Translations under genes and position numbers: made by a program
The notes under the pieces: model-generated
The model's database searches: none
What the model saw: only the letters and a program-made list of their open reading frames with translations
Told to the model about the DNA's origin: nothing
Origin: Desmonostoc muscorum LEGE 12446
GTDB taxonomy: Bacteria; Cyanobacteriota; Cyanobacteriia; Cyanobacteriales; Nostocaceae
Length of the DNA stretch: 64,000 nt
Direction of reading: 5' to 3'
Assembly: GCF_015207005.2 (NCBI RefSeq)
Contig: NZ_JADEXS020000001.1
Coordinates: 6,285,001 to 6,349,000, forward strand
Shown: in pieces, positions 1 to 64,000 of the stretch
Numbering within the stretch: the stretch's first letter is position 1
How the letters are laid out: the number at the start of each line of letters is the position of its first letter

Positions 1-359
1 CCATACTTTAAGCATATTTGTTCGACTTTACCGAGATGTCCTGTTTCGCCTTGTTGATAGTTTTGCTGAAAACTGAATTTATTGTTCGGGCTATAGGGAA
101 ATGAAAGCTTGACAATTTCGTAATCTTTCTCTTTAGTATTTTTTGCTCGATAATTTTGCCACTCTGAATAACATGGATAAGCCTCAGTCGGACTGATATG
201 CCATCTACTAATATCATCTAGTCCCGTAAAAACATTAATTAAGATAAAAATATCAATTAAAATAATAACAATCAAACTCACTTTATTTAGTGGTTCGTTG
301 TTGATGGTTCTTGATTTATTAAAAAATTGATTTAAAAAACGGCGGATTCTGGCAAACAT
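1..359 (-). CDS. Membrane-anchored hypothetical protein, N-terminal part (cut by left edge)
   Basis: Reading the minus strand from the ATG at 359 gives an open frame of 119 codons that runs off the window. The first 28 residues are basic and polar (start MFARIRRFLNQFFNK), followed by one strongly hydrophobic segment at about residues 28-45 (VSLIVIILIDIFILINVF) and then a soluble part rich in Tyr, Asn and Gln. This suggests a protein anchored by an N-terminal helix with its body outside the cytoplasm. A 69-residue frame overlapping it (8-217) is only a shadow in another frame. I do not recognise the family beyond 'cyanobacterial membrane protein', and the C-terminus is not available. Confidence 0.7.
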   Translation of the reverse strand, partial: MFARIRRFLNQFFNKSRTINNEPLNKVSLIVIILIDIFILINVFTGLDDISRWHISPTEAYPCYSEWQNYRAKNTKEKDYEIVKLSFPYSPNNKFSFQQNYQQGETGHLGKVEQICLKY

Positions 360-418
360 ATTATTTAATTGATTGCAGCAATGTGGGGATTAGTTTATCT
401 GATGATCGTTTCTGCGTC

Positions 419-611
419 AGAGGCTATTTATAAAGTGAAAATAAAATTCTTGTAGTGGCGTGACAAGGCTAAAATGTTGCAATAAATTTTCTTGTGGGGC
501 GGGCAAGATGCCCGCCAATTAGGACGGGCGAGACGCCCATCCCACAAGAGGAAAGCTAATGCACTACTTTAGTCTTGCCACGCTATTAAGATTTACTTTA
601 TAAATGGTCTC
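419..611. mobile_element. Palindromic MITE-like element with nested hairpins
   Basis: The two ends are imperfect inverted repeats of about 45 bases: ATTTATAAAGT at 426 matches the reverse complement of ACTTTATAAAT at 595-605, and further in tggcgtgacaaggctaaa pairs with the reverse complement of tttagtcttgccacgcta. The centre holds two GC-rich hairpins (gcgggcaagatgcccgc and gggcgagacgccc) framed by CTTGTGGG and CCCACAAG. There is no open reading frame. This is the architecture of a non-autonomous, palindromic dispersed element; no clear target duplication is visible. It fills most of the gap between the left-edge gene and the tRNA. Confidence 0.6.
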
Positions 612-690
612 TCATGTTTCATATTCTATGATGCAGTTGTGTACTTTTAACTACTAAACCGATTTTGTGAGGCTACCAAGAAATATCTTT

Positions 691-731
691 ATTAAAATAC
701 CTGCTAATCTTTTGAAAAGACTAGCAGGTAT
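691..731 (-). terminator. Rho-independent terminator of tRNA-Pro
   Basis: A long hairpin with arms ATACCTGCTA (from 697) and TAGCAGGTAT (to 731), extended inward by TCTTTT/AAAAGA pairing. On the minus strand it is followed by TTTTAATA and lies just 3' of the tRNA, so it probably ends that transcript. A shorter T run on the other side could let it work in both directions. Confidence 0.75.
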
Positions 732-744
732 CTTTTATTATCAA

Positions 745-818
745 TCGGAGCGGCGGGATTCGAACCCACGACCTCCACTACCCCAAAGTGGCGCGCTACC
801 AAGCTGCGCTACGCCCCG
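745..818 (-). tRNA. tRNA-Pro (anticodon GGG)
   Basis: The minus strand folds as a tRNA. The acceptor stem CGGGGCG pairs with CGCTCCG with one G-U pair, and the discriminator base is A. The anticodon stem CCACT/AGTGG encloses the loop TTGGGGT, giving anticodon GGG, which reads proline CCC/CCU codons. The T arm contains GGTTCGAATCC. CCA is not encoded. A terminator hairpin follows immediately. Confidence 0.95.
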
Positions 819-938
819 AATACTCAATTTTGGATTTTAGATTTTTAATTTTGGATTTTCCCAATTACAAATCTTAAATTCCGTTTATTGACTTTTGTTA
901 GTCTAGCATAAAGATAAGCAAAAGTATAGATATTAGAT

Positions 939-1304
939 TTAAAAAACTTTGAGCATTCCAGTGGCTTGGAGTAAATCTGGAACAGCAAAAGCATCCCATT
1001 TACCTTCTACACATCGCCCTCTATTCAGGATGAAACGTAGACTGTAGGCGTGGGGATAGCCTTCAACCTCCATCCATAATAAATCGCTTTCAGCTTCACA
1101 GGCAATTTTTTCCTCTTCCATTAATTCTGTTGCAAGTTGTTTCATGGTATCTGCTAGCTGTGCCAGTAGACGACAAAAATCATTCAACTCGGCTTCGGTT
1201 AACTCAATTGCCCAGTCATCTGTACCTATTAAACCTTTAAATTCAGGTGTATCGGGGTTCCAGCCAATACGCCAACCAGATCCACTTTTGACAACGCGTT
1301 CCAT
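939..1304 (-). CDS. DUF1818 family protein
   Basis: A 121-residue soluble protein whose sequence fits the DUF1818 family, which is found almost only in cyanobacteria and plastid lineages. Family-typical stretches are the start (MERVVKSGSGWRIGWNP), a central run of acidic helices and the C-terminal segment GKWDAFAVPDLLQA. No membrane segment or catalytic motif can be seen, and its molecular function is unknown to me. The length is normal for the family. The ATG at 1304 sits just before a short repeat-rich spacer, and the next gene (1354-1950) lies on the same strand upstream. Confidence 0.85.
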   Translation of the reverse strand: MERVVKSGSGWRIGWNPDTPEFKGLIGTDDWAIELTEAELNDFCRLLAQLADTMKQLATELMEEEKIACEAESDLLWMEVEGYPHAYSLRFILNRGRCVEGKWDAFAVPDLLQATGMLKVF

Positions 1305-1353
1305 AAAAGCTTAGGAGTGAGGAGTTATTAATTTACAACTCATTACTCTGCCA

Positions 1354-1950
1354 TTACTTAAGTAATTGGGCCCCTCCCTGTTGGGGTGGCTGTGGAGTTG
1401 TTGATGTAGTAGGGTTTGGTGTGGTGTTGGAGCGAGGGGCTGGTGTGTTTTGGGAAGTAGGATTAAATATACTGACTAAAACTTCCAGTAGGGCATTTCG
1501 TTGGCTGCGATTCAGACGGGCAATGGCAGCGCGATCGCCTTCTATCGGATTTTCCCGCAGTGTATCATTTCCTGGATAGCTACTATCATACATAACTTCA
1601 TTTGCACCCAGGTAATCAGCTAAAGTTAGTTTCCAATCCAAGCGATAAATTGGGGCACGTCCTTTAGTATAAAGATGATATCTAATCAAGCGATTTGCGA
1701 GGGTATTGTTTTCGGCAACTTTGCCATTTTCTTTGCTGATATACTTATTCTCCCGTGGAAAATCTGGCAATTTTTGGTAGACTATCTGCCAAACATCATT
1801 GGGGGTGATTGTCTGTGCTATCCCAGTTTGGTTAGTAAATAACCCTGAACCCAAAACAATTAAACTCAGCATTAAAGCAAACAATATTGCTGAGTACTGA
1901 GTTTTTAGCTTTGAAAGAACTGATTTCAACAGAAATTTTCTCTTTTTCAT
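1354..1950 (-). CDS. Secreted or anchored hypothetical protein
   Basis: A 198-residue protein. A basic N-terminus (MKKRKFLLKSVLSKLK) is followed by a hydrophobic stretch at about residues 20-38 and the sequence TGIAQT, which together look like a signal peptide or membrane anchor. The middle (about residues 48-160) is a charged, Tyr- and Asn-rich domain, and the last 35 residues are a low-complexity Pro/Thr/Gln tail. It probably acts in the periplasm. I recognise no named domain; similar proteins are annotated as hypothetical in Nostocales. It is co-oriented with the DUF1818 gene, 49 bases away, and may be co-transcribed. Confidence 0.7.
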   Translation of the reverse strand: MKKRKFLLKSVLSKLKTQYSAILFALMLSLIVLGSGLFTNQTGIAQTITPNDVWQIVYQKLPDFPRENKYISKENGKVAENNTLANRLIRYHLYTKGRAPIYRLDWKLTLADYLGANEVMYDSSYPGNDTLRENPIEGDRAAIARLNRSQRNALLEVLVSIFNPTSQNTPAPRSNTTPNPTTSTTPQPPQQGGAQLLK

Positions 1951-1983
1951 AGAACAAGATTTTGGACGTTGCTGAGTGAAAAT

Positions 1984-2056
1984 ATGAATATTCAGAATTC
2001 AGAACTCAGAATTCAGAACTCCTAACTCCGTAACTTAGCACTCAGCATTCAGCACT
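1984..2056. repeat. Short tandem repeats (attcagaactc / actcagcattc)
   Basis: Direct repetition of units such as cagaattcagaactc, then cactcagcattcagcact, in the spacer between rpoZ and the upstream-read gene. Similar strings recur at 11746-11766 and 12150-12180, so this is a dispersed short-repeat family of this genome. Confidence 0.7.
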
Positions 2057-2060
2057 ATTT

Positions 2061-2297
2061 TTATAGTTCGCCAATAATTTCTGGCTGAGTCAATTCATCG
2101 GACATCTCGATGATTGCTCTTAGCACTGGCTTCATCATCGCATCTTCGTTATTTTCAAAGTCTTCATAACGCCGACGCTTGGCACGATTCGCCACCTGAA
2201 CCGTAATGCGGTAACGATTTGAGGCTGCACTTATCAAATCCTCAGCACGATGCATAATTTGAGATTGTGTTGTCTCGAACTTAGAACGCTTTAGCAT
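2061..2297 (-). CDS. rpoZ: DNA-directed RNA polymerase subunit omega
   Basis: A 78-residue protein matching the small cyanobacterial omega subunit, which stabilises the beta' subunit during RNA polymerase assembly. The core motif region '[20 protein letters not shown]' at about residues 14-33 contains the conserved R-A-x-x-L...S-N-R-Y segment of the family. The following [10 protein letters not shown] and the acidic C-terminus are typical of the cyanobacterial form. It starts at ATG 2297 and is a single, complete gene with no unusual feature. Confidence 0.9.
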
Positions 2298-2448
2298 AAT
2301 TAGTGGTTCTTGGGGACATTCTCCAGTGTAACAGCACTAAATCAGTCTGCTACTGTCTGTTTAACCGGCAGCAACCTTTCTGTTGACAGAGGTTAAGAGT
2401 ATTTTAGCTACCTTATAAGTAACTTGTAGTATTATTTAACGCATCCTC

Positions 2449-2868
2449 ATGGCTGACCTTGTGGAAACTGCGATCGCAGCAGGAAATTTCAATACGCTGA
2501 TAAAGGCTGTTAAAGCTGTAAATCTCATAGAAACTCTCAAAAGTCTTGATTCTTTGACACTCTTTGCACCCACTGACGAAGCTTTTGCCAATTTGCCAGA
2601 GGGAACTTTAGATTTGTTACTACAAGACATTCCTAAGCTCAGGAAAATTGTAGCGTATCATGTCGCTAGTGGGGATGTCAGGTCTGATGACTTGGTACAA
2701 ATTAATGAGGCACAGACCCTCGAAGGATCAATTGTAGCTATTGAATCTGTCAACGGCAAAATTAAGGTGAATGACGCCAATGTAATCAAAACAGACGTTT
2801 TGACAGACAATGGCGTGATCCATATTATTGATGCAGTGCTAATGCCTGCAATGGTGGCGGGGAAGTAA
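2449..2868 (+). CDS. Fasciclin (FAS1/beta-Ig-H3) domain protein
   Basis: A 139-residue protein consisting of one FAS1 domain. The H1 motif is seen as TLFAPTDEAFANLP (about residues 45-58) and the H2-like end as NGVIHIIDAVLMP (about residues 120-132); the central YHVASGD fits as well. FAS1 domains mediate adhesion or binding to extracellular partners. This copy has no signal peptide, and single-domain versions without one are common in cyanobacteria; their role is unclear. The ATG at 2449 is well placed, and the stop is directly followed by a short tandem repeat cluster. Confidence 0.9.
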   Translation: MADLVETAIAAGNFNTLIKAVKAVNLIETLKSLDSLTLFAPTDEAFANLPEGTLDLLLQDIPKLRKIVAYHVASGDVRSDDLVQINEAQTLEGSIVAIESVNGKIKVNDANVIKTDVLTDNGVIHIIDAVLMPAMVAGK

Positions 2869-2871
2869 GGG

Positions 2872-3000
2872 TATTGGGGACTGGGTATTGGGGACTGGGT
2901 ATTGGGTATCGGGAAAGAATTATTTGAATCCCTTCCCAACTCCCCAGTCCCCAGTCTCCAGTCCCCAGTCCCCCACTCCCTATTCCCTACTCCCTACTCC
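2872..3000. repeat. Short tandem repeats (ggggactgggta / ccccagtcccc), inverted pair
   Basis: Runs of gtattggggactg and then ccccagtctccagtcccc: the same heptamer-type repeat on both strands, able to fold back. This kind of STRR is typical of Nostoc and Anabaena intergenic regions. The right end runs into the last codons of the GH13 gene, so that gene's final residues may be repeat-derived. Confidence 0.8.
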
Positions 3001-4452
3001 CAAAATACAGCCAGTACGTCCAGAAATAGTTAATGACAACTCCTGAGTTTCTCCTTGACTATTCCACTCAACTTCAGCACTACCATATAAGACTTTGTTG
3101 GGTTGAGTGTGCAAACTGGCGATATCTACATTTGCTGTTGCCGAACTTGTCCCAGCGTTGATGGCAATTATCAATTCTTCTTTCTCCAAGGTTCGCGCAA
3201 AGATGTAAAGTTGTCCTTGAGCATAGAGAACTTGGTAATCACCTGTACGCAATGCTGGGTAAGTGTGGCGGAGGGCAATCAATTGCCGGTGAGTATCGAA
3301 AATTTCTTGATTCCAGTTAGTCTCTAAGGGAAAACCACGGCGTGAGTCTGGGTCTATGGCGCCAGGTAAGCCGACTTCATCGCCATAGTAGATACTGGAT
3401 GCACCGGGAAAGGTTAGTAGTAGTAGAGTCGATAATTCTACACTGGCTATATCGCCTCCCGCAATGGTCATCAATCGGGCTGTATCGTGACTTGCTAGCA
3501 AATTGAGTTGAGTCAGCTGAATTTCCCAAGGATAAAGTTGCAGTAATTCTTGGATTTGGGTGGCGTACTCGGCAGCAAATAAGGGTGGATAAGGTTTATA
3601 GTCGCGGCTTTGGACTTGTTCTAAGACTACGCGATCGCCAGCTACAAAGGCAATTGTCGGCCCAGCAAACAAATAATTCATCACCCCGTCAAATTGCGTT
3701 CCATCCAGCCACTCACGGGAATCTCCCCAGACTTCGCCGACAATGTAAGCTTCAGGATTGATGGCTTTGACGCGATCGCGGAACTCTTGCCAAAAACCAG
3801 GGGTTTTAATTTCAAATGGTACATCCAATCGCCAACCATCTATGCCGAATTTAATCCAATATTCGGCAATTTCCATAATGTATTCCCGCACTTCTGGATT
3901 GTCGTGGTTAAATTCTGGCAAGGCGCGGTTTCCAGCCCAACCCCTGTAGTTAGCAGGCAAATCTCCTGTGTAGGGCGCTAAAGGCCAACCCTCAATTTTG
4001 AACCAATTTACCCAAGGAGAATGAGGCCCATTCTCTAAAACGTCATGGAAAAAGAAAAATCCCCGACTGGAATGGTTAAATACTCCATCCAGAACGACTT
4101 TGATATTCCGTTGATGGGCGGCGTCTAGTAATTCCTTAAAAGCTTCGTTGCCCCCCAGCATGGGGTCAACTTGATAATAATCATGGGTATGATAGCGGTG
4201 ATTGCTGGCAGATTGAAAAATCGGTGTAAAGTAAATGGCGTTAATGCCCAGATCCTTGATATAGTCTAAGCCTTCCAGGATGCCCCATAAATCCCCGCCT
4301 TTATAACCTTGGAGTGTTGGCATAGCGTCCCAATCTTCCCAACGGGCTTCATGTAACAGCCGTTTGCGTGGCTGTTTGCTTCTAGCAAAGCGGTCTGGAA
4401 ATATTTGGTAGAAAACAGCGTGCTTCACCCAGTCTGGTGTTTGAATTTGCAT
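2980..4452 (-). CDS. GH13 alpha-amylase family protein (neopullulanase-like)
   Basis: A 490-residue glycoside hydrolase of family 13, expected to cut alpha-1,4 or alpha-1,6 glucans or maltodextrins. All conserved regions are visible: region I DGVFNH, region II GWRLDVPFEI with the nucleophile Asp, region III IVGEVWGD with the acid Glu, and region IV LLASHDTARL. The protein starts directly with the barrel (PDWVKHAVFYQIFPDRFARS), without the N-terminal dimerisation domain of classical neopullulanases and without a signal peptide, so it is probably cytoplasmic and works on glycogen breakdown products. The last residues fall inside a tandem repeat, so the original C-terminus may have been altered. 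Confidence 0.9.
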   Translation of the reverse strand: MQIQTPDWVKHAVFYQIFPDRFARSKQPRKRLLHEARWEDWDAMPTLQGYKGGDLWGILEGLDYIKDLGINAIYFTPIFQSASNHRYHTHDYYQVDPMLGGNEAFKELLDAAHQRNIKVVLDGVFNHSSRGFFFFHDVLENGPHSPWVNWFKIEGWPLAPYTGDLPANYRGWAGNRALPEFNHDNPEVREYIMEIAEYWIKFGIDGWRLDVPFEIKTPGFWQEFRDRVKAINPEAYIVGEVWGDSREWLDGTQFDGVMNYLFAGPTIAFVAGDRVVLEQVQSRDYKPYPPLFAAEYATQIQELLQLYPWEIQLTQLNLLASHDTARLMTIAGGDIASVELSTLLLLTFPGASSIYYGDEVGLPGAIDPDSRRGFPLETNWNQEIFDTHRQLIALRHTYPALRTGDYQVLYAQGQLYIFARTLEKEELIIAINAGTSSATANVDIASLHTQPNKVLYGSAEVEWNSQGETQELSLTISGRTGCILGVGSRE

Positions 4453-4852
4453 GAATTACTCTTTGTACGTTCAAAAGCGATCGTTGCAAATATTAGCTTC
4501 TTTGTGGCTCTTACTTATGATAGAAAATTGGGAATTTGGCATTGGGCATTGGGCATGGGAAGATTCTTTCCCATTATTTTATTATTTATTTAGAATCGAC
4601 TTTTCTAAGCAAATTTATCAGTTTTTGTAAAAAATAACTACCATAATTATTAATTATACTTAATTAATTCATAAAATTTAATATTTGTTGAATTAACTTT
4701 ATCCGTAATCACTTAAGCAAGTACTGGATTATTTTTATAGATTATGAATTATGTCAAGGTGTATTGAGTCCTAGTACTAAAAAATGAAGTTAGGATTCAA
4801 AATATCTATTGTTCTGGTTCCTGACTCCCAATAAATTTAATTTGAGGCAAAA
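4453..4852. other. AT-rich intergenic region
   Basis: 400 bases between two divergently read genes (GH13 and the protease). It holds a short gcattgggcattggg repeat at about 4540-4560 and otherwise AT-rich sequence. It must contain both promoters, but I see no convincing -35/-10 pair. No RNA gene or ORF is supported. Confidence 0.5.
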
Positions 4853-6580
4853 ATGAGACACGACAAACTTTCTCCCGGATTACTTTTGGCATTTCAGGAT
4901 TATCAAAACGAAGGAGAACAGGCTTTAGTTACACATAAGCGATCGCTTGGTATTATTGCTCATAAAAATACAGTCAAACCAACTAAGAGCGTCGTTTTTC
5001 TCTACTGCGACTCTGATGCAGACTTGAGTTATTTATCGCAATATAATATTGAAGTGAATCAAAATTCAGGCAGTGTTCGCACAGCTTTTTTACCAATAAA
5101 TGCTTTAGATGTCTTATCTGAAGAAGATGCGATTCAACGCATCAAGCCATCACGTAAACTGCATTTGCGGATGGATGTTGCACCAGGAAAAGTCAAATTA
5201 CCGGAGTTTAAAAACCAGACCGGACTCACTGGCAAAGGTGTAATTGTCGGTATTATAGATAGTGGCATTGACCCAAAACACCCCGCTTTTGCCGGAAGAA
5301 TTTTACACATTTGGGATCAAACACTCCCAGGTCCAGGAGTCACAGAAGGCCGCTACGGGGCTGAATTTACGGAAGCGCAACTGACAATTTCTCAGGATAC
5401 TGAGGGACATGGCACTCACGTTGCTGGAATTGCTGCTGGTGCGGATGCTACCTATAGCGGCGTAGCACCAGAGGCGGAATTAGTTGTGGTCAGGTCAGAT
5501 TTACAGGACGCCCACATTGCCGATGGCATTCGCTACATTTTCCGAATTGCCAGCGAGTTGGGACGCCCAGCAGTCGTGAATCTCAGCTTGGGTGGACACG
5601 CCGATGCCCATGATGGTAGCGATTCTCTATCAAAAGTGATTGACGCCGAAACAGGTCCTGGAAGAATTGTTTGTTGTGCTGCGGGTAATGAAGGAAGCAT
5701 CAATATTCATGGTCAAACAACCATACCCAGTGGACGCACCCGTGGTATGCGCTTTAATGTTCCTTTGAATCAAGTAGGCATAGTTTGGCTAAACGGTTGG
5801 TATTCCAAAGATAGTGAGTTGGAAGTGTCAGTGCGGAGTCCCAACGGTTTTGTCACCCCCTTCCAAAAAATCATTACTGACGGTAATCCTACCCAGGAAC
5901 ATCAGTTACCGGATGCACGGGTGGAAATAGTGACACCAGGCCCTGACCAAATTAACGGCGACCATAACTTTTTTGTGCAAATACGTGGTAACGGCCCTTC
6001 ACAAGTAATGGGAGGCATTTGGCAACTACGCCTACGGAATACTTCTGCAACTGAGACACGTCTGGATGTGTGGACATTAGATGATACGTCATCAGTGTTT
6101 TTTACAGGTAAAAGCATCAAGGATGCGCTAAAAATTGGTTCGCCGGGAGCCGCTAGCAGTGCTGTGACAGTCGCTGCTTATACTACCAAAGCTAAGTACA
6201 CAGATATTGATCAGCAAGTTCGAGAAATGGGCTTAGAATTGGATACTATTTCAGAATTCAGTAGTGAAGGTCCCCTACGCAATGATGCCCAAAAGCCTGA
6301 TGTAGCAGCACCAGGAGCAATGATTGTTTCCACACTTTCCGCCGATGCTAATTCTGCCCGCTCATCAATGATTAATTCTAAGTTTGTGGCAATGGCTGGT
6401 ACGAGTATGGCGACACCGTTCGTCACTGGGTTAGTTGCATTACTCTTACAACGTGACCCTCAACTCGATCCGGCTACTTTGAAAGATTTGTTACGTAAAA
6501 ATAGTGCAATCCCCGGAAAACCCGCAGGCACATTTGATGAGAAATGGGGTTATGGAGTGATTAATGCAGAGAATCTATAA
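4853..6580 (+). CDS. Subtilisin-like serine protease (peptidase family S8)
   Basis: A 575-residue protein with a complete S8 catalytic triad: Asp in VGIIDSGIDPKHPAF (about residue 140), His in EGHGTHVAGIAAG (about residue 190) and Ser in AGTSMATPF (about residue 525). The oxyanion-hole Asn is in CCAAGNEGS. About 200 residues are inserted between the Asn and Ser blocks (about 300-500), with a beta-rich look similar to bacterial S8 enzymes that carry an inserted domain. There is no signal peptide, so it is cytosolic or exported by another route. The first 110 residues could be a propeptide. A strong hairpin follows the stop codon. Confidence 0.92.
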   Translation: MRHDKLSPGLLLAFQDYQNEGEQALVTHKRSLGIIAHKNTVKPTKSVVFLYCDSDADLSYLSQYNIEVNQNSGSVRTAFLPINALDVLSEEDAIQRIKPSRKLHLRMDVAPGKVKLPEFKNQTGLTGKGVIVGIIDSGIDPKHPAFAGRILHIWDQTLPGPGVTEGRYGAEFTEAQLTISQDTEGHGTHVAGIAAGADATYSGVAPEAELVVVRSDLQDAHIADGIRYIFRIASELGRPAVVNLSLGGHADAHDGSDSLSKVIDAETGPGRIVCCAAGNEGSINIHGQTTIPSGRTRGMRFNVPLNQVGIVWLNGWYSKDSELEVSVRSPNGFVTPFQKIITDGNPTQEHQLPDARVEIVTPGPDQINGDHNFFVQIRGNGPSQVMGGIWQLRLRNTSATETRLDVWTLDDTSSVFFTGKSIKDALKIGSPGAASSAVTVAAYTTKAKYTDIDQQVREMGLELDTISEFSSEGPLRNDAQKPDVAAPGAMIVSTLSADANSARSSMINSKFVAMAGTSMATPFVTGLVALLLQRDPQLDPATLKDLLRKNSAIPGKPAGTFDEKWGYGVINAENL

Positions 6581-6587
6581 TTAGATT

Positions 6588-6631
6588 GAGAGACGCGATA
6601 ATATTTAACACAATAGATATATCGCGTCTCT
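6588..6631 (+). terminator. Stem-loop after protease gene
   Basis: AGAGACGCGATA and TATCGCGTCTCT form a 12-base-pair stem 10 bases after the protease stop codon. No long T run follows, so it is a weak terminator or an mRNA-stabilising hairpin. The same GAGACGCGAT core occurs at 9782 and 36521, which marks it as a dispersed repeat. Confidence 0.5.
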
Positions 6632-6879
6632 TGAGATTTATAGAAGGCGATCGCTTGATCTATTGTGTATTTATTCTGACAAATTTAACAGTGCGACCAT
6701 AGCACAACTAACTGTTTTTCGCAAACTCACATCCAGAAAATTTTACTGGTTTATTAAAATGTATGTAGTTTTATATACAAAGATGATTGTTAAAAATATT
6801 GACGAATATTTCGGTCGGTTTCATTTTTTGTTATAAATTTAATGATAATTTCTAGTTAGTTTTACTGAAATTTTACTCG

Positions 6880-7692
6880 ATGGTTAAACTTCGCGTTCAA
6901 GAATTAGCACAAGAAAAAGTTTACCGTTTACTTAGTCTCATTTCAGGAGTTTCTGAAGACGCTATTGAGACTTATGTCAGCCAAACATCTGAGGATTTTC
7001 AAAAAATTGCTACACCATTAGATTGGTCTTTTACAAAACCGGGTGCTGCTCAAGTATTTGAGATGCTAGATCATGAAAAAGCCAAGGGTATGGCTGTCAG
7101 TTTACTTAGCAAAGCTGCTGATATTTCTGCACCAGATATGGCTAGGTATGCAGATGAAAATGAAGATTTTGCGATCGCAGAAAAAATAGAGGAATTAAAA
7201 AAAATTGCCCAAGCTTTAGATGTAGAAATGGTAGAGCTAGTAAAGCCCAACGAGAAAAACGAAGGTGTAAAACTCAAGCTCGTTGAACTAACTCAAGAAA
7301 AACAAATATCCCTTAAAGAATTAGCAACTCGGTCTCAAATAGAGTTTCCTATTATTTGTTTCTATAGTTCACAACCTATTGAAAAGAAAAAATTAACCCA
7401 ACAGCCATTTTCTAAAAATTTGAAGGAAATTAGTAAAGTTTTAAATTGTACTTTGGAAGATTTGCAGGAAAAAGAGAAAGTAGAATTACCTCCAACTATA
7501 CTGCGAGTTCAAGAATTTTTGGATACGACAGATTTAAATATAAATGATTTAAGTTTGCTACTTGGAGTAAGTAGTGAATTTATAGATTTAATTGCCACAA
7601 ATCCTATAGATATAGGAAACATGCCCAAATGGGGAGAGGAAAAAATAATATGTGAAATCATATGTAAAATTTTGCGTTGTACCTGTAATTAG
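6880..7692 (+). CDS. Protein with three degenerate XRE/Cro-type HTH repeats
   Basis: A 270-residue soluble protein that I read as three copies of a Cro/C1-like fold. Each starts with a line such as KLRVQELAQEKVYRLLSLIS (residue 3), KLKLVELTQEKQISLKELA (about 130) or ILRVQEFLDTTDLNINDLS (about 205), and each ends with a helix like LKKIAQALDVEMVEL, LKEISKVLNCTLEDL or ICEIICKILRCTCN. The canonical DNA-recognition helix residues are not well kept, especially in copy 3, so protein binding is as likely as DNA binding. It lies 18 bases upstream of the pentapeptide-repeat membrane protein and probably forms an operon with it. Confidence 0.75.
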   Translation: MVKLRVQELAQEKVYRLLSLISGVSEDAIETYVSQTSEDFQKIATPLDWSFTKPGAAQVFEMLDHEKAKGMAVSLLSKAADISAPDMARYADENEDFAIAEKIEELKKIAQALDVEMVELVKPNEKNEGVKLKLVELTQEKQISLKELATRSQIEFPIICFYSSQPIEKKKLTQQPFSKNLKEISKVLNCTLEDLQEKEKVELPPTILRVQEFLDTTDLNINDLSLLLGVSSEFIDLIATNPIDIGNMPKWGEEKIICEIICKILRCTCN

Positions 7693-7710
7693 TTTACCCA
7701 AATTTAAGAT

Positions 7711-9756
7711 GTGAAATTTTATCCGCAAGACATTCGTAATCAACAATATGTAGAAAAGATTATAACCAGAAGCAACTTTCAAAATACGCTAGCTGGACAG
7801 AAGCTTGTACAAAAATTACTAATAGGTGTTTTTTGTATTGTGATGGCTGCTTTCCTAAGTATAGTAACGCTTCTGGCAGGTGGGGTATTGACAGCCATAC
7901 CTTATGTTTTTAAAGTTAGTCATTTTGATTTCAGAGAAATTACCGCAATTATTTTATACAGCATAGCAGTCATTATATTTGTAATTGATAGTTATGAAGT
8001 AATATCAGCTACTTGTGTCGTTGCCTTGATAATCATTGGAGTAGTTATTTATGTTTGTTTCGAGGTAAATCATCAGATTCCGGGAATAGGATTCTGGCTA
8101 TTGTGTCTAGGTTTGAGCATAGCTTTTGCGTGGGTTAGTACAACTATTACAGCATTGTTTATAGCTATTAGTTCTATATACTGTGGGATTGTAGGTGAAT
8201 TCCTAGCTGTTATGGGATATGGACTGATTGCTCAAGTTTTAATTATGGCTGGGTTAAAGATTGCATCAGGTGAAAAAGAGGGTGATGGTCTTGTAACTAT
8301 AATTGCAGCGATTCCGATTATAATATCAGCCACACTTATTGCACGAAAAGCAATCAGAGGCTCACCTAAATTGAGATGGATTAGGGAAGTAGCTGTATTC
8401 TGGACATCAATAGGTGGAACATCATTTTATGGAGCAGATTTAACAGATACTTGCTTTGATGGCTCACATTTACCTCATACAGATTTTAGAAAAGCTAATT
8501 TAACTCGTACTAGTTTTAAGGATGTAACTGGATTAAAATTTTCTCGACTCGAAGGAACGATACTGGAAAATTTAAAAGTTAGGAAATTGCTAGTAACCAA
8601 AAAAGGTAAGAATGAAGATTATACAGGTGCTAACTTTAATGGTGCAAATTTAACGAATGCTGACTTAACAGGGGCAATTTTAACCGGCATCAATGCCTTA
8701 GATGCCGATTTTTCGGGAGCAACCTTGAGCTATGCTTGCATCCAAGAATGGAATATTAATAAAAATACCCGCTTCACAGGGGTAAAATGTTCGCACGTTT
8801 ATTTAAAAGGTACTAAAATTGGCGCTCGCATTTTTTCTGAAGAACGTAAGCCAGATAGTGGCGAGTTTCAAGATGGTGAATTTGAGAGATGGATTAGTGA
8901 ACTTCAAAAAACAATTGATTTAATCTTCAGGGAAGGATTGAATTGGAGAGCTTTTATGTTTTCTCTAGCTCAAACTGCTATTAATCATGAAGGATTAGAT
9001 TTATCTCGTTATAGCATTACTAGAGATCAGAATCTTGTTTTTGCAAAAATTGGTTTATTCTCAGGTGCGGATCATCTTGCTATTCACGAAGAATTTACAA
9101 GTTGTTATGAAAATGCTGTAAAATTAATAAATTCAAATAATCAATTAGTTCTCCAAGCAAAAGATGAAGAACTAGAAAGATTAAGAGAATTGCTGACATG
9201 TAATTATCAAATTGTCAGAGAATTAGCTTCTGTAGTAGCAGGTACAGGTAGACAAGTATTAATTCAAGGCACAGGTAATCGCGTATATATGCTTAATCAA
9301 GCAGGGGATATTATGGAAAGTAAAAATGAAGGCATCAATATAGGTGGAAATGTTGGCGGAAATTTAGACACTGGAGATAAGATATCTGCGGGTGGAGACA
9401 TGAACCTTACTGGTTCGAGTTTGACAGGTAACCTTAATAATGTTACTAATACGAATCAGCAGTTGAGCAATATTAAAACTGATAGTAGCGACGATTTGGC
9501 AAAGATTTTAAGCATTTTGCAAAAATCTATTGGTGATGATGCTGCACTTTCTGAAAGCCAAAAGAAAGAGGCGCTGGAAGCAGTAGAAATTATAGCTGAA
9601 GAAGGAAAAAAGCCACAAGGGGAACGAGCGCTGAAATTCTGTTCAATGGCTGTTAATGCCCTTAAAGGTTTGACATCTACTGTCAGTGATGCTAGTAAAT
9701 TAGCTGAAGTCCTCAAAACACATTTGCCTGCTCTCACCAGCATATTGGGTCTTTAG
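7711..9756 (+). CDS. Multi-pass membrane protein with pentapeptide repeats
   Basis: A 681-residue protein starting at GTG 7711. About residues 25-215 hold several hydrophobic helices (probably six or more). About 240-370 is a pentapeptide-repeat stretch with A(D/N)Lxx units such as ANFNGANLTNADLTGA, forming a right-handed quadrilateral beta-helix. About 380-510 is a helical domain with a charged helix (LQAKDEELERLRELL). About 540-590 is a Gly/Asn-rich segment (GGNVGGNLDTGDKISAGGD), and the last 90 residues are helical. This layout recurs in Nostocales proteins of unknown function. No catalytic motif is seen. The 18-base spacing to the HTH-repeat gene suggests joint function. Confidence 0.8.
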   Translation: MKFYPQDIRNQQYVEKIITRSNFQNTLAGQKLVQKLLIGVFCIVMAAFLSIVTLLAGGVLTAIPYVFKVSHFDFREITAIILYSIAVIIFVIDSYEVISATCVVALIIIGVVIYVCFEVNHQIPGIGFWLLCLGLSIAFAWVSTTITALFIAISSIYCGIVGEFLAVMGYGLIAQVLIMAGLKIASGEKEGDGLVTIIAAIPIIISATLIARKAIRGSPKLRWIREVAVFWTSIGGTSFYGADLTDTCFDGSHLPHTDFRKANLTRTSFKDVTGLKFSRLEGTILENLKVRKLLVTKKGKNEDYTGANFNGANLTNADLTGAILTGINALDADFSGATLSYACIQEWNINKNTRFTGVKCSHVYLKGTKIGARIFSEERKPDSGEFQDGEFERWISELQKTIDLIFREGLNWRAFMFSLAQTAINHEGLDLSRYSITRDQNLVFAKIGLFSGADHLAIHEEFTSCYENAVKLINSNNQLVLQAKDEELERLRELLTCNYQIVRELASVVAGTGRQVLIQGTGNRVYMLNQAGDIMESKNEGINIGGNVGGNLDTGDKISAGGDMNLTGSSLTGNLNNVTNTNQQLSNIKTDSSDDLAKILSILQKSIGDDAALSESQKKEALEAVEIIAEEGKKPQGERALKFCSMAVNALKGLTSTVSDASKLAEVLKTHLPALTSILGL

Positions 9757-9896
9757 ACGTAGCAATAAATCTGTAATCAGATTGAGACGCGAATATATTA
9801 CTCTGTACAAGGATAGGCAATAAAAACCTGTAAATTTGATAGGTTGTTTGTAAGGTGGACAATTTTTTGACCACTTTTTTTTACCAAGGAATTGTT

Positions 9897-10196
9897 ATGA
9901 ATTATCAAAAGCTAGATGCTGCCCTTGCTACAGCGTTGAATGATGTTCAAAACCCACAGCAACCGAGTTTAACAGTTTTCATCCATACTGAACCAATTTT
10001 AGACTCCGCAGCGATCGCTGTTTTAGATAGTTTGGGTGTCAGCGGCATTACTAGTGGTCAAGATATTTTTACAGCAACACTGTCGCCAAATGCGATTTCC
10101 CAGTTGTCAGAGCAATCTTGGGTAAAGTATTTGAAGGTATCACAGCAATTGCGTTTGGTCAATCAGAAAAGAACTTTAGGCGGCTTGAGAGTTTGA
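9897..10196 (+). CDS. Small hypothetical protein
   Basis: A 99-residue soluble protein starting at ATG 9897, preceded by a Shine-Dalgarno-like AAGGAA at 9887. An in-frame GTG at 9855 would add 14 residues but lacks a ribosome site. The sequence alternates helix and strand (LDAALATALNDV, then SLTVFIHTEP, then the end VKYLKVSQQLRL), reminiscent of small inhibitor-like or ferredoxin-fold domains similar to the I9 propeptide. I cannot place it firmly. It stands alone between the membrane protein and glgC. Confidence 0.65.
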   Translation: MNYQKLDAALATALNDVQNPQQPSLTVFIHTEPILDSAAIAVLDSLGVSGITSGQDIFTATLSPNAISQLSEQSWVKYLKVSQQLRLVNQKRTLGGLRV

Positions 10197-10456
10197 GATG
10201 ATGCTGTAAAAATAATTCTTTGTTTATTTGTCTGGCGTAGCGTCTGGCAGAAAATGTGTTGGCACAGCGATCGCTCCTCAACCTTCCATAGGATATAATA
10301 CAATTGTTCTAGTTGTTAATTCATTCAGACAGCATCATCCATTACCAGCAGCAGTTTCTAAAATTCCTCCCTGAGATTCTTTGATCCCCCCTTACCAGCT
10401 GCCACATACAGTCCTAAACTGAAGATGAGAGTTGAAAGGCAGCTGGGAGAAATTTT

Positions 10457-11746
10457 GTGAAAAAAGTTTTATCAATCATCCTTGGTGGTGGCGCGGGGAC
10501 TCGGCTTTATCCCCTAACCAAACTCCGCGCTAAACCAGCAGTACCAGTGGCGGGGAAATACCGCTTAATCGATATCCCTGTCAGTAACTGCATAAATTCC
10601 GAAATATTCAAAATTTATGTTCTGACGCAATTTAACTCAGCTTCCCTGAATCGTCACATCGCCCGTACCTACAACTTTTCTGGTTTCAGTGAAGGGTTTG
10701 TGGAAGTGCTAGCTGCACAGCAAACACCAGAAAACCCCAATTGGTTCCAAGGTACAGCCGATGCAGTGCGTCAGTATCTGTGGCTGTTGGAAGAATGGGA
10801 TGCAGAGGAATATTTAATCCTCTCAGGAGATCACCTCTACCGCATGGATTACCGCTTGTTTATCCAGCGCCATAGAGAAACGGGTGCTGATATCACTCTC
10901 TCAGTTATTCCCATCGACGAGCGCCGCGCCTCAGATTTTGGTTTGATGAAAATTGACGATTCCGGTAGGGTCGTTGACTTTAGCGAAAAACCCAAAGGCG
11001 AGGCCTTAACCAAAATGCAGGTTGATACTACTATTTTGGGATTGACAAAAGAACAAGCCCAATTGCAGCCTTACATCGCCTCGATGGGAATTTACGTCTT
11101 TAAAAAAGATGTTTTGATCAAGTTATTGAAAGAATCTTTAGAACGGACAGATTTCGGCAAAGAAATTATTCCAGATGCCTCGAAAGATTACAACGTTCAA
11201 GCTTATTTATTTGATGACTACTGGGAAGATATTGGAACAATCGAAGCCTTTTATCATGCCAATTTAACGCTGACTCAGCAACCACAGCCACCCTTTAGTT
11301 TCTACGATGAAGAAGCACCAATTTATACCCGCGCTCGCTATTTACCTCCAAGTAAACTATTAGATTGCCAGGTAACAGAATCAATTATCGGCGAAGGTTG
11401 CATTTTAAAAAATTGCCGCATTCAACATTCTGTATTGGGAGTGCGATCGCGCATTGAATCTGGCTGCGTCATCGAAGAGTCTTTACTCATGGGTGCAGAC
11501 TTTTACCAAGCTTCTGTAGAACGCCAATGTAGCTTAGTCAAAGGTGATATTCCCGTAGGCATCGGTACGGATACAATCATTAGGCGTGCGATCGTTGATA
11601 AAAACGCCCGCATCGGCCATGATGTCAAAATTATCAACAAAGATAACGTCCAAGAAGCTGACCGCGAAAATCAAGGTTTCTACATCCGTAGTGGGATCGT
11701 AGTTGTGCTAAAAAATGCTGTAATTCCTGATGGAACCATAATTTAA
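10457..11746 (+). CDS. glgC: Glucose-1-phosphate adenylyltransferase (ADP-glucose pyrophosphorylase)
   Basis: A 429-residue enzyme making ADP-glucose from glucose-1-phosphate and ATP, the committed step of glycogen synthesis. The N-terminal nucleotidyltransferase domain shows [13 protein letters not shown] (residues 9-21), the region [31 protein letters not shown], and the catalytic Asp in [11 protein letters not shown]. The C-terminal third has the left-handed beta-helix repeats ([31 protein letters not shown]) that carry the allosteric 3-phosphoglycerate sites, and the usual end IPDGTII. It starts at GTG 10457 with GGGAGAA just upstream. The length matches the family exactly. Confidence 0.97.
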
Positions 11747-11766
11747 GAGTGCTGAGTGCTGAGTTA

Positions 11767-12056
11767 AGGGACTTCCAATAAAAAAAACATTCCATCGTAG
11801 GGGCGCACAGCTGTCATTGGTGTCAACTTAACGTGAAACGGGCGGTTAGAAACCGCGTCTACACAAACAAAACCTGCCTACGCAGGTTTCAAAACCCTTA
11901 ATTTTCTGTTAGTCCGCGTAGGCGGACTTTGCCTGTGTAGCCGCGAATTCCATTCGCCCAGGCTTAAGTTGACACCAATGCACAGCTGTGCGCCCCTACA
12001 GGTGATCGATGTGTTGCAAAGATTGTTTGAATTGGTATTATTTTTTGGAAGTCCCT
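11767..12056. mobile_element. IS630/Tc1-mariner-type MITE, 290 bp, TA target duplication
   Basis: The ends are perfect 12-base inverted repeats, AGGGACTTCCAA and TTGGAAGTCCCT, each flanked by TA (11765-11766 and 12057-12058), the target duplication of IS630-like elements. Inside is a second large inverted pair: gtaggggcgcacagctgt...attggtgtcaactta against taagttgacaccaat...cacagctgtgcgcccctac. Between these lie small hairpins (cctgcctacgcagg; gtccgcgtaggcggac). There is no ORF, so it needs a transposase in trans. Confidence 0.8.
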
Positions 12057-12107
12057 TAGGAGTTGTATCGTGATGAGTGCTGAGTTGTGAATGCTGAGTT
12101 AGGAGTT

Positions 12108-12626
12108 ATGAATACAACATTTAATCACTCCTCACTGTTGAATTCTGACTTTTTACTCAGCACTCAGCACTCAGCACTAATTTTACTAATTGGTCTTCCA
12201 GGTAGTGGTAAGTCAACTCTGGCAAAACAATTATTGGCAGAATACCCCCGGATGCAGCTGATTTCTACAGATGCCATCCGGGGGCAACTATTCGGTTCGG
12301 AAGCTATTCAGGGATCGTGGCTGCTGATTTGGCAGGAAGTGGAACGGCAATTTCAACAAGCTATTTCCACGGGTAATACAGCAATTTTCGATGCTACCAA
12401 CGCCCAGCGACGCCATCGCCGTGAGATCATCACCTTAGCCCGTGACTTGGGTTTTAACCACATTACGGGAATTTGGGTGAATATGCCAGTTTGGCTGTGT
12501 TTAGCACGCAATAAAAGGCGATCGCGCCAAGTTCCAGAAGAAATTATTTTGCGGATGCATCGTCAACTCCGGGATGCCCCCCCAAGCCTGGAAGAAGGAC
12601 TAGACAGCCTGATTCGCTATCTTTGA
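12108..12626 (+). CDS. P-loop ATPase/kinase of the AAA_33 (zeta-toxin/polynucleotide kinase-like) type
   Basis: About 172 residues. The Walker A motif LIGLPGSGKST lies at about residues 27-37 of the ATG-12108 form, followed by LISTDAIRGQLFG (a DxxR-type motif of kinases in this group), IFDATNAQRRHR and a C-terminal R-rich segment NKRRSRQVPEEII. These features fit small kinases related to polynucleotide kinase. The substrate is unknown. AGGAG at 12100 supports ATG 12108, with GTG 12087 as the alternative. The first 25 residues are encoded by dispersed repeat DNA (cagcactcagcact), so the true or ancestral start is uncertain. Confidence 0.75.
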   Translation: MNTTFNHSSLLNSDFLLSTQHSALILLIGLPGSGKSTLAKQLLAEYPRMQLISTDAIRGQLFGSEAIQGSWLLIWQEVERQFQQAISTGNTAIFDATNAQRRHRREIITLARDLGFNHITGIWVNMPVWLCLARNKRRSRQVPEEIILRMHRQLRDAPPSLEEGLDSLIRYL

Positions 12627-12875
12627 AACTCAGGATCAGCCCATTATGCATCAAGAAAACACCTTCTTCCCCCACTTCCTACTCCCTATTCCCCATTCCC
12701 TGTGCTTATTGGAAGTACGGAAATTGCGATCGCCCGGTGAGCAAGAACCACACTTGATTTTCTATATTCTTTGCTAATTTAAAGTCAGAATCTTTTTGCT
12801 TGGCATTATACCTGGCAAAACTAAATATCTCTTATCTTAAAAAACATAACGGGAATTTCTATAGGAGGCTGGTAG

Positions 12876-13871
12876 ATGGCTGCAACCGACTTCAAAGACT
12901 ATTACGCAATTTTGGGAGTTAATAAGACTGCCAGTCAAGAAGAAATTAAACAAGCCTTTCGGAAACTAGCCCGCAAATACCACCCTGATGTTAATCCAGG
13001 CAACAAACAGGCAGAGGCACGCTTCAAAGAAATTAACGAAGCCTACGAAGTCGTCTCAGACCCAGATAAACGCAAAAAGTATGACCAATTCGGTCAATAT
13101 TGGAAACAAGCTGGTCAAGGTTTCCCATCTGGTGGTGCTGGTGTCGATATGGGCGGCTTTGACTTCAGTCAATACGGCAATTTTGATGAGTTTATTAATG
13201 AGTTGCTAGGACGCTTTGGCGGTGCTAGTCCTCGTGGTGGACGACAAACCTATTCTTACCGCACTCCCACAGGTGCCCCCAGCGGTTTTGGTGGCTTTAA
13301 CGATTTTGGATATCAAGATGCAGGTGCTGGTACTGCCCAAGACAGTGAAGCTGCCATCACTCTGACTTTTGGTGAAGCATTTCATGGTGTGCAAAAGCGC
13401 TTTAGTTTAGGCAATGAAACAATTGATGTTCGCATTCCAGCTGGGGCTAAAACTGGTACTCGCCTACGTGTGCGTGGTAAAGGTCAAATCAACCCCATGA
13501 CTCAACAACGAGGGGATTTATACTTAAAAGTCGAACTTCAGCCGCACTCGTTCTTCCAAATAGAAGGCGATAATCTGGTTTGCGAAGTCGTAATTACGCC
13601 AGATGAAGCGACGCTGGGAGCATCAATAGATGTACCTACACCTGATGGTATGGTTAATGTCAAGCTACCAGCGGGTGTGCGTTCTGGTCAATCGCTACGC
13701 TTACGTGGCAAAGGCTGGCCTCTCGCCAAGGGTGGACGCGGCGATCAGTTGGTGAAGGTGGCGATCGCACCACCAAAAGACCTCAGCCAACAAGAGCGGG
13801 AGTATTATGAAAAAATCCGGGCTATACGTACATATAATCCCCGCAGTCATTTACCCCAAGTCAAGCTATAA
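12876..13871 (+). CDS. DnaJ-type co-chaperone (type II, CbpA-like)
   Basis: A 331-residue J-domain protein that delivers clients to DnaK and stimulates its ATPase. The J domain at residues 6-72 includes the HPD tripeptide in [10 protein letters not shown] Gly/Phe-rich linker follows (about 85-150: [15 protein letters not shown]...), then the two C-terminal substrate-binding beta domains (about 160-310) with the repeated LRVRGKG and LRLRGKG elements. The CxxCxGxG zinc repeats of true DnaJ are absent, so this is the CbpA/type II class. The ATG at 12876 has an ideal AGGAGG seven bases upstream, suggesting strong translation. Confidence 0.93.
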
Positions 13872-14404
13872 GAAAAATACCATACCACCTATCCAAACAA
13901 AGCTTGCCTATGGCGCTGCGCGTGCAGGCAGGCTTTTGGAAATTTGCGATCTTTCTCTTAAAGCCGATGGCTTCTAGCCTGCATTCCGTTGTGAGATTCT
14001 CGCCATCATGATAGGCTTGAGCGCTGCTATGACCTCCAAAGTAGCCTCAGTAGTTTGCCATGCTGGAGGTACTATCAAGCGATCGCACCAAGTCTTCAGT
14101 TTTGCTCTTCCGCTCCCCTGCTTTTCTTTTGGAAATAAAATAAGCCAGGACTAGCCCTTTCAAGGTGGATAAAAATTCTCGAAAATAAGTTTCTCTGTAA
14201 CCTCTTATCTCTGTGTCCTCTGCGCCTCTGTGGTCAAATAAATAACTTATAAACCACAGAAGCACAGCGATGCCTAGTTTGGGCTAGGCCTACGCACAGA
14301 AAAATCAAGAGTTTTATGCATCACCTTGAAAGGGCTAGTCCTATAAGCATTACATCAGCTTCTCCAGAAACAAATTTAGTTCAAAATTTACCGCTCTGCT
14401 GCAT
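13872..14404. other. Intergenic region with dispersed repeats
   Basis: 533 bases without a supportable gene. It holds a small inverted pair (gcttgcctatggcg...caggcaggc), HIP1-like sites, and at 14215-14240 a degenerate copy of the ctctgcgcctctgtg repeat that recurs at 29971, 34354, 49612 and 58705. A 72-codon minus-strand frame at 14047-14265 is made largely of this repeat and is not called. Confidence 0.6.
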
Positions 14405-14602
14405 TTAGAACGTACCTCTAAATGCAGCATACATAAGGGCAATTACAATTGGGATAATGATAGGAAGAATCACAATGAGTCCCGTTTTACCAAAATGGAT
14501 TTCTTGACCATCAGCTTTGAAGAGAACAATTACAGCTATGGTGGCCATTAAAATCCAAATGATTCCAAAAACGATAAAGATAGTAAATGTTGAATCATTC
14601 AT
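14405..14602 (-). CDS. Small two-helix membrane protein
   Basis: A 65-residue protein with two hydrophobic helices (about residues 7-28 and 41-60) joined by a short polar loop KADGQEIHFGKTG. The ATG at 14602 is clean, and the frame shows protein-like composition over its full length. No family can be named. It sits upstream-read of nothing on its strand and is separated from fabD by 110 bases. I see no link to the fatty-acid operon beyond shared orientation. Confidence 0.65.
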   Translation of the reverse strand: MNDSTFTIFIVFGIIWILMATIAVIVLFKADGQEIHFGKTGLIVILPIIIPIVIALMYAAFRGTF

Positions 14603-14711
14603 AGTTTTTTATAGGGAGTGAGGACGATAAGCAAGCAATTTTTCTACCCCATCTCCCTTGTCTGCCCAAAGTTCTGATTTCGTCTACTTTTAAAACATCC
14701 TCTAAAGAAAA

Positions 14712-15593
14712 TCAAACTGGTAAATCAGCAGCATTATTGATGTTTTTTAGAATTAAATCAGGGCTAGTACGTTTAATTAAGCCAGTTAGAACTTTACCAG
14801 GACCAATTTCTATTACTTGCTGGATGCCGTTGGCTGGTAATTGGAGAGAAATTTCTCGCCAGCGTACCGAACCCGTCATTTGTTTGTTGAGGCGTTGCTT
14901 CAAAATCTCGGCATCAATAGACGCAATTGGTTCTATATTCGATAAAACAGGGACAACAGGTGGCTGAAATTCCACAGATTGCAGAATGTCTTGAAATTCC
15001 GCAGCAGCAGCAGCAATTAAATGTGAATGAAATGCTCCAGAAACTTTTAAGGGAATAGCACGTTTGGCTTTAACTTGAGACATCACAGTTTGTACAGCTT
15101 CGGTCGTACCTGAAATTACTACTTGGGCGGGACTGTTGTCATTTGCCACTACTACATCAGGCGTTTCGGCAATGACTTTTTCTAACTGTTCGCGGTCAAA
15201 GTTCATTAGAGCTGCCATCATACCACCAGAGGCACTATCCATGAGTTCTGCACGACGCTTCACCAGATATAAACCAGCCGACCACTCAAAGACACCCGCA
15301 ATATAAAGGGCAACATATTCTCCCAAACTGTGCCCAGCAACTAAATCTGGTTGGTGCCCTCGTTCCAGGAGTTGGTCAGCAAGAATGCTTTCTACTACAT
15401 AAAGGCTTGGCTGAGTATATAGCGTCTGTGATAACTTTTCTTCTTGTGTTTGACATATTTCGGTCACAGACCAGCCTAAAATTGCCTCAGCCTGGGCAAA
15501 TTTCTCTTTAGCGGCAGGTATATCTAATAAGTCTATTCCCATTCCCAGTGCTTGAGAACCTTGTCCGGGAAACACCCATGCAGTTTTAGTCAT
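14712..15593 (-). CDS. fabD: Malonyl-CoA:ACP transacylase
   Basis: A 293-residue enzyme that moves malonyl from CoA to acyl carrier protein for type II fatty-acid synthesis. It shows the N-terminal FPGQGSQALGMG (residues 8-19), the nucleophile Ser in GHSLGEYVAL (about residue 92), the carboxylate-binding Arg in VKRRAELM, and the catalytic His in SGAFHSHLIA (about residue 200). It is the last gene of a plsX-fabH-fabD operon, with a repeat cluster between fabH and fabD. Because one AT of the downstream PKS cluster is broken, FabD is a theoretical trans donor of malonyl. Confidence 0.96.
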   Translation of the reverse strand: MTKTAWVFPGQGSQALGMGIDLLDIPAAKEKFAQAEAILGWSVTEICQTQEEKLSQTLYTQPSLYVVESILADQLLERGHQPDLVAGHSLGEYVALYIAGVFEWSAGLYLVKRRAELMDSASGGMMAALMNFDREQLEKVIAETPDVVVANDNSPAQVVISGTTEAVQTVMSQVKAKRAIPLKVSGAFHSHLIAAAAAEFQDILQSVEFQPPVVPVLSNIEPIASIDAEILKQRLNKQMTGSVRWREISLQLPANGIQQVIEIGPGKVLTGLIKRTSPDLILKNINNAADLPV

Positions 15594-15599
15594 TGGTCA

Positions 15600-15754
15600 T
15601 TTGTCAGTAGTCAGTGGTCAGTGGATATTGGGGATTGGGGACTGGGGATTGGGGATTGGGAATGGGGGATTAGGTGCTGAGAAAATATTTCTAGATATTT
15701 ATTTCCTAATCCCTAGTCCCCAGTCCCTAGTCCCCAATCCCCAGTCCCCAGCCC
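15600..15754. repeat. Short tandem repeats between fabH and fabD
   Basis: Runs of ggggattggggactgggg, then the complementary cccagtccccaatcccc. The two halves form an inverted pair, so the transcript could fold into a large hairpin inside the fab operon. Confidence 0.8.
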
Positions 15755-16747
15755 CTATCTTCCCCATTGAAAAATTGCTGCACCCCATGTAAGACCGGCA
15801 CCAAAGCCGGATGCAGCAACGATATGATTTGGTTTTATTTTGCCTTGGCGTACTGCTTCATCTAAAGCTAGGGGAATGGAAGCAGCGGAGGTATTGCCAT
15901 ACTGGGCGAGATTACTGATAACTTTATGTTCTGGGATATTTAGCCGTTGGGCAACGGCATCAATAATCCGCTGATTAGCTTGATGTAAGACTAGCCAATC
16001 GATGTGGTCAACAGTCAGGTTGGCTTGAAACAAGGCTTTGTCAATAATTTCTGGCACTTTTTGGACGGCGAAGCGGTAGACTTCTTTGCCGTTCATAGTA
16101 ATCGGTTGGTAAGCGCCTTTAGTGACATTTATACCAGGGAGTAGTTCTTGGGATGTCCCTGTATAGCCAAGGTTGAGGTGATGGTTTTGAGTGCCATCGC
16201 TCTTAAGGGCAAATCCCAATAAGCGATCGCTTTTGGATGCCTGCAATACTACTGCCCCTGCACCATCGCCGAATAATACACAAGTGCGCCGATCTTGCCA
16301 ATCTACCCAGCGAGAGAGGATATCTGCTCCTATCAACAGTACATTTTGATAGACACCTGTTCTGATGTATTGGGCTGCTGTAACCAGTCCAAACACAAAG
16401 CCAGAACAGGCTGCCGTTAAGTCAAAGGCTACTGCTTTGGTGGCTCCCAATTTAGCCTGTACTTGACAAGCACTACCAAACAGATCGTCAGGGGTGGAAG
16501 TCGCCAGCAAAATCAGATCTAGGTCTTCTGGTTTAATTCCCGCAGCTGCGATCGCCTGATTGCTGGCAGCTGTAGCGAGTACACTCAAAGACTCTGATGG
16601 TAGCGCTAATCGCCGTTGACAAATTCCGGTTCTTGTGGTAATCCACTCGTCTGATGTTTCAACCAGCTCTGTTAATTTCTGGTTATGTAGGGAAGTTGCT
16701 GGTACTGCTGAGCCACTTCCTGTAATTGCTATGCCTAAGTTATGCAC
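15755..16747 (-). CDS. fabH: 3-oxoacyl-ACP synthase III
   Basis: A 330-residue condensing enzyme that joins acetyl-CoA and malonyl-ACP to start fatty-acid synthesis. The triad is complete: Cys in TAACSGFVFGL (about residue 113), His in VLHQANQRI (about 255) and Asn in YGNTSAASIP (about 286). The end GFGAGLTWGAAIF is typical. The start is GTG at 16747; the codons before it lie in repeat DNA and no better start is seen. Length and motifs are normal. It lies between plsX and fabD on the same strand. Confidence 0.96.
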   Translation of the reverse strand: MHNLGIAITGSGSAVPATSLHNQKLTELVETSDEWITTRTGICQRRLALPSESLSVLATAASNQAIAAAGIKPEDLDLILLATSTPDDLFGSACQVQAKLGATKAVAFDLTAACSGFVFGLVTAAQYIRTGVYQNVLLIGADILSRWVDWQDRRTCVLFGDGAGAVVLQASKSDRLLGFALKSDGTQNHHLNLGYTGTSQELLPGINVTKGAYQPITMNGKEVYRFAVQKVPEIIDKALFQANLTVDHIDWLVLHQANQRIIDAVAQRLNIPEHKVISNLAQYGNTSAASIPLALDEAVRQGKIKPNHIVAASGFGAGLTWGAAIFQWGR

Positions 16748-16765
16748 ACCTAATCTCCCGAGCTA

Positions 16766-16866
16766 TCAGCTTTTTGTCATTTGCCTTTTGTCATTTGTCA
16801 TTTGTCCTTTGTCATTTGTCCTTTGTTGCTCGTAACTGATGACTAAATGACTAATGACTAATGACT
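16766..16866. repeat. Short tandem repeats (tttgtcatttgtc / tgactaatgac)
   Basis: Repeated tttgtcatttgtcctttg units followed by actaatgactaatgact, filling the gap between plsX and fabH. The same tcatttgtc and tcattggtc strings recur at 15590-15620 and 22850-22880. Confidence 0.75.
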
Positions 16867-16871
16867 GATTG

Positions 16872-17894
16872 CTAACCGCTCTCCCGCTCTAGGAGATATT
16901 GGGACTGAATTCTTTGCAGTACCTGGTTGTCAACAGCTTCTTTTGCCATGCGAATTGCATTAAAAATAGAAGGTGCTTGTGAGCTACCGTGACCGATCAA
17001 ACAAACTCCTGCCACGCCTAAGAGCAAGGCGCCGCCGTGTTCTGCGTGATCCATCCGCTGCTTGATCCGCTTGAGGTTAGGTTTTAATAGTGCTGAGCCG
17101 ATTTGACCGTGTAATCCTTGGGGTAATTCTTCGCGTAAGATTTGCAGAATTACTTCTCCCACAGCTTCGGCAAATTTTAATAATACATTGCCTACAAAAC
17201 CATCACAGACAATCACATCAAAACGACCGGAAAGCACATCACGCCCTTCGGCATTGCCAATAAAATTAATTTGGGAATTTTCCCGTAGCAATTGATGAGC
17301 GCGGACAGCTGCATCATTACCCTTAGAGTCTTCTTCACCGATATTCAACAAACCCACTTTAGGTTCAGTTGTACCCAAAACATATTGACTGTAAGCCGAC
17401 CCCATGACAGCAAACTGCTCTAGAAACTTCGGACGGCAATCCACATTTGCGCCGACATCAAGTACTAGCACTGGCTTACCAGCGATAATCGTGGGGAAAA
17501 CAGTCCCAATGGCTGGGCGGTCAACTCCTGGTAATCGTCCCAAACGAAGCAAAGCTGATGCCATTGCTGCGCCAGAGTGACCTGCTGAAAATACCGCATC
17601 TGCCCGTTGCTGCTTGACCAAATCCATCGCCACATTGATAGAAGCGTTGCGTTTGCGTCTAACTGCGTTTAAAGGCTCCTCATCCATTGCGATCGCTTCC
17701 TGTGCGGTCACGATCTCCACCTGCCCTAAATTGGTTTTTGGCGGTAAGGCAGCTTCAATTTGTTGGGGATCACCAACCAACAATACATCTACACCCAATT
17801 CTTCCCTTGCTCGCAATGCGCCAGCAACAATTTCAGCGGGTGCATGATCCCCTCCCATTGCGTCAATTGCGATCCGTACACGAGTCGATCCCAT
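16872..17894 (-). CDS. plsX: Phosphate acyltransferase PlsX
   Basis: A 340-residue enzyme converting acyl-ACP plus phosphate to acyl-phosphate, the acyl donor for phospholipid synthesis. The N-terminus RIAIDAMGGDHAP (residues 6-18) is the family signature. Also visible are AGHSGAAMASALL, DVGANVDCRP and the C-terminal HAEHGGALLLGV. It is the first gene of the plsX-fabH-fabD operon, so phospholipid and fatty-acid initiation are coupled here as in many bacteria. The start is ATG 17894. The length is normal. Confidence 0.96.
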   Translation of the reverse strand: MGSTRVRIAIDAMGGDHAPAEIVAGALRAREELGVDVLLVGDPQQIEAALPPKTNLGQVEIVTAQEAIAMDEEPLNAVRRKRNASINVAMDLVKQQRADAVFSAGHSGAAMASALLRLGRLPGVDRPAIGTVFPTIIAGKPVLVLDVGANVDCRPKFLEQFAVMGSAYSQYVLGTTEPKVGLLNIGEEDSKGNDAAVRAHQLLRENSQINFIGNAEGRDVLSGRFDVIVCDGFVGNVLLKFAEAVGEVILQILREELPQGLHGQIGSALLKPNLKRIKQRMDHAEHGGALLLGVAGVCLIGHGSSQAPSIFNAIRMAKEAVDNQVLQRIQSQYLLERESG

Positions 17895-17966
17895 TGCTTA
17901 GAGCTTCTAGAAACCTTACAAATTTTACCAGATGGCTGGCCTAAGATAGCACGAATTGTTGAAGAC

Positions 17967-18112
17967 TAGGGAATGGGGAGTGGGGAGTGGGGAGTGGGGA
18001 GTGGGGCATGGGTTATTTCTCCCCCTGCCTCCCCTGCCTCCCCTGCCTCCCCTGCTCCCTCATCTCCCCCACTCCCTACTCCCTACTCCCTACTCCCCAG
18101 TTCCCAATACCC
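17967..18112. repeat. Short tandem repeats, inverted arrangement
   Basis: Four copies of gggagtg(g) followed by repeated cctcccctgc and then ctactccctactccc. This is the same intergenic repeat family in two orientations. It overlaps the last codons of the aminopeptidase gene. Confidence 0.8.
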
Positions 18113-19571
18113 AGTCAACCAGCGTCCGAACGCCGTAGCCAGTTGCGCCGGCGCTGTTGTAGCCGTTTTCTTTATCTGTCCACACTGGGCCGGCTATATC
18201 TAAGTGCGCCCAAGGAGTTTCTTTCACGAATTCTTTGAGGAAAAGGGCGGCGGTAATGGAACCACCTGGACGCGGACCGGTGTTTTTCATGTCGGCGATG
18301 CCAGATTTCAGCCCTTCAAAATATTTTTCTTCCATTGGCATCCGCCAAATCTTCTCGCCTGAAGTTTGGGCAGCTTTTTCCAATTGGGCAGCTACTGCAT
18401 CATCGGTAGTATATAAGCCAGCAATATCCTCACCCAAGGCGATGACGTTGGCACCTGTAAGGGTGGCTAAATCAACGATCGCATCTAATCCCAATTTGTC
18501 GGTATACACTAAGGCATCTGCTAGGGTCAAACGTCCTTCAGCGTCAGTGTTGTTGACTTCGATTGTTTTGCCGTTTGATGCTGTGAGAACGTCTCCTGGG
18601 TGCATAGCGCGACCGCTAATCATGTTTTCAGTCGCCGCTGAGATAAAGTGAACTTCGGAATCTGGCTTGATTTGAGCGATCGCTTTTGCCGCACCCAAGG
18701 TTGCAGCTGCACCGCCCATGTCAATTTTCATGGTTTCGATGCCACTACCAGCACCTTTAATGTTAAGTCCGCCGGAGTCGAAGGTTAAACCTTTGCCAAT
18801 AATTGCGAGTTTCTTTTTCGGTGTACCTTCTGGCTTGTAAGTGAGGTGAATAAATTTCGGTGGCAAATCAGAAGCTTGGGCTACTCCCAAAAAAGCACCC
18901 ATACCCAACTTTTCACAGTCTTCTCGTTCGAGAATTTGCAGCTGTAAACCGTATTCTGTGGCGATCGCTTGGGCCGTTTCTGCTAAAGTAATCGGTGTTA
19001 CCGCATTGGCTGGGGCTGCTACTAACTGCCGTGCCAAGATTACCCCAGAAACAATTTGATGGGCGCGGTTGATGGCTGCTTCTTGTCCAGCGAAACCTAG
19101 TAATTCTACGGTTTCTATTTGCGATCCTTTATCTTCTGGTTCTGATTTAAAGCGAATATCTTGGTAAAGAGCTAATTCTACACCTTCAGCGATCGCTTGG
19201 GCACTTGCGCCTGGATCGTTATTCCACAATGGAAAACTAAAACCGAGAATTTTGCTTTTTTGCTTTTTGCCTACTCTGGCTACCGCAGCCCCAGCGCGTC
19301 GTAGAGTATCTAGTTTGAGTGCTTCTGGTTTTCCTAAACCTACTAGAATAACTTTCCGAACTCCGCCACCAGTGCCCACACGGGTGAAAATAGTGCTGTT
19401 AGCTTTACCTTTAAATTCCTCTTCAGCAATCAGTTCTTTCAAGACTCCGGCAAACTTTTGATCCAAAGTTGCCAGTTCTCCGGTTAACTCTACTGCATCT
19501 TCAAATAATCCAATTGCCAAACTGTCGCCTGCCCACTCTAGCAAAGGCGTATCACTAGGTTGAATTGTCAT
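18090..19571 (-). CDS. pepA: Leucyl aminopeptidase (M17)
   Basis: A 493-residue cytosolic metallo-aminopeptidase that removes N-terminal residues from peptides. The C-terminal M17 catalytic domain has the two-metal site: [15 protein letters not shown] (about residues 260-275) with the catalytic Lys and metal-binding Asp, MKIDMGGAA, and the family signature [12 protein letters not shown] (about 340-351). The N-terminal domain (about 1-170) is the regulatory domain of hexameric PepA. The gene starts at ATG 19571. The final residues (about [11 protein letters not shown]) end inside a repeat cluster but look intact. Confidence 0.95.
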
Positions 19572-19634
19572 TTCGGGATTTTATGTAAAATATTCGTTCT
19601 TGTACCAGTATTGCTCAAAATTTTTGTTTCATGG

Positions 19635-19875
19635 TGAGGGGAATGGGGAATGGGGACTGGGGATTGGGGACTGGGGAATGGGGACTGGGGGATGGGGACT
19701 GGGGGATGGGTAAACTTCATTGGTGTAAATAAACCACGCGGTAGGGGCACAGCATTGCTGTGCCCTTACGACAGATGTGATTCAAATAGGTGAAAACTGC
19801 TGTAAGTTGACACCAACGGGTAAACTTTCAATCCCCCAATCCCCAGTCCCCAGTCCCCAATCCCCAGTCCCTAGT
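19635..19875. repeat. Composite repeat: STRRs framing a 'gggcacagca' palindromic element
   Basis: Outer tggggactgggg units (19640-19710) face ccccagtcccc units (19833-19875). Between them lies an element with the perfect-looking hairpin gggcacagcattgctgtgccc and flanks attggtgta...gacaccaa. The inner sequence from about 19730 to 19800 reads, in reverse complement, almost the same as 27913-27995. Confidence 0.75.
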
Positions 19876-21037
19876 CCCCAATTTCATTTATATCAATGTT
19901 AAATCTGCTGGCGATCGCAGTAATTATTTCTTGTTCAACTGGTGTAGTCTGGTTGTCAAGCTGGGCAATTTTGTAACACTGGGCTAATAATGGTATGGCA
20001 AAATCACGGGTTAGCTCATTGAGCAGTGTATCTAAAGGCTTGGGCGATTTGATGTTTTCGGCAATGGCATTTAGGGAGGTAGGACTTAAATTTGCAGTTT
20101 GCAATTCTGGCAAAATTTCTGACCAAGTTTTTTCGGGATGACTGGCGAGGATCATGTGAACTAAAATTTGATCCATGACGGCTTGTTGAGCGATCGCACT
20201 TTGGAGATACTCTTCACTCTGTTCTTTTAATGCTGCTAGTGTCTCTGGAGAATTGAGGGAAGTTGATTCATCTAATTTAGCTTCGTAAAATCGACAAGCA
20301 GCATATCCCAATGAATAGATCATCGTCGCATTTGAACTAACGGCGATCGCAGCACCCGCAAAGGGCACATTTCGCAACAAGCCTAATCCCGCAGCTTTCA
20401 ACAGACGGCCTCCACCCAAAGCCAAACCAAAAATCGCCAAAACTTCACCTTTACGGGCTGGATCTTTTAAATCTAGCCCATAGTCAGATGCAATTTCATA
20501 AACCATTTCTGACTGCAATTTTGTTGTCGCTGCTAAATCAATTGCCAAAAATGTCAGCGCAAATCCCGGTAAAATACTCGTTGCCAAACCAATCCCACCG
20601 GCTCTTGCTGCTTTGTCCATCATGATGCGGTGAGCAATTTGGCTGGGTGATTCATTGGGATATTGTTGCTTGAGTTTGTTTACCGCCACTTCTGCTTTTT
20701 CTAAATCAACAACATCAGTAGCGCCAAACAGCCAATTGAGATTTAAGACCCCAGATAGTGTTCTAATCAGCCAATTTTCGCTCAGGCGATTCACAACTGT
20801 ACCACCAGCTTGAGTTGTTTGCTCAATTAACTTGTGTGTTTGCTTTGTTGCTGCTTCTCCAATACCTATTGCTGTGTCTATAACTGCTTTGCCCGTGTCA
20901 GCAACAGTTTTGGCAAAATCCTCTAATATAGACGGTTGATTTTCCACTGATGATTGAGCCGTGATTTCGACTTTCTTTGTTTCTGCGCGTGACTGGACTA
21001 ACTCGTTCACTTCTGTTTTTTGGGGTTGATTTGCCAT
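19871..21037 (-). CDS. EcsC-like protein with a hydrophobic core
   Basis: A 388-residue protein. Residues 1-75 are polar and helical. About 75-130 contains the amphipathic region LIRTLSGVLNLNWLFGA. About 155-240 is hydrophobic and Gly/Ala-rich (AGGIGLATSILPGFALTFLAIDLAATTKLQ, LFGLALGGGRLL-type), recalling EcsC/DUF697-family proteins. The C-terminal 100 residues are helical, with an end resembling TerB-like domains (VEQEIITAIASRFNID). It probably associates with membranes. No catalytic residue can be named. It is the sole gene between pepA and the divergent PIN gene, so regulation is probably individual. Confidence 0.65.
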   Translation of the reverse strand: MANQPQKTEVNELVQSRAETKKVEITAQSSVENQPSILEDFAKTVADTGKAVIDTAIGIGEAATKQTHKLIEQTTQAGGTVVNRLSENWLIRTLSGVLNLNWLFGATDVVDLEKAEVAVNKLKQQYPNESPSQIAHRIMMDKAARAGGIGLATSILPGFALTFLAIDLAATTKLQSEMVYEIASDYGLDLKDPARKGEVLAIFGLALGGGRLLKAAGLGLLRNVPFAGAAIAVSSNATMIYSLGYAACRFYEAKLDESTSLNSPETLAALKEQSEEYLQSAIAQQAVMDQILVHMILASHPEKTWSEILPELQTANLSPTSLNAIAENIKSPKPLDTLLNELTRDFAIPLLAQCYKIAQLDNQTTPVEQEIITAIASRFNIDINEIGD

Positions 21038-21200
21038 TGCTTGACACCATCCTGTAAAGCCTCTCTTTAAGTTTGTAGCGAAAGTGCGATCGGCTTGACA
21101 TCTCCCAACAAGTACAAGTTATGGATTAACAATTCCTGTGACACTTTTACCGAAAGTCACCTCACTCCCATAAAATAATCCCGTTGAGTATGGCGTTTAA

Positions 21201-21605
21201 ATGGTCAATCTAGACACAGGCACTGTGTTTGCCTTTATCTCTGAAGGCTCACCTGTACGCTATGAATTACGACAATATGTACAAGGACAACAAATGGTAA
21301 TCACTCAAACAGCGTTGAAAGAAGTTACTGATATTATTCAATGGTCAGGTGGAGTATCAGAACAAGCCAGAGCAAGTAGATTAATCCAAAGATTAAATAT
21401 CATACCTGACAATCCCTCAACTGTAGCCCTAAACTTACAGCCGACTAGGAGTTTGGGCAGGAATGATATCATCATTTTAGGAACAGGGGATCGTTTAGGC
21501 ATTTTGACAATGACAGCAGATGCTAAAGCGGTCAGAGCAGCACTTTCTCAGGGTGTAAAGTTCAATGTGTATATCCATCTGCCTTGCCCTTTAACAGGAA
21601 ATTAA
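21201..21605 (+). CDS. PIN-like domain protein (possible RNase)
   Basis: A 134-residue protein. The start VNLDTGTVFAFIS fits the first acidic strand of PIN nucleases. The middle gives VITQTALKEV (a conserved Glu at the right spacing), then GRNDIIILGTGDRLGILTMTADAKAVRAAL, which fits the Asp-rich second half (N-D...G..., then TAD). I infer a PIN or DUF1308-like fold. PIN proteins cut RNA, often as VapC toxins. Directly downstream (2 bases after the stop) lies a small gene, so the pair could be a toxin-antitoxin-like unit, although the antitoxin would normally come first. Confidence 0.6.
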   Translation: MVNLDTGTVFAFISEGSPVRYELRQYVQGQQMVITQTALKEVTDIIQWSGGVSEQARASRLIQRLNIIPDNPSTVALNLQPTRSLGRNDIIILGTGDRLGILTMTADAKAVRAALSQGVKFNVYIHLPCPLTGN

Positions 21606-21607
21606 CT

Positions 21608-21904
21608 ATGCAAATTACTATTGCACCTTATCTTTTAAGTACTTATAAAATGATTCAGTGTGCTTTTCCCAATGGAATAGAAACACAAGACTATTTACCA
21701 TTGTTGGCATTACTTTATGATGAAATGTCAGATCGAAACTTAGCAGAAATCGTATCTCACTGCACAGAAATAAATTATAACCTTGTTCTCAATGATGTGT
21801 ATCGTGTAGTAACAACTGATGTGCCAAAGGCTGAAGCGATTGACAAAGTGAAACAGCGTTTGCTTGTTTGTGGTTATGAGGAGTGGCTCAAAGAAACTGA
21901 ATAG
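21608..21904 (+). CDS. Small DUF3349-like protein
   Basis: A 98-residue protein that starts at ATG 21608; a longer frame from TTG 21584 would overlap the upstream gene and is less likely. The pattern YLLSTYKMIQCAFPNGI, then DYLPLLALLYDEMSDRNLAEIVS, then RVVTTDVP, resembles the DUF3349 family of small helical proteins found in cyanobacteria and actinobacteria. Function unknown. The 2-base gap to the PIN-like gene points to joint translation. Confidence 0.65.
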   Translation: MQITIAPYLLSTYKMIQCAFPNGIETQDYLPLLALLYDEMSDRNLAEIVSHCTEINYNLVLNDVYRVVTTDVPKAEAIDKVKQRLLVCGYEEWLKETE

Positions 21905-22027
21905 CGTGAGAACAAACCTGTTCATTTTGGCAAAAGAGCGATCGCCTTTTTAATGCGAGCTTTGAAGTTGGATAGCTCTCAGTAACTAACAGGCTAAAGC
22001 TTGAATAAAATGCGATCGCCCTTCATC

Positions 22028-22855
22028 CTATCCTCTCACCTCTTGCTCTTTACCGATATCAGCTTTACTTTCTAAAAAGTCGTTATCCTTAAGGATTTCA
22101 TAGAGATTAATATCTTCTTCTAGCAAGCAAGCATGTCCGCAGTCGGGCAGCACTACAATCTCAGTATTTGGTATGATATTCGCTATGCGCTGGACTTCTG
22201 TTACAGAAGGTAAAAGCCGATCGCTACCACCGGCAATCAACAAAACTGGTTGCGTTAACTGGCGCAATTGCTCTTCATCAATCTCAAACTCCCGGAGTAA
22301 AGACAATCGCCAAAGAACCGTTTCTGACGGAACAGAACGCATAGTTCTTAAGAGTTCATGGCGATCGCTGCGAGAAATCCGTGGCAGAGATGCTAAAAAT
22401 GGTAGTAACCCCAGTGCGCCAACATCATACAATCCTGATGGGACTAAGTAAGTAATTTGCGATGCCCAATTCAACCAAGGGCGAAGCTGAAGGGCTGAAG
22501 CTGGGTTAATTAAAATAATTCGTTTAAATAAATGCGGTGCTTGAATCGCCACTTTCATCGCCAAGCAACCCCCAAATGACTCACCACACAAATAAACTGT
22601 CCTCTGGGGGCTTTTTTCTAATTCGGCGTGGATCAAGTCTAATACATTGTTAGTTAGCACATCCCAGGTGGTGAGATCTTGACGGGGGATTGCGAAACAG
22701 CGGACATCAAAACCAACTTCTAATCCAGCGGTTTGCGATCGCAATAATTGACCTGTTCCATCCATTCCTGGTAAATATACAAACAGCGGATACTCTGGTC
22801 GTAATCGTGTGGGCGTAAGGAAACAAGGCTTGAGTTCAACTTCTGGGGTAGTCAT
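22028..22855 (-). CDS. Alpha/beta-fold hydrolase
   Basis: A 275-residue hydrolase. The nucleophile elbow is CGESFGGCL (Ser at about residue 96), the acidic member lies in IAGGSDRLLPSV (Asp, about 213), and the His in DCGHACLLEED (about 240). An N-terminal LFVYLPGMDGTGQLL supplies the oxyanion loop. The 'GMDGTG' start and the adjacent acyltransferase on the same strand recall plastid esterase/acyltransferases of the phytyl ester synthase type, where hydrolase and LPLAT-like parts are fused. Here they are two separate genes 150 bases apart. The substrate is probably an acyl ester; this is inference. Confidence 0.85.
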   Translation of the reverse strand: MTTPEVELKPCFLTPTRLRPEYPLFVYLPGMDGTGQLLRSQTAGLEVGFDVRCFAIPRQDLTTWDVLTNNVLDLIHAELEKSPQRTVYLCGESFGGCLAMKVAIQAPHLFKRIILINPASALQLRPWLNWASQITYLVPSGLYDVGALGLLPFLASLPRISRSDRHELLRTMRSVPSETVLWRLSLLREFEIDEEQLRQLTQPVLLIAGGSDRLLPSVTEVQRIANIIPNTEIVVLPDCGHACLLEEDINLYEILKDNDFLESKADIGKEQEVRG

Positions 22856-23007
22856 TGGTCATTGGTCACTTGGTCATTGGTTAATGATAAAACTTTTGGA
22901 CTGTTGATGGTTGGCTGCTTTTGACAAGATGCAAAAACAGTCTTACAGCAACCAACTCAAAGTCGCAGCGACAATCCAAAATCCAAAATCCAAAATCCAA
23001 AATCGTC

Positions 23008-23727
23008 TCACCCTTGACGCAGTAAGTCGCTAACTTCGTTGTGGCAATATTGAGTTAGTTCAGCCACAACAGTTCTAGCTTGTTTGCCATGATATGTTTT
23101 TTGATGTTGGGGCGTAATCCAATAAGGACGACCGATTAACACAGCAACTCGGCGATAAACTACCAAAGGATGCCAACCTGGTTGCTTAAATAAAGGTTCT
23201 GAAGGATCGAATAAACTCAACAGCCTCAGGGGAAAACCAGAAGTGTTTACTTCTTCTAAAGATGCGATCGCAACTGGCAAAATTGCTAAATCCTCCACAT
23301 CAGCCCGCAATGCCAAATGAGCAAATCCCCGCTGAAATTCACCCACTGTGTTTGGCACTGTAAATTTCACCATTGGTTCTGTTCCTTCGGGAAATACTCC
23401 TACCATCTGCCGAGACTGCAATAGCATCTGCGACTGCACAAAAAAGCTTTGTTGGCGGTTTTGGGCTTCTTCCAAAGGAAAACACCCCAATTGTCCGGTA
23501 ACAATCTCGCGCATGATCGGCACTTGTCCCATGTAGTGATGACAAGCAAAGCGAATTGGATTCGATAAGGCTGCCATTAAAATCGGTGCATCCATAAAGC
23601 TGCGGTGATTGCTGACTACCAAGACGCTAGCATCTCGCGGAATGCGATCTTCGTAATAGCGAAACATTTGTGTTGAAAGCCCTGCTAACAAAGCGTGGGA
23701 AATCAACTGAGGGCTATTTAGACTCAT
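23008..23727 (-). CDS. 1-acyl-sn-glycerol-3-phosphate acyltransferase-like protein (LPLAT family)
   Basis: A 239-residue acyltransferase. The NHxxxxD catalytic motif appears as SNHRSFMDAPIL (about residues 40-51), followed by the second block LGCFPLEEAQNR, the third FPEGTEP (about 115-121) and a fourth hydrophobic Pro block (LAILPVAIA). It should move an acyl group to a lyso-lipid or an alcohol such as phytol. It lies upstream of the alpha/beta hydrolase in the same direction and may act with it. There is no clear membrane helix. The start ATG 23727 follows an AT-rich promoter region. Confidence 0.88.
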   Translation of the reverse strand: MSLNSPQLISHALLAGLSTQMFRYYEDRIPRDASVLVVSNHRSFMDAPILMAALSNPIRFACHHYMGQVPIMREIVTGQLGCFPLEEAQNRQQSFFVQSQMLLQSRQMVGVFPEGTEPMVKFTVPNTVGEFQRGFAHLALRADVEDLAILPVAIASLEEVNTSGFPLRLLSLFDPSEPLFKQPGWHPLVVYRRVAVLIGRPYWITPQHQKTYHGKQARTVVAELTQYCHNEVSDLLRQG

Positions 23728-24110
23728 ACCTAATCAATATATAGTCCGTTAAATATGGCAGTTTATCTTAATTTAATTTTTACATTTCTTTACTACTGCC
23801 ATGACCGTCTTAAGATAGAAATGTCTGAATCTATAAACAGAGGTAGATTTTCCGCATCTGTGTATTATGTATTCTTCAACACAATAATATTATGTAATAA
23901 AAAGTATTCCCAAAAATTATCTAATAGTAAATTTCTGTATTTTCGGCAAAAATCAGTTGAATTAATGCATATTATAAAACAATTGCTGACCGGATAAATT
24001 TGCTAATATTAAGGTGTTATTGGAAAAAATGGTAGTAATGTTATATAATTGCGTGGTTTTGCCGACAAAACTAAGATGTAAAACGTTTTAATAAGTTGAT
24101 TTTATTTTGC
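23728..24110. other. AT-rich divergent promoter region
   Basis: 383 bases between the divergent acyltransferase and metG genes. It is strongly AT-rich and has no repeat cluster. An 80-codon plus-strand frame (23755-23997) has Phe/Tyr/Lys-biased, non-protein-like composition and no ribosome site, so I do not call it. No promoter can be pinned down. Confidence 0.5.
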
Positions 24111-25715
24111 ATGAATCTAGTGAATAAAACACAAAAGACATTTGCACTGACAACACCCCTATATTATGTAAACGATGTCCCTCATATAGGCAGTGCTTAT
24201 ACAACGATCGCTGCCGATGTAGTAGCACGATTTCATAGGTTGTTGGGGCATCAGGTACTATTAATTACGGGTACAGATGAGCATGGGCAGAAGATTCAGC
24301 GATCGGCAGAAATTTTAGGGAAAGCCCCACAAGATTTTTGCGATGAAATTGTGCCTAGCTTTGTAAGTTTGTGGAAGTTGCTTGATATTCAATACGATCG
24401 CTTTAGTCGGACTACAGCACCTCGTCATGGAGCGATCGTCAAAGAATTCTTCGAGCGAGTATGGGAATCTGGGGATATTTATCAAGGACAACAACAAGGC
24501 TGGTACTGCGTATCCTGTGAAGAATTCAAAGAAGAACGGGAACTTTTAGAAGGACACCGTTGCCCAATTCATACTAACAAAGAAGTCGAGTGGCGAGACG
24601 AACAAAACTATTTTTTCCGCTTATCTAAATATCAAAATAAACTGACAGAATTTTATCAGTTAAAACCAGATTTTATTCAACCAGAAACTCGGCGTAATGA
24701 AGTCCTAAGCTTTGTCAATCAAGGTCTGCAAGACTTTTCAATTTCACGGGTGAATTTAGATTGGGGTTTTCCAGTACCAACCGATCCCAAGCACACCCTT
24801 TATGTTTGGTTTGACGCACTACTGGGTTATGTAACCGCATTACTCGAACCAGATGCAGAACCGACTTTAGCAAATGCTCTACAGACGTGGTGGCCAATTA
24901 ATTTGCATTTAATTGGTAAAGATATTCTGCGTTTCCATGCAGTTTATTGGCCAGCAATGCTGTTATCAGCCGGTTTCCCCTTGCCAGACCGAGTATTTGG
25001 ACATGGCTTTTTGACTAAAGATGGTCAGAAAATGGGCAAAAGTCTGGGTAACACCCTCGATCCTGTAGATCTAGTCCAACGCTATGGTAGTGATGCCGTT
25101 CGTTATTACTTCCTTAAGGAAATCGAATTTGGCAAGGATGGAGATTTTAATGAAGTTAGGTTCATTAATGTTCTGAATGCAGATTTAGCGAATGACTTAG
25201 GTAACTTGCTCAATCGCACCTTGAACATGGTGAAGAAATACTGTGCTGAAAATAATGTACCACCAATCGGCAACGAAACAATCTCTGACGAAAATCCTTT
25301 GAAAACAATTGGTTTACGTCTGGGAGAACAGGTAAAACAAGCCTATGAGCAGCTAGCTTTCAATCAAGCCTGCGAATCCGTCCTTTTACTGGTGCAAGCC
25401 AGCAATAAGTTTATAGATGAACAAGCTCCTTGGTCATTATATAAACAGGGACAACAGCAGGAAGTCGAGAAAGTTCTGTACGCAGTTCTAGAATCGGTTA
25501 GACTAGCAGCTTATCTACTATCTCCAATTATTCCGAACATCAGTAGCGATATTTATCGGCAACTGGGCTTTGGAATAAACTTTAACGATCAAATAGAAAC
25601 TTCACTGAATGCTCCTTTTGCTACCCATGCAGCGTGGGGAGTACTATCAAGTAAACAAAAGTTGGGTACACCCCAACCAATTTTCAAACGCATAGAACAG
25701 CTAAAAAACGATTAG
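24111..25715 (+). CDS. metG: Methionyl-tRNA synthetase
   Basis: A 534-residue class I synthetase charging tRNA-Met. It shows TTPLYYVNDVPHIGSAYTT with the HIGH-type motif HIGS (about residues 23-26), GTDEHGQKI, the zinc-binding knuckle region CVSCEEF...HRCPIH (about 145-165), WFDALLGYVTAL, and the KMSKS-type motif KMGKSLGN (about 305-312). The C-terminal helical anticodon-binding domain follows, and the optional tRNA-binding EMAP domain is missing, as in other cyanobacteria. The start is ATG 24111; an in-frame TTG at 24096 is less likely. Confidence 0.95.
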   Translation: MNLVNKTQKTFALTTPLYYVNDVPHIGSAYTTIAADVVARFHRLLGHQVLLITGTDEHGQKIQRSAEILGKAPQDFCDEIVPSFVSLWKLLDIQYDRFSRTTAPRHGAIVKEFFERVWESGDIYQGQQQGWYCVSCEEFKEERELLEGHRCPIHTNKEVEWRDEQNYFFRLSKYQNKLTEFYQLKPDFIQPETRRNEVLSFVNQGLQDFSISRVNLDWGFPVPTDPKHTLYVWFDALLGYVTALLEPDAEPTLANALQTWWPINLHLIGKDILRFHAVYWPAMLLSAGFPLPDRVFGHGFLTKDGQKMGKSLGNTLDPVDLVQRYGSDAVRYYFLKEIEFGKDGDFNEVRFINVLNADLANDLGNLLNRTLNMVKKYCAENNVPPIGNETISDENPLKTIGLRLGEQVKQAYEQLAFNQACESVLLLVQASNKFIDEQAPWSLYKQGQQQEVEKVLYAVLESVRLAAYLLSPIIPNISSDIYRQLGFGINFNDQIETSLNAPFATHAAWGVLSSKQKLGTPQPIFKRIEQLKND

Positions 25716-25872
25716 TCAATATCAAATTCTGATTTTGTTCAATTTCTAATTCTCTGGTAAAAATTTATCGGGGCTGAACTTAATTAGCCCCGGAACATTA
25801 TCATAAACCGCTGTGACTAGAAAGTAAAACTGGGTATTTTGTATCAAAAATAACAGGGATAAAAACTGAGGT

Positions 25873-26511
25873 ATGACAACAATGTTGAATAATTTAGAAA
25901 ATGACTCGATATTTACGCCAGAACAAGTTTTGGAGAATCGGGGTAGGGTTGCCATATTTATTGATGGCTCAAATCTATTTTACGCTGCATTACAATTAGG
26001 AATTGAAATCGATTACACGAAGTTGTTGTGTCGATTAACTGGAGGTTCTCGCCTACTGAGAGCTTTTTTCTACACTGGTGTAGACCGGACAAACGAGAAG
26101 CAACAGGGGTTTTTGCTGTGGATGCGTCGCAATGGCTATCGAGTAATCGCTAAGGACTTGGTGCAACTGCCAGATGGCTCTAAAAAAGCCAACCTGGATG
26201 TAGAAATAGCAGTCGATATGATGGCGTTAGTCGATTCCTATGATACCGCAGTTTTAGTCAGCGGTGATGGCGATTTGGCTTATGCAGTAAATTCCGTGAG
26301 CTATCGTGGTGTAAGGGTAGAGGTGGTGAGTTTGCGTTCCATGACTAGTGACAGCTTAATTAATGTAAGCGATCGCTACATTGATTTAGAAGCCATCAAA
26401 GAGGATATTCAAAAAACCCCTCGTCAAAGCTATCCATATCGACCGTTATCGAGTATGGGATTTTTGGAAGACCCAAGAACTAGCGATGGACATCTGGAAA
26501 TCCAAGAATGA
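25873..26511 (+). CDS. NYN-domain protein (LabA/DUF88 family)
   Basis: A 212-residue protein with a NYN (PIN-like) nuclease fold: VAIFIDGSNLFYAAL (about residues 28-42) with the first Asp, then RAFFYTG, DLDVEIAVDMM-type motif NLDVEIAVDMMALV (about 103-116), and VLVSGDGDLAYAVN (about 122-135) with the GDxD acidic pair. The family includes LabA, which affects circadian output in Synechococcus, and predicted RNases. Acidic residues are all kept, so nuclease activity is plausible. The ATG of the next frame overlaps its stop (ATGA at 26508). Confidence 0.88.
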   Translation: MTTMLNNLENDSIFTPEQVLENRGRVAIFIDGSNLFYAALQLGIEIDYTKLLCRLTGGSRLLRAFFYTGVDRTNEKQQGFLLWMRRNGYRVIAKDLVQLPDGSKKANLDVEIAVDMMALVDSYDTAVLVSGDGDLAYAVNSVSYRGVRVEVVSLRSMTSDSLINVSDRYIDLEAIKEDIQKTPRQSYPYRPLSSMGFLEDPRTSDGHLEIQE

Positions 26512-26752
26512 AGTATCAGTTTAATCATAAAGCGAGAGAGGTAGAAGGGCAGGGGCATGGGGCATGGGGCATTGGGCATTGGGCATTGGGCATTGGGAGT
26601 GAGGAATTAGGAGTTAAGAGTTATTCTCCCCTGCCTCCCCTGCCCCCCTGCCCCCTCATCCCCCTCCCCCACTCCCCGACTCTCTTCTTTCTTTATTTTG
26701 CTTTTGACCTTTTTTTAGGAATTGGATTAGTTAGCTGTGGGGGAAATCTCCC
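26508..26752 (+). other. Displaced N-terminal frame of lptC with lipobox and tandem-repeat insertion
   Basis: A frame beginning with MKYQFNHKAREVEG at ATG 26508 overlaps the stop of the NYN gene. It then passes through about 45 residues encoded by tggggcatt / ctgcccc tandem repeats, and ends with a hydrophobic run and the lipobox-like FLGIGLVSCGGNLP. The next codons of a natural LptC linker (TASPENTPDSSNQDSK) are in another frame from 26753. I read this as the start of lptC, damaged by a repeat and a one-base loss, or as a sequencing error. The LptC Cys would carry the lipid anchor. Confidence 0.55.
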
Positions 26753-26800
26753 ACAGCTTCTCCAGAAAATACTCCTGATTCATCTAACCAAGATAGTAAA

Positions 26801-27823
26801 TTGACATTCTTTGATGTCACCTTAGAACAAGCAGATGAAGTCGGAAGACCGATTTGGAAAGTCCAAGCTAAACGGGCAAAATACACCAAAGAAAAACAAA
26901 TTGGTCAGGCGGAAAATCCCTATGGAGAACTGTACCAAGATGGTAAAGTTGTTTACCAAGTCAAAGCCGATGTAGCAGACATTGAACAAAATGGAAAGCA
27001 GCTATTTCTCAAGGGAAAAATACTTGCTACAGACCCGAAAAATGGAATTGTGTTGCAGGGTAATGAACTAGAATGGCATCCCCAAGAAGATTTGTTGATT
27101 GTCCGCAACCAAATTAATGGTACTCATAAACAACTACAAGCAGTAGCACAAGAAGCGCGAGTTAAAACTCGGGAACAACGGATGGAATTTTCTGGAGGAG
27201 TAATAGCAAAGTCCGCCGATCCCCAGCTGCAAATGCGAACAGAGCATTTGAATTGGAATATTAAAGAAGAAAAATTAATTGCCGATCGCCCCATTGAAAT
27301 TGACCGCTATAAAAATAATAAAATTAGCGATCGCGGCAAAGGAAATGCAGCCGAAGTCAACTTAAAAACCAAAATTGCCACCATCCAAAAAAATGCCCAA
27401 TTAGATTTACTAGACCCGCCATTGCAAATAGCTAGTAACTCTATGACCTGGAACATGAACACAGAAACCATCACCACAAACTCCCCTACCCGCATGTTCC
27501 AGCGAGTGGAAAATGTCATCGTTACCGCCAATCAAGGTGAAATGAAAATACCGCAAAAAACGGTTTATTTAACAGGTAACGTCAACGCCATTGGTCAGCG
27601 TCGCCAGTCTTTGAGATCTGATAAACTAACTTGGTATTTAGACAATAAATTACTTGAAGCTCAGGGAAATATAGTTTATCGACAAATTGACCCACCGTTA
27701 AATTTTACCGGTGAAACAGCCGTTGGTAATTTGCAAACAGAAAATATTGTTGTCAAAGGTGGAAATTCTGGCGGTAGAGTAGTAACCGAGATTATTCCCC
27801 AAGAGAGAGCGAATCGTCAGTAG
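26801..27823 (+). CDS. lptC: LPS export periplasmic protein LptC (main frame; N-terminus displaced)
   Basis: LptC passes lipopolysaccharide from the LptBFG ABC transporter to LptA across the periplasm. The 340-residue body shows repeated beta-strand units (VYQVKADVADIEQNGKQLFLKG, IVLQGNELEWHPQEDLLIV, MEFSGGVIAKS, KTVYLTGNVNAIG), typical of the LptC/OstA beta-jellyroll. It is a long two-domain form common in cyanobacteria. No proper start is present: the frame opens after TAG 26732 and its first candidates are CTG 26735 or TTG 26801. The likely true N-terminus lies in the frame ending at about 26752. A single missing base near 26752 would join both. Confidence 0.8.
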   Translation: MTFFDVTLEQADEVGRPIWKVQAKRAKYTKEKQIGQAENPYGELYQDGKVVYQVKADVADIEQNGKQLFLKGKILATDPKNGIVLQGNELEWHPQEDLLIVRNQINGTHKQLQAVAQEARVKTREQRMEFSGGVIAKSADPQLQMRTEHLNWNIKEEKLIADRPIEIDRYKNNKISDRGKGNAAEVNLKTKIATIQKNAQLDLLDPPLQIASNSMTWNMNTETITTNSPTRMFQRVENVIVTANQGEMKIPQKTVYLTGNVNAIGQRRQSLRSDKLTWYLDNKLLEAQGNIVYRQIDPPLNFTGETAVGNLQTENIVVKGGNSGGRVVTEIIPQERANRQ

Positions 27824-27825
27824 GG

Positions 27826-27890
27826 AGTGGGGAGTGGGGAGTGGGGAGTGGGGAAGATGAGGGAGATGAGGGGGATGAGGGAGTATTTGA
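27826..27890. repeat. Short tandem repeats (ggggagtg, gatgagggg)
   Basis: Four copies of ggggagtg followed by gatgaggg units directly after the lptC stop codon. Confidence 0.75.
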
Positions 27891-27904
27891 ACACTGTTAA
27901 CGAG

Positions 27905-27998
27905 TCTTTACAGCAGTTTTCATGTATTTGAACCACATCTGTCGTAGGGGCACAGCACTGCTGTGCCCTTGCCGCGTGGTCTATTTACCTGAAAATAG
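27905..27998. repeat. Dispersed palindromic element ('ggggcacagca' family)
   Basis: It reads cagcagttttcatg, then tgaaccacatctgtcgta, then the hairpin gggcacagcactgctgtgccc, then ccgcgtggtctatttacc. The reverse complement of about 19730-19800 is nearly identical, with a few substitutions, so these are two copies of one element in opposite orientation. Confidence 0.75.
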
Positions 27999-28009
27999 CT
28001 GTAAGCTAG

Positions 28010-28155
28010 ATTAATGAGGCTTTGAGCTCCATTAATGAGACTTTGAACTCCATTAATGAGTCTTTGAACTCCATTAATGAGACTTGGAACTCCATTAATG
28101 AGACTTTGAACTCCATTAATGAGTCTTTGAACTCCATTAATGAGACTTTGAACTA
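28010..28155. repeat. 21-bp tandem repeat, seven copies
   Basis: Seven consecutive units of attaatgagNctttgaactcc, with N and one or two other positions varying between copies. The length is an exact multiple of 21, so it would be in frame if translated, but no ORF covers it. Each unit contains ATTAATG. Confidence 0.92.
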
Positions 28156-28173
28156 GATGAACAAAATTTTAAC

Positions 28174-28232
28174 TCCCCTCATCCCCCTCATCCCCCTCAT
28201 CCCCCTCATCCCCCTCATCCCCCTCATCCCCC
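28174..28232. repeat. 9-bp tandem repeat (ccccctcat)
   Basis: At least six perfect units of ccccctcat, immediately before the promoter region of the InrS-like gene. Confidence 0.9.
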
Positions 28233-28295
28233 ACTCCCCAATTTTCGGTCAACTACTAGGCTAGGATCTTAGTACTACAAGTCCTTTGATAACCC

Positions 28296-28697
28296 ATGAA
28301 TGGCTCAAACCGATTAGGTAAAGAATCCTTGCCAACATCCCAGCAAGCAGAACACTCCCATAATCACGATACAGACCACGAACATCTAGATCATACTCCT
28401 GAGCATGGAGAGTTAAGCCATCCTCATATCCATAGCGAAGAGTCATTACGGCGAATTGTCAATCGGTTATCGCGGATAGAAGGACATGTTCGTGGTATTA
28501 AAACAATGGTGCAGCAAAGTAGTCCTTGTCCTGATGTTTTATTACAAATAGCCGCAGTGCGAGGCGCATTAGATCGGGTAGCGCGAATTGTTTTGGATGA
28601 ACATTTAACCGAATGTATTGCTAGAGCAGCAAAAGAAGGCAATATGGAAGTTGAAATTGAACAATTAAAAGCTGCTTTAGATCGGTTTTTGCCTTAA
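28296..28697 (+). CDS. CsoR/RcnR-family metal-responsive repressor, InrS-like
   Basis: A 133-residue repressor of the DUF156 (CsoR/RcnR) family. The N-terminal 47 residues are rich in His (HSHNHDTDHEHLDHTPEHG...HPHIHS), as in the nickel sensor InrS of cyanobacteria. The helical core from about residue 50 has RLSRIEGHVRGIKTMV, the metal Cys in SSPCPDVLLQI (about residue 75) and the second ligand pair in LDEHLTECI (His and Cys, about 104-108). It should bind operator DNA and release it when Ni(II) or Cu(I) binds. No metal exporter gene is adjacent in this window, so its target is unknown. Confidence 0.88.
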   Translation: MNGSNRLGKESLPTSQQAEHSHNHDTDHEHLDHTPEHGELSHPHIHSEESLRRIVNRLSRIEGHVRGIKTMVQQSSPCPDVLLQIAAVRGALDRVARIVLDEHLTECIARAAKEGNMEVEIEQLKAALDRFLP

Positions 28698-28930
28698 ATC
28701 AGAATTCAGGAGTCAGAATGGGCTACGCCCCGCTACGCTAACAGAATTCAGAAGTAAAACACGCTTTCTTCCTGGCTTTGAGACGAATCGTTGTGTACTT
28801 CACCAATTTGAAATCTGCTGTAGGTAAAAAGCTTGCAGCATAATTGTTCTTACTTTTTACTTTTGCCTTATTCTACAGGCGTGAGGGCTATTTATGCCAA
28901 AATTAACACAAGTGTCTCACAGTCAAGCTG

Positions 28931-29953
28931 ATGGTTTGGGCAGTTCCGAAGCAGTTGCAGGGGGGTAAATATACCCTCGAAAGTGTATTAGGGCGGGGAC
29001 GTTTTGGCATTACTTATCTCGCCAAAGATGAAAAAGGCGATCGCATTGTCGTCAAAACCTTAGACGATCAATTATTGAACCAACCAGACTTCAAAAGGTT
29101 GCAGGAAAGATTTGTCCAAGAAGCCTTCAAACTGGCTAAATGCAAACATCCTCATATTGTGCGCCTCTTGGAAGATCCCTTTCAGGAGGACGATTTGTGG
29201 TGCATAGCGATGGAGTACATCGCCGGAATCGATCTCGCCCATCGCCCACAGAATATTTTGGCAGAAGCAGATGCCCTACAATACATCCAACAAATCGGCG
29301 AAGCGTTAACGGTAGTCCATCAAAATAACTTGGTGCATAGAGATATCAAACCAGCCAATATTATGATTAGGGCTGGTTCAAAAGAAGCTGTGTTAATTGA
29401 CTTTGGGCTAGCACGGGGAATCGACAGTAAAAAGCTGAGTGTCAGCAATCTAGAAACAGAAGCCGAAGCAGGTTTTACACCACCCGAACTGTATTCACAC
29501 ACAATTGAACTAGGGGCGTATACCGACGTTTATTCACTTGCAGCCACACTTTACAACTTATTGACAGGACAAGTACCAACCAGCGCCAAAGAACGCCTGC
29601 AAAATCATACTCCATTACCAGAACCAACACAATTGAATCCTCAAATTAGCCATAACATCAATCGTGATATTCTTTGGGCAATGGATTTAGATCCCAAAAA
29701 ACGCCCCCAGTGTATTGAAGCTTGGCTAGATTCACTGGGATTAAAACCTACACCTGTTGTCCAGCTACAACCAACACAAATTAATTATGATGCCTTAGGT
29801 TTATGGATTGGAATAATAGGTTTAATTCTTGCAATAATAGCAATATTCACAGGAATTTTCCAAGGAGATATTCGAGACTTTTTCATCAAACTTTTGCCTT
29901 CACCTACAGAAAAATCAACACCAACACCACTCCCAACAAAACCGCCAAATTAA
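28931..29953 (+). CDS. Serine/threonine protein kinase with C-terminal membrane helix
   Basis: A 340-residue Hanks-type kinase. It has the glycine loop VLGRGRFGITYLA (about residues 18-30), the catalytic Lys in RIVVKTLDDQ, the catalytic loop HRDIKPANIM (about 136-145), and DFGLARG (about 158-164). The APE-like motif is GFTPPELYS. A hydrophobic helix at about residues 290-312 (LWIGIIGLILAIIAIFTGIF) and a short Pro/Thr tail follow, so the kinase is cytoplasmic and anchored by its C-terminus, with no large sensor outside. The next gene is another kinase, 74 bases on, in the same direction. Confidence 0.93.
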   Translation: MVWAVPKQLQGGKYTLESVLGRGRFGITYLAKDEKGDRIVVKTLDDQLLNQPDFKRLQERFVQEAFKLAKCKHPHIVRLLEDPFQEDDLWCIAMEYIAGIDLAHRPQNILAEADALQYIQQIGEALTVVHQNNLVHRDIKPANIMIRAGSKEAVLIDFGLARGIDSKKLSVSNLETEAEAGFTPPELYSHTIELGAYTDVYSLAATLYNLLTGQVPTSAKERLQNHTPLPEPTQLNPQISHNINRDILWAMDLDPKKRPQCIEAWLDSLGLKPTPVVQLQPTQINYDALGLWIGIIGLILAIIAIFTGIFQGDIRDFFIKLLPSPTEKSTPTPLPTKPPN

Positions 29954-29970
29954 CTCCTATCTCATTCTTC

Positions 29971-30000
29971 TCTCTGCGCCTCTGCGCCTCTGCGTGAGAT
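29971..30000. repeat. Dispersed repeat ctctgcgcctctgcg
   Basis: Tandem tctgcgcc units ending in gcgtgagat. Copies lie at 34354-34381 (reverse orientation), 49612-49640 (degenerate), 58705-58735 and 14215-14240 (degenerate). All are in intergenic spacers just before or after a start codon. Confidence 0.8.
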
Positions 30001-30026
30001 AAAAAAAACTTCTAACTAATAAAAAT

Positions 30027-31454
30027 ATGTACTGGAATAAAGGTCATCAACTACACAATGGTAAATACATCATTGAAGACGAATTAGGACAAGGTGCTTT
30101 CGGCATCACCTATAAAGCCGTACACAGCCGAATTAACCTACCAGTTGTAATTAAAACTCCTAACATGCGCCTCATACGGGATAGACAATATCCCCGCTAT
30201 GTAGAGAAATTTATCCAAGAAGCTGAATTATTAGGGCAACTTTGCCAAGCACCTCATCCAAATATTGTGCGGGTAATTGATTATTTTGAAGAAGGCGACA
30301 GCAAGACACCCTGCTTAGTAATGGAGTTCATTGCTGGTAAAAATTTATTTGATTTAATCGAAGGTGAAGTAATAACACCACTACCAGAAACAGAAGCTAT
30401 AAAATATATTTGCCAAATTGGTAATGCATTAGCAGCGATGCATGAAAATTCAATAGTACATCGTGATATTCATCCCGGCAATATCATGTTGCGAAGTGGT
30501 AACCAGCCTATTTTAATAGACTTTGGTTTAGCTGGAGATATTGCTCCTGCAACTTCTTTTTCTAAAAGGTTTGGCAATGAACATTTTGCTCCTTATGAGC
30601 AATTCAACGGTAGCAAAGAACCAACAGTTGATATTTATGGTTTGGCAGCAACACTTTACTATGTAGTAATCGGTAAAAAGCCTACAAGTTCTTGGGATCG
30701 CAAATATCATCAAGTTGATTTAATTGAACCAAAGCAACACAACCGAAGTATTAGCGAGGAATTAAATCGTGCAATTCTTGAGGGAATAAGGTTAGAAGCA
30801 AATGAACGTCCAAAAACGATGGAAGAATGGTTAAATCTATTAGTTAACCAAAAGACATCGAATGTTAAAATAATGAAGTTAAAAGAAAATGAACGCCCAA
30901 AAACGATGAAAGAATGGTTCATTTCCTTATTTAACCAAACTACATCTGATGACCAAACTACATCTGATGACCAAACTAAATCTGATGATTTGAGTTCAGA
31001 AGTAGGGGTAGATTACAAAAAACTAAGAAACTACCTAGCAGCAGGAAAATGGAAGGATGCTGATTATGAAACTTATTTAGTGATGCTTCAAGCTGTACGT
31101 CGTAAAAAAGGTGATTGGATTAGAAGAGAAGAACTATTAAACTTTCCTTGCAAAGACCTCCGCACAATTGACCGCTTGTGGGTAAAATATAGCAATGGAC
31201 GCTTTGGCTTCAGGGTTCAGAAGGAAATTTACCTCAGCGTTGGTGGTAAGCCTGATGGTAAATATAACAAACAAGCGTGGGAAAAGTTTGGCGATTGCGT
31301 AGGATGGAGAATGGATAGTAACTGGATAACTTACAACAATTGTACTTTTGATACCTTAGCGCCTGTGGGACACCTTCCCGGATACCTCCCAGGGTGGCGC
31401 ATTCAGGCGCATTGGGGGGTTCTTTTCTCTCGCATCGCGACTTGTAAAGTCTAA
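30027..31454 (+). CDS. Serine/threonine protein kinase fused to a GUN4 domain
   Basis: A 475-residue two-domain protein. The kinase domain (about residues 10-270) has ELGQGAFGITYKA, LVMEFIAGKNL, the catalytic loop HRDIHPGNIM, where the usual Lys after the Asp-Ile is His, and LIDFGLAGD. A linker (about 270-330) contains a duplicated ERPKTM(E/K)EW unit and a TTSDDQ repeat. The C-terminus (about 332-475) is a GUN4 domain: DYKKLRNYLAAGKWKDADYET, then a WIRREELLNFPC segment and the end GWRIQAHWGVLFSRIATC. GUN4 binds porphyrins and stimulates Mg-chelatase, so this kinase may sense tetrapyrrole status. Kinase-GUN4 fusions are known in cyanobacteria. Confidence 0.9.
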   Translation: MYWNKGHQLHNGKYIIEDELGQGAFGITYKAVHSRINLPVVIKTPNMRLIRDRQYPRYVEKFIQEAELLGQLCQAPHPNIVRVIDYFEEGDSKTPCLVMEFIAGKNLFDLIEGEVITPLPETEAIKYICQIGNALAAMHENSIVHRDIHPGNIMLRSGNQPILIDFGLAGDIAPATSFSKRFGNEHFAPYEQFNGSKEPTVDIYGLAATLYYVVIGKKPTSSWDRKYHQVDLIEPKQHNRSISEELNRAILEGIRLEANERPKTMEEWLNLLVNQKTSNVKIMKLKENERPKTMKEWFISLFNQTTSDDQTTSDDQTKSDDLSSEVGVDYKKLRNYLAAGKWKDADYETYLVMLQAVRRKKGDWIRREELLNFPCKDLRTIDRLWVKYSNGRFGFRVQKEIYLSVGGKPDGKYNKQAWEKFGDCVGWRMDSNWITYNNCTFDTLAPVGHLPGYLPGWRIQAHWGVLFSRIATCKV

Positions 31455-31594
31455 CATTTAAGGCCTTCAGAAATTTGTAAATTAATCATTATTCCTGCCA
31501 GCAAGCGACTACCCCAGTAATTCCATTTCTCTGGTTTTGCCTGTGGTGCTTAAAACCATGATAATTAAACTAGGAAGTAATTTCAGTATTATTT

Positions 31595-31924
31595 GTGGAA
31601 ACTGATAGCGTAGTCAACAATAACAATCAAATACTACCATTACCCCCAGAGGCTGACAGAGAAGAGTTAGAAAGCGTTGTGCAGGTGTTAGCAAACGTCA
31701 CTAAGCTCCCTGTTGAAGTGGTTAAGCCACATTTGGATGCATTGCTTGAGCAGTTGATGAAATCAAAACAGGAGCAACCATTTTACAAAACTGCGACGGC
31801 TATTGAGTGGATAACAGCTTTTCGGGAATGGGCAGAGAGCCATAGACGAGATACGCCCTTGTTATCAGAGTATGCTTTAAGTCGGGCAGGAATATACGAT
31901 GATGACGAGTCTGAAGATATTTAA
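31595..31924 (+). CDS. Small protein upstream of a PIN fragment; possible antitoxin
   Basis: A 109-residue protein starting at GTG 31595. The first 15 residues are polar. Residues 20-60 form acidic and hydrophobic helices (ADREELESVVQVLANVTKLP, HLDALLEQLMKSK). The end is EWITAFREWAESHRRDTPLLSEYALSRAGIYDDD, a pattern seen in antitoxins paired with PIN toxins. The next frame starts with GTG directly after this stop and encodes a PIN N-terminus, which is the typical antitoxin-toxin order. No DNA-binding motif is clear. Confidence 0.65.
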   Translation: METDSVVNNNNQILPLPPEADREELESVVQVLANVTKLPVEVVKPHLDALLEQLMKSKQEQPFYKTATAIEWITAFREWAESHRRDTPLLSEYALSRAGIYDDDESEDI

Positions 31925-32020
31925 GTGACTTATCTTGTCGATACCAACTTATTGCTACTAAGCGTACAGCCACACCATCCCATCCGTGAGAACTTCTCAA
32001 CAGATACCAATTCTCTATGA
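31925..32020 (+). pseudogene. Truncated PIN-domain (VapC-like) toxin
   Basis: A frame opening with GTG immediately after the antitoxin-like gene's stop encodes TYLVDTNLLLLSVQPHHP, the standard first strand and catalytic Asp of PIN toxins, but ends after 31 codons at TGA 32018. A normal VapC has about 130-140 residues. No continuation in another frame over the following 150 bases looks like a PIN domain. I read this as a deleted toxin whose antitoxin partner survived. It is too short for routine gene callers. Confidence 0.6.
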
Positions 32021-32176
32021 AGATGCGCCTATTTATTTTGGAATGTAGCGAATTAACCTCAGCGCCCCTTTGCGCTAACTTCAGCGTACCTTTGCGTTGA
32101 AAAAATCTAATATTTGGCGCAGCCTCATAAAGAAACGATATGAGTTCTGACTCCTGAATTCTGAATTCTCACACTT

Positions 32177-34345
32177 TTACCACTTTGCCACCTCTTGCCG
32201 CACTTCTTCCATATCTAAATAATCATTAATAAAAGCCTTCCGTAAAAGTGGATGAGGAATAAATTCATCATACTTTTGAATTTCCGGCGCTTCTGAACTA
32301 CTAACTAAATCTTCTGCGCTAATCCTTTGCTCACATAATGAAGCAATTTCACGAGAAAGATATTCAAATTTACCTTTACCTAATTTAATTGTCAAATAAT
32401 AAGGACTCACCCCACCAATACTTTTAATTTCCAACGATTCCCGACACCAAGAGTTAAGCAATCTTTCCAAAGTGCGATAACCAACAGTACCCATCCAAGG
32501 AAAAATACAACATTTACCTTTTTCCAACTTCAAAATATTCTGCTTCTCTAATTCCACTCCCCGCACCAATTGACGAACCGCCTGTAATCTTTGCAAAGCA
32601 TTCTTTTGCAAATAACTATACTCAACATCCTCAAATAAAACTTGCCGCATTCGTTGCAAAACTCTTGTATGAATAGTCCCACCGCCACCACGCCAATAAA
32701 TACTAGCTTTACCCTCAGCTTGTTTGACAACAATAGCTCTTTTCTTGAAGTCAACTTCTACAACTTCCCAAGTTCTCCCAGCTAAAGCAAATTGATTACC
32801 AACAGGAACCGGCGCAGCAATACTGCCAATTTCCGTTGTACCATGCTTCACAATATATTCTTGTTGCTCAGCAAACACAGCATAAAACTGAAATTTTCTC
32901 ACTACTTTTTCTCCTGCCAAACCCAGGATTAATTTCCCTTGTTCAGTATGTTGAATATGACCGATATCAATTAAATAACGTAGCAATAGCCGAAAATCTT
33001 CTTGGGAAATAGCAGCAAAGGGTGGCAGACTAAAAATTTGTTTAGCTAAAGCATTAGGTGAAATTTCCCCCGTTGCTGTTAAAATACTCATTGTTTGATG
33101 ATAAAGCAAACTCAAAGGATATTTAATCGGTTTAATTGGTTCAATCCACTTTTCCTCCATATAAAGCTGAATAATAGCGATACATTGTAAAAGTTGCCAG
33201 GGAATTTGTTCTGGCAGAGAAGCTTCTGATAATGGCTGTTCTTCAGCACAAATAAAGCGCATATCAGCAGCTTCACCTCTTCTACCACTGCGTCCCAAGC
33301 GCTGTAAAAAGCTAGCTACAGATAAAGGTGAATCTAACTGAATGACTCGCTCTAAATGACCGATATCTATGCCTAATTCCAGAGTTAGAGTTCCAGCAGT
33401 CACAGCAGGATTGTTGGGTTCGCGCATGGCATTTTCAGCCGCTTGCCGCAAACTAGCAGATATACTCCCGTGATGGACATGATAGATATCTGGTAATTTT
33501 TGTTCTGTGGCAATTTTTCGCAAAGATGCAATTATAGATTCGGTGCGCGTGCGATTATTTGCAAATATTAGGCATTTGCGAGATTTGCTGAGGTTAAAAA
33601 TATATTGTTCGTAAGCTGTTGCCTCTGATTCATCAACTTCATCATTAATATAAAAATGTTCAATAGCTAGTTTTATTTGGCGTTTTATTCCATCTATTTT
33701 GGGAGTAATTACTGGCTTATCGGTTCCAGAACGCAACCACTCTTCAGCTATACAATAATCGCCGAGAGTTGCCGACAAACCAATACGGCGGGGTTGTTTT
33801 TGTGTGGCTTTTGCTAAACGTTGTAATTGACAAATAATTTGACAACCGCGTTCTGAACCCATAAATGCGTGAATTTCATCGATAATCACAAACCTTAAAT
33901 CACCAAATAAGCGAAGTAGGTCGTTATTTTTGTTAATTAACAAACTTTCTAGAGATTCTGGTGTAATTTGGAGAATGCCTTGAGGATTTTTTAAAAGTTT
34001 ATTTTTTCGAGTTTGAGAAACATCGCCGTGCCAGTGCCAAACTGGAATATCTGCTTCTTTGAGTAAGTCGTTGAGACGCTCAAATTGGTCATTAATTAAT
34101 GCTTTGATGGGACTAATATATAACGCACCTATGGTACTAGCAGGGTAGGTGTGTAATAAAGTCAAAACTGGGAGAAAGGCTGCTTCTGTTTTACCGGCAG
34201 CAGTTGCAGCAGCAACTAGTAAGTGAGCATCGGTGTCAAATATGACTTGGCAAGCGGCAATTTGGACTGGTCGTAATTCAGTCCACTGGTGATGGTAAAT
34301 ATATTGTTGGATGAAGGGTGCGAGTCGGTTGAAGGCGTTGTTCAT
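32177..34345 (-). CDS. DEAD/DEAH-box helicase, Lhr-like
   Basis: A superfamily 2 helicase of about 722 residues. It has the Q-motif-like LRPVQIAAC, Walker A AATAAGKTEAAF (about residues 41-52), TPESLESLL, Walker B VIDEIHAFMGSERG (about 150-163), SATLGDY, and the second RecA domain with HHGSISASLR, TLELGIDIG and LQRLGRSGRRG (about 345-355). The DEIH box and the motif 'HAFMGSERG' are typical of Lhr-type enzymes, which act in DNA repair or RNA metabolism. The C-terminal 300 residues match a winged-helix plus Lhr-core-like region. I start it at ATG 34345, because the extra codons upstream come from the dispersed gcgcctctgcg repeat. Confidence 0.88.
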   Translation of the reverse strand: MNNAFNRLAPFIQQYIYHHQWTELRPVQIAACQVIFDTDAHLLVAAATAAGKTEAAFLPVLTLLHTYPASTIGALYISPIKALINDQFERLNDLLKEADIPVWHWHGDVSQTRKNKLLKNPQGILQITPESLESLLINKNNDLLRLFGDLRFVIIDEIHAFMGSERGCQIICQLQRLAKATQKQPRRIGLSATLGDYCIAEEWLRSGTDKPVITPKIDGIKRQIKLAIEHFYINDEVDESEATAYEQYIFNLSKSRKCLIFANNRTRTESIIASLRKIATEQKLPDIYHVHHGSISASLRQAAENAMREPNNPAVTAGTLTLELGIDIGHLERVIQLDSPLSVASFLQRLGRSGRRGEAADMRFICAEEQPLSEASLPEQIPWQLLQCIAIIQLYMEEKWIEPIKPIKYPLSLLYHQTMSILTATGEISPNALAKQIFSLPPFAAISQEDFRLLLRYLIDIGHIQHTEQGKLILGLAGEKVVRKFQFYAVFAEQQEYIVKHGTTEIGSIAAPVPVGNQFALAGRTWEVVEVDFKKRAIVVKQAEGKASIYWRGGGGTIHTRVLQRMRQVLFEDVEYSYLQKNALQRLQAVRQLVRGVELEKQNILKLEKGKCCIFPWMGTVGYRTLERLLNSWCRESLEIKSIGGVSPYYLTIKLGKGKFEYLSREIASLCEQRISAEDLVSSSEAPEIQKYDEFIPHPLLRKAFINDYLDMEEVRQEVAKW

Positions 34346-34520
34346 GTTTTTTGTCTCACGCAGAGGCGCAGAGGCGCAGAGAAGAGAACGCAAAGGAGAT
34401 TTTTGGAACAGGTTTATTGGTTATTTACAAATGACATTTTCATCCTATTGACTCAAGCTAGATTAGCATTTGTCGGTCAAACTGAAGTTATGAGGGTAAG
34501 TATATAATGAGGCAAAACAG

Positions 34521-34958
34521 ATGAGTAAGCATAAGGAACGTTTGCGTGTAATCCTTGCTATAGCAATTATTGTGGTTGGAGTCACACACTTTCTGATTCC
34601 AGAACCATACGTCAAAATTATGCCACCGCAACTTCCTTATCCTTTGGAATTAGTTTATCTGAGTGGTTTTTATGAAATTTTGGGTGGTATTGGGTTATTA
34701 GTCCCGCCTGTAAGTCAAGCTGCTGCTTGGGGACTTATTGCTCTTTTTATTGCGGTTTTCCCTGCCAATATCAATATGGCGGTTAATCATATTAAGCTCG
34801 AATATATACCAGATTCACCTTGGGTACACGTTGTCAGACTTCCTTTTCAAGCAGTTTTAATTGCTTGGGCTTGGTGGTACACGAAACCTTCTGATTGGGA
34901 AAAACAAGCTTCTCTGATTCCCAAGTCACTCATTCCCAAAGAATTAGAATTGAAATGA
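34521..34958 (+). CDS. DoxX-like membrane protein
   Basis: A 145-residue protein with four hydrophobic helices: about residues 9-27 (VILAIAIIVVGVTHFLI), 45-62, 70-92 and 105-122. The sequence THFLIPEPYVKIMPPQLPYP and the segment SGFYEILGGIGLLVP fit the DoxX/DUF417-type group of small redox- or stress-linked membrane proteins. Function in cyanobacteria is not known. Its stop overlaps a possible start (ATGA, 34955) of the next gene, but the better start of that gene is 35015. A weak GAG site precedes ATG 34521. Confidence 0.85.
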   Translation: MSKHKERLRVILAIAIIVVGVTHFLIPEPYVKIMPPQLPYPLELVYLSGFYEILGGIGLLVPPVSQAAAWGLIALFIAVFPANINMAVNHIKLEYIPDSPWVHVVRLPFQAVLIAWAWWYTKPSDWEKQASLIPKSLIPKELELK

Positions 34959-35014
34959 GGGTGTTTTTTTACTCAATTAACACTTTTGTCTATTTACGTA
35001 ATTTATATCGAACC

Positions 35015-35581
35015 ATGCGCGTTGCAACTTTGTTTGGCATAACACTTTCGTTGGCAATTGGTACTGCGGAAGTTACTGTTCCAGTGACTCAAGCAGTGCA
35101 ACTCAGAGATGGTATAGTCTATTTTGTCCAACCGCCAAGACTGGTTGAGGCCATAACTATTTACAAAGATGTAAATTTTCCAGGCGGGACTTACTACTTT
35201 ACGATCGCTGTGCCGGAAAATGCTGGAGAATCTCTTCAGAAGGTGGCGATCGCTCAACGTGAAGGAGGAGAGAATATACAATACCATCTTGATGATACCC
35301 GTGCATTTGTGGGAACACGCGATCGCAAAGGAGCGAAATTAACACTAGGCCCAGTTACCAGAGAACGCAAAACACGCACAATAACTGTGAACTTTGACCC
35401 ACCTGTGACTCCAGGACAAACAATTACAATTGGCCTGCGCCCCATAAGTAATCCCAGTTTTTCTGGTGTTTATTTACTAGGTGTCACAGCATTTCCACCA
35501 GGTGAAAAATCCCACGGTCAATTCCTTGGCTTTGGGCGGTTTCAGTTCCAGAGTATTGGGAGAGACTTGTGGTTCCCATAA
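35015..35581 (+). CDS. DUF2808 family secreted protein
   Basis: A 188-residue protein if begun at ATG 35015. The first 28 residues, MRVATLFGITLSLAIGTAEV followed by TVPVTQA, read as a signal peptide. The rest matches the cyanobacterial DUF2808 family: LVEAITIYKDVNFPGGTYYFTIAVPENAGESLQKV, FVGTRDRKG, then VTPGQTITIGLRPISNPSFSG...YLLGVTAFPPG. These proteins are predicted to be periplasmic or surface-exposed; their role is unknown. In-frame ATGs at 34955 and a GTG-like start further up would put 20-40 residues ahead of the signal peptide and seem unlikely. Confidence 0.85.
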   Translation: MRVATLFGITLSLAIGTAEVTVPVTQAVQLRDGIVYFVQPPRLVEAITIYKDVNFPGGTYYFTIAVPENAGESLQKVAIAQREGGENIQYHLDDTRAFVGTRDRKGAKLTLGPVTRERKTRTITVNFDPPVTPGQTITIGLRPISNPSFSGVYLLGVTAFPPGEKSHGQFLGFGRFQFQSIGRDLWFP

Positions 35582-35606
35582 TAAATATTATTTCATTCAA
35601 TGAAGC

Positions 35607-36482
35607 ATGAAAAGATTATTAATTACTGGAGCTAGTGGTTTTTTAGGATGGCATCTTTGCCAGCTTGCAAAACAAGAATGGGAAATTTATGCTACTTATT
35701 TATCCCATCCTATAGAAATTCCTGGCGTTAAAATATTAAAAGTTAACTTGACAGACTTTCAAGAATTACAGTACATATTTAGTACCATCAAACCAGCAGC
35801 AGTTATTCATACCGCTGCTCAGTCACAACCAAACTTTTGTCAAATTCATCCTGAAGAATCACACGCAATTAATGTTACAGCATCCTGCAATATTGCCGGA
35901 CTTTGTGCGGATAATTCTATTCCTTGTGCTTTTACCTCAACCGACTTAGTGTTTGATGGTTTAAATGCTCCTTATTGCGAAACAGATTCTGTCTGTCCTG
36001 TAAACATTTACGGCGAGCAAAAAGCCATAGCTGAAGCAGGTATGCTAGAGCGATATCCCATGACCGCAGTATGCCGAATGCCCTTAATGTTTGGCACAGC
36101 AACACCCACAGCAAAAAGTTTTATTCAGCCATTTATTCAAACTTTAAAAGACGAGAAAGAACTAAACTTATTTATTGATGAATTCCGCACACCAGTAAGT
36201 GGAATAACTGCGGCAAAAGGATTGTTATTAGCATTAGAGAAAGTTAACGGTATTATTCACTTGGGTGGAAAAGAGCGCATTTCTCGCTATGATTTTGGTC
36301 GGCTATTAATCGAGGTATTTGAACTCCCCACCATAGGACTGAAATCTTGCCGACAACAAGATGTGAAAATGGCAGCACCTAGACCAACAGATGTTTCTTT
36401 AGATAGTTCTAAAGCATTTGCATTGGGTTATCAGCCTTTATCTATCAAAGAAGAATTACAGAAGTTAAAAGGGCGGTTATAA
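35607..36482 (+). CDS. RmlD-like NAD(P)-dependent sugar epimerase/reductase
   Basis: A 291-residue extended SDR. The Rossmann motif is TGASGFLGWHL (residues 7-17). VIHTAAQSQPNFCQIHPEESHAINV and FTSTDLVFDG are the hallmarks of dTDP-4-dehydrorhamnose reductase-like proteins, and the active-site YxxxK is YGEQKAIAE (about residues 138-146). It probably reduces or epimerises a nucleotide-linked sugar for surface polysaccharide, though no other sugar gene is adjacent. It starts at ATG 35607, 25 bases after the DUF2808 gene. A strong hairpin follows at 36523. Confidence 0.85.
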   Translation: MKRLLITGASGFLGWHLCQLAKQEWEIYATYLSHPIEIPGVKILKVNLTDFQELQYIFSTIKPAAVIHTAAQSQPNFCQIHPEESHAINVTASCNIAGLCADNSIPCAFTSTDLVFDGLNAPYCETDSVCPVNIYGEQKAIAEAGMLERYPMTAVCRMPLMFGTATPTAKSFIQPFIQTLKDEKELNLFIDEFRTPVSGITAAKGLLLALEKVNGIIHLGGKERISRYDFGRLLIEVFELPTIGLKSCRQQDVKMAAPRPTDVSLDSSKAFALGYQPLSIKEELQKLKGRL

Positions 36483-36522
36483 ACCAATACAGTTCAGAAT
36501 GAGCAACAAAACCCTCATGTAG

Positions 36523-36542
36523 AGACGCGATTTATCGCGTCT
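36523..36542 (+). terminator. Stem-loop, AGACGCGAT/ATCGCGTCT
   Basis: A perfect 9-base-pair stem with a two-base TT loop, followed by TCTCT, 41 bases after the RmlD-like gene. It shares its core with the hairpin at 6588-6631. It may end this transcript. The region 36545-36670 after it holds a cousin of the MITE interior (ataaaccgcatctacacaaac). Confidence 0.5.
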
Positions 36543-36672
36543 TCTCTAGACCAATTATCGACACCATTAACCCTTAACCCAAGCGTATTGGGTTATAAAC
36601 CGCATCTACACAAACAAAACCCACCGACCTGGATTTCAATTGAAAACCGCTGTAGCAACCAAAAAAATACCA

Positions 36673-37557
36673 CTATTTGGCTACTACAACTTCATCAAAC
36701 GCAGTATTTACAGATACTTCTTTCCAAGCATCTAGTTCTGCTTTCACCAACTCCAGTTTAGTATTAATGGCATAAATTGCATCTTCTCCTAACACCAATC
36801 TCAGTGGTGGATTATCGCTATCAACTGCTTGAATTATTGCCAAAGCCGCTTTCTTAGGATCGCCTGGTTCTTGAAATTCCAATTTCTGATCTAAGATATC
36901 CCGCGCACCTTTACGCATCTCACCAATCACTGGTTCATAGTCATTGATTTCGATATCAGCGATAACAAGAGAACGCGTAACAAAATCTGTACGAAATGCA
37001 CCAGGTTCGACTATTGTGATTTTGATACCAAGGGGTGTAACTTCCTGAGCTAATGCTTCGGAAATTCCTTCTACCGCAAATTTAGTACCATTATAAATTC
37101 CCGTACCAGCATAGCCCACAAATCCACCCACTGATGAAATATTAATGATGTGTCCACTGCCTTGCTGTCGCATACAAGGTAGTACTGTCCGTAGGACTTC
37201 TAAGACACCAAAAAAGTTTGTTTCAAACTGACGGCGAACTTCTTCATTGCTGACTTCTTCTATAGCCCCTAAAATTCCATATCCAGCATTATTAACAAGT
37301 ACATCAATGCGTCCAAATTTCGCAATTGCGTGTTTTACTGCTTCCCGTACCTCTTCAGGTTTGGTGACATCAAGTTGCACCGCCAATGTATGTTCTGGAA
37401 AACTTGCTGCTAAATCTTCTATTAACTGTGGATTCCTTGCAGTTAGCACTACAGTTTCACCCGACTCAAGCAGTGTTTCTGCTAATGCTCGACCCAAGCC
37501 TTTTGAACTACCAGTAATAAACCATACTCGTGTTTTATTAATTGAGAATGTTACCAT
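36673..37557 (-). CDS. Short-chain dehydrogenase/reductase
   Basis: A 294-residue classical SDR. The cofactor motif is TGSSKGLGRAL (residues 16-26), then NNAGYGILG (about 90), the catalytic Ser in ISSVGGF (about 141), and YNGTKFAVEG with Tyr and Lys (about 154-163). The lack of an Asp after strand 2 and the presence of TARN suggest NADP(H). It reduces a ketone or oxidises an alcohol. It is the last minus-strand gene of the biosynthetic cluster region, separated from mbtH by a 296-base spacer with a MITE, so its membership is uncertain. Confidence 0.88.
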   Translation of the reverse strand: MVTFSINKTRVWFITGSSKGLGRALAETLLESGETVVLTARNPQLIEDLAASFPEHTLAVQLDVTKPEEVREAVKHAIAKFGRIDVLVNNAGYGILGAIEEVSNEEVRRQFETNFFGVLEVLRTVLPCMRQQGSGHIINISSVGGFVGYAGTGIYNGTKFAVEGISEALAQEVTPLGIKITIVEPGAFRTDFVTRSLVIADIEINDYEPVIGEMRKGARDILDQKLEFQEPGDPKKAALAIIQAVDSDNPPLRLVLGEDAIYAINTKLELVKAELDAWKEVSVNTAFDEVVVAK

Positions 37558-37706
37558 AAAAAATCTCCATTTTTAACAAAAAACAATTCAGGAGTCAGTA
37601 GCCAGAATTAAATTTTTAATCCTGTGTGACTAGCGTATGAATAAACGGTGAAACACCAAACCAAAAGAATTAGTTTTGGCTCTTAATTCTCTAATTTTTC
37701 CTTCTG

Positions 37707-37810
37707 ATACCATTTCACTAAAACCCTGATACATATAGATTTCGCGTAGGGGCACGGCAATGCCGTGCCCCTACCAACGTATTTGTATCATAATTAAAGT
37801 GAAACGGTAT
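37707..37810. mobile_element. 104-bp palindromic MITE-like element
   Basis: The ends ATACCATTTCACT (37707) and AGTGAAACGGTAT (to 37810) are inverted repeats with one mismatch, continued by ctgatacat against gtatcat. The centre is the perfect hairpin ggggcacggcaatgccgtgcccc. Both sides are flanked by ttctg, but not directly adjacent on the right. There is no ORF. It lies between the MbtH and SDR genes. Confidence 0.65.
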
Positions 37811-37853
37811 GACTTCTGAATTCTGAATTCTTCTTTAAACGCACATCTGCTTA

Positions 37854-38078
37854 CTAAATGTTGCCAGATGTTTCCTGCATCTTTTTCCGGAGGCTAAGCG
37901 GTCTCATATCAGTCCAGACTTCTTTGATGTAATTCAAACATTCTTGCTTCAAACCATCTTTTCCAACATCCTTCCAACCAATAGGGTTTTCGCGGTCAGA
38001 TGGCCAAATAGAATATTGTTCTTCATGATTAACTACAACTTTGTAAATTGTTGTGTCTTCTTTGTCGTCTTGATACAT
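37854..38078 (-). CDS. MbtH-like protein (NRPS adenylation partner)
   Basis: A 74-residue MbtH-family protein, which binds adenylation domains and makes them soluble or active. The signature is present: [19 protein letters not shown] (about residues 17-35), then [26 protein letters not shown] with the conserved three-residue W-T-D and P-L-S blocks. The length is normal. It lies at the 3' side of the cluster, 109 bases after the MATE gene, and its partner is almost certainly the single A domain of the NRPS at 44581-48690. Confidence 0.95.
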
Positions 38079-38186
38079 AACTAACCTGTTGATTTGAATT
38101 AATTAAACTTTGCACTTTGGTAAAAATCCAGTTCATTAACCTTAATAACTGGTACGTCAAAATTTGATTAGTGGTTTTAGATTTAC

Positions 38187-39560
38187 CTATTTGGTTGCTT
38201 CAACTTTGAGAGAACTTAAAAATTGAAATTCTAAAAATGTTAATAAAAATACAATTATCATAAATAAAACATCTGCAACAAGCATTCCATAATATATGCC
38301 CCTGACACCTGAGATTCTGGAAAACAATAGTACCAATGGTACAGTTAAGATTATGCTTCTTAATACAATTACTAATAACACAGTTTTACCTTTGCCTATA
38401 GATAGAAAAAGAGTATTGCTAAAGTATGCTAAAGGCCATATCGGTATTAAAATAGTCAAAATTATAAAATTTATTAGATCATTATCGGTAAAATTAACAT
38501 CTGGAAGAATTATACCTAAAAACGTCCTTGGAAATAATTGTAAAGGCAACCAAATTAATATTGATAAAAAAGTTCCAATAATTGCAAAAGTTAAGTATGC
38601 TTTTTTGATCCTTTCATGATTTTGTGCGCCATAGTTCATGCCAATTATAGGTTGTAATGCTTGGGCAAAACCAATGATGGGAATAAATACAAATGAAGAG
38701 ACTTTGCCTGTTGCTCCGAAGAAAGCAATATCACTACTTGTTCCGTAGTCAGAAATTAAATTAAAAACTACAAATTCTTGAACTAATATGGCAAATGGAT
38801 AAAATAATTCTGATATTCCAACTGATAAAATTGCGCGAATTAAGTCTATGGCGATCGCTATTTTTTTAAAATTAACTGAAATAGAACTTTTACCAAAAAT
38901 AAAATACGCTAAGTTGGCAATGCTATAAACAACCATTGCCATAACTGTAGCAAGAGCAATTCCTTGAGTTCCCGAATGAAATACACTAATAAACACATAA
39001 TTTAATCCAATATTAACAAAAACAAAAAGCCAATCAAATATTGAGGTTAACCTAATCTGTCCTTCTGATTTTATGACCTGACTGCAAGCTTCTGCTAGTA
39101 TCAAAAATACCGAGCCTAGTACATAAATCTTAAAATATTTTGTGCCTTCTAAAGCAACTTCACCACTTCCACCCATTAATAAAATTAATTCTTCACCAAA
39201 ACAATAACCAATAATTGTGATGAACAATGAAATAACAATACTCATCACTATTAAATTGCCAAATATTTTGGACTGAGTTTTGATATCTCCAGAACCAATA
39301 GCTCGACTGAGAACAGAAGCAGAACCCACCCCAATAGATAAAGCAAATCCATTTATTATACCTACAAGTGGCATTGCAAGTGAGATACCAGCCAAAGCAT
39401 TTTCACCAATAAATCTCCCTGCAAATAAAGCATCAATAAAAGTATTTAAACTCAGCATCAATATCCCCAGGGTACTAGGAATTGATAACTTGAACATCAA
39501 CTTAATAAGATTACCTTCAAGGATTTCATTAGTGATTTGAGATTGTTTTTGCGAGGTCAT
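38187..39560 (-). CDS. MATE-family multidrug/metabolite exporter
   Basis: A 457-residue membrane protein with about 12 hydrophobic helices in two halves. Each half contains an IP(S/T)-type start (LSIPSTLGILMLSLNTFIDALFAGRFIG at about residue 27) and the family-typical LAGISLAMPLVGIINGF and GxGSASVLSRAIGSGD (about 74-90). The related second half begins near residue 245. It uses Na+ or H+ gradients to expel organic compounds. Its position inside the PKS/NRPS cluster suggests export of, and resistance to, the product. The codon use is more AT-rich than that of neighbours. Confidence 0.9.
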   Translation of the reverse strand: MTSQKQSQITNEILEGNLIKLMFKLSIPSTLGILMLSLNTFIDALFAGRFIGENALAGISLAMPLVGIINGFALSIGVGSASVLSRAIGSGDIKTQSKIFGNLIVMSIVISLFITIIGYCFGEELILLMGGSGEVALEGTKYFKIYVLGSVFLILAEACSQVIKSEGQIRLTSIFDWLFVFVNIGLNYVFISVFHSGTQGIALATVMAMVVYSIANLAYFIFGKSSISVNFKKIAIAIDLIRAILSVGISELFYPFAILVQEFVVFNLISDYGTSSDIAFFGATGKVSSFVFIPIIGFAQALQPIIGMNYGAQNHERIKKAYLTFAIIGTFLSILIWLPLQLFPRTFLGIILPDVNFTDNDLINFIILTILIPIWPLAYFSNTLFLSIGKGKTVLLVIVLRSIILTVPLVLLFSRISGVRGIYYGMLVADVLFMIIVFLLTFLEFQFLSSLKVEATK

Positions 39561-39583
39561 TTTTTAGTTTTCGGATTTACTGT

Positions 39584-40600
39584 TTATTGAACATTGACCA
39601 AACGGCTAACGCGATACTGCTTCACTGCTTCTAACTCCATCTCTTTTGTTGAGTTAAATGCAGTCATGACCTCGCTGCAAACTTCTACTCTGGCTTCATA
39701 AGTACCTGATGTACTGCCATCTCGAAGTGCAAAATCAATCTGAACTTCTGCCCATTCACCATCCTTTTCCATCGCCAGTATTTTGCCTGCTTTCAAATAA
39801 TTTAGCCAACTCCAACCAGACTGCATCCAAATTTCGCGTTCAGCAATTTGCTCAAATTTGCTTAAACCAGTCCATCCTCGGTAGTATTGAAGCAAACGAG
39901 AAACTGAGCCATTTTCTTGCACTAATAAATCCAATACATCTGGCTCTAAATGTCCCCACAAACAACCTTGGGGTAAATCAACTAACGTCGGGGCAAACTG
40001 ATGACCACCAAAGTGAGTTGTTTGCCAGACTCGTAATTTTCCATTAGAAGCAGGAGCATATTCTTTACGTAATTGTCGATATATGGGAGTCCCAAATCTG
40101 CCACAAGCAAGGTCAACTTGAGCATGGGTGCAAACCATCAATTCACGAATTTCACTTGTTTGTTGTTGATATTGTTGAAATTGCGATAAATCGTTGGATT
40201 GTTGCATTAACTGCTGAAATATTGCTGTCAACAAAGCAGGGGTTTTACTTTCTGGAACAATAAACTCTTGTTTCTCAAATTGAGAAAACAGTTTTGCAGG
40301 GCGGTAATAGTAGAAAACGCGGGTAAAGCCGGGATGAGAATACTCACGGTCAGGAGCAATTAGCATCGGTTTTAAATTAACCTCATACTGAGAAATTAAC
40401 TTTTGGAATAAACCGATTACTGACTTGATAGTTGGATTTTCTTGAAATATTTCTTGCGGCCAAGGTTGTGGAACTTCCATAATCAACCAATGTTCACAAG
40501 TACCTGCTGTCCCAATTAGGTCTTCTCCATTAGCTTTAGAAACCAAGGAACAAAAACGACATTCTCTTGGCAGAATTTCGTGAGTATGCTGAGTTGGCAT
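39584..40600 (-). CDS. Sucrase/ferredoxin-like (thioredoxin-fold [2Fe-2S]) protein
   Basis: A 338-residue protein of the Suc_Fer-like family. The N-terminal third has CRFCSLVSKANGEDLIGTAGTCEHWLIMEVP-type blocks (about residues 15-46). The second part has MVCTHAQVDLACGRFGTPIY (about 155-175), with two Cys in the spacing seen in thioredoxin-like ferredoxins, and TTHFGGHQFAPTLVDLP (about 196-212) with the two conserved His. The fold binds a [2Fe-2S] cluster with Cys and His ligands. Despite the family name it is not a sucrase. Here it lies behind two P450 genes and may donate electrons to them; this is inference. Confidence 0.85.
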   Translation of the reverse strand: MPTQHTHEILPRECRFCSLVSKANGEDLIGTAGTCEHWLIMEVPQPWPQEIFQENPTIKSVIGLFQKLISQYEVNLKPMLIAPDREYSHPGFTRVFYYYRPAKLFSQFEKQEFIVPESKTPALLTAIFQQLMQQSNDLSQFQQYQQQTSEIRELMVCTHAQVDLACGRFGTPIYRQLRKEYAPASNGKLRVWQTTHFGGHQFAPTLVDLPQGCLWGHLEPDVLDLLVQENGSVSRLLQYYRGWTGLSKFEQIAEREIWMQSGWSWLNYLKAGKILAMEKDGEWAEVQIDFALRDGSTSGTYEARVEVCSEVMTAFNSTKEMELEAVKQYRVSRLVNVQ

Positions 40601-40649
40601 ATTTACTATATTTGCTCTAACTAGTATTTAAAAAAAGAAATAGCAATTA

Positions 40650-41537
40650 TTAATCTAATCCCATTCCTTTCCGCATATCCTGATAAAAATTGTCATAAAA
40701 GTATTGGTGCGGCACTAATCTTTTATACAACGCATACAGGGTAAGATACCATGATGATTGCACGACAAAATATTGTCTTTTAGGTTTACGAGCTTCCAAA
40801 GCCTCCAAAATTGTATTTGCCACTTTTTCAGGTGGTAAACCTGCGGTGCGATTGTCTCCTACTGCACCTTCCATATATATTTTGTAATTTTTGCCATATA
40901 TTGCTTTAACTTCTGGCGACATATTCGCTAATGTTTGTTGATAACTAGCTTCTACTTTATCAGCCTGTTCTGGGGTTATTATTCCTGCTGGTAAAATAGA
41001 AATTACCTCAATTCCACTAGAATGTAATTCCATTCGTAAAGAATCTGTAATTGATTCGATCGCAAATTTGGAAGCAGATAAAAGACTTCTATAAGGTAGA
41101 GCTAATCTGCCACAAATTGCACTGATATTAATAATGCGACCTTTTGCTTTTCTAATTAATGGTAAGAATGCTTGTGTAACAGCAATTTGACCAACAACAT
41201 TGACTTCAAAATTAAATCTAATATCATCTATTGGAATACATTCTAAAGGGCCATCTACGGCGACAACTGCGTTATTAATTAAGGCGAATAAGCCTGCATC
41301 GCCAACTGCTAGCGAGACAAATTCGGTAGCAGATTTAATTTCTTGGGCTTTTGTGATATCCATAATAATTGGAGTTAAATTACCAGATGCAGCTTGCTTT
41401 AGTGACTGTGCATCTTTCTCAGTGCGGACTCCAGCAAAAACGTTATACCCTTGCTTAGCGAGTGAAAGCGCAGTCGCTCGACCTAAACCTGTGGATGTTC
41501 CTGTAATGACAACTGCGCCTTTATGACTCTGATTCAT
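40650..41537 (-). CDS. Short-chain dehydrogenase/reductase (retinol-dehydrogenase-like)
   Basis: A 295-residue SDR if started at ATG 41537, which has GGGAGG at the right distance upstream; a longer frame begins at 41630 without such a site. It shows VITGTSTGLGRATAL (about residues 11-25), NNAVVAVDGP (about 88), a Ser in NISAICGRLALPYRSLLSASKFA, with Tyr and Lys (about 153-163), and LPAGIITPE. The C-terminal KRLVPHQYFYDNFYQ is like that of 17-beta-hydroxysteroid or retinol dehydrogenases. It lies 100 bases behind P450 no. 2 and probably oxidises or reduces the polyketide part. Confidence 0.87.
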   Translation of the reverse strand: MNQSHKGAVVITGTSTGLGRATALSLAKQGYNVFAGVRTEKDAQSLKQAASGNLTPIIMDITKAQEIKSATEFVSLAVGDAGLFALINNAVVAVDGPLECIPIDDIRFNFEVNVVGQIAVTQAFLPLIRKAKGRIINISAICGRLALPYRSLLSASKFAIESITDSLRMELHSSGIEVISILPAGIITPEQADKVEASYQQTLANMSPEVKAIYGKNYKIYMEGAVGDNRTAGLPPEKVANTILEALEARKPKRQYFVVQSSWYLTLYALYKRLVPHQYFYDNFYQDMRKGMGLD

Positions 41538-41633
41538 ACCTATTTCCTCCCAGAAAAAATGTATTTTTATGCCCGAAAAGTTAAATTTAGAAATATGGCG
41601 TATGTCAGCTGAATAAAAAACTAAATTCAAGAG

Positions 41634-43043
41634 CTAAACCAAGTCAGAAACAAGTGGCTGCGACTTTTCTTGATGCTGACGCCGACCATGCATAACCATC
41701 TTCACGCCACTCTCGGCGTAACATTGATCGTTGGAATGCTTTTGTCGTTCTGGTCGCTTGTTAACCAGCGTTAATTTATAGTTTGAAAGAATTGTTGCTA
41801 ACACAAGCTTCATTTGAAAGATAGAAAAAGACCCTGCAATACAACTACGAGCGCCACCACCGAAGGGGATAAATTCATAGGGAGAGAATTTTTTTTCTAG
41901 AAAGCGCTCTGGCTTAAATTCTTTCGGCTCTGGGTACACATCTTCACGTTGATGTGTTGAATAAATATTGGTAAAGAGTACTGTACCTGGAATTAACTCA
42001 TACCCCATGATTTCCACTGGGGACATTACCACCCTTGGCAGCGAGAACATCGAACTTGGGTAAATTCGTAAAGTTTCGTGACAAACAGCATTAAGGTAGG
42101 GTAATGCGACAATCCTCAGAGGATCTGGATTTTCACCAAGGCTATCAAGTTCCTCAAGCAGTTGCTCCCGAACATCTGTTAAACGATGGACCCAGTATAA
42201 TAACCAAGTAAGCGAATCTGTTGCACCATTATTACTTGCTGATATAGGCAAAAACAGGAGATCGCGCACTTCTTCATCGCTTAATGGTTCACCTGTTTCA
42301 TCACAAGCAAATATCAGATCAGAGAGCATATCACTACATGAAGGATCTGCTTGCTTGCGACGTTCTTTAACTTCATCGTATAAAAATTGAAAAATTTCTT
42401 TTAGAAGATACTTATGGTATCCCCACGGACTTAATCGCCCTAAATCCAATTGTGTAAAAGGCAATTTTTTTATGATATTAAACAGAGTAGATTTTTCATA
42501 TTTCATGCAAGAGGTATATAAATGTTTTATTTTTTCATAACGCTCTCCTTCTCGTAATCCAATCACAACCTCTATAGCTACTTGCAAGGTAATTTTTGAT
42601 AAGATTTCATTGGCAATGAAAGTTTTAGGGTAGGCGTAGCCCGCCGCAGATATCGCCTGTTGATTAATGATTTTTTTGGTGATTTCACAAATAGTTTTTC
42701 CACTAGCATTCATCCGCTCTCCGTGGTAAGCCTTCATCAAGATAGAACGGCGATGTTTGTGAACTAAACCATCAATATGAAGGATTCCTTGCTGTCCCAT
42801 TTGTCCGACTGAAATTGGGGAATCTCCTGGGGGAATAGTAGAGATTGTAATTTCTTTAGTATTAGTTAAATACTGCTTTATTCCTGAGGGATTGCTGACA
42901 TAAACTATTGGTGTCGAACCAGACGTTATAGTTACAATGTCGCCATAGCGTTTGTAAATAGCATCTAAACAGTCAAGCGGGTTGTTATCGAGTTGCTGAC
43001 GTAGTAGCCATAAGGGTGTTTTAGGTCCAGGAGGTAGTGTCAT
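41634..43043 (-). CDS. Cytochrome P450 (CYP110-like), second of a pair
   Basis: A 469-residue P450. The heme-binding loop is FIPFGGGARSCIAG (Cys at about residue 399), where the usual Gly two after Cys is Ala. The ExxR is ETLRIYPS (about 317-320), the PERF motif is FKPERFLE, and the I helix is ASNNGATDSLTW, where the usual acid-Thr pair is D-S. It is about 60% alike by eye to the neighbouring P450 (43202-44581). It carries an extra segment ISAAGYAYP near residue 131, encoded by the repeat-like ggcgtagcccgccgcag. It probably oxidises the polyketide chain. Confidence 0.92.
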   Translation of the reverse strand: MTLPPGPKTPLWLLRQQLDNNPLDCLDAIYKRYGDIVTITSGSTPIVYVSNPSGIKQYLTNTKEITISTIPPGDSPISVGQMGQQGILHIDGLVHKHRRSILMKAYHGERMNASGKTICEITKKIINQQAISAAGYAYPKTFIANEILSKITLQVAIEVVIGLREGERYEKIKHLYTSCMKYEKSTLFNIIKKLPFTQLDLGRLSPWGYHKYLLKEIFQFLYDEVKERRKQADPSCSDMLSDLIFACDETGEPLSDEEVRDLLFLPISASNNGATDSLTWLLYWVHRLTDVREQLLEELDSLGENPDPLRIVALPYLNAVCHETLRIYPSSMFSLPRVVMSPVEIMGYELIPGTVLFTNIYSTHQREDVYPEPKEFKPERFLEKKFSPYEFIPFGGGARSCIAGSFSIFQMKLVLATILSNYKLTLVNKRPERQKHSNDQCYAESGVKMVMHGRRQHQEKSQPLVSDLV

Positions 43044-43064
43044 AAATCTTGTTTAATCCTATGA

Positions 43065-43175
43065 TTATTCAGCAGTCAGAATTAAGAATTCAGAAGTAAA
43101 ACAGACTTTAGTCAGAGTTTTGAAATTTGGGATGTGTACTTGAGTAAGTTGAAATCCGCTGTATATATCAATATG
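43065..43175. repeat. Dispersed intergenic repeat between the two P450 genes
   Basis: It reads agaattcagaagtaaaac, then after about 30 bases gtgtacttgagtaagttgaaatccgctgta. The spacer at 28738-28832 has the same layout: agaattcagaagtaaaac, then gtgtacttcaccaatttgaaatctgctgta. The two copies differ by about 30%. Confidence 0.65.
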
Positions 43176-43201
43176 ACGGAGTGAAAAATCAAATCTAGAG
43201 G

Positions 43202-44581
43202 CTAAACTAAACCAGCAGCTAATGGTTGCGACTGTCCTCGATCTTGACAGCGACTATGCATAACCATCTTCACGCCACTTGCAGGTGAACAAATCAAACC
43301 TGCAAATTTAGGACGTTCTGGGTGGTGAGTGACTAACTCTAATTGATAGTGTGAAAGAATAGTTGCTAATATAAGTTTCATTTCAAATAAAGCAAAATTC
43401 GCACCAATACAGACACGAGAACCGCCGCCAAATGGCAAAAAATCGTAGGGAGAAAATTGTTTTTCTAAAAAGCGTTCTGGCTGAAATTCTTTTGGATTTG
43501 GATATAAATCTTCACGCTGATGGGTTGAATAAATATTACCAATAAGTATTGTACCGGGATGCAGTTCGTAGCCCATGATTTCAACGGTCGATTCTACCAA
43601 CCTGGGAAATGTAAACAATTGAGTTGGGTAAATTCGCAAAATTTCATTACATACAGCACTTAAGTACGGTAGTGCAACAATGCTCATAGGGTCTGGATTT
43701 TGACCAAGACTATCAAGTTCTTCGAGTAATTTTTCTCGAACATTTTTTAAACGATGAATCCAATACAAAGACCAACTAATAGCAGTTCCGGAGGCGTCAC
43801 CAGATGCAAATATAGGTGATAATAAAAGGTCGCGTACTTCTTCATCGCTTAATGTTTCGCCTGTTTCATCACGAGCAAATATTAGATCGCCAAGTATATC
43901 AGTGTGTGAAAAATCTGCTTGCTGGCGACGTTCTTTGACCTCAGTAGATAGTAGTTGGAAAAGTTCTCGTCGTAGGTTAAGGACATACCCTTGTGGACTC
44001 CATCGACCTAAATCTTTTTCTAAGAAAATCTTGCTAAGAATTTTAACTATCAGAGATTGTCTATCGAGTTTAAGTAAACATGCAAATAAATGTTTAATTT
44101 TCTCATAGCGCTCTCCTTGATGCAAACCAATTACCCGTTCTATACCCACTTGAAAAGTAATATCTTCAATGACTGGGTATGCAACAAAAGGTTTTCCAAC
44201 CACTTGTTTATTCATCATCTTTTCTGTGAGTTCACAGATACCTCGCCCACACGCTTGCATCCGCGCTCCATGAAAAGCTTGCATTAAGAGTTTACGCCGA
44301 TTTTTGTGAATTAAACCATCAAGTTGCAGAAGTCCTTGATTTCCTGTGATAAAGGCAAACTCTTCATTCAATGCACCCCTAGCTATAATTTCTTTGGTAT
44401 TTGTAAAAATCTCTTTTATGCCTAAAGGATTGCTGATGTAAACAATTGGTGTAGAGCCAGACATTATAGTAACGATATCCCCATAACGTTGGGAAATACC
44501 ATCCAAATAGCCAAAAGGATTAAACTCGAATTGTAGACCTAACAGCCAGAATGGTGTTTTTATTACTGGGGGTAGTTTCAT
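43202..44581 (-). CDS. Cytochrome P450 (CYP110-like), first of a pair
   Basis: A 459-residue P450 starting at ATG 44581, whose first base overlaps the last base of the NRPS stop codon (TAATG), so the two are translationally coupled. The heme loop is FLPFGGGSRVCIGANFALFEM (Cys at about residue 391), ExxR is EILRIYPT, and the PERF motif is FQPERFLE. The I helix is ASGDASGTAISW, in which the catalytic acid-Thr pair is changed to S-G-T. The N-terminal LPPVIKTPFWLLGLQFEFNP is the cyanobacterial CYP110 pattern with no membrane anchor. It is probably a hydroxylase acting on the assembly-line product. Confidence 0.93.
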   Translation of the reverse strand: MKLPPVIKTPFWLLGLQFEFNPFGYLDGISQRYGDIVTIMSGSTPIVYISNPLGIKEIFTNTKEIIARGALNEEFAFITGNQGLLQLDGLIHKNRRKLLMQAFHGARMQACGRGICELTEKMMNKQVVGKPFVAYPVIEDITFQVGIERVIGLHQGERYEKIKHLFACLLKLDRQSLIVKILSKIFLEKDLGRWSPQGYVLNLRRELFQLLSTEVKERRQQADFSHTDILGDLIFARDETGETLSDEEVRDLLLSPIFASGDASGTAISWSLYWIHRLKNVREKLLEELDSLGQNPDPMSIVALPYLSAVCNEILRIYPTQLFTFPRLVESTVEIMGYELHPGTILIGNIYSTHQREDLYPNPKEFQPERFLEKQFSPYDFLPFGGGSRVCIGANFALFEMKLILATILSHYQLELVTHHPERPKFAGLICSPASGVKMVMHSRCQDRGQSQPLAAGLV

Positions 44582-47500
44582 TAGTTTGTTTTACTCCCAT
44601 TATTTAGATTGCATACAGCATTATCGATACAATTTCTCAAATTTTTAGCTAATTCCTGAATATGAGGTTCAATGAAAATTGAAAAATGATCTCCAGGAAC
44701 TTCCATAACTTTAATAAGTTGACGAGAACATTTACCCCAACCCAGTAAGGGATCATCAGTATGAAATTCCGGACTTTCAAAATCATGAATAATCTCTTCC
44801 TTGGCTCGAAAAAGAGTTATAGAATCAGGGTAAACGAGGGGTACATAATCTCGCATCGCTTGGACATGAGCCTTGAAAAGATTGTAATAACTGAGAAAAT
44901 CTTTAATCTCTGTATCGCTAAAGATGAAGTTTACTTTTTGATTAATCAAATCAAGTTGGTCGTTGAGTGATAAATCTCGAAGTTCCTCAAAAGAAAGTGA
45001 AAAATCTATATTATTATCGGTTTTTATTGATTCAGCCATGCGGAGTAAAAACTTTGCATCGTCATCTTTTGTAGATTCAATGCGTGTTTCTGAAAGTATG
45101 GCATCGATTACAACTAACAAATCTACTGTTTCACCCTGTCTTTGTAATTGCTGTGCAATTTCAAAAGCAAGTACACCGCCGTAACAATGACCACCTAAAA
45201 GATAAGGGCCATTTGGCTGTATTTTACGAATTTGTTGCAGGTAATAGTTTGCTGTTTTTTCTACTGATAGAATTTCAGGTTCTTCTTCATCAGGGTTATG
45301 TTCTAAAGCATAAAATGGATAATCTTCACCAAGTCTTCTGGATAAATTAATATAGTGATTAATACCTCCGCCAGCGCCATGTATACAAAAGAAAGGTATC
45401 TTGGAGCCAGAAGAGTTAATTGCTACCACAGGAGAATTAGAACTCTCGCGGAATGGCTGACTGACAATTGCAGCTAGTTTCTCAATTGTCGGATTTTCAA
45501 AAAGAGTTGATAGAGCGAGATTATGGCCAAATCTGTCTTGAATTTGAGCCATTAAGCGTACAGCTAAAAATGAGTGACCACCCAAGTTAAAAAAGTTATC
45601 TGTTACCCCGATAGGGCTAGTATTTAGAAGATTTTCCCAAAGTTTTACTAATGATAATTCTGTAAAATTCCGAGGACTTATTAAGGTTTTAGTAGTATTT
45701 ACTCGAATAACTTCATCTGTGGGAAGAGAACGCTTGTCTACTTTGCCATTAGGTGTAAGTGGCAGTGCATCCAATACTACAAATGCAGTTGGTAGCATAT
45801 AATTAGGCAGTTTCTGTTGCAAATATAGCAATAGTTCTGTAGCTATATGCTCTTTTTCTGTGACAATATATGCAATCAAACGTTGATTTTCTTCAGCATC
45901 ATTAACCACAATTACAATAGAATCTTGTACATCTGGGTGTTGTGTAATAAAAGTACCAATTTCACTCAATTCAACTCGAAAACCTCTGATTTTTACTTGT
46001 TCATCATGACGACCCAAATATTCCAGATTTCCATCATTGAGATAACGCACTAAATCGCCTGTTTTATAAAGCTTTGTTTCTGAGATAAAGGGGTTATCGA
46101 TAAATGTTTCCTGAGTTAATTCTGGACGATTTAAATATCCTCTTGCTAAGCTATCACCACCAATATAAAGTTCGCCCATAACTCCTACAGGTATTGGTTG
46201 TAAATTGCGATTCAAGACATAGATTTGAGTATTGTCGATAGGACGACCTATAGGAACAGTGTTTGCTTGGTCTTGTAATAAACTGGTGTCGTAGTAAGTA
46301 GCGTTGGCAGAAACTTCCGATGAACCGTAAAGGTTGATTAGTTTTGCAAATGGCATTAATTCTCGGAAAGTTTTAGCTAAGTTAACGGATAGTGCTTCGC
46401 CGCTAGTTATCCACAGTTTTAGTTGTGATAATTTCTGAGTCAGATGATGATAATTATTTATGAGTAAACGTAGTAATGAAGGTACAAGTATAATACGAGT
46501 AACTTTATGATATGCTAAAGCTTCTATAAATAGTTGTGGGTCTAGTAGAGTTGCATTGTTAATAATTACTGTAGGAATTCCTTGAAGTAAAGGAGCAAAA
46601 ATTTCCCAAACGGAATCTACAAAACTAATCGCTGTTTTCTGGCAACAAACTTCTTCTGGGGTGAAAGGATAAGTTTTCCATAGCCAGTGTAAGCCATTTA
46701 CTGTACCGCGATGGGTACCAAGAACGCCTTTAGGTGTTCCAGTTGAGCCAGAAGTGTAGATGATATAAGCGAGATTATCAGGTTTTGAACTGTTAACGGG
46801 GTTTTCTGGACTTTGTTGAATAATTTTGTCTTTGTGAATATCCAAGCAAACAATTTCAGGCAAAGATAATGATAGTTTTTCTAATATTTCTTGATGACTA
46901 ATTAATATCGATGCTTGAGAATCCGAGAGCATAAAATTTAAACGTTCAACTGGATAACTGGGATCGAGGGGAATGTATGCGCCGCCAGCTTTGAGAATAG
47001 CTAAAATTCCCACCACCATGTCTATGGAACGTTCGAGACATATAGCAACGAGCGTTTCTTTTGTTACACCCTGTTTTTGTAAATAATTTGCAAGCTGATT
47101 AGCTTTATGGTTAAGTTGACGATAAGTGAGTTGCTCAGACTGATGAATTAACGCTATAGAATCAGGCGTTAGTTCAACTTGTTGTTCAAATAGTTGTTCG
47201 AGAGAGAAATTTTTATACTCTCCACTAGTTTGATTAAACTTAAATAATAATTCTTCTTGTTTTGCAACAGTTAGTAGTGATAACTCACAAATACGCTGCT
47301 CTGGATTAGCAACGATATTTTCTAATAAAGTTTGGAAGTTGTTGATAAATTGAATAATGGTTGTTGCATCAAAAATATCTGTATTGTACTCCAAACATCC
47401 TGTTAACCCTTCTTGGGATTCAAACATTGATAGGAAAATATCTAGTTGAGATGTACCGCTATCAAAGTCTAAAGTACGCAAGGTTAATCCAGATACTTCC

Positions 47501-48690
47501 TGGACAGAGGTTGGAGTATTTTGCAGGACGAACATGACTTCATAAAGGGGATTTCGGCTTAAGTCGCGTTCGGGTTGCAATTCTTCTACAACCATTTCAA
47601 AAGGCAAGTCTTGATGTGCATAAGCATCGAGAGTCACTTGACGGACTCGATGTAGAAGTTCACAGAAATTAGGATTACCATTGAGGTTATTACGCAATAC
47701 TAAAGTATTAACAAATAAACCCAACATTCCTTCTAATTCGGCTCGGTTACGGTTGGCAATGGGAGAACCAATCAAGATATCTTCTTGGTCTGTGTAGCGA
47801 TATAATAATAGTTTAAAAGCTGCCAGCAAGCTCATAAATAAAGTGGCGTCTTGTCGCTGGCTTAATTGTTTGAGTGCATTAGTTAAGGCTGCGGAAAGTG
47901 TAAAATATTGCTTGGCACCTGCAAAAGTTGTGACGGTGGGTCGCGGACGGTCTGTGGGTAATTCTAATACAGGAAGCTCGCCGCTTAGTTGTTGCTTCCA
48001 ATATTTTAACTTGGTTGCGAGGAATTCTCCTTGAATGCGATCGCGTTGCCAAATTGCAAAATCTGCATACTGAATTGGAAGTTCGGGTAAGGGGGAAGGC
48101 TGATTTGTCGAGAAAGCTGCATACAGCGTTGACAACTCCCGCAAAAATACACCACAAGACCATCCATCGGTGATAATGTGATGCATGGTCACAAGCAAAA
48201 CGTGTTCTTCTTCACTTAAGCGCAGTAAAATTGCTCTGACTAAAAGTCCTTTAGCTAAATTAAAGGGTTTTGTTGCTTCCTTCGCTACAAGTTCTTTAAC
48301 CTCAGATTCCCAATTATTATCAGATAAATGCTCAAGATTAATGATGGGTAAATCCCAAGTTAAATCGTGGGTAATTTCCTGTACTGGCTCTCCATTTGCA
48401 AGTCTAAATGTTGTGCGCCAAATTTCGTGACGCTTGAGGATTTCATTTAGACTTTGCTGAAGCGCTGTAATATTTAGCTTCCCTTTGATATGAAAAGCAA
48501 TGGGAATATTGTAGAAGGAACTTCCGCGGTAGAGTTGGTCAATAAACCATAGTCTTTGTTGTGAAAAAGACAAGGGAATCTTGTTAGAGATTTGACGTTT
48601 GGGAATAGTATCAGTCTGAAATTTACCTCCTTTCCATTTTTCTAAGAGGGCTTTTTTGGCTGGCGATAAATTAGTATGATGTTTATCCAT
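44581..48690 (-). CDS. Non-ribosomal peptide synthetase, C-A-PCP-TE (beta-amino acid code)
   Basis: A 1369-residue termination module. The N-terminal linker LSPAKKALLEKWKGGKF precedes the C domain (about 36-470), with HHIITDG at about 170. The A domain (about 490-1010) has IIYTSGSTGTPKGV at 648 and NGKVDKRSL. Specificity residues read against GrsA give VDWIISLANK, with Val at 235 and Asp at 236, as in beta-alanine-activating domains (VDWVISLADK from memory). PCP: LGGHSFLAVRL, about 1037. TE (about 1110-1369): nucleophile motif GGHCYGG with Cys in place of Ser, Asp in VVIDAIL and His in PGDHFSIF. It adds one amino acid to the polyketide and releases the product. There is no epimerase or methylation domain. 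Confidence 0.95.
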   Translation of the reverse strand: MDKHHTNLSPAKKALLEKWKGGKFQTDTIPKRQISNKIPLSFSQQRLWFIDQLYRGSSFYNIPIAFHIKGKLNITALQQSLNEILKRHEIWRTTFRLANGEPVQEITHDLTWDLPIINLEHLSDNNWESEVKELVAKEATKPFNLAKGLLVRAILLRLSEEEHVLLVTMHHIITDGWSCGVFLRELSTLYAAFSTNQPSPLPELPIQYADFAIWQRDRIQGEFLATKLKYWKQQLSGELPVLELPTDRPRPTVTTFAGAKQYFTLSAALTNALKQLSQRQDATLFMSLLAAFKLLLYRYTDQEDILIGSPIANRNRAELEGMLGLFVNTLVLRNNLNGNPNFCELLHRVRQVTLDAYAHQDLPFEMVVEELQPERDLSRNPLYEVMFVLQNTPTSVQEVSGLTLRTLDFDSGTSQLDIFLSMFESQEGLTGCLEYNTDIFDATTIIQFINNFQTLLENIVANPEQRICELSLLTVAKQEELLFKFNQTSGEYKNFSLEQLFEQQVELTPDSIALIHQSEQLTYRQLNHKANQLANYLQKQGVTKETLVAICLERSIDMVVGILAILKAGGAYIPLDPSYPVERLNFMLSDSQASILISHQEILEKLSLSLPEIVCLDIHKDKIIQQSPENPVNSSKPDNLAYIIYTSGSTGTPKGVLGTHRGTVNGLHWLWKTYPFTPEEVCCQKTAISFVDSVWEIFAPLLQGIPTVIINNATLLDPQLFIEALAYHKVTRIILVPSLLRLLINNYHHLTQKLSQLKLWITSGEALSVNLAKTFRELMPFAKLINLYGSSEVSANATYYDTSLLQDQANTVPIGRPIDNTQIYVLNRNLQPIPVGVMGELYIGGDSLARGYLNRPELTQETFIDNPFISETKLYKTGDLVRYLNDGNLEYLGRHDEQVKIRGFRVELSEIGTFITQHPDVQDSIVIVVNDAEENQRLIAYIVTEKEHIATELLLYLQQKLPNYMLPTAFVVLDALPLTPNGKVDKRSLPTDEVIRVNTTKTLISPRNFTELSLVKLWENLLNTSPIGVTDNFFNLGGHSFLAVRLMAQIQDRFGHNLALSTLFENPTIEKLAAIVSQPFRESSNSPVVAINSSGSKIPFFCIHGAGGGINHYINLSRRLGEDYPFYALEHNPDEEEPEILSVEKTANYYLQQIRKIQPNGPYLLGGHCYGGVLAFEIAQQLQRQGETVDLLVVIDAILSETRIESTKDDDAKFLLRMAESIKTDNNIDFSLSFEELRDLSLNDQLDLINQKVNFIFSDTEIKDFLSYYNLFKAHVQAMRDYVPLVYPDSITLFRAKEEIIHDFESPEFHTDDPLLGWGKCSRQLIKVMEVPGDHFSIFIEPHIQELAKNLRNCIDNAVCNLNNGSKTN

Positions 48691-48789
48691 TGCTAATATG
48701 TGATGAAAATGTTTTTGTGGCTCGTTTTCTGTATGAGGTCAGAGATATTTAATTTCACGTAGAGAGGAAAAATTTTATTCTCCCACTCC

Positions 48790-49563
48790 CTACTCCTCAA
48801 TCCCTGTATTAAGGAAGGCTTTTTGACAAACAAAGCAAGCTATGTCTTCGCTCTCTCCAAAGTCTCTGGTATTGTAATAGTTGAATTCTGTGAACCCAGC
48901 ATCTTTTAAGGCGAACTCAACTTCTTCTAGAAAGTGATCTTTTCTTAACCAAATGGTGTCTGAACGCTGCCAATTTTTCTCTATTAATTCAAATCCTGTG
49001 ACTTTGATTTCCCACACCCTTTCTTCAGGTTTGTAATAGAATAATTCTATTAATGAGCATTCATCATTGATATTGATAATATTAAAGTTGTTTTTCTGAG
49101 CAGCTTCATGTAACCAATCTGTTATTGGTATATTGAACACAAAGACGCCACCATCTTTAAGTGCAGTATATACGTTTTTAAATACCGTTTTCAAATCTTC
49201 GTTGCTTTGAATAAAATGAAGAACATCGTTTGCTAAAGCTGCATCAAAGATCGGTGGTAAATCCAATTGACGTATATCACTAAGAATAAATTCGCTTTCA
49301 GGCGCGTTTTTTCTAGCGTAGTTTAGCAGCGCTTCTGAAGCATCGATTCCAGTAACTTTATATTCTCTAATGTTGAGCTGTTGGGCTAAATATCCAGAAC
49401 CGCAACCAAGTTCAAGAATATGGCTTCCCGCAGGAAGTTGTGATAATAATATTTGGTCTAAAGCAGGTATTATACCTTTTAGCAATTCTTCAGGTGTGTT
49501 CTTGAATTCGTTCTGTAACCGAGCGATGGTTTCATAGTTGGGAAGAGTGTTTAGTAGAGACAT
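48790..49563 (-). CDS. SAM-dependent methyltransferase
   Basis: A 257-residue class I methyltransferase. Motif I is ILELGCGSGYLAQQL (about residues 45-59), with motif II around VTGIDASEALLNYARK, the acidic FILSDIRQLDLPP, and motif III DAALANDVLHFIQS (about 107-120). The substrate cannot be seen; O-, N- or C-methylation are all possible. It is a free-standing enzyme between the last PKS and the NRPS, and co-directional with both, so it most likely methylates the polyketide-peptide during or after assembly. ATG 49563 is clean. Confidence 0.9.
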   Translation of the reverse strand: MSLLNTLPNYETIARLQNEFKNTPEELLKGIIPALDQILLSQLPAGSHILELGCGSGYLAQQLNIREYKVTGIDASEALLNYARKNAPESEFILSDIRQLDLPPIFDAALANDVLHFIQSNEDLKTVFKNVYTALKDGGVFVFNIPITDWLHEAAQKNNFNIININDECSLIELFYYKPEERVWEIKVTGFELIEKNWQRSDTIWLRKDHFLEEVEFALKDAGFTEFNYYNTRDFGESEDIACFVCQKAFLNTGIEE

Positions 49564-49656
49564 AGATTATTTTTCCTGTTGTCAATGAAGGTTTTGAATA
49601 GAATAACGAACCGCAGAGGCACAGAGGACACAGAGAGAAAGAGTATGCTTGAAACT

Positions 49657-52600
49657 TTATTTGTTAGCTAAAAGAGCTTCTACTTCTTCTTCGGATAATT
49701 CTTCTATTTTTTCTAACAAAAGTTGCTCTATCATTTCTGCCTGTTTGACTGGTATCATGGCTTGTGATAAAAGGTCACGCAGTGGTAAATCTATAGGAAA
49801 TTTTGCGCGCAATCGAGAAACCAATTGAGTTGCAATGAGAGAGTCTCCTCCTAATTCATAAAAGTTGTCGCAAATACCAACTTCTGCAATCCCAAGTATC
49901 TCTTGCCATATTTGCGTAATTTGTTTTTCCAACTCATTTGTCGGAGCAAGATATGAATTATTCAGTTGAGGTCTGGAATAACGCGGGGATGAATCTAATT
50001 GATTGGAAGATTTTGGATTTGCTAAATAATCAAGGTGAAATGCATAATTCTGCCTAGCCTTGATGTCTACTGTAGAAACAACAATTTGGGTTCCTTGTTC
50101 TAGAGAAAATATTCTTTTAAATACTTCTATAGCTTCTGTTGGAGTAATGCCTAATTCTACTCCAGGCAATTGTTTGAGGTTTTTTTGTTTTTGATCAAAA
50201 TTTAGTTCTAATTTATCCCAGTTTATAGTGTACCACGGCGAATAATTATTTTGGTTATGTTTTTTAATTAAGGTATCTATGAAATGATTAGCTGCGGAAT
50301 ATAAACCTAAACCAAATCCTCCTAAAATAGAAGATAAAGAAGAGAAAACGATACAAAAATCTAATTTTATATTTTGTAATACTTGTTCTAATACAGTAAT
50401 CTGATGATATTGGTACTTAAGTAGCTTTTCTAGTTCTATCCTATTAATTTCTGGAACTGAACCAAATATTTGTTCACGCTTGATTCCAGTTGAAATAATA
50501 ACCCCGTTAATTTGTTTGATATTCTCAGATGTAAATATTTGATGCATGTGTTGATAATTAGTTCTGTCTGCACGCATTACCAAAACTTTTGCGCCTAATT
50601 TCTTTAATGCTAGCAATTGTTGGATTTTATAACTTATTTTATCTTCTTGAGTGTGAGTTTCAACCCACTGCAACAAATCATCATTTTCTGGAAAATCTAA
50701 ATCCTCAATGAATACGAGTTTTGCTTGCAGATTTTTAGCTAAATATTCTGCAAGCACAAATTCAATACTTTCTAACCCACCAGTAAATAGGTAAACACCC
50801 TCTTTTCTCAATGGTGTTTTTTCTTCAACAACTGGCGTTAAACGAATTGGCTCAAAAGTTTGTACCCAACGGTATAAACCACGATAAGCGACAACTAAAT
50901 CTGAGGATACAGCACTGAATTCATTTAAAAGTTGGTTAATAATGTTATTGTTATAATCTTTTTGTTCTTTCTCTGCATCTTCTCTAATTACTGAGTTAGT
51001 TAAAGCAATATCAATACTTCGACAAGTTATATTAGGATACTCTTGAGGAATTACCTGACATAAACCTAATACCGTTGCTTCCTCTGGATCTAGAATTTCA
51101 TTACCATTGACTTCTTGGATATGATTAGATACAACCCAAAGTTGTAACCTTTGGTCTGTTTTTACTTTACTAAGACTTTGTGATAATAAAAGCAAATTTT
51201 GAAATTCTAAATAATTCCCTGAGTGATTATTGAAACTTATAAAATAAGCTATATTTTGGGGAAATTTATCTAACTGAATTAATTCTGTAAACAGAAGATC
51301 ATAGTCTTTCTGTATAGATGGATTAATTGTATAAATGCCTTCATTTATTTTGTTAAAATTTTCTCCATACTTGACAGTAATTACATTCTTAACTTGATTT
51401 ATTAATGCATTAATTGTTTTTTGAGCCACTCCGTAATCATCTACGAAAAATAACCATTCTTTTTGCCTAGATTCTGTTTGGTCGGAGGATGAATGAGCTA
51501 GCAAAGAGCGTCTCCATGAAGGAATATAAAACCAGTCGGTAATATCTTCTTTCTTATCTAATGTTGATAATTTGCTATTTAAAGAAACCGCTGAATATTT
51601 AGGGTCAATCCAGTATCTTTGTCGCTCAAAGGGATAGGGAGGTAAAGGTAAACGATGACGTTGCTCATGGGTATAAAATCCTGACCAATCTATATTTACA
51701 CCAAAAAGCCACAACTGACCTAATGTTTGTAATAAAAAGCTCGTATCGGATTTTTGCTCTTGCACATGAGGTAAAGAAGTCAGGACATTTTGTTTAGTAT
51801 TGATATCTAAATGTTGTTTTGTTAATGTACTTAAAGTTCGTCCTGGTCCCACTTCCAAGAAAACACCTTCAAGTTGTCTTAAAAGTTGGGATATCCCATC
51901 GGAGAATTTCACAGTTTGTCGTAAATGTTGGCTCCAATAGCTAGGATTTGTGGCTTGTGCATCTATAATCCAAGTACCAGTTACATTGGAAATAAAGCGT
52001 ATGCGTGGTGGATTCAGTTTAATTTTTTTGAACGATCGCACAAATTCCTCTAAGATTGACGACATCATTTGAGAATGGAAAGCATGAGATGTATGCAACA
52101 AACGATATTCAATTCCTTGAGAGGATAATTCATTTTTGAGCGTGGCGATCGCTTCCTTTGTTCCAGAAACTACGCATGAAGTTCGGCTGTTAACTGCTGC
52201 GATTTCTACAGAGTTTGGAATTAGCGATCGCACTTCTTTTTCTGGAAGCGGAATCGCTAGCATACTCCCTGGCGGTAACTGCTGCATCAGTTGTCCCCTT
52301 TTTGCCACAATGAATAGGGCATCTTCAAGGGAAAATACACCTGCGATCGCAGCTGCAACATATTCCCCAATGCTGTGACCAATCATCGCGGTAGGTAGCA
52401 CACCCCATGACATCAATAACTTAGCCAAGGCGTACTCAATTACAAATAATGCTGGCTGGGTGAAGGCTGTTTGTTGTAATTTTTGGTTAGCTGCATCAAT
52501 TTGTTCTGATTTGGGAAACAATAAATCACGGATATCAAGACCGAGTTGGGGTTGCAAAATCTCCGCGCAAGTATCTACATGTCTGCGAAATGTCGGTTCG

Positions 52601-54243
52601 ACTTCGTAGAGTTCTCGACCCATATTTGCATATTGCGACCCTTGTCCAGAAAACATGAAAATGACAGGCTGTTCTCTATGCTCTTGATATACAGTAAAAG
52701 TTCGTTCTTGCTGCTGTGTTTCTAAAACATTGACAGCATCTTGAACATTTTGGCACACCAACATTCGGCGATAGTTGAAAGCCCTACGACCTACTTGTAA
52801 AGTATGAGCAACATTAGCTAAATTTATCTCTGGATTTTGTTTAAAGTACGCTAATAAATTCCCAGTTGTACTTTCTAAGGCTGTACTAGTTTTGGCTGAT
52901 AATAAGATTAATTGCCAAGGTCTAGATTTATCAACATGTCTAACTTCCGGTGCTTCTTCCAGAATTACATGGGCATTAGTTCCACCAAAACCCAAGGAAC
53001 TAATTCCTGCTCTCCGGGGAGTATTGTTAGTTTTCCAATCAGTCAGTTTAGTATTAACATAAAAGGGACTATTTACAAAATCAATCTCAGGATTGGGGAC
53101 TTCAAAATTGATGCTAGGAGGGATTTTTTTATATTTTAATGCTTGTACAGTTTTAATTAGACTTGCTATGCCAGCAGCTATATCTAAATGTCCAATATTT
53201 GGCTTGACTGAACCGATAGCACAGAAGCCATTTCTTGATGTGAAAGCACGAAAAGCCTTAGTCAATGCGGCAATTTCCACTGGATCTCCAGCAGCGGTTC
53301 CAGTTCCATGAGTTTCTATATAAGAAATATCATCAGCATCTATTCCAGCATTTGCCAAAGCTTCTACAATAACTTCAGCCTGACCATTTACACTAGGTGC
53401 GGTATAACTAACTTTTAAAGAGCCATCATTGTTGATTGCTGAACCTTTAACAACTGCATGAATGTAATCTCTATCTGCTATGGCATCTTTTAATCTTTTT
53501 AATACAATTATTCCAAGTCCACTGCCGAAAAGAGTACCCTGTGCTTTAGCATCGAAGGCTCTACAATGACCATCAGGAGATAAAATTCCATCTTGTTCAT
53601 AGTAATAACCTGATTTTTGTGGAACTATAATTGTAACCCCACCAGCTAATGCAATATCACACTCTTCGTCAAGTAGACTTTTGCAAGCTAAGTGTAAGGC
53701 AACTAATGAAGTAGAGCAGTAAGTTTGGACTCCTACACTTGGCCCTTTTAAATTTAATTTATATGAGACATTTGTGGTCAAAAAATCTTTGTTAAAAGTA
53801 TAGTTGTTGGAAATAACCCTGGAATTAACGTTATTATATATATTGTTAAAAAAGTAAGTGTTTGTGCTGACACCGCCATAAACTCCAATCAAACCATTGT
53901 ATGTTTCTGGGTCATATCCAGCGTTTTCAAGAGCTTCCCAAGCACATTGTATGAATAGGCGATGTTGGGGGTCAATTAGTTCGGCTTCTTTGGGACTGTA
54001 ACCAAAGAATCTAGCATCAAAATGTTCAATATCTGGTAGTATAGGCGCTGCCTTAACATAATTTTGGTCGTTTAAAACTTCTTCTTCGAGATTTAAATCT
54101 ACTAAGTCATGATTGGAGAAAAATGAAATAGATTCAACTTTATTTTGGATATTCTGCCAAAACTCATCGATATTCTTTGCACCAGGGAAACGACCAGACA
54201 TTCCCACTATTGCTACATCTAGATTTACTGTTGATTCTTCCAT
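49657..54243 (-). CDS. Type I polyketide synthase module, KS-AT-KR(broken)-ACP
   Basis: A 1528-residue module. KS (about 8-430): Cys in QTYCSTSLVALH, His in ETHGTGTAAGDP and PNIGHLD, all intact. AT (about 529-830): FSGQGSQYANMG, GHSIGEYVAA (622) and HAFHS (721), intact and of the malonyl type. The KR region (about 1150-1360): the NADPH loop TGGLGGIG reads TGGLESIE, and ADVT reads ADRT, though YSAAN is kept. Ketoreduction is therefore probably lost. ACP: LGGDSLIATQL (about 1466). The C-terminal LLLEKIEELSEEEVEALL is a docking tail for the NRPS. There is no DH or ER. It is the last PKS before the NRPS. Confidence 0.95.
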   Translation of the reverse strand: MEESTVNLDVAIVGMSGRFPGAKNIDEFWQNIQNKVESISFFSNHDLVDLNLEEEVLNDQNYVKAAPILPDIEHFDARFFGYSPKEAELIDPQHRLFIQCAWEALENAGYDPETYNGLIGVYGGVSTNTYFFNNIYNNVNSRVISNNYTFNKDFLTTNVSYKLNLKGPSVGVQTYCSTSLVALHLACKSLLDEECDIALAGGVTIIVPQKSGYYYEQDGILSPDGHCRAFDAKAQGTLFGSGLGIIVLKRLKDAIADRDYIHAVVKGSAINNDGSLKVSYTAPSVNGQAEVIVEALANAGIDADDISYIETHGTGTAAGDPVEIAALTKAFRAFTSRNGFCAIGSVKPNIGHLDIAAGIASLIKTVQALKYKKIPPSINFEVPNPEIDFVNSPFYVNTKLTDWKTNNTPRRAGISSLGFGGTNAHVILEEAPEVRHVDKSRPWQLILLSAKTSTALESTTGNLLAYFKQNPEINLANVAHTLQVGRRAFNYRRMLVCQNVQDAVNVLETQQQERTFTVYQEHREQPVIFMFSGQGSQYANMGRELYEVEPTFRRHVDTCAEILQPQLGLDIRDLLFPKSEQIDAANQKLQQTAFTQPALFVIEYALAKLLMSWGVLPTAMIGHSIGEYVAAAIAGVFSLEDALFIVAKRGQLMQQLPPGSMLAIPLPEKEVRSLIPNSVEIAAVNSRTSCVVSGTKEAIATLKNELSSQGIEYRLLHTSHAFHSQMMSSILEEFVRSFKKIKLNPPRIRFISNVTGTWIIDAQATNPSYWSQHLRQTVKFSDGISQLLRQLEGVFLEVGPGRTLSTLTKQHLDINTKQNVLTSLPHVQEQKSDTSFLLQTLGQLWLFGVNIDWSGFYTHEQRHRLPLPPYPFERQRYWIDPKYSAVSLNSKLSTLDKKEDITDWFYIPSWRRSLLAHSSSDQTESRQKEWLFFVDDYGVAQKTINALINQVKNVITVKYGENFNKINEGIYTINPSIQKDYDLLFTELIQLDKFPQNIAYFISFNNHSGNYLEFQNLLLLSQSLSKVKTDQRLQLWVVSNHIQEVNGNEILDPEEATVLGLCQVIPQEYPNITCRSIDIALTNSVIREDAEKEQKDYNNNIINQLLNEFSAVSSDLVVAYRGLYRWVQTFEPIRLTPVVEEKTPLRKEGVYLFTGGLESIEFVLAEYLAKNLQAKLVFIEDLDFPENDDLLQWVETHTQEDKISYKIQQLLALKKLGAKVLVMRADRTNYQHMHQIFTSENIKQINGVIISTGIKREQIFGSVPEINRIELEKLLKYQYHQITVLEQVLQNIKLDFCIVFSSLSSILGGFGLGLYSAANHFIDTLIKKHNQNNYSPWYTINWDKLELNFDQKQKNLKQLPGVELGITPTEAIEVFKRIFSLEQGTQIVVSTVDIKARQNYAFHLDYLANPKSSNQLDSSPRYSRPQLNNSYLAPTNELEKQITQIWQEILGIAEVGICDNFYELGGDSLIATQLVSRLRAKFPIDLPLRDLLSQAMIPVKQAEMIEQLLLEKIEELSEEEVEALLANK

Positions 54244-54276
54244 GACTTTCTTAACCAGATAAATTAACTTTGTATT

Positions 54277-57200
54277 TTAGTGAGTTTGCATTTTTATCTG
54301 TCTTCTTCTTTGTCCTCTATTTAGCCTTTGTTCAAAACTATTTTTATCAGATTCTTCAGGATTAAAAATATTTGCCATAGAGCTTATATTTGGACATTCA
54401 TACAGCTTGGCAACAGAAAGATTTGAATCAAATTGCTTATTTAAGATGGTAATAAGTTGAATACCTATGAGGGAATCACCACCAAGCTCAAAGAAGTTAT
54501 CATAAATTCCTATGCGTTCAATTCCAATAACTTCTTGCCAAATATCAACTAGTTTTTGCTCATTTTTATTTCGCGGCGCAACATAATCATTACTGAGTTC
54601 AGGTCGGGGATATTTTAATTTAGATGAATTGACAGGTTCTAAAAAATCTAATCCTGGTATTTTGTTGTCATAATTATAACGTTTGAGTACATCCAATAAG
54701 TCAGACGTAGATATTACAACTTGGGGGATTGTATTTCCCAAAATTCTGAGAAAAACTTCTACACCTTCATCAGGTAATATACCTTGTTTAAGATTTTCTA
54801 ATCGCAATTCTTGGAGTCGTTGGGGTAATTCTGTGTTTACTGCCATGCCAACTTCTTGCCAAGTATCCCAATTAATGCTTGTAAGAAATCGTCCTTCTTT
54901 TCCCCCATTAGAGTGAGCATAAGCATCCAAAAAAGCATTTGCAGCGCAATAATCTACTTGTCCAAATTCCGCCACAATTGAGCTATTTGATGAGACTAAA
55001 ACAAAGAAATCTAACTCAATGTTTTTAAGAATTGCATCAATAACTATTGTTCCCTTTACCTTGGGAGCCAGAATTCTTTCTGCTTCTTCTGGAGTTTTTC
55101 GTTGAATTGCACCGCCTCCAGGAACTCCAGCGGCGTGGATAACGCCATTGAGTTGACCAAATTGTTGTTTAGCTTGAACGATCGCACTTCGCATCTGTTC
55201 TGTGTTGGTGACATCAGCCGCGATCGCCAAAACTTCAGCACCCAAGTCTTCAAGTTCTTGAAGTTTGCGAATCTTACAGCTAGTTCTATCAGTCTCATCA
55301 TGAGTAGACACCCATTGAGACCATTCATCTTTGTTGGGTAAAGCAGAACGTCCTACTAACAGTAATTTTGCTTGTACAGTTCGAGCTAAATATTCTGCCA
55401 AAACAAGTCCGATACCTCCGAGTCCGCCTGTAATTAAATAGACTCCTCTTTCTCGTAGTCGAGGCTTTTCAATTTTAGTTTTCTCAAAACGCACTGGCTC
55501 AAAACTCTGCACCCAACGATTCAAACCTCGATAAGCAATTAACTTTTCCGATTTATCAACTGTCAGTTCTGCAAGTAAATTTTCTATCAGTTTTTCTTCT
55601 TGCCAACTGCCATTATAAGGAAGGATAACATCAATACTACGGCAATTGATATTTGCATATTCTTGAGAAATAACTTTAACTGGGCCGAGTAAAGTTGCTT
55701 TTTCTGGACAAAGCACTTCAGTTCCTGTAACTGGCTGTAAGTTATTAGAAATAACTATGATTTCAAAATCATTAGTAGTTTCTCGTCTTCCTAAAGCTTG
55801 GGCGATAAATAATAAACTATAAAATCCCTTTATTTGGGCTAGCTCTACTTTTTGCTCAACGACAGGTGTAACATTCCACAAATGAAGTATGTTTTTTGGT
55901 AACTTATTTTTTCTGATTAATTCTTCAAATAAAACATCATAATCATGATGATTTTCTGGATTGATACTATATTCAGACTCGCCTAGTATGGTAAAGGTGT
56001 CACCTAATTTAACTGTAACTACATCTTGGTTTTGTTTTTCTAGTTGCTTGACCAAGTTGATACCGAAGCCGCACTCATCGATAAATACCAAAGTGCAAGA
56101 TTTTTCAGTTCCTAATTCTTGGTTATCGAGTTGCACTGGCGGTAAAGAAGGCTTCCAAAAAGGAATATAAAACCAATCGGCTATATCAGGTTTTTTAACT
56201 AGTGAACTATGATTATTATCTTTTCCTGGCTTTTTCGCATCAATCCAATACCTTTGCCGTTCAAAAGGATAAGTAGGTAAAGGTAAACGATGACGTTGTT
56301 CTTCGCTATAAAATTCTGACCAATCTATACTGACACCAAAAAGCCACAACTGTCCCAATGTCTGCAACAAAAAGCTGACATCTGATTGTTGATTTTGAGA
56401 TAAACAGATCAGTACATGTTGTTTGACATTGATATCTAAATGTTCTTTAGTTAATCTACTTAAATTTTGTTCCCGTCCTACCTCTAGAAAAACACCTTCA
56501 AACTGCTCTAAAATTTGAGATATACTATCAGATAATCTACCATTTTGTTGTAAATTTTGACACCAATAATTAAGATTTGTGGCTTGTGCATCTGTAATCC
56601 AACTACCAGTTAAATTGGAAATAAAGCGAATTCGCGGTGGATTTAGTTTAACTTTTTTTAGCCCTTGTAATTGTTCTTTATTTGCTACAATTGCTAAGGC
56701 ATCTTCTAAGGAAAATACACCTGCGATCGCAGCTGCTACATATTCACCAATACCCTCACCAATCATCGCTTCTGGTAGCACACCCCATGACATCAATAAC
56801 TCAGCTAGGGCGTACTCAATTACAAATAATCCTGCATTGGTGAGGCTAGGTACAGCAATTTTATCTGACTCTGAAAACAGTAAATCGCGGATATCAAGAC
56901 CGAGGTGGGGTTGCAAAATTTCGGCACAATTATCTACATGTTTCCGATATGTTGCTTCAACTTCATATAATTCTCGGCTGATATTCGATACTTTTCCTGA
57001 AAATATGAAGATAACAGGATAACGAATTGGTTTAAAATGATAGTTAAAAACACGTTCTTGTTCGTGATTTTGAAGTAATTTAACTGAGTCATTCAAGTCT
57101 TGACAAACTATCATACGTCGATGGTCAAAAGCTCGACGACCTACTTGTAGGGTGTAAGCTACATCAGCCAGGTTAATATTTGGATGTTGCTGGAGGTAAG

Positions 57201-58626
57201 TAGCTAAATTGGCTGCCGCAGCTTCTAAAGCGGTGCTGGTTTTAGCTGATAATAATATTAACTGCCAAGGACGAGAAGCACTAGATTCCTCAATTAATGG
57301 AGCTTCTTGTAATATTACGTGGGCATTAGTTCCACCAACACCAAAAGAACTTACACCTGCTCTACGAGGTAACCCGTTAGTTTTCCACTCTGATAATTTG
57401 GTGTTGACGTAGAAGGGACTGTTAGCAAAATCTATCTCTGGATTTGGTTTGTCAAAATGTAAACTAGGGGGTATTTGTTGATGTTTTAATGCCAGGACTG
57501 TTTTAATTAAACCTGTGACACCTGCTGCTGTATCCAGATGCCCAATATTGGTTTTTACTGAACCGATAGCGCAGAAACTTTTTTGATTTGTGCTAGCACG
57601 AAAAGCTTGTGTGAGAGCCTTAATTTCAATCGGATCTCCCAAGGGAGTTGCAGTTCCATGAGCTTCAATATAAGAAATAGTATCGGCTTCAACATCAGCT
57701 AAAGCAAGTGCTTCTGAAATTACTTCTCTTTGACCATTCACACTAGGCGCCGTAAAACCAACTTTTAAAGAGCCATCATTATTGATAGCCGAACCTTTAA
57801 TTACAGCATTAATAAAATCACCATCAGCAATAGCATCCTCCAATCTTTTTAACACAACAATTCCCAAACCATCGCCAAACACTGTTCCTTTAGCGTTAGC
57901 ATCAAAAGTCCGGCAATGTCCGTCAGGGGAATGAAGAACTCCCTCTTGATACAGATAACCAGATTTTTGGGGTAACTTGGCTATGGAAACACCACCAGCC
58001 AAAGCTATATCACTTTCTCCATTGAGTAAACTTTGACAGGCTAAATGTACAGCTATTAATGATGTAGAGCAGTTATTCTGAACATTTATACTTGGTCCGG
58101 TAAGATTTAATTTGTAAGAAGTTTGTGTGCTTAAATTATCTTTTTCATTACCAATAAAAATATTTAAAGCATCTACCGAATCGATTAATTCTTTATTTGA
58201 AGCTAAATTTGTAAATAAATAATTACTGTTAGTGACACCAGCATAAACCCCTATTTTACCTTTGTAAGATTCAGAATCATAGCCCGCAGATTCTAAAGCT
58301 TCCCAAGCAGACTCTAAAAACAGACGATGCTGCGGATCTGTGATTTCAGCTTCTCTGGGAGTATATCCAAAAAATGCAGCATCAAATAACTCAATCCCTT
58401 CTATGAAGCTACCTACTTTCACATAATTTGGGTCATTAAGTAAAGTTAGTTCTACACCCGTAGTTTGCAGTTCTTCATCTGTAAAATGCGAAATTGATTC
58501 TACTCCATCTCGCAAATTTTCCCAAAACTTATCAACGTTGTTTGCCCCTGGAAAGCGGCCAGTTATGCCAATAATAGCTATTGCATCGTTATCATCAAAA
58601 TTGTCAAATTCTTGATAATTCTTCAT
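54277..58626 (-). CDS. Type I polyketide synthase module, KS-(degenerate AT)-KR-ACP
   Basis: A 1449-residue module starting at ATG 58626 (a TTG lies one codon earlier). KS (about 12-435): QNNCSTSLIAVH, EAHGTATPLGDP, TNIGHLD, all intact. AT region: the entry motif reads FSGKVSNISREL instead of FSGQGSQ..., the nucleophile motif reads GEGIGEYVAA instead of GHSIGEYVAA (Ser lost), and about 85 residues including the HAFHS block are missing compared with the next module. KR: TGGLGGIGLVLAEYLA, GRSALP, VDYCAANAFLDA, intact. ACP: LGGDSLIGIQL (about 1384). The Arg-rich tail NRGQRRRQIK could dock to the next protein. Malonyl must be loaded by another AT. Confidence 0.94.
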   Translation of the reverse strand: MKNYQEFDNFDDNDAIAIIGITGRFPGANNVDKFWENLRDGVESISHFTDEELQTTGVELTLLNDPNYVKVGSFIEGIELFDAAFFGYTPREAEITDPQHRLFLESAWEALESAGYDSESYKGKIGVYAGVTNSNYLFTNLASNKELIDSVDALNIFIGNEKDNLSTQTSYKLNLTGPSINVQNNCSTSLIAVHLACQSLLNGESDIALAGGVSIAKLPQKSGYLYQEGVLHSPDGHCRTFDANAKGTVFGDGLGIVVLKRLEDAIADGDFINAVIKGSAINNDGSLKVGFTAPSVNGQREVISEALALADVEADTISYIEAHGTATPLGDPIEIKALTQAFRASTNQKSFCAIGSVKTNIGHLDTAAGVTGLIKTVLALKHQQIPPSLHFDKPNPEIDFANSPFYVNTKLSEWKTNGLPRRAGVSSFGVGGTNAHVILQEAPLIEESSASRPWQLILLSAKTSTALEAAAANLATYLQQHPNINLADVAYTLQVGRRAFDHRRMIVCQDLNDSVKLLQNHEQERVFNYHFKPIRYPVIFIFSGKVSNISRELYEVEATYRKHVDNCAEILQPHLGLDIRDLLFSESDKIAVPSLTNAGLFVIEYALAELLMSWGVLPEAMIGEGIGEYVAAAIAGVFSLEDALAIVANKEQLQGLKKVKLNPPRIRFISNLTGSWITDAQATNLNYWCQNLQQNGRLSDSISQILEQFEGVFLEVGREQNLSRLTKEHLDINVKQHVLICLSQNQQSDVSFLLQTLGQLWLFGVSIDWSEFYSEEQRHRLPLPTYPFERQRYWIDAKKPGKDNNHSSLVKKPDIADWFYIPFWKPSLPPVQLDNQELGTEKSCTLVFIDECGFGINLVKQLEKQNQDVVTVKLGDTFTILGESEYSINPENHHDYDVLFEELIRKNKLPKNILHLWNVTPVVEQKVELAQIKGFYSLLFIAQALGRRETTNDFEIIVISNNLQPVTGTEVLCPEKATLLGPVKVISQEYANINCRSIDVILPYNGSWQEEKLIENLLAELTVDKSEKLIAYRGLNRWVQSFEPVRFEKTKIEKPRLRERGVYLITGGLGGIGLVLAEYLARTVQAKLLLVGRSALPNKDEWSQWVSTHDETDRTSCKIRKLQELEDLGAEVLAIAADVTNTEQMRSAIVQAKQQFGQLNGVIHAAGVPGGGAIQRKTPEEAERILAPKVKGTIVIDAILKNIELDFFVLVSSNSSIVAEFGQVDYCAANAFLDAYAHSNGGKEGRFLTSINWDTWQEVGMAVNTELPQRLQELRLENLKQGILPDEGVEVFLRILGNTIPQVVISTSDLLDVLKRYNYDNKIPGLDFLEPVNSSKLKYPRPELSNDYVAPRNKNEQKLVDIWQEVIGIERIGIYDNFFELGGDSLIGIQLITILNKQFDSNLSVAKLYECPNISSMANIFNPEESDKNSFEQRLNRGQRRRQIKMQTH

Positions 58627-58629
58627 CAA

Positions 58630-58761
58630 AAAAATACCTAACTACACTTATTTTTATCAGCAACTACACCATTTCTCATTTATTTAGACCATGCTCTTGT
58701 CTTCCTCTCTGCGCCTCTGCGTCTCTGCGTGAGATAAAAAATTTTGACTCTGAGTAGCTTC
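58630..58761. other. Spacer with dispersed ctctgcgcctctgcg repeat
   Basis: The 130-base gap between the decarboxylase and the PKS holds a copy of the tctctgcgcctctgcg repeat (58705-58735), ending in gtgagataaaa. It is the only larger break within the cluster core and could contain a secondary promoter; none can be identified. Confidence 0.55.
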
Positions 58762-60417
58762 TCAACAATCTGATATCTCTAAATCTAAAGCAATGTGAAT
58801 TTGGTCATTTAAAACTGCATCAATATCATCTTTAGTAGTCAGTGGATTAGCAATTACCGCACGCAGCGCAGTTACAGAAATTTCTTTTTCTAAACAGGTA
58901 ATTGTTTTTGTTGTCCGCGAGATAAAAGTACGACCAGCTTGGCGTTGACTTTTTTGCAGGCGTTCATTAAATATATTAATTTGTTGATTATCAGTTTCTG
59001 TTAATTGGTTTTTAACTGCAAGTTCTCTTAAAGACTCCGGAATATAACGGTAAAGAAGCAGATTTATATCCGGTTCCGATAGTAACTCAAATTCCGGCAT
59101 ATTATTGACACAATCAGCCATATATTGTGTTTTCTCAATTCCTGCATCAATCAAAAATTCATAACCTTTCAACCCTATCAAATGTAGTCCAGCATGTAAA
59201 AATAATGCCATACCGGGACGAGAACCTTCTAAAGCGCGTTTTCCTAAATCAAATGAACCCTTACGCATGGTGTAGCTAGCATTTTTTTCAATAGATGAAG
59301 CTAGGTGTGGTTCGCGCATAAATACCATACCAATACCCATAGGTAAATACAGCTGTTTATGTCCATCAATTGTGACTGAATCAGCCCGTTCAATACCAAT
59401 AAGTTTTTGTCGATGTTGTTCGGAAAATATTAGTGGTCCACCCCAAGCTGCATCTACATGAAAATGAACATTTGCAGCTTGGGCAATATCTGCAATATCT
59501 AAAAGTGAGTCTATATTACCAGAATCTGTAGTACCGGCAACGCCAGCGATCGCAATAATATGCAAATTTTTGCTCTGACAATCTGCAACAGCTTGACGTA
59601 GGGCTGATAAATCCACTTGGTTATTACCATTAGTAGGAATTTTAATCAAACCATGCGTACCTATGCCTAATAAATCTGCTGCTTTTTCAAAAGAATAATG
59701 CATCAATTCAGAGCCAATTACCACCGCTCCTTGATAACCATAGTAATCTAAAGCTGCTGCTAAACCTGCCTTTTCTACACCTGGAAAACTCTTTTTTGCA
59801 CCCAAAGATTTATTACGCGCACACCATAATGCAATAATGTTTGCTGCGGTACCTCCGGAAACCAATATGCCTAAAGTGCTTTGGCTATTTTGGACATGCT
59901 CGCTATAAAATTCGTCAGAAAAGTTATAAATTAATCTATGGATCATTGCCAAAGCCTGACGCTCGTATGGACTAAAAGCTTTGGCTGTTTCTATTTTGAC
60001 AACATTCTGGTTCATTGCTGTCATCAGTTTTGCAAGAGGTCGTACAAAACAGGGTAATGCAGAGGTCATGTGACCTATAAACCGGGGTGAAGATGTATGT
60101 ATTGAATGATTAATAACATTATTTGCTAAATATTCCAGATAACTATCATAATCAGCAGGATTAGTGGGAACTTGACTATCAGCAAATGTTTCTATTAATG
60201 AATTAAATTCAATATCTGAATTAGTGTTAATGGTATTTAAAAAACTATCAACCAAGGCGTCAGTCTCAACAGCCATATTAGCTTCTATAGAGACTAATTT
60301 ATTAGATGGTGCAAATAATTGCATCACTTCATTTGCAACTGCATACTGTGGTGTTAGCTCATTCTTCAAAAAGAAATTTTGCTGAGTTTTTTCTTGTCTT
60401 TGCTGACTTAATGCCAT
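58762..60417 (-). CDS. PLP-dependent decarboxylase, PanP-like (probable aspartate 1-decarboxylase)
   Basis: A 551-residue PLP enzyme of the group II decarboxylase family, started at ATG 60417, which has GGAG upstream; GTG 60429 is the alternative. The family features are HTSSPRFIGHMTSALPCFV, VSGGTAANIIALW, VAGTTDSGNIDSLLDIADIA, HVDAAWGGP (Asp and Ala of the cofactor pocket), and the PLP Lys in TIDGHKQLYLP. The overall layout and the end ISRTTK...TALRAVIANPLTTKDDIDAVL match PanP, the enzyme that makes beta-alanine from aspartate in Vibrio and relatives. Glutamate or tyrosine decarboxylase cannot be excluded. It sits between two PKS genes, 36 bases after one. Confidence 0.9.
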   Translation of the reverse strand: MALSQQRQEKTQQNFFLKNELTPQYAVANEVMQLFAPSNKLVSIEANMAVETDALVDSFLNTINTNSDIEFNSLIETFADSQVPTNPADYDSYLEYLANNVINHSIHTSSPRFIGHMTSALPCFVRPLAKLMTAMNQNVVKIETAKAFSPYERQALAMIHRLIYNFSDEFYSEHVQNSQSTLGILVSGGTAANIIALWCARNKSLGAKKSFPGVEKAGLAAALDYYGYQGAVVIGSELMHYSFEKAADLLGIGTHGLIKIPTNGNNQVDLSALRQAVADCQSKNLHIIAIAGVAGTTDSGNIDSLLDIADIAQAANVHFHVDAAWGGPLIFSEQHRQKLIGIERADSVTIDGHKQLYLPMGIGMVFMREPHLASSIEKNASYTMRKGSFDLGKRALEGSRPGMALFLHAGLHLIGLKGYEFLIDAGIEKTQYMADCVNNMPEFELLSEPDINLLLYRYIPESLRELAVKNQLTETDNQQINIFNERLQKSQRQAGRTFISRTTKTITCLEKEISVTALRAVIANPLTTKDDIDAVLNDQIHIALDLEISDC

Positions 60418-60452
60418 TTTATACTCCACAAAGAATTTGTTATTTTAAATTT

Positions 60453-63400
60453 TTACTTTTGACTTGCTCTGCGGTGATTTTGTCTAGCTTCTTTGCGACG
60501 CTTAATTGAAGCAGACCTTACTTGAGGGCGGTGAGACTCTTTTTGCAAAATAGCTTCTTCATCGCTAGTTAAAAACTCAGCAAGTGAACTGATAGTTGGT
60601 CTTTCATAAATGCTGATTATCGGAATATGGGTATTTAATTCTTTTTGTAACTGTGAGATAACCTCAACACCGATTAAAGAACTACCTCCCAAATCAAAGA
60701 AGTTATCATAAATACCAATCTTTTCAATTCCTAGAACCTTTTGCCAAGTTGTCGCAACTATTTGCTCTACTTTATTACTAGCTGGAACATACTCGTTTTG
60801 TAAGTTTGCTCTGGAATGGAGTGATAAACTATCTGCATTATTTTGTAAAAATTCTCGTTTGATCCATTGCTCAATTCTGGGTTGTAATTCTCCCGCAGAA
60901 ACAACAATCTGAGGAGTTTTAGTTAAACATAATACACGCCTAAAAACATCTATACCTTCTTTCCATGTCATGCGTAATTTTTCTAACGTTACTCCTACAG
61001 TCAGGTCTTGGATATCATCTTCTTGAGATTGCCAAGTATCCCAGTTCACACTAATACAAGGAAAGAAATTTATCTGGTTATGCTTGTGAGCATAGGCATC
61101 CATAAAAATATTAGCAGCAGAATACGAAGTTAACCCTAAACCTCCTAAAACAGATGATGATGAAGATGTCAATAAACAAAAATCTAGCTTTTGACCTTGC
61201 AAAACTTTTTCTAAAACAAATAGCCCATATACTTTTGGAACAAATTGTGATTGACTTTGAGTTTTAGAACTTTCTTCAATAGTGTAATAGGCATCGTCAT
61301 TAATTCCTGCTGTGTGGATGACGCCATGAATTTCACCAAAGCGTTCTTTAGCTAATTCTATAGCTTTTTGCATTTGTTGTTCATTAGCTACATCCGCACT
61401 AATCGCTTGTACTTCAGCACCCAATTCCTCAAGCATCATCACTTTTTTCAGCTTTTGGCTAACTTCATTGGATTCATCATGATTTAGTAACCATTCAGAC
61501 CATTGATGTTTTTCTGGTATCCCTTTTCTGCCGATTAAAATTAGCTTAGCCTGCACTGTTTTTGCTAAGTATTCTGACATTGCTAAACCAATGCGGCCAA
61601 GTCCACCAGTGATGAGATAAACACCCCCTGTCCTCAACTTAGTTTTGCTGATAATACTTTCATCTAAATGTACAGCTTCATAAGTTTTAATCCAACGATG
61701 ATTGCCACGATAAGCAATTAAGTTGTCGGTTATTGGTGCTGTAAATTCTGCAAGCAGCGAGTCTATTAGTGTTGGTGATGGCTTAGTTCTAGAGTCTGGA
61801 AGTACGATATCAAAGCAACAGCAAGTTATGTTGAGATATTCTTGTGGAATTACATTGCATGGTCCTAATATAGTTGCTTTTTCAGGACATAAATTTTCGC
61901 TACCAGTGATATCATGTAGATTACTCGTGACAACCATCAACTTTATTGGGTCAATGATATTCTGTTTTGCCAAGGCTTGTGCTAGAAACAGGAGACTATC
62001 AAAACCAATATTTTGACAATCTTCAAAAAACTGATATTGTCTTTGTGGGTCTAGCTCATGACTGGGTAAAATATCGTTAGGAGTTACGCTCCAGAAATGT
62101 GCGATGATCGCTTGGCTAATCCAATTCTGTTCTTGCAGTGCTTTAAATAAACTATCATAGTCATCTCTTTGTTGGGGATTGATTGTATAACTAAAGTCAT
62201 CAAGTTTAGCAAATTTATCTCCAACCCTCACAAAAATCACATCTTGACTCTGTTGTTTGAGTCGTTCGGCAATTTCGGCTCCTACTCCATAACTATCAAC
62301 AAAAATTAACCAACTTAACTTTTCTTTTAGCAGTTTTTCGTGTTGAAATACCTCAACTGGTGTAGATTCTTTCCAGCGAGGAACATAAAACCAGTCAGCA
62401 ATATCTGGCTTTTTATCTGAAGTTTTGGGCGACATCATTGCCAAGGTGGCATTTCGATTTACTTCAATCCAATAACGCTGACGCTCAAAGGGATAAGTAG
62501 GTAAAGGTAGGCGATGACGCTTTTCATGTGCATAAAAACCAGACCAATCAATTTTAATTCCAACTAACCAAAGCCTACCCAAGGTATTAACTAAAAACCC
62601 TACATCTGATTGCTGCTCTTGAGGATGTCTTATAGATGTTAATGTTATTACATCTGTTTGATGTTGTTTAGCCAAACTACTTAGCGTCCGCCCCGGTCCA
62701 ACTTCTAACAATATTCGCTCTGGCTGTTTCAACAACTCAGAAATGCCTAAATTAAAGCATACTGGTTGCCTTAAATGCCTTGCCCAGTATTTAGGATTTG
62801 TTGCTTGAGTTGCAGTAATCCAAGTTCCACTAATATTGGATATAAAAAGAATTTTTGGAGTATGAAGTTTTACTTTTTCTAATAACTGAGTGAAAGTCTC
62901 AATGATGGGTGACATCATTTCGGAATGAAAGGCGTGAGATGTATGCAAACGCCTACAATTAACACCTATTTGTTCTAGCTTTTCTTGCAATTTATCTATT
63001 GCTTCTTGTGAACCAGACACTACACAAGAACAAGGTGCATTAATCGCAGCTAAAGAGATTTCTTTTTCTAGCAATTGTTGTATTTTTTGTTCTGGAAGCT
63101 GAACCGAAAGCATAGCACCACCAGGCAACTCTTGCATGAGTTTTCCTCGCATTGCTACTATCATCAAGGCATCTTCTAAAGCGAAAACTCCCGCTATAGT
63201 TGCAGCTACATACTCTCCGATACTGTGACCAATCATTACCTCTGGACTCACACCCCAAGCCATCCACAACTTAGCCATAGCATATTCAATTACAAACAAC
63301 GCTGGTTGAGTAATTGCTGTTTGCTGTAATTTTTGTGTTGCTTCTAAAACTTCTTCTTTGCTGGGATAAAGAACTGTACGCAGGTCTATTTCCAAGTAAG

Positions 63401-64000
63401 GTTTAAGCAGTTTGCAGCAGTAATCAATTTGCTCTTTAAATACCCTTTCATTTTCATATAATTCTCGACCCATATTTACATATTGTGAACCTTGTCCGGA
63501 AAACATAAACACAACGGAGCGATTACAAGGTTCTTGGTAATAAGTGAAAGCTCTTTGAGGATCTTGCAATGCGTTAATTGCATCTTCTTGGTTTTGACAA
63601 ACTACCATTCGGCGATGATTGAAAGTCCAGCGACCCACTTGCAAAGTATGAGCAACATCCGCAAGATTTACATCTAGATGATTTTGCAGATGATTAGTTA
63701 GATTTTCTGTAGCAGTTTCTAGTGCTGTATTCGTCTTAGCTGAAAGTAGTAATAATTGCCAAGTTCGAGAAGGACTAGAGGATTTAATGATGGGAGCTTC
63801 TTCTAAAATTATATGGGCATTTGTCCCACCAAAACCAAAGGAACTAACACCCGCACGGCGAGGAGTGCCGTTTGTTTTCCACTCTGATAATTGATTATTT
63901 ACATAAAAAGGACTATTGGCAAAATCAATTTTTGGTGATGGTTCTTCAAAGTTTAAACTGGGGGGAATTTGTTTATGTTTGAAGGCTAAAACAGTTTTAA
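60453..64000 (-). CDS. Type I polyketide synthase module, KS(part)-AT-KR-ACP (cut by right edge)
   Basis: A PKS of at least 1182 residues whose N-terminus lies beyond the window; the frame is open to base 64000. Only the C-terminal end of KS is seen (TVLAFKHKQIPPSLNFEEP, then RRAGVSSFGFGGTNAH). AT: FSGQGSQYVNMG, GHSIGEYVAA, HAFHS, intact and of the malonyl type. KR: TGGLGRIGLAMSEYLA, GRKGIP, TSYSAANIFMDA, intact. ACP: LGGSSLIGVEV. No DH or ER. The tail (SIKRRKEARQNHRR) is Arg-rich like that of the next module. It is the first module in transcription order among those visible, so starter-unit genes should be to the right. Confidence 0.94.
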   Translation of the reverse strand, partial: KTVLAFKHKQIPPSLNFEEPSPKIDFANSPFYVNNQLSEWKTNGTPRRAGVSSFGFGGTNAHIILEEAPIIKSSSPSRTWQLLLLSAKTNTALETATENLTNHLQNHLDVNLADVAHTLQVGRWTFNHRRMVVCQNQEDAINALQDPQRAFTYYQEPCNRSVVFMFSGQGSQYVNMGRELYENERVFKEQIDYCCKLLKPYLEIDLRTVLYPSKEEVLEATQKLQQTAITQPALFVIEYAMAKLWMAWGVSPEVMIGHSIGEYVAATIAGVFALEDALMIVAMRGKLMQELPGGAMLSVQLPEQKIQQLLEKEISLAAINAPCSCVVSGSQEAIDKLQEKLEQIGVNCRRLHTSHAFHSEMMSPIIETFTQLLEKVKLHTPKILFISNISGTWITATQATNPKYWARHLRQPVCFNLGISELLKQPERILLEVGPGRTLSSLAKQHQTDVITLTSIRHPQEQQSDVGFLVNTLGRLWLVGIKIDWSGFYAHEKRHRLPLPTYPFERQRYWIEVNRNATLAMMSPKTSDKKPDIADWFYVPRWKESTPVEVFQHEKLLKEKLSWLIFVDSYGVGAEIAERLKQQSQDVIFVRVGDKFAKLDDFSYTINPQQRDDYDSLFKALQEQNWISQAIIAHFWSVTPNDILPSHELDPQRQYQFFEDCQNIGFDSLLFLAQALAKQNIIDPIKLMVVTSNLHDITGSENLCPEKATILGPCNVIPQEYLNITCCCFDIVLPDSRTKPSPTLIDSLLAEFTAPITDNLIAYRGNHRWIKTYEAVHLDESIISKTKLRTGGVYLITGGLGRIGLAMSEYLAKTVQAKLILIGRKGIPEKHQWSEWLLNHDESNEVSQKLKKVMMLEELGAEVQAISADVANEQQMQKAIELAKERFGEIHGVIHTAGINDDAYYTIEESSKTQSQSQFVPKVYGLFVLEKVLQGQKLDFCLLTSSSSSVLGGLGLTSYSAANIFMDAYAHKHNQINFFPCISVNWDTWQSQEDDIQDLTVGVTLEKLRMTWKEGIDVFRRVLCLTKTPQIVVSAGELQPRIEQWIKREFLQNNADSLSLHSRANLQNEYVPASNKVEQIVATTWQKVLGIEKIGIYDNFFDLGGSSLIGVEVISQLQKELNTHIPIISIYERPTISSLAEFLTSDEEAILQKESHRPQVRSASIKRRKEARQNHRRASQK

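What the first reader, a model, noticed from the sequence alone, without database searches (positions are those of the whole stretch)
44581..60417. Biosynthetic cluster seems to carry its own beta-alanine supply, matched to its single A domain
Seen: a PLP decarboxylase with PanP-like blocks (SPRFIGHMTSALPCF, ANPLTTKDD) lies between two PKS genes. The only adenylation domain gives VDWIISLANK at the ten GrsA positions. Established: PanP-type enzymes make beta-alanine from aspartate, and the remembered code for a beta-alanine domain (bleomycin) is VDWVISLADK, 8 of 10 identical, with the unusual Val235/Asp236. Inference: the decarboxylase feeds the NRPS, so the product contains beta-alanine or a substituted beta-amino acid, and the precursor enzyme travels with the cluster.
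Basis: partly seen in the sequence, partly recalled or inferred. Interest (0 to 1): 0.9.

Follow-up and report, generated by a model that had tools for sequence, protein, structure and literature searches.

The report
Assembly line with built-in beta-alanine supply
A cyanobacterial gene cluster that builds a peptide-polyketide carries the enzyme that should make one of its rarer building blocks, beta-alanine; the same pairing recurs in related clusters, and in other bacteria the supplier enzyme is inserted inside the domain that would use its product.

Summary
A PLP decarboxylase (58762-60429, -) lies between two PKS genes and passes the curated PanP (aspartate 1-decarboxylase) cut-off, 614.9 of 606.1 bits. 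The terminal NRPS (44581-48690) has the code VDWIISLANK. It is not the cluster's only A domain: the cluster runs about 40 kb past the window edge and holds four more. The inference is well supported. Of 388 genomes of the class (own included), 11 have a PanP hit of 360 bits or more (7 over the cut-off), all in NRPS/PKS surroundings; all 11 hold the beta-alanine-type A5 motif, against 1 of the other 377. Of 80 named loci, 27 of 27 cyanobacterial PanPs lie in NRPS/PKS clusters, 0 of 53 others do. The genome also has PanD. Beyond the finding: in 69 of 74 long proteins a PanP-type domain sits inside an A domain, between A5 and A6; all 69 have V/I-D codes, against 3 of 66 other A domains there. Held papers searched gave no description of this. 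Activity is untested.

The parts
58762..60429 (-). PanP-type PLP-dependent aspartate 1-decarboxylase (proposed beta-alanine supplier), 555 aa from GTG, or 551 aa from the ATG at 60417
   Evidence: TIGR03799 614.9 bits, cut-off 606.1; PF00282; quoted blocks found; PLP-site Lys, Asp and His conserved
44581..48690 (-). terminal NRPS module C-A-T-TE; A domain code VDWIISLANK (beta-alanine type)
   Evidence: Pfam domains; code by alignment
46597..46623 (-). A4 motif FVDSVWEIF with the V235/D236 signature of the beta-alanine-type A domain
   Evidence: only match of the A4 pattern in the own genome, G000:C1:6331597-6331623
60453..64000 (-). PKS gene KS-AT-KR-ACP upstream of the decarboxylase; runs past the window edge (whole gene L003:5454-10106)
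   Evidence: coordinate difference to the decarboxylase 24
54277..58629 (-). PKS gene KS-AT*-KR-ACP just downstream of the decarboxylase; AT has GEGIG in place of GHSxG and matches only the first part of the AT model
49657..54243 (-). PKS gene KS-AT-KR-ACP
48790..49563 (-). methyltransferase
43202..44581 (-). cytochrome P450
41634..43043 (-). cytochrome P450
40650..41630 (-). short-chain dehydrogenase
39584..40600 (-). sucrase/ferredoxin-like protein, perhaps an electron donor for the P450s (inferred)
38187..39560 (-). MATE exporter, likely near the downstream end of the cluster (inferred)

Best explanation
The decarboxylase is a PanP-family, PLP-dependent aspartate 1-decarboxylase dedicated to this PKS/NRPS cluster. 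[quoted passage not shown] The A domain of the terminal C-A-T-TE module activates the beta-alanine, the C domain condenses it onto the chain delivered by the preceding KS-AT-KR modules, and the thioesterase releases a product with beta-alanine as its last-added unit. Shown by sequence: family, PLP-site residues, A-domain code, gene order, co-occurrence in relatives, and fusion of a PanP-type domain with the same A-domain type elsewhere. Inferred: the substrate, the direction of supply, the product.
For: PanP cut-off passed. PLP-site Lys, Asp and His present in 35 of 35 cluster-borne enzymes, 53 of 53 stand-alone PanPs and 71 of 71 embedded domains aligned (Lys and Asp also in 18 of 18 outgroup enzymes); the Lys of the NQNxxK block is present in all three groups and is Ser in 18 of 18 outgroup enzymes. 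Code VDWIISLANK. 11 of 11 genomes with a PanP hit of 360 bits or more hold the A5 motif, 1 of the other 377 does. 27 of 27 cyanobacterial loci lie in NRPS/PKS clusters, 0 of 53 others. A V/I-D A domain lies on the same contig and strand in 23 of the 27: 13 inside the locus, 10 more at about 12-19 kb. PanP-type domain inserted in a V/I-D A domain in 69 of 74 long proteins. PanD elsewhere in the genome, so PanP is probably not needed for CoA. Precedent: the fungal aspartate decarboxylases DtxS4 and PleC are assigned to beta-alanine supply (PMC12177691, passages).
Against: No activity measured, no product known. The genome's PanD could supply beta-alanine by itself; in pleosporacin, expression without pleC still gave product (PMC12177691, passages). 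G348 has a beta-alanine-type A domain with no PanP hit at 1e-60 and no decarboxylase match in the 58 kb fetched around it. The PanP score is only 9 bits above the cut-off, and only 7 of the 11 genomes are over it; the 360-bit line was drawn by me at the gap. Both motif patterns were designed from PanP-linked A domains, so PanP-free beta-alanine A domains may be undercounted. The Fisher p values ignore shared ancestry, and some loci are near-duplicates (L015 and L069 come from contigs of equal length, 36262).
Confidence: 0.8

Rival explanations
1. Decarboxylation on the carrier: the A domain activates aspartate through its side-chain carboxyl and the PLP enzyme then decarboxylates carrier-bound aspartate, as recalled for VinN/VinO (vicenistatin) and FlvN/FlvO (fluvirucin). 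The product would be the same.
For: The insertion of PanP-type domains inside A domains puts the enzyme next to the adenylate and the carrier. The precedent is recalled, from no call.
Against: No Arg, Lys or His among the first nine code positions of any V/I-D code listed, so nothing obvious would pair with the alpha-carboxylate of aspartate; the cluster-borne enzymes group with stand-alone PanP, and PanP-like enzymes serve pantothenate synthesis (PMC10102598, passages), hence presumably act on free aspartate.
Confidence: 0.15
2. The gene is a housekeeping PanP for coenzyme A that happens to lie in the cluster.
For: Other PLP aspartate decarboxylases replace PanD in some bacteria (PMC10102598, passages); 7 of 11 PanP-bearing genomes gave no PanD hit.
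Against: This genome has PanD, and so have the 8 genomes of its family seen in a draw of 145 (the list of misses, cut after 20, shows none of that family); 90 of the 145 lack a PanD hit while PanP of 360 bits or more is rare (11 of 388), so PanP is not the general substitute. All 11 and all 27 cases lie in NRPS/PKS clusters.
Confidence: 0.04
3. The enzyme acts on another amino acid: 3-methylaspartate (giving 3-amino-2-methylpropionate, as CrpG does) or 2,4-diaminobutyrate made by the cluster's own aminotransferase.
For: A diaminobutyrate transaminase lies upstream in the cluster; methyl-beta-alanine occurs in Nostoc cryptophycins (PMC6835634, passages).
Against: No glutamate mutase E subunit match in the genome (the control rang in only 1 of 14 known genomes and under the cut-off, so a weak negative). 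Diaminobutyrate decarboxylase model 156 bits of 900. The transaminase was detected, among the related loci searched, only in 12 with a DIWEM-type A domain, while PanP and the V/I-D domain also occur in loci without either.
Confidence: 0.08

Closest known systems
PanP, PLP-dependent aspartate 1-decarboxylase (TIGR03799; Vibrio fischeri PanP)
   Same: family cut-off passed; hallmark blocks and PLP-site residues shared with stand-alone PanPs of Vibrio and others
   Different: sits in a PKS/NRPS cluster; the host has PanD as well. The V. fischeri protein itself was not compared
CrpG of the cryptophycin cluster (Nostoc)
   Same: cluster-borne decarboxylase that makes a beta-amino acid for an NRPS module in a cyanobacterium
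   Different: CrpG resembles pyruvoyl PanD and prefers 3-methylaspartate (PMC7459860, section 10); this enzyme is PLP-type PF00282
DtxS4 and PleC, fungal aspartate decarboxylases of the destruxin and pleosporacin clusters
   Same: aspartate decarboxylase assigned to beta-alanine supply for an NRPS (PMC12177691, passages)
   Different: fungal, separate genes; sequences not compared here
Beta-alanine A domains such as the bleomycin one (code VDWVISLADK, recalled)
   Same: V235/D236 and 8 of 10 code positions; A domains of related clusters read exactly VDWVISLADK
   Different: the window domain has I at position 4 and N at position 9; a search of held papers for the code string found none
Interrupted adenylation domains (Labby et al. 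2015, seen only in reference lists)
   Same: relatives of this system have a catalytic domain inserted inside an A domain
   Different: known inserts are recalled as methyltransferase, ketoreductase or oxidase, between A2-A3 or A8-A9; here a PLP decarboxylase between A5 and A6. The window's own A domain is not interrupted

Membership tests
PanP aspartate 1-decarboxylase (TIGR03799) | score above the curated equivalog cut-off | tested here: met
   614.9 of 606.1 bits
PanP aspartate 1-decarboxylase (TIGR03799) | PLP-binding Lys and partner Asp/His, PanP blocks | tested here: met
PanP aspartate 1-decarboxylase (TIGR03799) | groups with stand-alone PanP in a tree | tested here: met
   35 cluster-borne + 53 stand-alone rows, support 1.0
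PanP aspartate 1-decarboxylase (TIGR03799) | decarboxylates aspartate | not testable with these tools
   needs an enzyme assay
Beta-alanine-activating A domain | Asp235 replaced, Asp236 present (V/I-D code; the rule itself is recalled) | tested here: met
   VDWIISLANK
Beta-alanine-activating A domain | activates beta-alanine | not testable with these tools
   needs ATP-PPi exchange
CrpG / PanD-type pyruvoyl decarboxylase | PF02261 domain | tested here: not met
   the protein is PF00282; the genome's single PF02261 match lies about 2.5 Mb away
L-2,4-diaminobutyrate decarboxylase (NF052646) | score above cut-off | tested here: not met
   156 of 900 bits
Glutamate or tyrosine decarboxylase | score above cut-off | tested here: not met
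   TIGR01788 36.8 of 380.4; TIGR03811 88.5 of 905.3; TIGR03812 121.5 of 299.4
VinO/FlvO-type carrier-dependent decarboxylase | acts on carrier-bound aspartate | not tested
   no reference sequence at hand; needs an assay
Interrupted A domain (decarboxylase insert) | catalytic domain inside the A domain of the same protein | tested here: not met
   not met for the window NRPS (continuous A domain); met in 69 of 74 long relatives

The most novel reading that the evidence does not exclude
Beta-alanine-type A domains and PanP-type aspartate decarboxylases form a recurrent supply-and-use pair in two layouts: a separate gene inside the cluster (this window), and a bifunctional, self-supplying A domain with the decarboxylase inserted between A5 and A6, in cyanobacteria, Bacteroidota, proteobacteria and Desulfobacterota (phyla recalled from the names given). 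The embedded form would make its substrate beside the pocket that uses it, possibly by channelling; a decarboxylase would be a new catalytic type, and A5-A6 a new place, for interrupted A domains.
Probability: 0.7. Interest if true: 0.85.

Novelty: new variant of a known kind. Interest (0 to 1): 0.72.

Why it matters
The gene pair would let a genome reader predict a beta-alanine unit, and its place in the chain, in a large family of uncharacterised cyanobacterial PKS/NRPS clusters. It adds bacterial PanP, beside pyruvoyl CrpG and the fungal enzymes, to the families doing the same supply job. The embedded form makes substrate channelling inside an adenylation domain testable on a single protein.

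Tried and rejected
Rejected: housekeeping PanP; diaminobutyrate, glutamate or tyrosine decarboxylase; CrpG-type enzyme (see rivals and membership test). A structure model of the decarboxylase (26 aligned sequences) had mean pLDDT 60.1 and was used for no claim; no fold search was run. Comparison with sequences of solved structures listed 52 PF00282-type and related enzymes under mixed names, best 8zpi and 4rit; none is labelled PanP, a few 'L-tyrosine/L-aspartate decarboxylase'. Paper searches that led nowhere: no paper held all terms; 12 papers; passages of four of them read. One search asked for either of two terms and showed only 12 of 51,990 papers, so it is a weak search. The product was not identified.

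Exceptions and rows dropped: G348, A domain without PanP (the A4 reading FVDSVWELF of L173 was made by eye); L060 and L068, decarboxylase near a contig end, no A4 motif in the genome; L053 and L071, A4 motif apparently on other contigs; of the 74 long proteins, P0150, P0193 and P0194 have no A half before the decarboxylase, and P0155 and P0159 no second half; L109 and L110, AMP-ligases of 21-23% identity near a non-cyanobacterial PanP. The decarboxylase tree used 35 cyanobacterial rows (the fused or split L016 and L017 were not given, and the partial L071 fell under the length limit), 53 others, 71 of the 74 long proteins and 18 of 19 outgroup loci. The embedded group's own support is 0.343, and deep nodes of the A-domain tree have support 0.0, so the order of insertion and loss is open. 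The A-domain tree left out pieces under 420 residues and identical copies.
Full report
OBSERVATION. The window (G000:C1:6285001-6349000, a 9.6 Mb genome) carries on its minus strand a decarboxylase gene at 58762-60429 between PKS genes. Both quoted blocks are present. The protein passes the curated PanP model (614.9 of 606.1 bits) and none of the other decarboxylase models listed. The terminal NRPS 44581-48690 is C-A-T-TE and its code by alignment is VDWIISLANK. The closest named relatives of the decarboxylase are in Desmonostoc and Nostoc (97%).

WHAT THE WINDOW EDGE HID. The PKS gene at the edge continues, and the cluster goes on upstream for about 40 kb in L003-L005: KS-AT-KR-ACP, C(part)-A-T, a class-III aminotransferase (diaminobutyrate transaminase), a cupin-type protein, two condensation-domain ORFs, transposase ORFs, KS-AT-KR-ACP, C-A-T, C-A-T-C, a putative methyltransferase, KS-AT-KR-T-C, a TauD-type dioxygenase, a cupin-type protein, a FAAL-ACP-C-A(MT)-T protein and a further cupin-type protein. 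Four more amino-acid A domains lie there, all with D at the first code position. So the window's A domain is the only beta-alanine-type one in the genome by the A4 and A5 motifs (one match each), but not the only A domain of the cluster.

CO-OCCURRENCE. TIGR03799 in 388 genomes of the class, the own genome included, gave 64 genomes at 1e-60 with a clear gap: 11 genomes have a best hit of 367 bits or more (7 of them over the curated cut-off), the other 53 have 236.3 bits or less. All 11 lie in NRPS/PKS surroundings, one as part of an NRPS. The A4 motif was found in 9 of 388 genomes, all among these 11; G229 and G329 miss it but have VDAVFSLAD- and VDWVISLADK/VDAVISLADK domains. The A5 motif was found in 12 genomes: all 11 plus G348. 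G348 has the A domain and no decarboxylase match in the 58 kb fetched around it. Fisher p is 1.8e-20 for the A5 table, which ignores ancestry. Both patterns came from PanP-linked domains, so PanP-free beta-alanine domains with other residues could be missed; one search lists relatives of the pocket region at 50-64% identity, some named as Clostridium or Longimicrobium, whose codes and surroundings were not examined.

NAMED RECORDS. All 27 have NRPS or PKS domains beside the decarboxylase; none of the 53 has a C or KS match at 1e-12 in the DNA held. A V/I-D A domain is on the same contig and strand in 23 of 27: 13 inside the locus and 10 at about 12-19 kb. Two more have the motif elsewhere in fragmented assemblies and two have none found. 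Eight loci show two or more such domains (L040, L042, L056, L059, L064, L065, L072, L075), typically one ending ADK before the decarboxylase and one ending ANK in the module followed by the thioesterase.

FUSION. In G229 the decarboxylase is part of a 3640-aa open frame. A search with that domain, restricted by length to long proteins, found 74 at 1e-20. In 69 both halves of an A domain flank the decarboxylase; the first half ends at model position 306-339 of 499 (median 312, 71 proteins) and the second starts at 266-316 (median 310, 69 proteins), that is after A5 and before A6; two lack the second half and three are of another build. All 69 embedded A domains have V/I-D codes; of 66 complete other A domains in the same proteins 3 do. 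Names given by sources include Richelia, Crocosphaera, Cyanothece, Myxosarcina, Chitinophaga, Flavobacterium, Aquimarina, Kordia, Pedobacter, Chryseobacterium, Fulvivirga, Motilimonas, Jeongeupia and Candidatus Electrothrix; many rows have no name. The three embedded proteins tested scored 467-516 bits with the PanP model, below its cut-off: PanP-like, not formal members.

TREES. Decarboxylases: 35 cluster-borne cyanobacterial rows form one group (0.979), within the group of stand-alone PanP (53 + 35, support 1.0); the 71 embedded domains lie outside it, their own grouping being weak (0.343). A domains: 56 uninterrupted V/I-D domains and 69 embedded ones, with one other, form one clade (1.0) among 247. 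The two layouts therefore look like two recruitments of the same enzyme type to the same A-domain type, though the weak support leaves other histories possible.

DEDICATED SUPPLY. The genome has PanD, as have 4 of the 11 PanP genomes, this one counted, and 55 of 145 genomes of the class. PanP is thus probably surplus for CoA here. In the 7 PanP genomes without a PanD hit it might serve both roles.

MECHANISM. Aspartate to beta-alanine by the PLP enzyme, activation by the terminal A domain, condensation, release by TE (best explanation). Against a carrier-bound route: no basic residue in the first nine positions of the V/I-D codes listed and kinship with stand-alone PanP; for it: the embedded position. 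Both routes put beta-alanine in the product.

LITERATURE. Seen: CrpG as a PanD-like methylaspartate decarboxylase (PMC7459860, section 10); PleC and DtxS4 (PMC12177691, passages); PanP and DVU0867 beside PanD (PMC10102598, passages). Searches for a decarboxylase in an interrupted A domain gave no such report in the open-licence library; one search showed only the top 12 of a loose search, held two papers, none. Searches are passages of the nearest papers and describe no such insert. Subscription papers were not searched, so 'not in print' is not claimed.

VERDICT. For the window itself this is a new variant of a known kind (cluster-borne precursor supply). The embedded form in relatives is the larger novelty.

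Noticed in passing
L003:12943-14199 (-) and the A domain in L003:10128-12893 (-), upstream of the window: A second supply pair: a diaminobutyrate transaminase (TIGR02407 574.3, cut-off 552.2) next to an A domain with code DIWEMVADDK, close to a recalled 2,4-diaminobutyrate code. Of 15 other loci with a DIWEM code, 12 hold the transaminase and 3 (L043, L047, L066) are cut within about 1 kb upstream of the A domain; no searched locus without the code held it.
   Followed up: partly
window 54277-58629: The AT of the PKS after the decarboxylase has GEGIG in place of GHSIG; the change recurs in L049-L052 (GEGIG) and L070 (GDGIG), while the 17 other relatives scanned show GHSIG in the AT after their decarboxylase. 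A non-loading or trans-loaded module is possible.
   Followed up: partly
L003:18065-19314 (-): Two ORFs matching the ISAZ013-type transposase family lie inside the cluster, near condensation-domain ORFs at 15133-17735, one of which matches only part of the model.
   Followed up: no
L040, L042, L056, L059, L064, L065, L072, L075: Loci with two or more beta-alanine-type A domains..ADK before the decarboxylase and ..ANK in the terminal module: position 331 may separate two substrates or only two lineages.
   Followed up: no
G348:C3:1921790 (L173): Beta-alanine-type A domain in a genome without a strong PanP hit or a nearby decarboxylase.
   Followed up: partly
class survey: 90 of 145 cyanobacterial genomes gave no PanD match and strong PanP is rare: their beta-alanine source for CoA is unclear.
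   Followed up: no
window 28931-31454: Two Ser/Thr kinase genes in a row, the second with a GUN4-like domain, outside the cluster.
   Followed up: no
L074 (Myxococcales) and L110 (Planctomycetota): Nearest non-cyanobacterial relatives of the cluster-borne enzymes in the tree (0.971), without C or KS domains in the DNA held.
   Followed up: no
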